From a virus, in IMG/VR virus record IMGVR_UViG_3300035698_016351, positions 1 to 30,062 of that record: 30,062 bases of DNA; one strand, written 5' to 3'. Both the position numbers and the translations under genes were made by a program. Shown piece after piece: positions 1 through 30,062 of this stretch (its first letter is position 1; every line of letters starts with the position of its first letter). The notes beneath the pieces were generated by a model. The model worked only from the letters and a program-made list of their open reading frames with translations. It did no database searches and was not told the DNA's origin.

Positions 1-3000
1 CAAAGCCCAGAATTCGTGTTCTAAAGTCCCCTGCGGCAAAGCTGGTTACTTCCATCCCGTAATTGCCAACCGAGGAAAGGTATATCTTGCTAAACAGTGG
101 GGTCGCGTCAGTGGTAAGGTCCTGGTTGATGGTTGATGCAGCCTCTACGGTTAAATCGCCGCTCAGAGCCAAGGTGCGGTCGGCGTCCCCCGTCGTCACT
201 GTCAACGTGTGGTTGGCCGTCAGGTCACTCCCTGGTGCAATGATGAGGTAATGGCTGGCATTGGTGTCTGCGACTAGCAAGCCTGTGTTACCAAGCCGCA
301 CTCCAGTAAAGGTTGGGCTGGCGTCGGTGGTCAGGTCCTGGTTCACAATTGAAGCCGACTCGACCGTCAGGTTGCCAGTCATTGATAGAATTTGGTCCCC
401 GTCATTGACGAGAATGGACAACGTTTTGTTGTCCGTCAGGTCCTCGTTGACCTGTATTGTTAAGTAGTGGTCGCCGCCCGTGTCCCAAATGTGAAACGCG
501 GTGTTGCCCATCGCTCGCACGCCTGCAATATCCAGGTACTGAGCGTGATCGTCGTCGCTCAGGCCACCCAGGCTGCCGTGATCCGTCGCCACGGCAGAAG
601 TGCCGGAAATCTGCGAAGCTCTAAAATCGGTCACTGAAACGATTTTGGCTTGTTTGGTTCCGCCGTAAGCGCCAGTTTGCATGACCAATCGATACAGGAT
701 GATCATCTCTGGAGTTGGCAGGTCTCCGAGGGACAACACCTCATTTGTTGCGTCTTCTATGGCGGATGCAACGGAAGTATAGTCGCTCTGACCTTGAATC
801 ATTTTGACGGGATATTGCCAGTCGTTGGTAGCCACCAACGTGTAGGACATGAAGCGGTTGTTCGTGACCTCGGCCTGGGAGAATGTTCCATCTCCATCGT
901 CGAGGTTATAGGCCAAACGGCCAGAGCCGGTGGTCAAGTAGGGAAGTGTGCTGGCGGCGTCCTCTTTCCAAGTACCGTCTATATCGTCCCGATAGAGCAC
1001 GGGTACTTCCGCATCTCCACCGTTGAGTTGTTGTTCATATTGGTTGCCCGCCGAACCATCCGCTATCTCGACATCAAGGTCTTCATCGTACATTCCGCCG
1101 TCGGTAACTTCAAACGTAAGAGCTGCGTCACTGTCGTCGTCCTCAACATACCCGCTGAGAGTCAAGCCGTCTCGATATACTGCTCCACGAGTGTTGTGAA
1201 GATACTCGTGAGTTCGCCCGCTCATTTCGCAGCCATGACGCTCGTCTGCTACAAGTGGAGCCTCATTTGTGTTGGTATTCCAATACACAAGCGCGACTAT
1301 TGCCTTGTTGATGATTATGTCGTCCATTTGTGCATGGGACGGATCCAATATCTGGGACAAAGCGCCAGCATCGTAGTACACTGCGTGAAGACCATTCGTG
1401 TCAGCTATGATTATGTCATCACCGGACGAAATGACATACTTTATCCCCGCCTGCCAGACATCAAAGGATGTCACAGTCGGAGTAATGGTCAAAGTGCGTG
1501 TCCCTACAACCCAAGACAACACGGAGTCCGTGTGATTCGGGAATCCGCTTGGCTCATTACTCGCCGCTGTCATCTCGTTGATGTCGTGACCGTCTACGGT
1601 AGCATCAGTCGGCATTATGATGTCGCCAGCGGCGTTGATTTCGATATACTTTGTCTTATCAAAGCCCACGCCCAAGCGTAGCAATCTCTGCGTACCAGTC
1701 CCGCCCTTTACGCTTCTGAGAACGCTGAATATATCAGCTCCATCGTCAAATGATGCAATCTCCGTAGATTCAAAGTTTGCCGAGTCTGCTATGTAGTCTG
1801 TAAAAAAACATTCAAAAACGGAGCGGTTGACGCCCGATAGTGTTCCTTGCGGATTAAGAGCTGCATAAGAACCCCTGTCGTCCGCAAGTGCGCCAAAGAA
1901 GTGACTTGTGCCATCGCTCGTGGGCCTCAACAGATAGGGAGCCAAAATAGTGCCATCGCCAGTGACAGTTTTGCCCTCGGCCAGATTGACTTCTAGGAGA
2001 GTTATAGAGTCACCTGCTCCTACGGTAATATCTCCCCCCACGAACGTTGAGCGCATAGAGACTGTGGCTCCCGAAGCGGCTATAGTCACATCGTCCGTGA
2101 TGTTGCAGTCTTTGAATGTGACCGTGGCCGCGCCCGTGATACTGACCTTTCCAATGAACTTGCACTGGTTGAACAAAATCGTGCCCGTCCCAGATATTTC
2201 CAGAGCGGTGTCATCGGCTTCAACCTGAGATAATTCGCAGATAAAGTCCCCTGGACCTGATAAACTCAGAGCGGATCCGCTGGATTCGTTGGTCACGACT
2301 GTACCAATCATACTGAGGGTTGTGGTTTCACCAACTGGGCCAGCCAGCTTGAAACCGTAGACATCCCTACCGGTAGCAGCGCCGTCCAGACTCACCCCTG
2401 CCCAGGAAAAATGCTTGGCGTCGGTTGCGTCTGATGCGTCAATGCCAGTATATGCACCAGCTCCGCCCGCCAGTGCTCGCTCAAGTAAAATTTTGTTCAG
2501 TGAAAATGCCGTGTCCACGGTCAACAGGGGGCCAACGTCATCTGCGCCAGTGACGACAGCGCCGTTGCCACTGGTAAAATGCTCATCGAGCAAGCCCATT
2601 ACGTGCAGTTCATTTGTGGTCGGCGTGTCCAGGTTTTCAGCGTAGGCCCCAGTGAGAACCAAAACGCCCTGGCCCGCCGTCGCTGCGTTCATAGCCGCCT
2701 GGATTGTGTCGTAATTTCCGCCCGCCTCGGCCACTACCGCGCAGTTTTCCCACTCCACATAACCAGAACTGGCGGCGGCGCGTGAGCCTACATAGCGCAA
2801 GTCAACTATCCTTTGCTCATCGGGCCAATCCGTGATAGTGGTATCCCCAGATTTGAGCCAGACTGCCGCGATGCGAAAATCAGACGGGTCGGGGGATGCA
2901 GGAATATCAGCGATGGTGATAAGTCCCGCTGATGTGCCGTTTGTGAGAACTGGGACGCCCGTAGCGTCCATTGTGATCAACACCCACCGCATCCCCGACA

Positions 3001-3550
3001 CGGGCACGCTGGCGGTCAAGTCCGTGGCTCCCTCGATGTCGCTGCCGTCCCATTCGTAGAGAGTGGTCCCGATCTCGTAAATTCCCCTATCTATCTCGAT
3101 GTACAGAGACGCGGGCGATGCAGCCGATGGGCGACACCCGCGTACTTGGCGCATGTCAAGGTAGGGGATGTCGAAACCGAATTCATTACCCCATTCGTGC
3201 TGGGGCGCGTGCTTGACCGCCAGCGTGGGGTTGTCATCATCGGGCATGTAAATGGCCCCGCGCTCTGAGAGCACCTGGAACAAACCAGGCTGCGCCGGGT
3301 CATAGCCGACAATGACGGCCAACCCGTTGATGTGGGGAGTGCGCGTGTTCCATACCTTGCTCGGAACCTGGTCGTCCGAACCTATCCGCACGTAGCAGTA
3401 ACGGTGCTGATCTGTTACGGTCGCCGAGCCAGTGGTGTTGCTGCGCCCCAAAATGCCAGGATAGCGCAACTGCGTCGGCTCGCGGGCGTCGAGCAGCGAC
3501 TGGAACTTTCCCCTAACTTTGTCTCTGAGGTCCCTCAAGTTATCAGTCAT
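1..3550 (-). CDS. Long tail fibre / receptor-binding protein, partial (runs off left edge)
   Basis: An open frame begins at an ATG at 3550, 2 nt after the stop of the hub gene, and stays open for about 1183 codons to the left edge, so its C-terminus is missing. I translated it codon by codon from about 1830 to the left edge and read the rest more quickly, seeing no stop. The protein is rich in G, T, D, S and A, as expected for beta-structured fibres. Around residue 990 (about nt 560-600) there is a DHGSLGGLSDDDHAQYL segment, a motif common in tail-fibre collars and shafts. It is followed by two tandem repeats of about 72 residues. The N-terminus (MTDNLRDLRDKVRG) is probably the tail-attachment end. 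Position directly after the hub gene, at the end of the tail module, fits a fibre. The receptor cannot be deduced. Confidence 0.85.
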   Translation of the reverse strand, partial: MTDNLRDLRDKVRGKFQSLLDAREPTQLRYPGILGRSNTTGSATVTDQHRYCYVRIGSDDQVPSKVWNTRTPHINGLAVIVGYDPAQPGLFQVLSERGAIYMPDDDNPTLAVKHAPQHEWGNEFGFDIPYLDMRQVRGCRPSAASPASLYIEIDRGIYEIGTTLYEWDGSDIEGATDLTASVPVSGMRWVLITMDATGVPVLTNGTSAGLITIADIPASPDPSDFRIAAVWLKSGDTTITDWPDEQRIVDLRYVGSRAAASSGYVEWENCAVVAEAGGNYDTIQAAMNAATAGQGVLVLTGAYAENLDTPTTNELHVMGLLDEHFTSGNGAVVTGADDVGPLLTVDTAFSLNKILLERALAGGAGAYTGIDASDATDAKHFSWAGVSLDGAATGRDVYGFKLAGPVGETTTLSMIGTVVTNESSGSALSLSGPGDFICELSQVEADDTALEISGTGTILFNQCKFIGKVSITGAATVTFKDCNITDDVTIAASGATVSMRSTFVGGDITVGAGDSITLLEVNLAEGKTVTGDGTILAPYLLRPTSDGTSHFFGALADDRGSYAALNPQGTLSGVNRSVFECFFTDYIADSANFESTEIASFDDGADIFSVLRSVKGGTGTQRLLRLGVGFDKTKYIEINAAGDIIMPTDATVDGHDINEMTAASNEPSGFPNHTDSVLSWVVGTRTLTITPTVTSFDVWQAGIKYVISSGDDIIIADTNGLHAVYYDAGALSQILDPSHAQMDDIIINKAIVALVYWNTNTNEAPLVADERHGCEMSGRTHEYLHNTRGAVYRDGLTLSGYVEDDDSDAALTFEVTDGGMYDEDLDVEIADGSAGNQYEQQLNGGDAEVPVLYRDDIDGTWKEDAASTLPYLTTGSGRLAYNLDDGDGTFSQAEVTNNRFMSYTLVATNDWQYPVKMIQGQSDYTSVASAIEDATNEVLSLGDLPTPEMIILYRLVMQTGAYGGTKQAKIVSVTDFRASQISGTSAVATDHGSLGGLSDDDHAQYLDIAGVRAMGNTAFHIWDTGGDHYLTIQVNEDLTDNKTLSILVNDGDQILSMTGNLTVESASIVNQDLTTDASPTFTGVRLGNTGLLVADTNASHYLIIAPGSDLTANHTLTVTTGDADRTLALSGDLTVEAASTINQDLTTDATPLFSKIYLSSVGNYGMEVTSFAAGDFRTRILGF
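42..473 (-). repeat. Two tandem 72-residue repeats in the tail fibre
   Basis: Copy 1 (about 473-258) begins DHYLTI and copy 2 (about 257-42) begins SHYLII. Both continue with a DLT...TL...GD...L...GdLTVE.AS..NQDLTTDA.P.F pattern. The copies differ at many residues, so they are old protein-level repeats, probably stacked beta units of the fibre shaft. More copies may lie beyond the left edge. Confidence 0.8.
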
Positions 3551-3552
3551 TC

Positions 3553-6500
3553 CTATGAACCTCGCACAAACTGAAAGCCGTTCTGGGCAATCTGCCCTAT
3601 GTCGTAAGGAACCGAATCGGTAAAGGGACTTTGCGGAGTGCTACCCGACTTGACTTGTGGTGTGTCTGCCAGTCCGTCCATTGTATAAATGGAGTGGTAG
3701 GTTGCGTCGGGCGCATCCCCCAAGTTTGTCACCACGAACCCTATCATATCGTCATCAGAACCGTTGACGACGGGGGCCAATCCAACTATTTTGGCGGATC
3801 CCATTTGGGTGTCCAGGTTGGCACTCAAAGAGTAAGTTGACCAGTTGTCATCGGTTTGGGCTATTCTCTGGTACGTGCTACCCCCGAACCGAGTGTAACA
3901 TCTCATAAAGAGGGCATCGGTCCACGAACCCCACATGGAGTTCCACCTGTGATCTGTGGCGGGTGTGTCGTATCCCCAAAGACCATCGCTTTCCAGATTG
4001 ACCACGGCGGCATCGTTTCCGTCAGCGGACGAGTAGGTGCAAATGTATTTTCCGTGTTCGTTGGAGTATGCCTTTAGCCCGTCGCCAGCGGGGTGTACAA
4101 ACATCGGTGGAGCGTACCCCGTGAACCAAATGTCGTCCGAGAGATACCACGGCCCCGCTCCATCACTTGGACCATACCATAATGAGGCGCGAGATAGATG
4201 TGTTTGGTTGGACGCCCAGCAAATCGCCCCCAGGCCCCCGACCATGCCCGCGAAGGACAAAACATCATCCTTCTCATCGGGGTGATCTTGCGCGATAGGC
4301 CCTGTCCAGGAGCTGGCCCAGTCGTCGCTGTAATAAAAATAGTGCATCTCTCCCGTGCCCGGTCCTGAACTGTCGTAGGCGTAAACCCAAATGCGCCCGG
4401 TGGTATAGTCCACGCCCATGCTTGTGATAACGACGTTGCCCGACAAATCCCCCTGAACCGTGGCGTTGGACAGAGCCCGGGACCAATTAGCCGAAACATC
4501 CGTGTCTCTGATATAAATTTGCTTGTCTGTATCGAGACGGCAAACCTGCTGCTTGGCCCCAGATATGCCAGAGTTTATCCCGAAATGGGTAACATCTAGC
4601 GTTGGCAGACTGCCGTTGACTGCCGTCCAAACCGGTTGGTCTGAGTTATCTGGGTCAAAGTCTCCCACACCGTAGAACACGCCCTTTGTCTGCCCCACCA
4701 CAAACGCCTGAGTAGGCCAGGTGGCCTCAATAGTTGGCAACGGGGGCCAATCTGTCCCTGGGACATCGGGGTCGGGAACGTCGGGCGGGTCGGGGGGAAT
4801 GTCGCCGTCAGCCGACGCCGCTTCAACGGTTGTGCTCTCGGCCTGGACGTCCGTCAGCATTGCGCCGGTCTCTGGACTGTAGGTCATAGACACCGATCGG
4901 GGGACGAGCGTCAATGTCTCGCTCAGGCCGCGCACAGTATCCCCACTGCTAATCGCCAGGCTCAAATACTGGTGAGGGCAAATATCCACCATCCGCTGGT
5001 GAGATGCGAACGGCAGGGTTACGTTGGGATAGAGGTTGTTACGCCAGCCCAGGACGAGGGCGGCCAGCGTGTTGGACTGGGCCTGGCTACTCAAGGCCAG
5101 ACGCTCCATTCGGTCAATGCTAGCTCCCAACCATTTAGGAATGTGGCCGGGGGAGAGGGAAAATAGGGGCGCGCCGGCCCCCACTGCAAAAGCGATACCA
5201 GACAAATCAACTGAGCCGGTCGTGGGAACCGTGCGCCGTTCCAACGCAAACGGGCGCACCAGGTCAGCCGTGGTCAGCGTCATCACCGTGGGGATGCTCC
5301 CCCGGTCGCCAGTTGGAATTACCTGTGGCTCTATCTCAATAAAGAGCCTCCCGAACCGGTCAGCGCAGGGATTAGCCAGGATGATGGCCTGAGCCTCGCT
5401 GGTGATTTGGTCCCAGAGCGTCCCTGGAGCAGCGTTAAACAATGCTATGCCCCGCGTGTCCGCCGTGAGGTACAAGTCCATTATCCGGGTGAGAGTGGAG
5501 CGCCAGTGCGCAAAGTGCCAAAGGCCCTTCCTCAGCGTCAAGGTTTGCATGTCCGTCCAGACGGCGGGCGTCGAGGTTGTGTCCTCAAGCCCGGACGGGA
5601 AGCCATTGATTTGCCCCAGCCAATACTGAGGGCCTTGAATCTCGAATGAGCAAGAGCCAGTCTCCATGTCCCAGGTGATGGACTCATTGCCTACCCACCC
5701 GACAAAGAGAACGTTCTCCCGGTCTGCGATGGGGCCTATTGAAGTGCTGGTCGAGCCGTAATTGTCCAGGGTGAACAATGCCACGAGGCTATACTGGCGG
5801 ATCTCGGTCAGGGCGGCCTCGTCATACATCGTCACCCGCGCCATCCACCCGCCATTGTCCCAGGCCCCGCCCAGTTCGTCCAGGGTGAGTTGGGTGTAGG
5901 GCATAGAGGCAGTGGTGAACACCATCACGTAGCGGTAGCCCGTAAAGGTTGCCCCCAGGGAAGTTGTGACCTCACACTCCACCCGGTAGGTCCCCGCCGC
6001 GTTGTACGTGATGGTGGGAGTGGCCGTCGCCAGCCCGCTCGTGGCCGATGCTCCCGGGGCCAGCCAGGCGTAAGCCGTGATTGTCCCAGCGATGGCGTAA
6101 GAATCGCCAGCGTCCCACTCTGTATCCACCGTGGCCCCGGTCAACCAGACGGGAACCAGGGAAGGCCCCAGAACTGGAACGGGATCGGGGACCGCGTGCT
6201 GGTCGGAGTAGGCCACGTCTCGGTCCATAAAGACAACCTGGCTGCCGTCAATGTACAAGTGACGGGCAATCAAGGGAAACTCATCCACCACGGTGAGATA
6301 ATCATCGTCGGACCACTCCACCTCGGAGATTTCGCCTACTAACATCGTCGTGGGGGTCCCTGAGAGGTTTCCCCGTAGGCGGACCATTCCCTTGTCGAAT
6401 GCCCCCGCGCTCGACCCGACGTAAACCAGCATGTCCTTGATGGCCGTGGTGTACCCACCGACAAAGGCCGCACCGTCAATGGTGAGCGTGTACACCTGGT

Positions 6501-6633
6501 CGTCAGTGGCGGGGTCGCCGTTCACCCGCGCCGTCATCACCGTGGCAGGCGAAAGCACAGCCATGTAGACCTTGCTCCACTGGTTTTCGCTTCTGATATG
6601 CGCCAACTCCGGCGATGTCATTGCACGGGCCAT
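3553..6633 (-). CDS. Tail hub / tip protein with PKD-like and propeller-like domains
   Basis: A 1026-residue protein lying between the Dit-like gene and the tail fibre, the usual place of the siphovirus hub or tail-associated protein. Residues about 1-145 and 240-600 are beta-rich and resemble baseplate hub proteins in general character. Residues about 150-240 look like a PKD/Ig-like domain (ITYNAAGTYRVECEVTTS). A Pro/Asp linker at about 607-640 leads into a C-terminal part (640-1026) with repeated W/Y-rich strands such as YYSDDWASSWTGP and TDDNWSTYS, which suggests a sialidase-like beta-propeller that may bind host surface sugars. The ATG is 14 nt downstream of a palindrome. The stop is 2 nt from the fibre start. 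Hub identity rests mainly on position and length. Confidence 0.7.
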   Translation of the reverse strand: MARAMTSPELAHIRSENQWSKVYMAVLSPATVMTARVNGDPATDDQVYTLTIDGAAFVGGYTTAIKDMLVYVGSSAGAFDKGMVRLRGNLSGTPTTMLVGEISEVEWSDDDYLTVVDEFPLIARHLYIDGSQVVFMDRDVAYSDQHAVPDPVPVLGPSLVPVWLTGATVDTEWDAGDSYAIAGTITAYAWLAPGASATSGLATATPTITYNAAGTYRVECEVTTSLGATFTGYRYVMVFTTASMPYTQLTLDELGGAWDNGGWMARVTMYDEAALTEIRQYSLVALFTLDNYGSTSTSIGPIADRENVLFVGWVGNESITWDMETGSCSFEIQGPQYWLGQINGFPSGLEDTTSTPAVWTDMQTLTLRKGLWHFAHWRSTLTRIMDLYLTADTRGIALFNAAPGTLWDQITSEAQAIILANPCADRFGRLFIEIEPQVIPTGDRGSIPTVMTLTTADLVRPFALERRTVPTTGSVDLSGIAFAVGAGAPLFSLSPGHIPKWLGASIDRMERLALSSQAQSNTLAALVLGWRNNLYPNVTLPFASHQRMVDICPHQYLSLAISSGDTVRGLSETLTLVPRSVSMTYSPETGAMLTDVQAESTTVEAASADGDIPPDPPDVPDPDVPGTDWPPLPTIEATWPTQAFVVGQTKGVFYGVGDFDPDNSDQPVWTAVNGSLPTLDVTHFGINSGISGAKQQVCRLDTDKQIYIRDTDVSANWSRALSNATVQGDLSGNVVITSMGVDYTTGRIWVYAYDSSGPGTGEMHYFYYSDDWASSWTGPIAQDHPDEKDDVLSFAGMVGGLGAICWASNQTHLSRASLWYGPSDGAGPWYLSDDIWFTGYAPPMFVHPAGDGLKAYSNEHGKYICTYSSADGNDAAVVNLESDGLWGYDTPATDHRWNSMWGSWTDALFMRCYTRFGGSTYQRIAQTDDNWSTYSLSANLDTQMGSAKIVGLAPVVNGSDDDMIGFVVTNLGDAPDATYHSIYTMDGLADTPQVKSGSTPQSPFTDSVPYDIGQIAQNGFQFVRGS

Positions 6634-6647
6634 TTGTTAGCCTCGGT

Positions 6648-6662
6648 GTACCCCAGGGGTAC
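6648..6662. repeat. Junction palindrome, T-centred on minus strand
   Basis: A perfect GTACCCC-W-GGGGTAC element. It lies 3 nt after the stop of the 120-residue SPxFKR gene and 14 nt before the hub ATG. Confidence 0.95.
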
Positions 6663-6665
6663 GTT

Positions 6666-7028
6666 TTAGCGTGGATTAAATCCCCACTTCTTTTCTATAT
6701 CGCGGGCTTGTTTTTGCAACTGTGTACTGTCCTTCCCTGCCGAACGATTGCGGGCAACTTGGTCTGCTATACCCTTCCATTTACCAACATCGTTTTTTAT
6801 CTCTTTCCCCAAAGCGAGAGCCGCTGCATTAGACGCCCCCTGATCTTTTGCCGTTTGTGCCACAAAGAAATGATTGATCTTTCCAAGTGTGTTTACTCGA
6901 CCGAGTTTGGATTGCGCAGAAATAGCATCAGCTACTATTTTGCGCTTGTTAAAAGGGCCAGCTTCCATCATCCGCCTGACCTCGACTTCCGCTGCCCGCT
7001 TGAACTCTGGTGAAATTTGTCCCTTCAT
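6666..7028 (-). CDS. SPxFKR-head small protein, copy A
   Basis: A 120-residue basic, helical protein of unknown function. The head MKGQISPEFKRAAEVEVRRM is shared with six other proteins here. The body (residues 22-120, with KKWGFNPR at the end) resembles none of the others. The start is set by AGGAG 8 nt upstream of the ATG, directly after the palindrome at 7041. About 86 nt covering the palindrome, ribosome site and head are nearly identical to copy D (11649), with two differences seen by eye, so one head was recently copied from the other. It is inserted between the Dit-like gene and the hub gene. No catalytic motif, signal peptide or membrane segment is seen. Confidence 0.8.
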   Translation of the reverse strand: MKGQISPEFKRAAEVEVRRMMEAGPFNKRKIVADAISAQSKLGRVNTLGKINHFFVAQTAKDQGASNAAALALGKEIKNDVGKWKGIADQVARNRSAGKDSTQLQKQARDIEKKWGFNPR

Positions 7029-7040
7029 CGTTTTGCTCCT

Positions 7041-7055
7041 GTACCCCTGGGGTAC
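7041..7055. repeat. Junction palindrome, A-centred on minus strand
   Basis: A perfect copy, 2 nt after the stop of the Dit-like gene and 12 nt before the copy A ATG. With its flanks it reads TGTACCCC-A-GGGGTACA on the minus strand. In RNA this could form a 7-bp stem with a CAG triloop. In DNA it is an ideal site for a dimeric protein. The AGGAG ribosome site starts right after it. Confidence 0.95.
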
Positions 7056-7057
7056 AC

Positions 7058-7447
7058 TTATGGTGTAAAAGTCTCTAGCGCCCTGAACTCAACCGTGAAG
7101 TTGAGAATGCGCCCGTTTCTTTGTTCCTCTGGACCGTCCGGCCACACCATCTTCCCGGTGAGGTATTCATAGGTCGGATAGGTCCCCGTGAGTGTCTTGG
7201 TGCGAATGTACACCGTGGCGCTCTTGCCCGCGCAAAACGCCCTCAACTGGGTGCGCTGTGGGAAGGTGAGATAGTCCCATGACCAGGTGACGACCTTCCA
7301 TCCCGCGCCCCTGACGCCCCCATCAGCAGTTTCTATGGGGTTGGTATACTCGTTCCACGTTGAGCGCGGCGGCTGCAAGGGGGTCCCCAAACTTTCTACA
7401 TTCGTCGTGCTGCTCGTGGTCCCTATCTGGTAGCTTTGGAGTGTCAT
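7058..7447 (-). CDS. Distal tail (Dit-like) / minor tail protein
   Basis: A 129-residue beta-rich protein encoded after the tape measure and before the hub, the standard place of the distal tail protein. It contains STWNEYTNPIETADGG and WKVVTWSWDYLTFPQRTQL, the pattern of a small tail protein that describes a measured surface, and ends in NFTVEFRALETF. It is much shorter than full Dit proteins (about 250 residues) and matches only an N-terminal Dit core. It could instead be a minor tail protein joining tube to hub. The ATG at 7447 is 12 nt after a decayed palindrome. Confidence 0.5.
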   Translation of the reverse strand: MTLQSYQIGTTSSTTNVESLGTPLQPPRSTWNEYTNPIETADGGVRGAGWKVVTWSWDYLTFPQRTQLRAFCAGKSATVYIRTKTLTGTYPTYEYLTGKMVWPDGPEEQRNGRILNFTVEFRALETFTP

Positions 7448-7459
7448 TTGCCTGGCCCT

Positions 7460-7474
7460 GTACCTCTAGCGTGC
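7460..7474. repeat. Decayed junction palindrome
   Basis: The plus strand reads GTACCTCTAGCGTGC, which matches the palindrome at 11 of 15 positions. It sits in the expected place, 8 nt after one stop and 12 nt before the next ATG, so it is probably a degraded copy rather than chance. Confidence 0.45.
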
Positions 7475-7482
7475 GTTGATGG

Positions 7483-8115
7483 TCAGTCTAACGGAATCGG
7501 CCTGTTCATGCCCTGTGCGCGCAAGCCAGACCCGAACTCTATTTTTTCGTATTTCCCGTTTTGCTTGGAGGCCCATTCGGTCAATACATCCAGCCCCCAT
7601 CTGATACGGCTAACGGTCGGTGGGTGTTGCCAGTTCGTTTTCTGTATGACAATGCCGGGGAACCCTGAGTTCAAGCCAACGAGCGTCCAGTGTTGATCTC
7701 GGTCAAGAATCAAGTCGGCTTTCAGCACAGCTTCTTTAGCACTCTCTCTGTGTAATCTTACCAGTCGTCCGACTTCGGCTTCCACTGCCCTTTTGAACTG
7801 GGGTGAAATTTGTCTTTTCATTCTCTGAGCCTCCATAGAAGAATATCTGCGCTTGGCCCGGTCTCGCGTTGCGCGATCAAAAGCACCATAGAGAAGCGGC
7901 CAATGCAACAAGGCTGACTTTATGTGCCCCCTTTTGATACGCTTTTTCATATCACTCAATTCAGATAAAGCGTCTTGTTTTTTCCACCGCTTTGCTACAA
8001 CCTCTATTGGCACTAGCAATCGCAACGCCTTGTCGGGGTCGTAGTTTAGGGCGGACTGCGCTGCACTCAGGTCCATCGTGGCCCCCATCATCTCTTGCCA
8101 TTCAGTCTTGGGCAT
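7483..8115 (-). CDS. Two-part protein: unknown N-domain fused to SPxFKR-head module, copy B
   Basis: A 210-residue open frame of unknown function. Residues 1-98 form a basic helical domain (MPKTEWQEMMGATMDLSAAQ...). At residue 99 (nt 7821) the shared head MKRQISPQFKRAVEAEVGRL begins, followed by a distinct body containing WTLVGLNSGFPGIVIQK and WGLDVLTEWASKQNGK. Both possible starts have good ribosome sites: GGGAG before 8115, and GGAGG 8 nt before the ATG at 7821. Either two nested proteins (210 and 112 residues) are made, or two once-separate genes were fused by loss of a stop codon. A near-perfect palindrome precedes the outer start. Confidence 0.75.
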   Translation of the reverse strand: MPKTEWQEMMGATMDLSAAQSALNYDPDKALRLLVPIEVVAKRWKKQDALSELSDMKKRIKRGHIKSALLHWPLLYGAFDRATRDRAKRRYSSMEAQRMKRQISPQFKRAVEAEVGRLVRLHRESAKEAVLKADLILDRDQHWTLVGLNSGFPGIVIQKTNWQHPPTVSRIRWGLDVLTEWASKQNGKYEKIEFGSGLRAQGMNRPIPLD

Positions 8116-8129
8116 CGTCTTAACTCCCT

Positions 8130-8144
8130 GTACCCCTGGGGCAC
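8130..8144. repeat. Junction palindrome with one mismatch
   Basis: GTACCCCTGGGGCAC on the plus strand. The single change gives a G-U pair in the minus-strand RNA hairpin but breaks the DNA symmetry. It lies 3 nt after the stop of copy C and 14 nt before the ATG at 8115. Confidence 0.85.
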
Positions 8145-8147
8145 AAT

Positions 8148-8477
8148 TTACAAACGGATGGCTTTATTTAGGGATGAAACCACTTCTCCCATTGCCTTCC
8201 GCGTCTTTTTCAGCTCGCGTATGATAGCAAAGAGTCGTTGTTGTTGCGATTCGTCTAATTGACTCGTCATACGTCTGCCTACATTATCGTAGCCTTGCGC
8301 AAGTGTATCTATACTCTTAAAAAGACTCTGAGGTTGTCCTTCTAATTGAGCTAGTCGCTGGTCGAGATTTCTTGTTACAGTGCCGGCCAATCCCCCTTGA
8401 CCAAAAACCGGGCGCTCCTCTCGTAGCCTTTTTAGTTCTGCTTCTACTGCCCGCTTGAACTTCGGCGATGCTTTCAT
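8148..8477 (-). CDS. SPxFKR-head small protein, copy C
   Basis: A 109-residue basic, mostly helical protein of unknown function. Its head MKASPKFKRAVEAELKRLRE lacks the three residues before SP found in copies A, D and E, and is closest to copy G. The body (GGLAGTVTRNLDQRLAQLEG, then SQQQRLFAIIRELKKTRKAM) looks like a coiled coil. GAGGTG lies just upstream of the ATG. No palindrome precedes it: the tape-measure stop is only 9 nt away. Position right after the tape measure could suggest a tail-tip or ejected protein, but nothing in the sequence proves this. Confidence 0.75.
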   Translation of the reverse strand: MKASPKFKRAVEAELKRLREERPVFGQGGLAGTVTRNLDQRLAQLEGQPQSLFKSIDTLAQGYDNVGRRMTSQLDESQQQRLFAIIRELKKTRKAMGEVVSSLNKAIRL

Positions 8478-8486
8478 GTTTCACCT

Positions 8487-11312
8487 CTATCGTAAACCTC
8501 TTACCACCCGCTCCATTACTTCAAGCGTTTTCTTTTCAACCAGCACCCCGATGCGCGCCGGGTCTGAGACGTTCCCAAAATGGTTGGTCTGGGAAACTTG
8601 AACCTGCGCGCCCCCGGCCCCCGACATCGCGGCCAAGAGCTTGTTCTGGGAGAGTGTGCCCCCGGCCATCGTCTCGGCCCGGCGCGTGGTCTGGGCGTCC
8701 ATTACGAATTCGCGCCCCCGCTCCCCTAGCATGTGCAGCCCCTGCCCCGCGCTGTATCCGCCTTCCGCCCGCTGGGGGAACCCGCCCGCTGGCGGCCTGA
8801 TCACGAGTTGGGCCTGGGACATCCATTCCTTTAGAGAGTTGAGACGTTGCTCGTAATGCGCGTTCAATTCGGAAAGCTCCCCCGTGAGAAATACACCGCG
8901 TAACTGGCGCTCTTTGTCCCATCGGGCCTGGGCCTCTTGCTCGGCTTGGGAGTAAGCGGTTCGAGCTTGGCCCTGTTGTGTTCGCAGTGTCGAATCAAGG
9001 TCTTGTTCCTGGCGATCAAAGCTGTCGTTGATAGCCTGTTCCTCGTCCTGCTTTTGGTCGTGCAGGTCTCTCAGTTCACGGGTGCGCGCCTCGTCCAGTG
9101 CAACCAGTTCTAGGGCGGCCTGCTCGTCCCTGATACGCTTTTCCTCGTTGACTCGAACTTGCAATGCCGCCAGTTCTTCCTCATAGGCCCGTTGACGCGC
9201 CGACTGTTGCTCTTGGAAAGAGACTTCCATTTGAGCCAGTTGACGGGCAAAATCCTCGGAGCGCCGGGCGGCCTCCTTGCGGTAATCTTCCTCTGCACGC
9301 CCCCGGTCTGTTTGGTAAGAGCGGACTTCCTCTAGTAGCGCCAGGGCGTCCCTGGACCGAATGGCCGACCGCTGCCTGTTCACCGAATCCTCTTGCATTC
9401 GGCGCATTGCAGTCTGGTGGTCCTGTTCCGACCTCTGAACTTCCAGGCTGTGATCGGCGGCGGCCTCTGTGCGTGCCGCGTAATGGTCGGCTTCCGCCTG
9501 GGACATGTCTGACTGGAAGGACGACATAGCGGATACCCGGTCAGCGCCTATCTCTTTTTCAGTCGCCACCATCGTGTCGCTCTGGCGCTCAAGAATTGCT
9601 TCCCGCTCCGTGGCGGTCTTGAGGTCCATTTCCACCATTGCCCGGTCCCACTCTGAGACAATTTTGGCCCGTTCTTCCCCCGTCTCGTTTGCCAGGTCTA
9701 TAAGTGCCCCGTCGTGTTCTTTCTGGGCGGCTTCTACCTCGGCGGTCATGGCCTTGTTGGCGGCCTCTACTTCATCAAGGAAAGCCTGCCACGGCTCGGC
9801 CAACTTGAGAGTGGAAACAGCGTCCTGCATCTCTGCGGCCACTCCCAGGAGAACCCGCTGCAGCCCCGTTGATGCGGCGGCCACGTCGCGCAGAGTGGCG
9901 TTCCCTTCCCTATAGGTCTGCCACAATTTCTCCATTTCCTTGCGCTGCTCAAACGCGGCTTTGTCCAGCTTGTAAAACACTTTCTCGCCCTGGCCCAGTT
10001 CGGTGTTGAGGCTGTCTATGGCGCGCTCATAATCCTTGTGGTCTTTGGCTACCTGGACGAGGGCCTGCTGCACCTTGCCCTGCTCGGCGTTGACCAAGCC
10101 CTGCCTGCTCAGGAACGCGGCGGCGATAACGCCCCCCTTGTCGTATGCCTCGTTGACACCCCGTTGAGCGTCGTTGTACCGGTTGGCAAGGTCGGCGGCG
10201 TTCTCCACCTCTCCCGTGGACTTGGTGAGAAATACGTCCCAGTGCCCGGCCATTTCCTCAGTTTTACTACCCGTGTCGTCGGCAAAGCGTTTGATCGCCA
10301 CGCCAGCCGCGCCCACGGCCACCACTGCCGCGCCGATAGCCAGCGCAGGGGCTGCCGCAGCCAGCGCCCCACCTACCCCGCCAGCCGCCTGGCCTGCGCC
10401 GCCCATCCCCAAAAGCGCACGCTCCTTTGACGCAGCCCCCATCCCCACAGCGGCGGCCAGTTGCTTGTTGGCCGCATCCTGCATCATCTTGGCGGCCAAG
10501 AACCGCTGTGTCTCAATGACGAGCAGCTTTGCATCAGCGTAAATGCGGATACCACGGGTGACGGCAGACTGTAAAGCGGCGGCGGCCACAACGGCTGTTC
10601 CTATCCCCAGGGCTACCTGCATCGCCTCGGGATATTTCTCGGCCAGGTCGGCGGCCTTGTCCACCACGCCGGCGGTTGCGTTTATCAGGGGGACAAGGGC
10701 CTGGATAGCCACGCCCCCCAACCGCGCCTGAGCGGTCTCGAGTTCTTTGGTCGTGTTCAACCAAAGCTGGCTGACCTCATCCGCTTCCCCGGCAACCTGT
10801 ATGTATTGGCTGGCCCATCCCTCAAGGGAACCCTGAATCGACATCCCTATCCCGGCCAACTCTGAACCCACGGCCTCGAACTGCGACGATAGCGCCCCCA
10901 GTTCTTGCCATTCTTCCCCTAGAAGTTGCGACTGTTGGCGCAGGCGTCCCATGTCCTCTTGAAGGTCGTCAAAGGCAGAAACGGACTTGATAGAGTTTTC
11001 AAGCTCCCCCAGGGCGGCCCTCACTTCCAGGATGGAGAACTTACCCGACTTGAACCCGGCCCACACCTCGTCCAGGGCGGCCTTGAGACCTGGGGCATCG
11101 GCGCTGCTCATCCCGTCAAGCGTATTCCCCAGAGATTGAAACATCCCCTCTAGTTCGTCCGTCGCCGTGCCGGTCTCGTCCAGGGACGCCTTGAGTGTGT
11201 CCAGGGCCTTGTCAAGCTCGCTAGTGCCGCTCTTGACCTCGCGGATACCACGCGGGTCAATGCCGTACTGCAAAATGGCTCTTAGGGTTCGTTCCGTCGC
11301 TGCTACTGGCAT
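8487..11312 (-). CDS. Tape measure protein
   Basis: The 941-residue protein is the longest complete tail-module gene product after the hub. It sets tail length and is threaded through the tube before ejection. It lies directly downstream of the frameshifted chaperone genes, apart from one small inserted gene. Residues about 231-250 and 320-342 are hydrophobic helices able to cross a membrane. Residues about 500-830 form a long charged coiled coil rich in E, Q, R and A (for example DQKQDEEQAINDSFDRQEQD). The C-terminus (about 880-941) is Gly/Ala-rich, then ends MERVVRGLR. At about 1.5 angstrom per residue it predicts a tail near 140 nm. No lysozyme or peptidase domain is evident. AGGA precedes the ATG. 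Confidence 0.93.
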   Translation of the reverse strand: MPVAATERTLRAILQYGIDPRGIREVKSGTSELDKALDTLKASLDETGTATDELEGMFQSLGNTLDGMSSADAPGLKAALDEVWAGFKSGKFSILEVRAALGELENSIKSVSAFDDLQEDMGRLRQQSQLLGEEWQELGALSSQFEAVGSELAGIGMSIQGSLEGWASQYIQVAGEADEVSQLWLNTTKELETAQARLGGVAIQALVPLINATAGVVDKAADLAEKYPEAMQVALGIGTAVVAAAALQSAVTRGIRIYADAKLLVIETQRFLAAKMMQDAANKQLAAAVGMGAASKERALLGMGGAGQAAGGVGGALAAAAPALAIGAAVVAVGAAGVAIKRFADDTGSKTEEMAGHWDVFLTKSTGEVENAADLANRYNDAQRGVNEAYDKGGVIAAAFLSRQGLVNAEQGKVQQALVQVAKDHKDYERAIDSLNTELGQGEKVFYKLDKAAFEQRKEMEKLWQTYREGNATLRDVAAASTGLQRVLLGVAAEMQDAVSTLKLAEPWQAFLDEVEAANKAMTAEVEAAQKEHDGALIDLANETGEERAKIVSEWDRAMVEMDLKTATEREAILERQSDTMVATEKEIGADRVSAMSSFQSDMSQAEADHYAARTEAAADHSLEVQRSEQDHQTAMRRMQEDSVNRQRSAIRSRDALALLEEVRSYQTDRGRAEEDYRKEAARRSEDFARQLAQMEVSFQEQQSARQRAYEEELAALQVRVNEEKRIRDEQAALELVALDEARTRELRDLHDQKQDEEQAINDSFDRQEQDLDSTLRTQQGQARTAYSQAEQEAQARWDKERQLRGVFLTGELSELNAHYEQRLNSLKEWMSQAQLVIRPPAGGFPQRAEGGYSAGQGLHMLGERGREFVMDAQTTRRAETMAGGTLSQNKLLAAMSGAGGAQVQVSQTNHFGNVSDPARIGVLVEKKTLEVMERVVRGLR

Positions 11313-11328
11313 GTTCTATCCTGTTGCT

Positions 11329-11649
11329 CTACTTTTGATTCTTGACCTGGACGTGAAGCCGCTCCAATTCCTTGTTCATTTTTCCCAGGTCCCTTATCAT
11401 CCCTTCCAACTTTGTGGCCGTGCTCTTGGCGGTTTGATTCCCAGACTCTTTGGCCCAGGTAGCCACTTCCGTCTGGGCGTACCCTAGTTGTCGTCTGGCA
11501 CTAATCATTTGCGTCCGACTAGCTTGCAAGTCCTTTGATGCGCGCTGCTGACTATCTGCAGCCTCACTCACTCGACCGCGACGAATAATAAGCCGCCTGA
11601 CCTCGACTTCCGCTGCTCGCTTGAACTGTGGTGAAATTTGTCCCTTCAT
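11329..11649 (-). CDS. SPxFKR-head small protein, copy D
   Basis: A 106-residue helical basic protein inserted between the tail-chaperone pair and the tape measure, a spot normally without a gene. The head is MKGQISPQFKRAAEVEVRRL. The body (SQQRASKDLQASRTQMISAR, later LEGMIRDLGKMNKELERLHV) is coiled-coil-like and unrelated to the other copies. The ribosome site AGGAG and ATG follow the palindrome at 11662 with the same spacing as copy A, and the DNA of palindrome plus head is almost the same. Function unknown. Confidence 0.78.
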   Translation of the reverse strand: MKGQISPQFKRAAEVEVRRLIIRRGRVSEAADSQQRASKDLQASRTQMISARRQLGYAQTEVATWAKESGNQTAKSTATKLEGMIRDLGKMNKELERLHVQVKNQK

Positions 11650-11661
11650 CGTTTTGCTCCT

Positions 11662-11676
11662 GTACCCCTGGGGTAC
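11662..11676. repeat. Junction palindrome
   Basis: A perfect copy, 3 nt after the stop (11680) of the frameshifted chaperone and 12 nt before the copy D ATG. That it sits next to the frameshifted stop, not the zero-frame stop at 11916, supports the frameshift product being the real gene end. Confidence 0.95.
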
Positions 11677-11679
11677 ACT

Positions 11680-12344
11680 TTATGCTCCGGTCTGTTCCTC
11701 TATGATGGACGATAGCCACGAGATAGTAGCCAGGTCCTCTAACAACAACTCAGGCTGGTCGAGCAGCCCCCCCTCAACGGGGAGATGTTTCCAGCCTGTG
11801 CTTTCCAACAACGTCCATATTTTCCACGACCTTTCCAGTTCCACGGGCGGCTCCCAGTCGTCGGGTATCTCCCGGCTGCCCTTGAGAGCGTCCCGACGAG
11901 CATTGTGCCATTTTATCAGGCGGCACTGGACGTCAGTTTGCTGCTCTTGTCGCTCGGCTTTTTTTTTGCTGACTCGTCCTTTGGCGTCCCGGTCAATGAC
12001 CAGTGAGGGTTCAGGCCCAGCACCTCGGACAAGATGCTCATTGCCAGTTCTTCAGGCAGGGCCAGGAAGTCCTGAAAGGTCAGGTCCCCAGGAAGGTCAA
12101 GATCGCGCTCGGACTTGCCCTCATCATCAAGGAACCGAATCAGGCCCCCGACCGTGCCCGCCTTGACTGCCGGCCATTGCATCCACAGCGCCGTCCGCTC
12201 GTAGGTGGTCAGGTCCCCTTCTGGTGCGCGCAGCCCCTCGTCAGTCAACCGGGAGCGTTCCAGCCCCATCGCAACCGTAGCGTGGGACAGGACTATCTTG
12301 GCCTGGACGCCAAAGTCATCATATTCAATCGTTTTGGTTCTCAT
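11680..12344 (-). CDS. Tail assembly chaperone GT fusion, made by -1 frameshift
   Basis: On the minus strand the zero frame reads GCA AAA AAA AAG near codon 126. A -1 slip on A-AAA-AAG opens a frame of 92 further codons (AERQEQQTDVQCRLIKWHNA...SIIEEQTGA) ending at 11680-11682. The fused product is about 221 residues. This is the classic siphovirus G/GT arrangement just upstream of the tape measure: a major short chaperone and a minor extended form that recruits the tape measure and tail tube subunits. The extension is an uninterrupted helical protein segment that fills the gap up to the next palindrome exactly. Frameshift efficiency cannot be read from sequence. Confidence 0.85.
11916..12344 (-). 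CDS. Tail assembly chaperone G (zero-frame product)
   Basis: A 142-residue acidic protein, MRTKTIEYDDFGVQAKIVLS at the N-terminus, with a helical core (TYERTALWMQWPAVKAGTVG, DLTFQDFLALPEELAMSILS) and a low-complexity end (SAKKKPSDKSSKLTSSAA) produced where the frame passes the A-run. It is the abundant G form, which coats the tape measure during assembly and is absent from the mature virion. The ATG overlaps the stop of the 310-residue gene as ATGA, implying coupled translation. Confidence 0.8.
   Translation of the reverse strand: MRTKTIEYDDFGVQAKIVLSHATVAMGLERSRLTDEGLRAPEGDLTTYERTALWMQWPAVKAGTVGGLIRFLDDEGKSERDLDLPGDLTFQDFLALPEELAMSILSEVLGLNPHWSLTGTPKDESAKKKPSDKSSKLTSSAA
11958..11964 (-). 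promoter_or_regulatory. Slippery site A-AAA-AAG for -1 ribosomal frameshift
   Basis: Nine A residues (11959-11967) followed by G on the minus strand contain the heptamer A AAA AAG in the correct zero-frame phase, the same heptamer type as in E. coli dnaX. It joins the G and T frames of the chaperone gene. Confidence 0.85.
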
Positions 12345-13273
12345 GGCCGCCCCTTCGTCTTGAATCCCCGTCCCGCCCGATGAACATCACGGGGGTCAAT
12401 GGCCGGTGGAAACTTGCCTTTCATGTAGGCCAATTCTGCGTCATTCCCACCCTGATCCTGGAGCGTTGATACCCGGTCACTGCTCCCAAAGTGGAGCCAG
12501 TCCCTGTCAGCGACGGTCCCGCTTTTTTCCAAGTGAGCGTTGACCAATTTACCCCCTTTGGCCCGGTTGCCTTGCTTGACATACGTACTCCCCTTGTAAA
12601 AGAACCGTTCCCGGAGTCCAATGTCCCGAAATGGCTTGGTGGCCTCTGACGCCCTGCTACTCGGCAAGGCCCCCCTCACCGAGGTGTCAGCTTCTTCTTT
12701 GGCCCGGTCCAGCACCGGCTTGAATGCGCCGGTCGCTTCCTGGACGGTCCCAAACGTCTGGATGGCCGCAGGCGTGGCGGATCCGCCCACGTAGGCATAG
12801 AGCATAAACGGACGGATGGCGTTGCCGTGGTACACGATGCGCCCCCGGTCGTCGCCCTCTTTGCGCTCCACCACTGGGCCAAGTTGGACATCCCAACCGC
12901 TTGGGGCATCCCCCGGCCACACCGCCGATTCGGCCAAGCGGTAACGGGCCACCGCCGCCCATTCGGAACCAGCCTCGTTGTACCTGACCACTGATGGCGC
13001 CATTTCTTGTTCCAGGGGCAGGGCCAGCCGCTCGGCCAACAGCTTGGCCTCACGCACGCCCAGGGCCAGGGCGCGCCGGGCGGCTTCCGGGTCCAGGGCT
13101 ACCGCTTCCAGGGCCAGCATACCGTCCTGGATGAACAAGTCCACCCCGGTCCGGCTGTTGCCCATTCCCTCTACCACGTCCAACAGTGTAGGAGGGAACA
13201 ACAGCGCCTCTATCATCGGCGCAACTTTGTTGAATACCGCAGCCTCCAACACTGCCCTTTTCTCTTTATTCAT
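12341..13273 (-). CDS. Unknown protein between major tail protein and tail chaperones
   Basis: A 310-residue protein I do not recognise. Residues 1-100 are helical (MNKEKRAVLEAAVFNKVAPM, DPEAARRALALGVREAKLLA). The middle has GRIVYHGNAIRPFMLYAYVG. The C-terminus is basic and lysine/glycine-rich (KGSTYVKQGNRAKGGKLVNA, then RGFKTKGRP). GGAGG precedes the ATG by 6 nt, and the gene overlaps the chaperone start by ATGA. This slot in siphoviruses usually holds nothing or a small tail protein, so it may be a tail-tube accessory or decoration protein. That is positional inference only. Confidence 0.6.
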   Translation of the reverse strand: MNKEKRAVLEAAVFNKVAPMIEALLFPPTLLDVVEGMGNSRTGVDLFIQDGMLALEAVALDPEAARRALALGVREAKLLAERLALPLEQEMAPSVVRYNEAGSEWAAVARYRLAESAVWPGDAPSGWDVQLGPVVERKEGDDRGRIVYHGNAIRPFMLYAYVGGSATPAAIQTFGTVQEATGAFKPVLDRAKEEADTSVRGALPSSRASEATKPFRDIGLRERFFYKGSTYVKQGNRAKGGKLVNAHLEKSGTVADRDWLHFGSSDRVSTLQDQGGNDAELAYMKGKFPPAIDPRDVHRAGRGFKTKGRP

Positions 13274-13294
13274 TGTTCGCCTCCATAAACCGGC

Positions 13295-14119
13295 TTATGT
13301 GTGCTCGTAAAAGATGACGATCTCGGCGTCGGTGATCGGGGCAGTCGTCCACTGCACCCCGGTCGTCGCTTTGGTGATGCTGGCTGTGGTCAGAACGCCG
13401 CTCACCCACACCGCGATCTTGTCCGTGCTTTGCGCCGGGAAGTCTGTGTCGAATGCAAAGTCCGTCTCAGCACTATCGCCCAGAAACGAGGCCAGGCGCG
13501 GCTTGTATTCGGAAATGCCCCGGAAACCTTGAGCCTGTTCAAAGCCCTCGGTCCCTACGGCAAAGGCCGTGCCCCAGAGGTGTTTTGTCACGAACTGAGG
13601 ACGAATTGTGTACATTTTTTCCTCTGGTGCGCTCTGGAAGCCGCTTTCCCGCTCGATGACAAACGTCTTGGGGAAAAGACGGAACTCCCAACGCCGGGAG
13701 CCAAAGGTCGTGCTATCCGGGTCGGTGTCCAGGGTTTGCCGATAGGCCAGCAAAGCCACTTGGTTTTCATCGCCACGATTGTCCGTGCCAATGCCCAGAA
13801 TTTGGGCTTCTCCAACGGATACGGCCAAGTCGTCCCCGATGACCTGGGCGACAACGTCATTGACCTTGCCCACTACCAGCTCGCCGCTCAGGGCCTCTGT
13901 GGGTGGGAGAACGTCCAGGGCGAAAACCCGGTCGTCGCCCAGGTGGGATATTTGCTGCGGCTCAGGGTCATTGATCGTCAGCGCCCTGGCCCCGCTGATA
14001 CGTAGGCCGGCATACTCGCTTGTGTCCGTGGCGTTAGGATACCCGTCAGCGGCCAGCGCGAAAAGCTGGACGTGGCGAAAGCCAACCCCACTTCGGATCT
14101 CGTTGCTCAGTGCAGTCAT
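13295..14119 (-). CDS. Major tail (tube) protein
   Basis: A 274-residue protein located just before the tail chaperones with only one gene between, the usual place of the tube subunit. It is beta-rich, with blocks such as RISGARALTINDPEPQQISH, SGELVVGKVNDVVAQVIGDD and WEFRLFPKTFVIERESGFQS, consistent with the tail-tube fold. Residues about 210-274 (DSAETDFAFDTDFPAQSTDK...VIFYEHT) form a separate C-terminal beta domain, perhaps surface-exposed on the tube. Its start overlaps the glycosyltransferase stop by ATGA, so the two are likely made together. Confidence 0.7.
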   Translation of the reverse strand: MTALSNEIRSGVGFRHVQLFALAADGYPNATDTSEYAGLRISGARALTINDPEPQQISHLGDDRVFALDVLPPTEALSGELVVGKVNDVVAQVIGDDLAVSVGEAQILGIGTDNRGDENQVALLAYRQTLDTDPDSTTFGSRRWEFRLFPKTFVIERESGFQSAPEEKMYTIRPQFVTKHLWGTAFAVGTEGFEQAQGFRGISEYKPRLASFLGDSAETDFAFDTDFPAQSTDKIAVWVSGVLTTASITKATTGVQWTTAPITDAEIVIFYEHT

Positions 14120-14820
14120 GCGTCTACCTCCAGACCCGCTCCTTCGGGGTCAACTAGAATTTTAGGGTCCGCCAATTTGTAGGCGTCCCATGTTTCCGGC
14201 CCGATAACTTGAATCCCCAAATGGGGAGTTACGAGACTGGTGTCACAATAATGGTGTATGCCGTTTTTCTCACAAAGCCCGGCAAAGAAAATGTCCTCGG
14301 TCATTGAAAAGTCAGCGCCTTCCAGGTAGGCGTATTGAAACCACGGGTATTCGTACCCCGCTGCAATCAACTTGTCAAACACCCACCGCCGAATGAGCAT
14401 GGCCCCGGTCGCCACGGCATCGCATTCATAAAGGTAGCCTATATCCCACTCGGCAGGGTTGTGTAACTTGCCGTCCTTCAAGCGCACAAAGAACAGTGGG
14501 TCGTAAGGCTCCCCCCGGCGAAAGTACAACGCTCCGACAACTCCCCGCTCTGGCTCTTGCGCCGCCAGTCTCACCAGGGTGTCGTGGGGGTGAATGTGGT
14601 CGCAGTCCAACATGATAATGGCATCGTTGGGGTTGCCCGCCAGTTCCAGAAACGAGGCCACGGCCCGGTTACGCGCCATGTCTGTCCTCATGTAAGGAAT
14701 GGAAATGCGCGCGTAATTTTTCACAGCGGCGGCCCAGGCAACGTCCAAGACCGCATCAACCGCGTGCCCGCTGATGTTACGCTCCATTAGATACGCCCAG
14801 TAAATTTGTGGCTTGGTCAT
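14116..14820 (-). CDS. GT-A fold glycosyltransferase
   Basis: A 234-residue protein with the features of small family 2-like glycosyltransferases. There is an N-terminal nucleotide-sugar half, a DCD motif (about 72-74, in IIMLDCDHIHPHD) that would bind the metal and sugar nucleotide, GALYFRRGEPYDP, a CDAVATGAMLIRR segment, and an ED acid pair in MTEDIFFAGLCEKNG (about 175). It ends in a conserved-looking SLVTPHLGI. It is encoded next to a methyltransferase and translationally coupled to the major tail protein, so a virion protein, possibly the tail tube, is a plausible acceptor. Acceptor and sugar are unknown. AAAGGAA lies just upstream of the ATG. Confidence 0.8.
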   Translation of the reverse strand: MTKPQIYWAYLMERNISGHAVDAVLDVAWAAAVKNYARISIPYMRTDMARNRAVASFLELAGNPNDAIIMLDCDHIHPHDTLVRLAAQEPERGVVGALYFRRGEPYDPLFFVRLKDGKLHNPAEWDIGYLYECDAVATGAMLIRRWVFDKLIAAGYEYPWFQYAYLEGADFSMTEDIFFAGLCEKNGIHHYCDTSLVTPHLGIQVIGPETWDAYKLADPKILVDPEGAGLEVDA

Positions 14821-14832
14821 TGTCTTTCCTTT

Positions 14833-14847
14833 AGCGCCCTCGGCGCT
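14833..14847 (-). other. Short hairpin in glycosyltransferase leader
   Basis: AGCGCC-GAG-GGCGCT on the minus strand is a perfect 6-bp stem with a 3-nt loop, between the palindrome (14853) and the ribosome site. It makes this leader longer (32 nt) than at other junctions and may modulate translation. There is no T-run, so it is not an intrinsic terminator. Confidence 0.5.
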
Positions 14848-14852
14848 TGGTT

Positions 14853-14867
14853 GTACCCCTGGGGTAC
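14853..14867. repeat. Junction palindrome
   Basis: A perfect copy, 1 nt after the methyltransferase stop and 32 nt before the glycosyltransferase ATG. Confidence 0.95.
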
Positions 14868-14868
14868 G

Positions 14869-15600
14869 CTAAACCTTCCTACAAATCAACATCGAATCGG
14901 CGCGGTCGTGGATGACCAGGGCTTCCTGAGAAAGCAACAAGTCCACGCTCTCGCGCACCGACTCCCATCCGGTATAATCGTGAAACGCAACGAGGCCCCC
15001 AGGGATGACCTTTGGCTCCCAGGCCGCGTAGTCTGTCCCCGCCTCACTGTGGTTTCCGTCCACGAACAAGAGACCCACCGGCTCCCTCACCAGGTCCTGG
15101 GCATCCTCAGAAGCGACGATCAGCGGAACAATAATCTTTTGTAGCCCGGCGCGCTCTACGTTGGCCTGGAAGAAAGGGAGCGTTCCGCCCACCGTCTCAG
15201 TTCTCGAGTGCGCGTGCTCTGGGGACCCCTGGTGAGTGTCCACAGCATAGACCTTGCACCCGTTCCCTATCTTGCTACCCCATCCCAGGCAAACAGTGGA
15301 GCGCCCCTTATAGGAACCAATTTCCACGATGCTGTACCCCTGGGGTACACCTTTAGCCAGGTCAAAGAGCGCGCACATTTCAGCCCCCGTCAACCAGCCG
15401 TCAATGCCCTGGGCCAGGGCCTGCACCGAGCGCACGTCCAGGGGCAGGGCCACGGGAATGGTTGCCTTGAGCGCCCCGGCTTTTGTACTCATCATTCCCC
15501 GAAAGACACTCTTGTCAGGGTCAAATTCCAGACGGCGCACATGGCCTTGTACCCGCACACTTTGCGCCCCGTCGCCCGCAGGATCAAAACTCGCTTTCAC
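14869..15600 (-). CDS. Class I SAM-dependent methyltransferase
   Basis: A 243-residue protein using a GTG start at 15600, chosen because AAGGAG lies 8 nt upstream. A longer frame upstream lacks support and would overlap the preceding gene fully. Motif I is VEIGSYKGRST (about 92-102) and the acidic ribose-binding region is VYAVDTHQG (about 118-125). LLFVDGNHSEAGTDY (about 177-191) and GGLVAFHDYTGW (about 201-212) match the Methyltransf_24 / cephalosporin-hydroxylase-like group found in glycan clusters. It probably modifies a sugar or protein together with the adjacent glycosyltransferase. A perfect palindrome lies inside the gene and encodes GVPQGY just before motif I. Confidence 0.85.
   Translation of the reverse strand: MKASFDPAGDGAQSVRVQGHVRRLEFDPDKSVFRGMMSTKAGALKATIPVALPLDVRSVQALAQGIDGWLTGAEMCALFDLAKGVPQGYSIVEIGSYKGRSTVCLGWGSKIGNGCKVYAVDTHQGSPEHAHSRTETVGGTLPFFQANVERAGLQKIIVPLIVASEDAQDLVREPVGLLFVDGNHSEAGTDYAAWEPKVIPGGLVAFHDYTGWESVRESVDLLLSQEALVIHDRADSMLICRKV
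15334..15348. repeat. Palindrome inside methyltransferase coding sequence
   Basis: A perfect copy read in frame as part of LAKGVPQGYSIVEIG. This is one of two copies deep inside a gene, and it does not disturb the methyltransferase fold motif that follows. Confidence 0.95.
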
Positions 15601-15772
15601 TTTTTGGCTCCTTGACTTTTTTGGGCACACGGCGCTTTTCAGGGGCAGGCGCATCGCACTCATAGACCGCACGGCCCCCGTGATAGGCGACAAGCCGCCC
15701 CGGTAGCGTTGGGTGGGGGACCAATGGCAAGCGGCCCAGTGTTGGATGTTTGTAGAATGATTTCTTGGGCAT
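15584..15772 (-). CDS. Small basic unknown protein
   Basis: A 62-residue protein with MPKKSFYKHPTLGRLPLVPH at the start, a middle AYHGGRAVYECDAPAPEKRR and a Lys/Glu-rich end. It starts 2 nt after the stop of copy E with GAGG just upstream, and overlaps the methyltransferase start by 17 nt. This tight packing with both neighbours and good ribosome sites supports it as a real gene. Function not recognised. It is compact and Pro-rich, perhaps a small structural or zinc-free beta protein. Confidence 0.6.
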   Translation of the reverse strand: MPKKSFYKHPTLGRLPLVPHPTLPGRLVAYHGGRAVYECDAPAPEKRRVPKKVKEPKSESEF

Positions 15773-15774
15773 CG

Positions 15775-16110
15775 TTATCCTCTCTTGTCCAACATCAAAA
15801 GCAAATCATTGATGACCTGCGTTGCGCTCTGTGGATTAGGAGCGCCCCTCAATGCCTGTAGCTTGCGCCTGATAAGAGAGGCGTCTTGGGAAAATGCCTT
15901 ATTCCTTATCATTTGTCCCCCCAGCTTGTCCACATCGTCAACAACATCACCGATAGACCAAGTGTTGGCTTGACGCTTCACAGCTTTGAGTTGGGCTTTC
16001 AATCTGCCCAAGACATCAGGAGACACGGGTAACATCCCCGCTTGTTCAATTAGCCGCCTGACCTCGGACTCCAGCGCCCGCTTGAACTTTGGTGAAAATT
16101 GTCCTTTCAT
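15775..16110 (-). CDS. SPxFKR-head small protein, copy E
   Basis: A 111-residue protein with head MKGQFSPKFKRALESEVRRL. The body is mixed helical (LGRLKAQLKAVKRQANTWSI, DVVDDVDKLGGQMIRNKAFS, ATQVINDLLLMLDKRG) and not shared with the other copies. Ribosome site GGGAG follows the palindrome at 16125. Function unknown. It stands in the neck-tail region next to copy F, so two head-bearing genes are adjacent here. Confidence 0.78.
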   Translation of the reverse strand: MKGQFSPKFKRALESEVRRLIEQAGMLPVSPDVLGRLKAQLKAVKRQANTWSIGDVVDDVDKLGGQMIRNKAFSQDASLIRRKLQALRGAPNPQSATQVINDLLLMLDKRG

Positions 16111-16124
16111 CGTTCTAACTCCCT

Positions 16125-16139
16125 GTACCCCTGGGGTAC
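16125..16139. repeat. Junction palindrome
   Basis: A perfect copy, 7 nt after the stop of copy F and 14 nt before the copy E ATG. Confidence 0.95.
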
Positions 16140-16146
16140 AATTTCC

Positions 16147-16806
16147 CTAGAGCAGCCCTGCCGCTTTCAAATCGTCGCGGGCCATCTCTTTTTGATAAAC
16201 CATCACCAGGTCTTGGAGCATCCGCACTCCATACTTGTCACGCTCTTTGGTTGCCTGGTCTAGCATCATCCTGTTGAGCTTGGCCTGGGCAGGCTTGGCG
16301 TACTTTGCCAGAATGCGGGCGCGCGCGCTCATCTTTTGGGTTGCGCTCATTTCTTCCATGAGCCGTCTGACTTCGGACTCGACAGCTTCCCTGAACCGTG
16401 GAGATAGTTTCATCACTTTTCCCTCAAATCGGCTATCTGCCTTTTGGGACATTGTGGCATCCCACAAGCCACGCTTGGTAAGCAACCGCCTGGCGGCCTG
16501 GACATTAGCATTGTCGGGATGTCCCCGCGCCGCGTCCATGAGTTTTTCAATACGCCCCTTTGGCCTCAGTTTCCCGGCTTTGACCAGTTCCCTGTACTCG
16601 GCCCGGAGCTTGTTCGCTCTCCTTTGCCATTCATCCAGTAATTGCGCATGGCGTTTCCTGCCAACCGTTTTGGACCGTCCGCTCAAGTGACCGGCTGGGC
16701 TGGCAAAGCTGGCAAAATGCGGGGCCGTTGATCTCACACCCTTGCTAGCCAGGTATTCTTCCTCGCTCATTGCCCGCTGTTCAAGCATCCGTTTTATGCG
16801 CATCAT
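16147..16806 (-). CDS. Two-part protein with internal SPxFKR head, copy F
   Basis: A 219-residue frame. Residues 1-131 are a basic helical domain (EEEYLASKGVRSTAPHFASF, QRRANKLRAEYRELVKAGKL, ARGHPDNANVQAARRLLTKR) of unknown function. At residue 132 (nt 16413) the head MKLSPRFREAVESEVRRLME begins, then a short helical body of about 65 residues. The internal ATG has GAGGG 7 nt upstream, so an 88-residue inner product may be made as well. The outer start overlaps the preceding gene by ATGA. The design mirrors copy B: an unrelated domain fused in frame in front of a head. Confidence 0.75.
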   Translation of the reverse strand: MMRIKRMLEQRAMSEEEYLASKGVRSTAPHFASFASPAGHLSGRSKTVGRKRHAQLLDEWQRRANKLRAEYRELVKAGKLRPKGRIEKLMDAARGHPDNANVQAARRLLTKRGLWDATMSQKADSRFEGKVMKLSPRFREAVESEVRRLMEEMSATQKMSARARILAKYAKPAQAKLNRMMLDQATKERDKYGVRMLQDLVMVYQKEMARDDLKAAGLL

Positions 16807-17297
16807 GCCTCCTTAAGCGCCGTCGTCTCTTGAAGCTGCTGGCTGATCTCAATATAGTGGCAGAGCACCCCGCCAAAGTTCCTCAGTTCCATCACGTCAA
16901 TTGAGCAAGGCGGCGTGTCATTGTAGTAGGCGTCCTGGTCGTGTAGGTCACTGTCCAGGTCCAGGGCGTTTGCCACGACCTCGCCCAGTGCCGCCGCTGT
17001 TTTCTCTGAATCATCTTTCAGACTCAGAAAGCCGTGGATAACCCACCGATAAGAACGCAGCACCACGGCTGTACTCTTGCCCGTCGAGTTGTACTCCCAA
17101 GTTATCGTTTCCCCTGGGATGGCGCGCACTTCCATTGTCCACCCTCGGATAACATCATCGCCGCTGATGGTGGTCTTGAACTTAGAAAGGATGTCCGACC
17201 AGTGCATGGCCCAGACCAAGTAGTCATAGGTCTGGCCTATGTTTGCCACGCTGTCTATGATGGTCTTTAGGTGCGCGCGCTGTGTTGCCTCGGTCAT
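16803..17297 (-). CDS. Probable tail terminator / tail completion protein
   Basis: A 164-residue protein with an alpha/beta order (MTEATQRAHLKTIIDSVANI, then several strands such as RSYRWVIHGFLSLKDDSEKT, then LGEVVANALDLDSDLHDQDA) resembling siphovirus tail terminators, which cap the tube at the neck. It is encoded soon after the gp10-like gene and before the major tail protein, as expected. Its start lies just after the stop of copy G and its stop overlaps copy F by ATGA. I see no diagnostic motif, so this rests on length, shape and order. Confidence 0.5.
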   Translation of the reverse strand: MTEATQRAHLKTIIDSVANIGQTYDYLVWAMHWSDILSKFKTTISGDDVIRGWTMEVRAIPGETITWEYNSTGKSTAVVLRSYRWVIHGFLSLKDDSEKTAAALGEVVANALDLDSDLHDQDAYYNDTPPCSIDVMELRNFGGVLCHYIEISQQLQETTALKEA

Positions 17298-17298
17298 T

Positions 17299-17745
17299 TC
17301 AGACCGTCCGTTTTACACTGGCCCAGGTTTGGAGAGCTTGGCCTATGAGGCCAGCTATTTTCCCGTTGGCTTTCATAATTGTTACCAACTCATCCCGGCT
17401 TTCCGGCTCTGACCTTGCCGCTTGCTGGACTTGGGCATTGAAGGCGTTTATGGCATAGTCCGCTTCGCGCAACGCATCGTCTACCCGCTTTTTGCCAGAG
17501 GACAAATTGCTTTTTGTTTGCGCGGTCGCCTCGCTTGGGCGCTTCCCCGTGAGCTTGAAGATGATCTCGCGGGCCTCGTCCTTTGTCATCCCCCCCATTA
17601 CCATAGCTACAGCGTCGGGCATCTTGAGGGTCTTTTTAGCGATTGCTAACTGATGTCTCTCAGGCATGGTAAGATTCCCCCGCGCCTCACGCAACCGCCG
17701 CAGCGCCGTCTCTACCTTTCGCCTGAATCGTGGTGATGCTTTCAT
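17299..17745 (-). CDS. SPxFKR-head small protein, copy G
   Basis: A 148-residue protein with head MKASPRFRRKVETALRRLRE, the most diverged of the set and closest to copy C. The body (MPDAVAMVMGGMTKDEAREI, TGKRPSEATAQTKSNLSSGK, FNAQVQQAARSEPESRDELV) is helical. The ATG at 17745 is chosen because AGGAG sits 8 nt upstream and the palindrome just beyond. An in-frame extension to 17775 would start inside the palindrome and is unlikely. Inserted between the gp10-like and tail-terminator genes. Function unknown. Confidence 0.78.
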   Translation of the reverse strand: MKASPRFRRKVETALRRLREARGNLTMPERHQLAIAKKTLKMPDAVAMVMGGMTKDEAREIIFKLTGKRPSEATAQTKSNLSSGKKRVDDALREADYAINAFNAQVQQAARSEPESRDELVTIMKANGKIAGLIGQALQTWASVKRTV

Positions 17746-17758
17746 TGTTATTTCTCCT

Positions 17759-17773
17759 GTACCCCTGGGGTAC
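17759..17773. repeat. Junction palindrome
   Basis: A perfect copy, 2 nt after the gp10-like stop and 13 nt before the copy G ATG. Confidence 0.95.
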
Positions 17774-17775
17774 AC

Positions 17776-18324
17776 CTAATCCGCTGCGCCCCACATCGTG
17801 GCTATGTCGTCCAAGATGCTGGCAAATACCTGGTCAATGGCGGGGGTGGATAGTTTTAACCCCTTCTCAAACATAAACGCGCCCTTTGTCCCGTGCATCC
17901 CAATATGGACCGCCAGCGCCCAGGCCATTTCGTTTGTGGTCATGGAGACCGTGCCCCCGCTCTTGAGCTTGCGCGTCCACTGTTGGCCCGTGCGTTTTAT
18001 CCAAAACTCCAGGGGCTCAATGGGGGGCTGCCGGCCTGGCAATCTCCCAAAGTTCACCGGGACGCCGTAGGGAATGCCCCCGTCCGAAACCGTGCCCGTC
18101 CAAACCGACCGACCATACTCCACTGTCTTGGCCTGGCTGATAGCCGTGGACAAGTGCCCAACGTTCACCGGGGTCTCCATAGAGATGGACTGGGCCAGCG
18201 TGTCTACTGCCGCCCACATGCCCGCCATGATGATGTCGGCTATTGGCCCCTCACCGTCCGCACTCTCTACAAACGGCGCAATAAGTTCAGGGAAGGTGAA
18301 GTCCAGAACAAGGTCGGTTTTCAT
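17776..18324 (-). CDS. HK97 gp10-like neck / head-tail joining protein
   Basis: A 182-residue protein with the hallmarks of the HK97-gp10-like family: TPVNVGHLSTAIS (about 51-63), then PYGVPVNFGRLPGRQPPIEPLEFWI (a YG...V.FG..P..QP pattern), AWALAVHIGMHGTKGAFMF and a helical end. Members sit at the head-tail interface and are needed for tail attachment or completion. It overlaps the CHAT-like gene stop by ATGA. Family assignment is by recognised motif order and position. Confidence 0.72.
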   Translation of the reverse strand: MKTDLVLDFTFPELIAPFVESADGEGPIADIIMAGMWAAVDTLAQSISMETPVNVGHLSTAISQAKTVEYGRSVWTGTVSDGGIPYGVPVNFGRLPGRQPPIEPLEFWIKRTGQQWTRKLKSGGTVSMTTNEMAWALAVHIGMHGTKGAFMFEKGLKLSTPAIDQVFASILDDIATMWGAAD

Positions 18325-18872
18325 CTCGCTTTTTTCTTTTCAAACAACTTGAACTCTAGCGTGTCTCGAACGTAACGGTTCTGCTTCCCCGTAGACATCC
18401 GATGCTTGGCCGCGCCCAGGGCTGTAGGCGCTCCCCATCCACGCTGCAGGCCAATCCTGAATATCATTCCCAGAAGGTCTGCACCGAACACCCGCGACTT
18501 GAGCGCCCAATTTGGGCCAGGCCCCCCGACGACAAAGCGAGCGCCCGCGTCAAGCAAGGCCCTCAGCATTTCCCCGGGGATGGCCCGCCCGCCCACGAAC
18601 TCGAAAAGATGGCAATTTGCTACAAAGACGCCTGTCCCCTTCAAGTCTGCCGCTCGCAACTGATCAGCGTCCATCGCTGTGACCCAGTTGTCCCCATACC
18701 AAAACGCCTGGCCGGGGAGGCCGTGTAGCTTGAAGTAGAGAAAGTCAAAGCCCTCAATCATCTCAGGCTTGAACGTTTCTCTATTCAGTGGGGGCGACAA
18801 GAGGGGGAGAACTCCTGCCGCCCGTCTCACTGAGGGAGCGAAACTTTTACAACAAATTGCACAAACCTTCAT
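18321..18872 (-). CDS. CHAT/caspase-like cysteine peptidase
   Basis: A 183-residue protein with a caspase-fold (clan CD) signature. A hydrophobic strand ends in His-Gly (FDFLYFKLHG, His50-Gly51). A second strand ends in Cys (GTGVFVANCHLFEF, Cys87). Then comes a helix and LLDAGARFVVGGPGPNWA, typical of CHAT domains where the next strand carries GA..VVG. His50 and Cys87 would be the catalytic dyad. It is short, a bare domain with no TPR repeats. The ATG overlaps the preceding stop as TAATG and its own stop overlaps the gp10-like gene by ATGA, so it belongs firmly to the structural operon. Substrate unknown. It could also be an inactive relative. Confidence 0.65.
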   Translation of the reverse strand: MKVCAICCKSFAPSVRRAAGVLPLLSPPLNRETFKPEMIEGFDFLYFKLHGLPGQAFWYGDNWVTAMDADQLRAADLKGTGVFVANCHLFEFVGGRAIPGEMLRALLDAGARFVVGGPGPNWALKSRVFGADLLGMIFRIGLQRGWGAPTALGAAKHRMSTGKQNRYVRDTLEFKLFEKKKAR

Positions 18873-20089
18873 TAACTGTTGTCGTAGACGCTCAGGCAGT
18901 ACCAGTTCGAGTTGTTCCAGAGCAGCATGATTGTGTCGTAGCTACCCAAGACAACATCGCTCTTGCATTCTACCCCACCACCAGTTCCGTCTATGGTTAT
19001 GGTATCACTGGCGTTTACGTTCTGAAGAACAAGTACCTGCATATCTTGCGTTCCAGGCTGGATACATTCAGTAGTAGAGCATGTCACAGCACTGGCGGAA
19101 CTGATAGGCTGAAATGTGCCCGTGATAGAGATCACACTTCCTGCAGTCACGACTTCCGCCGTCTGCTCTGCCCCACCCACAAATTCTGAGAAGGTCAATA
19201 TCCCGTCTGTGCTTTCATCGAGGGTTGATCCATTCTCGAAAGTGATAGCGTCACTCACGGTCAGCGTGCTAGTTATCAGCACCGCGTCCGTGACTGTAAC
19301 TGCCCCGGTTGTACTCGATATGTTCCCACGAATATCGGCGGTAGACACAAATGTAACAGCCCCGTCCACAATCAGAGTGCCGTCAGCGTCTATTGCGCCG
19401 TCTACTTCAAGGGCGTCGGCAACGCACAAGTCATTATCACCAGTGGCAGTCGCGCATGTTCCGCCGCCAATATCTGTTGGGCCGCCACTAATCAACACGC
19501 CGCCAGTCGCGCCAACATCAATGGTAAGCCCCGTGCCCGCCGCGTCGTTGGCGTCAATATGCACGCCGTTGGCTGCCGCTTCGTCGCCCTTGATAACCAC
19601 TCGTCCAGCCTCGGACTCCAGCGTCAGGTCAATGCCCGCGCCCGCTACGTTGATGTTAGATGCTGCATCGCCGTCCACGGAAAAGCCTGCCGTGATATTC
19701 ACGTCAAAGCCATCACCGTCCAGGTCAATGTCGCCATTTACGTCCAGGGTGTCGGTAATCACGGCATCCTCAGCGGTTAGCGTCCCTGTGAGAGTGAGGT
19801 TGTCTGAGAGTGTAGGGGAAGTGATCCCCCATGTGGTCGTGCCAGTCACATCCAGGTCGCCGCCTATACTTGTGTCGTCGGTGACGGCCAAGTCATCTGT
19901 AGCGGTTATGTCCTCAGCTTCCAGGTTGGTAAAGTGTGTGGTCCCCAACGCTATCGGGACCTCATCAGGAAAGTCGGGGAAGTCCCCCGGCAGAGGATAC
20001 CTCATGCCAGTGAATGCCAGCACGGCTACAATGGCTACCCATGCCCCCCACTTCAAAACTTTCTTTTGGTACTCGGTAAGGTTATTCAT
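18872..20089 (-). CDS. Membrane-anchored beta-solenoid protein
   Basis: A 405-residue protein with a basic N-terminus and one hydrophobic segment (about 12-28, VLKWGAWVAIVAVLAFTGM), then an acidic repeat-rich region (about 50-310) of short units such as LTLTGTLTAEDAVITDTLDV and ALEVDGAIDADGTLIVDGAV. It ends in a distinct domain (about 320-405) with Cys residues (TCSTTECIQPG, VECKSD). The repeats match left-handed or right-handed beta-helix patterns. The N-terminal segment could be a signal anchor, so the protein may be displayed on the host or be a fibre. AAGGAG lies 7 nt upstream of the ATG. Its stop overlaps the CHAT-like start, suggesting joint function. Confidence 0.7.
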   Translation of the reverse strand: MNNLTEYQKKVLKWGAWVAIVAVLAFTGMRYPLPGDFPDFPDEVPIALGTTHFTNLEAEDITATDDLAVTDDTSIGGDLDVTGTTTWGITSPTLSDNLTLTGTLTAEDAVITDTLDVNGDIDLDGDGFDVNITAGFSVDGDAASNINVAGAGIDLTLESEAGRVVIKGDEAAANGVHIDANDAAGTGLTIDVGATGGVLISGGPTDIGGGTCATATGDNDLCVADALEVDGAIDADGTLIVDGAVTFVSTADIRGNISSTTGAVTVTDAVLITSTLTVSDAITFENGSTLDESTDGILTFSEFVGGAEQTAEVVTAGSVISITGTFQPISSASAVTCSTTECIQPGTQDMQVLVLQNVNASDTITIDGTGGGVECKSDVVLGSYDTIMLLWNNSNWYCLSVYDNS

Positions 20090-20101
20090 GATTCGCTCCT
20101 T

Positions 20102-20116
20102 GTACCCCTGGGGTAC
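20102..20116. repeat. Junction palindrome
   Basis: A perfect copy, 1 nt after the connector stop and 12 nt before the solenoid gene ATG. Confidence 0.95.
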
Positions 20117-20117
20117 G

Positions 20118-21032
20118 TTAATATGAACGAGGGGTTATCCTCGTTGTGTTGTGAAAAATAGACCTGCGTCCTGCCGGCCAGTCTGGACCAAGCTCAAGCG
20201 TGACAAACCGCGCCCCGCTCTTTGCGGGAGCAGCCTCAGTCAAAAGGCCCATGTGCCGCAGGTACATCTCACAGAAATCTTTGGCCCGCGCCGCGTACAT
20301 ACTGGACCTGCTTGAATGCGACGTGCTATCAGCAGAGATAGTAGTGTCCGAGGCGCTGGCGTATTTGGTTGCTATCGCCCGGCACGAGTGACACGCGGCC
20401 AAATTACAAATGGCGAAAAAGTCAGGGGCCGGGGCGTTGCATTCCAAGAGACCATAGGTAAAGTTCCCCGCGTCGGCCACTGCTGTTACTTGCGCCGTGG
20501 CTCCCCGGTAGTCAGTAGTCTTTTCCCAGTCGGTCCCCGATAGAACAATGTAATCGTCCACCGCCAGCCCGTGGGTGGCCTGGGCTACTACTACTGTGGT
20601 AGCCGACGCTGACCACAACCAGGGGACGGTGTACGTGATCCTCATAGTTTCCGTGGCGGCCGGCTGGTGGACCTTGAATCGCACGTAGCGCGTTTGCACC
20701 CCGCTTGCCTCGGCCCAGTAGTTATCGTCAAAGTCCTCATTGTTGAGGTACACCGGGGTCTCATCCAGGGCAATGCTGGCCGCCGGATATTCCACTTGTG
20801 TCACCAGGCTGACGCGCTCTTTCCACTGGTCAAGGATGGTCTCAAGGGCATAATACCGAACGCCTGCCCCGGCGACATCCTCAGTGCGCGTGTCTGCCTG
20901 GTCTTGGCTGTAGACTTCCATCGCGCCTTTTATCATCTCCAACTGTCCAGCGGACGATAACTCCGTGGCGTCGTTTGACAGGAGATGAACCAACTGGGCC
21001 TGGTAGAGCGTCAGCGGTGTGGTGATAGGCAT
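20118..21032 (-). CDS. Probable head-tail connector / adaptor protein
   Basis: A 304-residue protein placed between the capsid genes and the gp10-like gene, where siphoviruses encode the connector. The N-terminal half is helical (TLYQAQLVHLLSNDATELSS, AGQLEMIKGAMEVYSQDQAD), followed by beta strands with THGLAVDDYIVLSGTDWEKT (an insertion-like barrel). A helical segment (FAICNLAACHSCRAIATKYA) and a basic end (RRSIFHNTTRITPRSY) complete it. It is longer than typical adaptors (about 100-180 residues) because of the beta insertion. A weak ribosome site precedes the ATG 3 nt after the previous stop. Role inferred from order. Confidence 0.5.
   Translation of the reverse strand: MPITTPLTLYQAQLVHLLSNDATELSSAGQLEMIKGAMEVYSQDQADTRTEDVAGAGVRYYALETILDQWKERVSLVTQVEYPAASIALDETPVYLNNEDFDDNYWAEASGVQTRYVRFKVHQPAATETMRITYTVPWLWSASATTVVVAQATHGLAVDDYIVLSGTDWEKTTDYRGATAQVTAVADAGNFTYGLLECNAPAPDFFAICNLAACHSCRAIATKYASASDTTISADSTSHSSRSSMYAARAKDFCEMYLRHMGLLTEAAPAKSGARFVTLELGPDWPAGRRSIFHNTTRITPRSY
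20126..20145 (-). other. Hairpin at end of connector gene
   Basis: AACGAGG-6 nt-CCTCGTT is a perfect 7-bp stem inside the last codons of the connector gene, just before its stop and the next palindrome. There is no T-run after it. It may slow ribosomes or protect the mRNA end. Confidence 0.4.
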
Positions 21033-21035
21033 GGC

Positions 21036-21347
21036 CTATTTCGGCTGAAAGAACGCCGCCCCCTGCTTGAACTCGGACAACGGGGTCTTGTATTTCTTGG
21101 TCCCCTTGATACCCCAGTTGATGAGGCAGACTACAAGCCCGCCCTCAACACGGTACTTTTCCACCTGCGCAGGCTGCGCGCCGTACTTTTCGGCCAGGAC
21201 CTGTTTGGGGGTCTGCTTGCGCGCCCTGGGCTTGCGTGTCTTGGGGGGGGGCTTTTCTACTGGCGGTAACTCTGTGGAAGCAAAGTCATCGTTCTCCCTG
21301 AGAACCGGGCCAGAACTGGACGCGCCCCGCATTTTCCTTTTTGGCAT
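21036..21347 (-). CDS. Small basic head-region protein
   Basis: A 103-residue protein. The N-terminal half is disordered, basic and Pro-rich (KPPPKTRKPRARKQTPKQV). The C-terminal half (YRVEGGLVVCLINWGIKGTK, then PLSEFKQGAAFFQPK) looks like one small beta unit. The ATG at 21347 has AAGGAG 6 nt upstream. A longer frame from 21386 would start in the palindrome. It lies between a putative decoration protein and the connector, so a head-completion role is possible. I do not recognise the family. Confidence 0.65.
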   Translation of the reverse strand: MPKRKMRGASSSGPVLRENDDFASTELPPVEKPPPKTRKPRARKQTPKQVLAEKYGAQPAQVEKYRVEGGLVVCLINWGIKGTKKYKTPLSEFKQGAAFFQPK

Positions 21348-21362
21348 TGTCAACTCCTTTTT

Positions 21363-21377
21363 GTACCCCTGGGGTAC
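21363..21377. repeat. Junction palindrome
   Basis: A perfect copy, 45 nt after the preceding stop because a hairpin (21381-21412) lies between. It is 15 nt before the ATG at 21347. Confidence 0.95.
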
Positions 21378-21380
21378 ACT

Positions 21381-21412
21381 GCCCACCGACGACCAAGAAG
21401 CCCCCGGTGGGC
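21381..21412 (-). other. Intergenic hairpin upstream of palindrome
   Basis: GCCCACCG-16 nt-CGGTGGGC is a perfect 8-bp GC-rich stem between the 111-residue gene and the palindrome. No T-run follows, so it is more likely an mRNA stability or processing element than an intrinsic terminator. Confidence 0.5.
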
Positions 21413-21422
21413 GCTATTTGCT

Positions 21423-21758
21423 TTAGCCCTCGCCTGTTTTCCAAATCGCCACAATCTCGACATCATCTGCCGCCGTGCCGCTCGCGCCGTCATAGTCCAA
21501 GACGAACGGGATCACGGTGTCTTTGGCAATCTGGGCCACCTCGGCGTCGTCTGGTTCGAGATAGGCCGGGTCGCCAGAGTCGCCAATCACTGCCGCCGTG
21601 ACAATGCTCGTAACAGTCAGCGTGGCGTCACTGTCATTGCTCGCGTGGGCCTTGATACCCACCAGCCGTACAGGAAAAGGAAACTCCGGGTTGAGCGAGT
21701 GGTTGCCGGACAACGTACCGGCTAGATACCAGTTCGTTGTGAAAATTCTTTCTTGCAT
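21423..21758 (-). CDS. Possible capsid decoration protein
   Basis: A 111-residue acidic beta-rich protein encoded directly after the major capsid gene, where many phages place a decoration or stabilising protein. It contains NHSLNPEFPFPVRLVGIKAH, SNDSDATLTVTSIVTAAVIG and DVEIVAIWKTGEG, consistent with one small beta-sandwich. The ATG at 21758 is preferred over an upstream TTG since GGAGGG lies 7 nt before it. Highly expressed small head proteins usually look like this, but no family motif is recognised. Confidence 0.55.
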   Translation of the reverse strand: MQERIFTTNWYLAGTLSGNHSLNPEFPFPVRLVGIKAHASNDSDATLTVTSIVTAAVIGDSGDPAYLEPDDAEVAQIAKDTVIPFVLDYDGASGTAADDVEIVAIWKTGEG

Positions 21759-21791
21759 CTTGTTACCCTCCAAAACTTACTAGTCGGGGAA

Positions 21792-21817
21792 TGGGCTGGC
21801 TAATCTACACCAGCCCA
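21792..21817 (-). other. Hairpin after major capsid gene
   Basis: TGGGCTGG-10 nt-CCAGCCCA is a perfect 8-bp stem, 17 nt past the capsid stop, followed by ATTCCCC rather than a T-run. It may define the capsid mRNA 3' end or stabilise it. Confidence 0.5.
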
Positions 21818-21834
21818 ACATACCTGTGTCAAAT

Positions 21835-23595
21835 TTAGACGTTGCTCTTGTGCAGCCCGCGCCAGTCGCCCACAGGGGCGCAGTCGTAGGTGTCGCTATA
21901 GCGGAAGGTCAACATACGAACCTTGAACCTCAGCGTGTCGTTCGTGAACATCGCGCCCGCCGTCTCGCTGTCAGCGGTGAACAGCTCAGGAACGGCCCGC
22001 CCGCGCAGGAAGATGAGCCAGATCGCGGGGAACATGGCCGGGTCCGCAACGGCGGCCCAGTCGTTCACGTCCGTGAAGGTCGGGATTGGGATGTACTCAA
22101 ACGTGCCCTGGTGGATGTTCACCTCGTTGTCGCCAGTCCCGGGGCGGAACTCGGAGTTACGCACCTGCAGGACAGCGGTCTCGATGTCCACAGGCCCCAG
22201 AACATACTTGGGCGTGGCGAGCAACCGCTGGCCCGCGCCAAGCACCTGGTCAGTCTGCTTCATCATCGCAGACCGGACGGCAGTAAAAGCGTCATGAGTG
22301 AACGCGGTCGTCAACAGGTTGGTATGGCCGCCCGCGCTCGTGAGCGCCGTGGCGTTGAAAAGCGCGCCGGTGTCAGTCAGTACAGGCCCGGCCCCGGTGT
22401 TGAGCGTGAACACGCCGCTTACCAGGTTGCTGATGGTGTTGTACCAGCTCGTAGCGAGCCGGTCGGGAATAGTGCGGACTTTGTTGAGTTTGTCCCGCAA
22501 CAGCGTCTCAAGGGTGACACCAACAAAGTTACCCTTCTTCACGAATGTCGCGGTCTCTTCCTCGTCCGTCCAGTCCAGTTCGTCATAGGCTTGGCCTTCC
22601 TCAACGACTTCCAACGTGTTCATGCCGTAGACGCGCACCAAGGTGGCGTCATCAATCGTGTCCACTTCCTCTTGGGTCACAAGAGGCGTCCACCACTGAT
22701 GGCGCTTGCTGTAGTCAGCGGCCAAGAGCAGGTTGAGCGTATTTTTTACAATGGACGTCATGGACGACGTGCTCACGGCCTCATAAGCGCGGTTATCCTG
22801 GAAGGGGTCCCCGCCCAGCAAGTCATAGACCCACGTGCTCATCCGGTGCGTGTTGGTCCTGGGGCGGCCCGACTTGACCCAGGAACGGAAAGCGGGCGTT
22901 TGCAGGCGCTTTTTGGTGTAGTGGTCGTCAACCGCTTCCAGGGTGCGGAAACGGTGATCCCCGGCCACGAGGCGCAAAAAGTCAACCTCGGCCTGTTCGA
23001 CACCGGTCAGCCCAACGCTGATGCGGGTGCGCCCGCCATTGCCCCCGGCCCCGGTAACGCGGCCAGTGGGGTCTGTTTTCGCAACGGCTTCTCTGACTCG
23101 TTTTATCATGGTGTCTACCTCTGACTGGCGATAATCGGCGCGCCCCTGGAACTGAGTACGCACGATGTTAGCGAATGGGCCAGAGAGACGGGACGCGGTG
23201 AGCGCGGATTCCAGCCGACGCTCGGCCTTTTCCAGAGCCAGTTTGCCCTCGATGGCCCGCAGGCGTTGATCCATCTCCAAGCCCTCGCCCATACCCATCG
23301 GCATGAGTTCTTCCTCGTCCTCTAATGGCACCGGCTCTTCCTCGGCCAGAATCTCGGCGGTCACTTCCTCGACCGCATCCAGGATAACAGCAGCGGCCTG
23401 GGCGGCGGCGTCCTCAACGGGCGCTGCGTCAACGTCCATCTCTGCGACTGGTTCTTCTTCCTCATCGAGCGTCGGATCCGCCTGCTCGACCATTTCTTCT
23501 TCCTCGTCAATCTCCGGCTCCATCTCCTGATACTCAGTCATCGCTTCCTGAATAGCGGCTTGGATAGCCTCTTTTAGTTCGGTTGGCAGTGTCAT
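21835..23595 (-). CDS. Major capsid protein with acidic N-terminal scaffold-like region
   Basis: A 586-residue protein, much longer than a bare HK97-fold subunit (about 300-400). Residues 20-105 are extremely acidic (EIDEEEEMVEQADPTLDEEE), then a coiled coil (RLRAIEGKLALEKAERRLES, about 130-150). The HK97-fold part appears to run from about 240 to the end, with VTLETLLRDKLNKVRTIPDR and MLTFRYSDTYDCAPVGDWRG resembling Mu gpT-type and actinophage capsid subunits. No separate scaffold gene is seen nearby, so the N-terminal region probably acts as a built-in scaffold removed by the protease encoded just upstream. A perfect GGAGGT precedes the ATG. Confidence 0.88.
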   Translation of the reverse strand: MTLPTELKEAIQAAIQEAMTEYQEMEPEIDEEEEMVEQADPTLDEEEEPVAEMDVDAAPVEDAAAQAAAVILDAVEEVTAEILAEEEPVPLEDEEELMPMGMGEGLEMDQRLRAIEGKLALEKAERRLESALTASRLSGPFANIVRTQFQGRADYRQSEVDTMIKRVREAVAKTDPTGRVTGAGGNGGRTRISVGLTGVEQAEVDFLRLVAGDHRFRTLEAVDDHYTKKRLQTPAFRSWVKSGRPRTNTHRMSTWVYDLLGGDPFQDNRAYEAVSTSSMTSIVKNTLNLLLAADYSKRHQWWTPLVTQEEVDTIDDATLVRVYGMNTLEVVEEGQAYDELDWTDEEETATFVKKGNFVGVTLETLLRDKLNKVRTIPDRLATSWYNTISNLVSGVFTLNTGAGPVLTDTGALFNATALTSAGGHTNLLTTAFTHDAFTAVRSAMMKQTDQVLGAGQRLLATPKYVLGPVDIETAVLQVRNSEFRPGTGDNEVNIHQGTFEYIPIPTFTDVNDWAAVADPAMFPAIWLIFLRGRAVPELFTADSETAGAMFTNDTLRFKVRMLTFRYSDTYDCAPVGDWRGLHKSNV

Positions 23596-23610
23596 TGTGT
23601 ACCTCCGTAT

Positions 23611-25062
23611 CTATGGTTTCAATAGCTTGCTCTCAAGGGCTTCCAGAGCAATCCCCGCTCGGTCCAGCGTTTCGCGCAATTCCTTCACGCGCCGCTGTAC
23701 CCCTGGGGTACAAAGGCCCTGCCCTGCCCGTCCATTCAATGTTTCCACCATCGCCTCGCGGGTAGTGGTCGCAATGAAGGTTATAAGCTCTGGCGTTAGT
23801 TCATAATTTCCCTCTTGTTGATGCTGCATACTGGCAAGGATGCGATTAAAACCCCCGCCGGCGGCAGGCTCTGGTACAAGGTCCACTGAGAAGATTTTTT
23901 TGAATCCCTCAATGGCCGGTATCTGCTTTCCCTCAAGCCGAATGCTGGTCTCTTGAGGAAATGTGTCAATGCTCAGACCAACAGTATTGAGAACCTTTTG
24001 TTTGAACGCCCTGAGAAGTTTTCCGGCCAAGTCATCGTCTACCACCTTGAAAATGCCCTGCAGGCGGCGACGGGCGGGGTCCCATCGGGGGGAGACAATA
24101 TTCCCCATCCATTCCTTTTTGGCCGACCTCATGCCCTGCTTCTCTTCGAACTCGGCGTCGGTCAAATGGTTGTCATAAACTTTGACTCCCTGCCAATCAG
24201 GGGCCGATTCGCGCAAGGCGGCGCAGGCATAAAGCCGTCCGTTCTGTGACCTCACGTACTCTTTGCCATCAACTGCCACCAGGTCAGCGGGCGTCCTGGG
24301 GCCAATAATGGTGACATCCCAGGCGTGCCCCGTGAATTCCTCTCCCTCAGTGATGGGCCAGAGGTTCGTTACCCAACTCTCCCGCAGGCGCGCATCGGCT
24401 TGTTTCTTGTCTGGCATATCGGTTTCTCCCTGGTGCTTGAAGGCGTTGACTTGCTGCTCTCGGTCCTCGGCGGCGGCGCGCGAGGTAAAAGGCCCGCCCA
24501 GTTTCTTGTCCCCGTCCTTGCTATAGAGATACCACCCGTCAGTCTGGTGACGGATGACCTCTTGAACATTCAAGGGGAAATCGTGGCGCTTCCCGGCCAC
24601 CATCAAGGCAAGCGTGTCAAAGGTGACGGGGAAGTCCAGGCTATCGGTGGGCAATGGGGGCGGGGCCTCGTTAGGTTCGGAGTAGGCAAGGGTAATGTGG
24701 GGCGTGTACCCGTGGTCGGTCTTGGGTTCGTAGCCGTGGCCCCCTATATAGTCTACAAGGTCCTGACGCCACTGGGGCAAAGTCGGCGCGTCAAAGTTTG
24801 CGTACAAGGGCGTTCGTCCATCCTCGCCGGGGGAGAACTGACCACCCCCATTGACCACCCCAGAAACCGGCGCGTGACTGCCAGCCCACTCTTGAACGAT
24901 GGCTGGTAACTTGTCCAAATTCTCTACCTCATCCACGTCACCAAAATAGACGAGGGTAACGTGATGTGAGTCGTCCAGGGTCTCGTCGCCAGGCAACGCC
25001 AGACGCTGGGTTTCCTTGTCACCCAAGAAAAAGGCTATCATTACTCCCGTGTTTTGCGCCAT
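23611..25062 (-). CDS. 2H-phosphoesterase (LigT-like) fused to capsid maturation protease
   Basis: A 483-residue fusion. Residues about 5-165 carry two HxT motifs (HVT 34-36 in DSHHVTLVYFGD, and HIT 122-124 in PHITLAYSE), the catalytic signature of the 2H phosphoesterase / 2'-5' RNA ligase family. Residues 186-212 form a short GWYLYSKDGDKKLGGPFTSR linker unit. Residues about 225-410 look like a phage prohead protease: VYDNHLT (His299), VGLSIDT (Ser364) and FSVDLVPEPAAGGGF, which resembles the end of herpesvirus-type prohead proteases. A helical end follows. The ATG at 25062 has GGAG 5 nt upstream. The terminator T-run ends 13 nt before it. The protease would trim the capsid N-terminus. Confidence 0.78.
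   Translation of the reverse strand: MAQNTGVMIAFFLGDKETQRLALPGDETLDDSHHVTLVYFGDVDEVENLDKLPAIVQEWAGSHAPVSGVVNGGGQFSPGEDGRTPLYANFDAPTLPQWRQDLVDYIGGHGYEPKTDHGYTPHITLAYSEPNEAPPPLPTDSLDFPVTFDTLALMVAGKRHDFPLNVQEVIRHQTDGWYLYSKDGDKKLGGPFTSRAAAEDREQQVNAFKHQGETDMPDKKQADARLRESWVTNLWPITEGEEFTGHAWDVTIIGPRTPADLVAVDGKEYVRSQNGRLYACAALRESAPDWQGVKVYDNHLTDAEFEEKQGMRSAKKEWMGNIVSPRWDPARRRLQGIFKVVDDDLAGKLLRAFKQKVLNTVGLSIDTFPQETSIRLEGKQIPAIEGFKKIFSVDLVPEPAAGGGFNRILASMQHQQEGNYELTPELITFIATTTREAMVETLNGRAGQGLCTPGVQRRVKELRETLDRAGIALEALESKLLKP
23697..23711. repeat. Palindrome inside protease coding sequence
   Basis: A perfect copy about 90 nt before the stop, read in frame as CTPGVQ between the Ser-protease part and the C-terminal helix. 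Confidence 0.95.
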
Positions 25063-25075
25063 AGTCACTCCAAAC

Positions 25076-25103
25076 AAAAAAGCCCGCCTTGTCTCAGGCG
25101 GGC
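25076..25103 (-). terminator. Intrinsic terminator in capsid-operon leader
   Basis: On the minus strand GCCCGCCT-GAGACA-AGGCGGGC is an 8-bp GC-rich hairpin followed at once by TTTTTT. The T-run ends 13 nt before the protease ATG and abuts its ribosome site. A second upstream copy of the 5' arm (25124-25134) can pair with the same 3' arm over 11 bp, giving an alternative stem that also ends at the T-run. Confidence 0.88.
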
Positions 25104-25165
25104 CGCAGAGCGGACCTGGAGAAACAAGGCGGGCGGGCTGTTAAGCGGACCCTATTCAGTTAGGT

Positions 25166-25180
25166 GTACCCCTGGGGTAC
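25166..25180. repeat. Palindrome in the leader RNA
   Basis: A perfect copy lying between the three-way junction and the terminator, 103 nt before the protease ATG. It is the only copy far from both a stop and a ribosome site. Confidence 0.95.
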
Positions 25181-25268
25181 ATTGCGGTTGCCGGGGGCTG
25201 GTCGTGAACCAACGTTCACAACTCTTGCCCTGTAATCAGCCACGTGATTCGCGCCCCCGACACCTTAA

Positions 25269-25297
25269 AGTATACACATTTTAGGGAACATTGTCAA
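25269..25297 (-). promoter_or_regulatory. Sigma-70 type promoter, near consensus
   Basis: TTGACA (25292-25297) and TATACT (25269-25274) are separated by exactly 17 nt on the minus strand. The -35 box overlaps the last codons of the 78-residue gene. Transcription should start near 25262 and drive the leader RNA and the capsid genes. It is the only strong promoter I noticed; my promoter scan was not exhaustive. Confidence 0.85.
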
Positions 25298-25517
25298 CCA
25301 TTGTGCGCAAGGCTTTGATTGGCACAACCTTTCCCCTGACCATCCCACTGCGCGAAAACTTGAAGATTCGGCAGATATAATTATCCAGTCGCACTAACAA
25401 CCTGTGTTTGGGCTCCCAATACTCCCGGTCCGTTGCTTCAATGATGGCAGTAGCATACTGGGGGAACTCGTCCAGGGTCGTGGTGACGGTTGTCTCTGGC
25501 CGTTGATCATTACTCAT
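25281..25517 (-). CDS. Small unknown protein
   Basis: A 78-residue protein (TTLDEFPQYATAIIEATDRE, then YWEPKHRLLVRLDNYICRIF, ending VVPIKALRTMVDNVP). AAAGGGG lies 9 nt before the ATG. It looks like one compact alpha/beta unit. The end of the gene holds the -35 box of the capsid promoter, so selection on its last codons is double. No family recognised. Confidence 0.6.
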   Translation of the reverse strand: MSNDQRPETTVTTTLDEFPQYATAIIEATDREYWEPKHRLLVRLDNYICRIFKFSRSGMVRGKVVPIKALRTMVDNVP

Positions 25518-25578
25518 CAGTAATACCCCTTTATCTCCCCAGGAAGCCCCCAGGGCGATTGTTAGCGCCGAAATTCGG

Positions 25579-25965
25579 TCAATCCCCGCGCTCGTTTTCT
25601 CTGGGGCGCTCTATAGCAGAAAGCAGTTGAAAGCTATTAACGCTCACAATGCTACCAATGACAAACCGTTTCCCAGAACGCGCAAGCAAATCAATGCCCA
25701 GATGCAAATGGCGCGCATCCCCCACCATCTCACATTCTACCATCACATCGCCACCTTGCAAAAAAGTGCGCTTGGTTCTACCTACGATTTCACGCATGTC
25801 TTGTTGATCCGGTATCCGCAAGGGTACGCCCATGCTCTTGAGAACATAGCGAGAGCCAGCGTTGACCATCTCCATAAAGCGGTCAACGTTCTCAAGTGTT
25901 GTCTGCCACGGTCCCAGAAAGCACTTCTCACCTTTGGAACCGACCTTGAACATTTGAGTTTCCAT
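25579..25965 (-). CDS. Small unknown protein
   Basis: A 128-residue protein: METQMFKVGSKGEKCFLGPW, NVDRFMEMVNAGSRYVLKSM, then GVPLRIPDQQDMREIVGRTK and a C-terminal beta-rich part with RFVIGSIVSVNSFQLLSA. AAGGAT is 7 nt upstream of the ATG and a palindrome just beyond. It sits between the Ntn hydrolase and the 78-residue gene in the accessory block. Function not recognised. Confidence 0.6.
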   Translation of the reverse strand: METQMFKVGSKGEKCFLGPWQTTLENVDRFMEMVNAGSRYVLKSMGVPLRIPDQQDMREIVGRTKRTFLQGGDVMVECEMVGDARHLHLGIDLLARSGKRFVIGSIVSVNSFQLLSAIERPRENERGD

Positions 25966-25981
25966 TAAAAGCTATCCTTGT

Positions 25982-25996
25982 GTACCCCAGGGGTAC
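25982..25996. repeat. Junction palindrome, T-centred on minus strand
   Basis: A perfect copy, 48 nt after the Ntn hydrolase stop and 16 nt before the ATG at 25965. Confidence 0.95.
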
Positions 25997-26044
25997 AAAT
26001 CGGTCTGGCCCAGTTCATCTGTGGAGCACATTTCTATGATGTGG

Positions 26045-26740
26045 CTATAGTCCGGCATCGTGCTCACTCAACTGCTCCCTTGTATCATACCATACACCAG
26101 TGCGCTCGTAGAGGTCTTTTTGGCACAGCCTGGGATCACAACCCCTGAACTTTGTGCCACAGTTTTCGTGATGACAAGACCGCCAGTTGTCTGGGGCGTC
26201 CGCGCCGCTGCTTATAATGTGGAACGGCGGGCCGACCCCCAATGAATAATATGCTGAAATCTCTAGCGCCCGCCTGATTCGTTCTCTAGGAGACATTCCC
26301 GCCAGTGCCGTCAATGCCCCTAACGCAACCATATCGCCGTTACCAAGCGCCGCGAAATCATTAACCTCTATCGTTATTCCATAATCATCGTTGACCCGAT
26401 AGATTTCGCCTTTATATCCAATCAGGCAAAAACCACCCGTCTCCTGATTGTTTTCAACCTGGGCGAAACCGTTTTCCTTAAAGCATTTCCGAATAGCATC
26501 AACCACGGTCCCGATTACATACGCTACGTCGGGAGTATCGTCCTGCTTGGGGACAACTAGCTTGTACTGCAACAATTGGCCCTCTCTGGGCGAACCGGTG
26601 ACACCGAACAGAAAGGGACCTCTCTTGAATATCTTGGGGGTTTTTATTGACAACGTGCGAACGTCCCACCCCGAACATGCTTGGGAGTCCCCGCCCATGT
26701 AGACCGTCCCATTTTCAACCAACCCGATAATGCAGGTCAT
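26045..26740 (-). CDS. Proteasome/HslV-like Ntn hydrolase
   Basis: A 231-residue protein. After removal of Met1 the chain begins Thr-Cys-Ile-Ile-Gly, with Thr as N-terminal nucleophile. Counting from that Thr, Asp17 falls in GGDSQA, matching GDGQA of HslV, and a Lys lies in KTPKIF at about 35 (Lys33 in the family). VTGSPREGQLLQY and FAALGNGDMVALGALTALAG match the family core. It likely cleaves peptide bonds in an oligomer, perhaps without a dedicated unfoldase. Residues about 187-210 hold a Cys/His cluster (SCHHENCGTKFRGCDPRLC) not expected in the family, perhaps a zinc site. AAGGGA precedes the ATG. Confidence 0.78.
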   Translation of the reverse strand: MTCIIGLVENGTVYMGGDSQACSGWDVRTLSIKTPKIFKRGPFLFGVTGSPREGQLLQYKLVVPKQDDTPDVAYVIGTVVDAIRKCFKENGFAQVENNQETGGFCLIGYKGEIYRVNDDYGITIEVNDFAALGNGDMVALGALTALAGMSPRERIRRALEISAYYSLGVGPPFHIISSGADAPDNWRSCHHENCGTKFRGCDPRLCQKDLYERTGVWYDTREQLSEHDAGL

Positions 26741-26753
26741 GAATTGTCCCTTT

Positions 26754-26769
26754 GTACCCCCTGGGGTAC
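26754..26769. repeat. Junction palindrome with one inserted base
   Basis: GTACCCCCTGGGGTAC on the plus strand, 16 bp instead of 15 (an extra C). It lies 1 nt after the stop at 26771 and 13 nt before the Ntn hydrolase ATG. Confidence 0.9.
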
Positions 26770-26770
26770 A

Positions 26771-27031
26771 CTATGCTAATGGCGCTATAGAATGCTCTTC
26801 ACTCACCGTCACAACCCTGGCCCGCTGAATATCTTCTCTCTGCGCCAAGCCAGAAGACTGACGCTCCGCATCAGGAAGAAGTAGAAAATCAATCCTTCTT
26901 CCCTTGTGGTCAGTCAAGTCGCGCCAGCCTGGAAGCGAGTGTTTACCTCGATCCCTGCTAATAAGCTCCCCCGGCTTCCTCAAGAACTGAACATAGTAAA
27001 ACTCTCGGCGGTTCACTATGTTTCCTTTCAT
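26771..27031 (-). CDS. Small basic unknown protein
   Basis: An 86-residue protein, MKGNIVNRREFYYVQFLRKP at the start, with GWRDLTDHKGRRIDFLLLPD and a charged end. The ATG at 27031 overlaps the previous stop by ATGA and has AAGGA 8 nt upstream. The DNA around its start (AACGATGAAAGGA) matches that of copy E, although the SPxFKR residues are absent, so it may have been recombined at the start of a head cassette. Function unknown. Confidence 0.6.
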   Translation of the reverse strand: MKGNIVNRREFYYVQFLRKPGELISRDRGKHSLPGWRDLTDHKGRRIDFLLLPDAERQSSGLAQREDIQRARVVTVSEEHSIAPLA

Positions 27032-27306
27032 CGTTGAGATTCCTTTTGTACCCCTGGGGTACACTCCATTAACTGGTTTCCGCGCAAGTTTAACAAACCC
27101 AGAATAACTGCCTTGTTGTACGTATCCTTTCTGCGCTCGATTACTCCTAACAACCTTCTTCCATGTTTCACATAAAGAATCTCTATATCGCAGTTGTGTC
27201 TCTCGTTCAACTCTTGTAAACCGTCTGCGAGTATTCGCTTAAATGCAATTTCGGTGGCCTTGAATTCGTGATCAAGCATGTCTTGGTCTGGCTGTATCCA
27301 GTCCAT
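27028..27306 (-). CDS. Small unknown protein ending in a palindrome-encoded tail
   Basis: A 92-residue protein: MDWIQPDQDMLDHEFKATEI, ILADGLQELNERHNCDIEIL, then RRLLGVIERRKDTYNKAVIL. The last 11 residues (CTPGVQKESQR) are encoded by a palindrome and the next gene's ribosome site, which suggests the original C-terminus was replaced when the junction element arrived. AAGGAT is about 11 nt before the ATG. It overlaps the 86-residue gene by ATGA. Not recognised. Confidence 0.6.
   Translation of the reverse strand: MDWIQPDQDMLDHEFKATEIAFKRILADGLQELNERHNCDIEILYVKHGRRLLGVIERRKDTYNKAVILGLLNLRGNQLMECTPGVQKESQR
27048..27062. repeat. Palindrome in the 3' end of a coding sequence
   Basis: A perfect copy inside the last codons of the 92-residue gene, 16 nt before the ATG at 27031. 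Unlike other junctions the upstream stop comes after it. Confidence 0.95.
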
Positions 27307-27325
27307 CGAGCATTCCTATCCTTTT

Positions 27326-27340
27326 GTACCCCAGGGGTAC
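27326..27340. repeat. Junction palindrome, T-centred on minus strand
   Basis: A perfect copy, 2 nt after the ABA-sandwich gene stop and 19 nt before the ATG at 27306. Confidence 0.95.
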
Positions 27341-27342
27341 AG

Positions 27343-27831
27343 CTACGCTCTGATAATAAACCCGTGCTCGTGCTGGATTTGCATCACTTTTAGTGCGGCA
27401 CGGCAAATCGCAAGCGGGGCCGTTGTTGCCTGCACTATGGTTTCATCGAAGCAATATCTTTTTCCAGAAGCCGTTACGCCCTTGAATCGTCCAGCCATCC
27501 ACTGTCTGCCACCGGGTAACGCCGGGGTGGGCGATACCAACAGGTTGCACTTTTCTACCACTTGCCATGCATCCCCCATGCTAAAAGAGTAAAATGGAGT
27601 ATCGTTCCGCCATTCCTCTGCTGTCATTGGTTGATCATCGCCAATAACAAGACGGTAGTATGGACTTTCCAACATCATGGCGGCTTTCCTTGGAGCAAAC
27701 AATGTCCACACCCATCTTTTTAAAGAACAACCGGGAAGACTTTGCGTGCAAAGGTAAGCCACTTTCACCCAACCCATTACCTTTTCAGCGATCAGCGCAT
27801 CAAGTTCACGCCCAGCCAACAGTTTATCCAT
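27343..27831 (-). CDS. Phage ABA-sandwich domain protein
   Basis: A 162-residue protein whose start, MDKLLAGRELDALIAEKVMG, is the familiar opening of the phage ABA-sandwich family. The expected middle (SFSMGDAWQVVEKCNLL) and end (TAPLAICRAALKVM) are present. Family members are common in phage and prophage accessory regions and their role is not established. Here it is somewhat longer because of an insertion (about 22-75) with SLPGCSLKRWVWTLFAPRKA. It ends in EHGFIIRA, nearly the same as the end of the small ORF just upstream. GAGGG precedes the ATG, which overlaps that ORF as TAATG. Confidence 0.7.
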   Translation of the reverse strand: MDKLLAGRELDALIAEKVMGWVKVAYLCTQSLPGCSLKRWVWTLFAPRKAAMMLESPYYRLVIGDDQPMTAEEWRNDTPFYSFSMGDAWQVVEKCNLLVSPTPALPGGRQWMAGRFKGVTASGKRYCFDETIVQATTAPLAICRAALKVMQIQHEHGFIIRA

Positions 27832-27962
27832 TACGCCCTCACAATAAACCCGTGCTCACACGAGTATACCACACTCTCTGACACGCGCGCTTCTGGCGGT
27901 AGCCGTGTGCCGCGCCGGTTGACCTCGGCGGCTATGCGCCCATCGAGGGATGAGCCTATCAC
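27831..27962 (-). CDS. Very small ORF with the same C-terminus as its neighbour
   Basis: From a GTG at 27962 the frame gives 43 residues (VIGSSLDGRIAAEVNRRGTR...CEHGFIVRA) and stops as TAATG over the ABA-sandwich start. The ribosome site before the GTG is poor. The frame continues upstream without a break to the stop of the minor head gene, in the same phase, so it may instead be a read-through extension of that gene. The end EHGFIVRA and its DNA match the end of the ABA-sandwich gene. Confidence 0.45.
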   Translation of the reverse strand: MIGSSLDGRIAAEVNRRGTRLPPEARVSESVVYSCEHGFIVRA

Positions 27963-27992
27963 CCCAACACGGGGGTGAACACTGCCAAGTCG

Positions 27993-28901
27993 TCACCTAC
28001 AATTAATTACTAACTCAGGCGGGCCAGCGGGGTCGGTCGGATACATCATCTTGAACTTGCGCCCTTTGTTCTTGCCCTTTGTGACCTTGAGAATGAACGG
28101 TTGATCCACGGGGATGGGGTTGTTCCGGTAAGTCAGGTGGGCCACCAGGTGGGATTTGCGGGTGCGCATGTCTCCCGTCGCTATCCAGGTCTTGAGCAGG
28201 CCGGGTACAAGCTCCTTGACCTGCCGCTGCTGGGAGAGGTGGGAGAGGTTGTACATCCTCTGCAACTCTGTCCTCACATCTGTTTCAGCCCGCGCTGCTA
28301 CTCCCTTTACCGGGTCCGGCCTCTTGGCCCAGACTTTAGCCCGCGCCTCTACCCCCAGGATGTTGGTCACGGCCACCATCACATCAAAGGGCGACTTGCG
28401 CCCCAAGACGGCAAGCTGCAGTTCTCTGTTGAGCTTGGCCCGCATCGGCTCGACTATACTTTTGGCAAGGTCCTCGGAGAACTGAATAAGGTCGGCGCTG
28501 TAATCCAGCGCCACGTTGGCCTGGGCCGCGACCGGGCGGAAGAACTGCCCCTGGACCGCCAGCGACGGGGGAATATCCACCTCGTCAAGTTCCCCCAATT
28601 CGGACAATGGCTCTACCACAGCCTGCGCCCCGTGGTTCTGCGCCTCGGCTATCGCGCTGCTCACCTCAGAGTTGAGCTTGCGCTCGAACTGGCTTATGAG
28701 GTTATTTATCTCAGCGCGCAATTGGCCCAAGCGGAAGGATTCAAACTTGTCCGTGGGGATGCGCGTCAGCGTCCCGGCTATCTCCCCGCGCAGCCCTTTG
28801 AGCATCGAGAGGATGCGCTTGACCGTCTCATCTTCCATCTTGCCGTAACGGTTGGCGATGGAGTTTAACTGCCTGATGTACTTTTGCTTGGGTGTCGCCA
28901 T
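27993..28901 (-). CDS. Minor head protein, Mu gpF / SPP1 gp7 type
   Basis: A 302-residue protein. The N-terminal two thirds are long helices (KQKYIRQLNSIANRYGKMED, SQFERKLNSEVSSAIAEAQN). The C-terminus is the diagnostic part: KTWIATGDMRTRKSHLVAHL, then KMMYPTDPAGPPELVINCR, the family pattern W.at.d..tR..H and YP.dp....NCRC. The family acts with the portal in head assembly and DNA entry. Here the last Cys of NCRC is replaced by a TGA stop followed by C, and the frame stays open for about 54 more codons. AGG..GA precedes the ATG. Confidence 0.82.
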   Translation of the reverse strand: MATPKQKYIRQLNSIANRYGKMEDETVKRILSMLKGLRGEIAGTLTRIPTDKFESFRLGQLRAEINNLISQFERKLNSEVSSAIAEAQNHGAQAVVEPLSELGELDEVDIPPSLAVQGQFFRPVAAQANVALDYSADLIQFSEDLAKSIVEPMRAKLNRELQLAVLGRKSPFDVMVAVTNILGVEARAKVWAKRPDPVKGVAARAETDVRTELQRMYNLSHLSQQRQVKELVPGLLKTWIATGDMRTRKSHLVAHLTYRNNPIPVDQPFILKVTKGKNKGRKFKMMYPTDPAGPPELVINCR

Positions 28902-28933
28902 GTCAACCTACCCACTCTCTTGAATTGCTTTGT

Positions 28934-29911
28934 CTAACCACTACCCACCCGCACTTCAACCGTCATAGCTGGTATATAAATCGAGAATGTCTTTATAATG
29001 CTTGGCGGTTCAGGCTCCACGGGCAAGTCTCCCAGCACCTCCAGGTCATCGTCATCAAGGGATGTGCTGTCAAACACGGCAAGGCTCGTGTATCCCTCAT
29101 CGGCCCATCGCTGAATGTGGGCTGATAGCTCGGCCTGTTCTGGAGCGTCGGTGTCCGGTCGATAGGACGGGACGCCAGGAATGATCAGGTGCGACGCCGG
29201 CAGGCTCTTGGCGTAAGCCACGCGCTCGTCAAGGGTCGCGCTGGTATAGCTCATCATCAGGGCCGCGGACACGAGGCCCTCACGCAGCCAGAGTGGCACG
29301 TCTCGCATGACGCTTGTGTTTCGGTACTCCAGGCCCGAAATCGTAACCGTCACCTGTTGTACACCCACGGCCTGGCGCGCCATACGCAATGTCTCTGTGA
29401 TGTGGCCCGGCGTGACCGCAGGGCACTCACTCTGTGTATGGTGCAATCTCAGATAATCCAGATGGACGCCCGCGAGGCCGGCGTTGCTTTCTGCCAGGTC
29501 CCCACAGACATTCGCTATCATCTCCCTGGCCCCAGGAACAGAGAAGTTTATCCACTCCCGAGTGTTACAGCGGGCATCCGACAACGTTGCCATGTTCCAC
29601 GACGCCGGCGGTGGATCGAGTAATTCTGTGTAAGACCCGAAAAAACCCGTATAGAGCCAGGCATGAACACGCATTCCACGCGCCGCCGCCTCACGAATCA
29701 GGAATGCCCCCGGCATCAGTCCGTCAAGGCGCTCGGGACGGAGCCTGTACAACTCAGAGTTAAAGTAGCTCCGCCCGTCGCTGTCAGAACGAACCGTAAC
29801 GAGCAAGTCAGTGAACTTGCCCGCAAGCCGGTCCAGTAGTGCCCTGGCCGTCTCGGCGGATTGAAATATACCCGTACTATGGTAATCCTGAACCCAAATC
29901 CATCGCTCCAT
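28934..29911 (-). CDS. GHL10-like TIM-barrel protein (putative glycoside hydrolase)
   Basis: A 325-residue protein resembling the GHL10/DUF187 glycoside-hydrolase-like family: MRVHAWLYTGFFGS (about 80-93, usually an aromatic-rich strand end), INFSVPGAREMI, then GVHLDYLRLHH (about 148-158), which matches the family GiHLDYiRyp motif with its acid. Near the end of the barrel comes LMMSYTSAT and AVFDSTSLDDDD. A short C-terminal tail (PPSIIKTFSIYIPAMTVEVR) is a beta appendage. It lies in the head region, not with the tail fibres or lysis genes, so a virion-associated role is possible. GGGAG precedes the ATG. Confidence 0.68.
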   Translation of the reverse strand: MERWIWVQDYHSTGIFQSAETARALLDRLAGKFTDLLVTVRSDSDGRSYFNSELYRLRPERLDGLMPGAFLIREAAARGMRVHAWLYTGFFGSYTELLDPPPASWNMATLSDARCNTREWINFSVPGAREMIANVCGDLAESNAGLAGVHLDYLRLHHTQSECPAVTPGHITETLRMARQAVGVQQVTVTISGLEYRNTSVMRDVPLWLREGLVSAALMMSYTSATLDERVAYAKSLPASHLIIPGVPSYRPDTDAPEQAELSAHIQRWADEGYTSLAVFDSTSLDDDDLEVLGDLPVEPEPPSIIKTFSIYIPAMTVEVRVGSG

Positions 29912-29936
29912 GATTTATCTCCCTAAAAACTCTTCT

Positions 29937-29951
29937 GTACCCCAGGGGTAC
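29937..29951. repeat. Junction palindrome, T-centred on minus strand
   Basis: A perfect copy, 4 nt after the stop of the truncated right-edge gene and 25 nt before the ATG at 29911. Confidence 0.95.
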
Positions 29952-29955
29952 ACCT

Positions 29956-30062
29956 CTAATCCTGCCGTAAAATGTACATTGCCATTTCTTGTATTTCTTC
30001 TGGTGTTACAGCGCGCCAGGCCCATACCACGACCCGCGCCTCTGGTTCAGCAAAACTGCGCC
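29956..30062 (-). CDS. C-terminal end of an unidentified gene (runs off right edge)
   Basis: A frame open from the right edge ends in ...RSFAEPEARVVVWAWRAVTP EEIQEMAMYILRQD and a TAG at 29956-29958. Only 35 residues are visible. Gene order (upstream of the minor head protein) would allow a portal or another head-region gene, but the visible part does not identify it. Confidence 0.55.
   Translation of the reverse strand, partial: RSFAEPEARVVVWAWRAVTPEEIQEMAMYILRQD

Follow-up and report, generated by a model that had tools for sequence, protein, structure and literature searches.

The closest described systems are the capsid-targeting sequences of the T4 internal proteins IPI, IPII and IPIII and the N-terminal signal of P1 DarB (PMC9026906, PMC9024508). 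The T4 propeptides, 10-19 residues long, direct the internal proteins to the core, and gp21 cuts them at L/I-x-E (PMC9026906). Encapsulation peptides of bacterial microcompartments likewise place a short helix on unrelated cargo enzymes bound for a shell (PMC11157265), although these are cellular organelles and not phages, so that the parallel is one of analogy only. Two other groups touch on parts of the locus described here: the polyvalent proteins of phages and conjugative elements, which are mosaic and have been proposed to accompany the DNA into the cell (PMC5512222), and the start-associated sequences of cluster K mycobacteriophages, repeats of which each genome has 11-19 copies, just before many of its gene starts (PMC3203893).

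The stretch of DNA analysed here (the window) is a linear IMG/VR record of 30,062 bases whose structural genes all lie on the minus strand and include the following:

27993-28901, minus strand: morphogenesis protein
23611-25077, minus strand: head maturation protease, carrying an RNA-ligase/2H-like domain at its N-terminus
21835-23595, minus strand: major capsid protein (MCP) with an acidic scaffold-like N-terminal region (residues 1-110)
8487-11312, minus strand: tape measure gene

The tape measure and tail protein names are based on length, order and composition, without a family match. Relatives of the capsid protein in IMG/VR are 45-60% identical to it; the 28 found in GTDB contigs come nearly all from Chloroflexota/Anaerolineae, and the host of this phage is therefore probably a member of the Chloroflexota. 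Contig 3300035698_024213 shares 127 identical bases with the left end of the window and brings replication genes and an XRE-type regulator, and contig 3300035150_000102, which we infer to be part of the same phage, carries terminase- and portal-like ORFs together with the same palindrome, GTACCCCWGGGGTAC, as the window.

Seven genes of the window, H1 to H7, encode a common head of 15-17 residues, SPxFKRAvExEVRRLxE, in each case on the minus strand:

6963..7028, minus strand: H1 head MKGQISPEFKRAAEVEVRRMME, in gene 6666-7028 (120 aa, pI 10.4)
6666..6962, minus strand: H1 body, without detectable relatives
7756..7821, minus strand: H2 head MKRQISPQFKRAVEAEVGRLVR, internal to ORF 7483-8115
7483..8115, minus strand: long ORF of H2 (210 aa), its start preceded by a variant of the palindrome
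8418..8477, minus strand: H3 head MKASPKFKRAVEAELKRLRE, in gene 8148-8477 (109 aa), without palindrome
11584..11649, minus strand: H4 head MKGQISPQFKRAAEVEVRRLII, in gene 11329-11649 (106 aa)
16045..16110, minus strand: H5 head MKGQFSPKFKRALESEVRRLIE, in gene 15775-16110 (111 aa)
16354..16413, minus strand: H6 head MKLSPRFREAVESEVRRLME, internal to ORF 16147-16806 (219 aa)
17686..17745, minus strand: H7 head MKASPRFRRKVETALRRLRE, in gene 17299-17745 (148 aa)

The H3 gene stands immediately after the tape measure gene. A first-pass annotation of the same DNA had reported these seven heads, read them as N-termini followed by unrelated bodies and placed all of them in the neck-tail region. Each head is present where it was reported, and the seven genes do lie in that region, two of them flanking the tape measure gene. 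The similarity of the heads is also well above chance: scored with a profile of the other six, each held-out head reaches 31-48 bits, whereas the highest-scoring sequence other than a head, in 557,022 residues of six-frame translation, stops at 14.5 bits. Pairwise N-terminal scores are 52-93 between the heads compared, and unrelated ORF starts of other loci seldom exceed 45, genuine tandem duplicates excepted. Between positions 0 and 14 most columns have an identity of 0.5-1.0; from position 17 on, identity falls to background, mostly 0.00-0.19, so that the similarity stops abruptly at the boundary between head and body.

Outside the window, profile scoring found no head in the further contigs assigned to this phage, nor in the 28 GTDB capsid relatives (best score 10.6 bits among 728,726 residues); some 40 relatives of the capsid gene likewise yielded none, and pattern scans of IMG/VR and GTDB contigs, which require near-exact words, gave no confirmed case. 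Since the heads are known from one phage only, the evidence for their conservation comes from copies within a single genome. Pfam, PHROGs, NCBIfam and PADLOC, scanned with the head proteins, gave nothing beyond noise, and a likeness of the head to a helix of a neck protein in L013/L018 was set aside as chance (E 0.98).

The reading of all heads as N-termini holds for five of the seven; those at 7821 (H2) and 16413 (H6) each start at an ATG inside, and in frame with, a longer ORF, of 210 and 219 aa respectively. The Shine-Dalgarno energy before the H2 ATG is -8.6 kcal/mol, within the top 1.5% of internal ATGs, and an SD-like GAGG before the H6 ATG gives -5.8 kcal/mol, within the top 14%. Nested internal starts that expose both heads are, from these signals, plausible. 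The earlier claim that all seven proteins are basic is correct (pI 10.0-10.8, charge +9 to +23); they measure 88-219 aa and have no recognised enzymatic domain. That they are helical was tested on H7 and H3, in whose models the head is predicted as a helix, weakly so in H3; the body of H2 appears non-helical by eye. In the AlphaFold2 model of H7 (mean pLDDT 82, pTM 0.42) the head is predicted as a separate helix (residues 5-21), followed by a module (27-66) and a long hairpin (70-147); a weak single-sequence model of H3 (66) places the head helix at residues 5-20. Searches of PDB and viral folds with H7 returned no significant match. Residues F3, V7, V11 and L14 form a hydrophobic stripe along the head, whose hydrophobic moments are modestly above those of shuffles (p 0.02-0.33).

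Four heads (H1, H4, H5 and H7, at 7028, 11649, 16110 and 17745) start 12-14 nt downstream of the perfect palindrome GTACCCCWGGGGTAC, an association overlooked in the first-pass annotation. Its copies are distributed as follows:

7041..7055, no strand assigned: start-associated 15-bp palindrome GTACCCCWGGGGTAC before H1
beginning at 6648, 11662, 14853, 15334, 16125, 17759, 20102 and 21363: further exact copies
beginning at 23697, 25166, 25982, 27048, 27326 and 29937: further exact copies
about 8130 and 26754: near copies

The window thus holds 15 exact copies against 9e-5 expected, and 12 of the 15 end 12-32 nt before a start, compared with a random mean of 1.0 and a maximum of 7 in 20,000 trials. 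The placement directly upstream of starts recalls the cluster K repeats; these, however, follow a 13-bp asymmetric consensus, 5'-GGGATAGGAGCCC, whereas the palindrome of the window lies upstream of the ribosome-binding site, occurs also among structural genes and is copied together with coding sequence in H1 and H4. It also precedes many non-head genes, most palindrome genes have no head, and the heads of H2, H3 and H6 have no exact palindrome. Because each element occurs without the other, the palindrome is best regarded as a separate layer, which has, to judge from the DNA, travelled together with the head in some copies.

The clearest such case is that of H1 and H4. Compared in bins of 15 nt, their DNA is 87-100% identical over the stretch between the palindrome and the end of the head (about 95% overall) and falls to chance identity past that point, where the bodies differ. 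Near-identity that ends with the head indicates that the two 5' units were copied or converted recently; at the level of sequence, the alignment shows a unit of palindrome, ribosome-binding site and head recently copied between genes, and whole-gene duplication alone does not account for it.

Modularity of the head is seen, again in sequence comparison, in two further genes, H7 (head plus complete protein) and H6 (polyvalent domain plus head):

17548..17676, minus strand: H7 module, residues 24-66 (VPxKHQxKIAxxTLKMSDxGAxIMGGMTKDEAR), found in other contigs as a free-standing, complete small protein
16459..16788, minus strand: N-terminal domain of H6, residues 7-116, homologous to AYN56723.1 of Lactobacillus phage LR1

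The H7 module is present in 16 IMG/VR contigs and has no match in Pfam, PHROGs or NCBIfam. In several contigs it occurs alone, as a protein of about 50-60 aa with its own Met near H7 residues 20-25, from which it follows that in H7 the head has been set before an entire protein. The module also forms the N-terminus of a larger protein in L030 and L038, encoded shortly downstream of terminase and phrog_213 portal genes. The LR1 counterpart of the H6 domain is likewise a stand-alone protein, and the same residues match a segment of ArdC/zincin polyvalent proteins of Bacteroides plasmids. The likeness to polyvalent proteins is confined to H6: the H proteins are small, with at most one extra domain, in contrast to large proteins with several effector domains, and the head motif was not found described among polyvalent proteins.

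Divergence among the heads bears on whether the peptide itself matters. Over 15 codons starting at the SP dipeptide, the pooled heads give pN 0.20, pS 0.67 and pN/pS 0.29, a ratio biased low by the fact that the copies were recognised through protein similarity. In most pairs outside H1/H4/H5 pS is 0.5-1.1, and for H3/H7 and H2/H7 it is about 1.1 with a pN of 0.25; the invariant residues S, P, F, E and R thus stand beside near-saturated synonymous sites. Amino acids kept under such conditions indicate selection on the head peptide itself and argue for a head that is functional at the protein level and under purifying selection.

Together with the modelling of the head as a separate helix, this selection makes a targeting tag the best reading. 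We therefore favour, with a probability of roughly 0.48, the view that the head is a conserved docking helix, a portable tag by which basic proteins of unrelated sequence are brought as cargo to the particle while it forms. The first-pass annotation had proposed a tag on exchangeable cargo; the exchange of bodies finds support in H7, H6 and H1/H4, and the proposal needs amending for the two heads that are not N-terminal. Recombination would join the head to small basic proteins of unrelated sequence, whose genes are expressed as part of the structural operon. The helix, with an S-P N-cap, the stripe F3/V7/V11/L14 and basic flanks, would in every case bind the same partner on the particle under assembly; H2 and H6 would expose their internal heads through internal initiation, as nested in-frame genes. 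From charge complementarity and the analogy with T4, we infer that this partner is most likely the capsid protein, through its scaffold-like and very acidic N-terminus (net charge -38 over residues 1-110). Docking would enrich the cargo inside the virion or on its surface, and packaged H proteins would then probably be delivered into the host cell with the DNA. A more far-reaching form of this reading, in which a mobile 5' unit of regulatory palindrome and docking helix lands before or inside foreign ORFs and converts them into virion-delivered cargo in one recombination step, amounting to an undescribed packaging code, we regard as unlikely.

The head might finally be cleaved from the cargo, as hinted by an [LM]xE motif at the head/body boundary in five of the seven heads (a binomial probability of about 1e-5, or of 1e-4 if H1 and H4 count as one, for a test framed after the pattern had been seen). 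The capsid protein of the window has 8 protease-type motif sites within residues 1-105 and none beyond, and its shell shows a weak deficit of [LIM]xE (0 against 3-4 expected). In the shell proteins of 20 relatives, however, the motif is not depleted (87 seen, 90.6 expected), which weakens the link between boundary motif and protease; a T4-like protease specificity deduced from the window capsid was supported neither by these relatives nor by a reversed-motif control. The resemblance to T4 consists of a short shared N-terminal peptide, small proteins with divergent mature parts and, in five heads, a boundary motif akin to L/I-x-E, whereas the heads show no sequence relation to the T4 peptides, two of them are internal to ORFs, the genes lie among neck-tail genes, and avoidance of the motif is not seen in the shells of related phages. 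By functional resemblance, not by membership, the H heads may be placed with the short targeting peptides shared by unrelated phage cargo.

An ordinary paralogous family, derived from one ancestral helical gene of which only the head remained constrained while the bodies diverged past detection, would account for the similar lengths (88-148 aa), basic charge and largely helical character of the proteins. The annotated lack of visible similarity between bodies is upheld by Smith-Waterman comparison with shuffles, in which the best pair, H1/H4, reaches p about 0.01-0.025 uncorrected for 21 pairs, a weak similarity of C-terminal hairpins, and by leave-one-out HMMs, where profile comparison revealed no homology. 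Left-out bodies often fall in the top 1-9%, without significance, at ranks 12-179 behind decoys (E 3-600), but that of H2 ranks 938 of about 1500. Homology of H1/H4 and of H3/H5 had been suspected by eye and was supported by neither method; remote homology of some of these helical C-terminal hairpins is possible. Queries with H1, H5 and the long form of H2 found no relatives. Common descent of whole genes is difficult to reconcile with the first 43 body residues of H7, which are a foreign stand-alone protein, and for H1/H4, with bodies at chance identity behind about 95% identical head and 5' DNA, it would need recombination or gene conversion in addition; it stands a small chance of being correct.

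Recombination is also central to the idea that the copied unit is an expression cassette of palindrome, ribosome-binding site and first 20 codons, by which captured ORFs gain late expression and the N-terminus is a mere passenger. The constant spacing of H1, H4, H5 and H7 from the palindrome, the inclusion of non-coding DNA in the H1/H4 identity and the palindromes at gene starts across the whole phage all fit this idea; heads without palindrome in H2, H3 and H6, palindrome genes that mostly lack a head, and diverged heads that keep their amino acids, as a passenger would not, make it rather unlikely. Position, on the other hand, would suit docking on the tail or neck, the component bound being tape measure, tube or portal and the H proteins being minor, unpackaged tail or neck proteins: all seven genes are in the neck-tail region, two beside the tape measure gene, and, lying there and not among capsid genes, they would fit a tail partner equally well. 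Yet relatives with partly syntenic neck genes have no H genes at comparable sites, so that the H genes are probably dispensable, and the contexts of the H7 module and the H6 domain suggest head-cluster or delivered proteins; we consider this explanation unlikely, although a tail partner is a serious alternative.

If the docking helix works as proposed, it would give phages a general means of bringing new proteins to the particle, distinct from the T4 and P1 systems and exemplified by a phage whose host phylum is largely uncultured. The head would further provide a sequence handle for delivered proteins without a recognisable domain, and the H7 module, found in many phage contigs without a family match, gains a testable context.

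The body of H7, one of the seven head-tagged small basic proteins, carries a module (VPxKHQxKIAxxTLKMSDxGAxIMGGMTKDEAR; window 17548-17676, minus strand; L025-L040) that is common in phage contigs, where it is found stand-alone or embedded. Searches with H7 and its relatives as queries returned no match to this module in Pfam, NCBIfam or PHROGs.

The start-associated palindrome GTACCCCWGGGGTAC (15 bp) occurs in 15 exact copies across window 6648-29951, is also present in contigs L021-L023, and lies immediately 5' of the ribosome-binding site at many genes of both the structural and the replication modules. Two copies fall within coding sequence, where translation yields VPQG or TPGVQ-like peptides, and a near-copy precedes an HslV-family peptidase-like gene. 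The features concerned are:

14116-15693, glycosyltransferase-like gene and methyltransferase gene, inserted among the tail genes
15334-15348, palindrome copy within the methyltransferase ORF
23697-23711, palindrome copy within the protease ORF, in the stretch that encodes its C-terminal part
26045-26740, HslV-family peptidase-like gene (phrog_1040)

At the place equivalent to 14116-15693, the relatives L007, L010 and L011 carry other genes, apparently of similar kind.

The head maturation protease (23611-25077, minus strand), which has an RNA-ligase/2H-like domain at its N-terminus, and the capsid protein (21835-23595, minus strand) are encoded by separate ORFs in the window; in L005 and similar relatives, an open frame lies upstream of the capsid match, which suggests that protease and capsid protein are joined there as one ORF. 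The GTDB contig L069 contains, near its relative of the capsid gene, some 100 repeats of the CACGCGCGTGGGG type, which may form a CRISPR array.

Finally, positions 1-127 of the window are identical to L022:1-127, and with this overlap of 127 bases the two IMG/VR contigs are parts of one phage or of near-identical phages. L022 also encodes an XRE-type regulator (L022:5843-6235), a candidate for binding the 15-bp palindrome.
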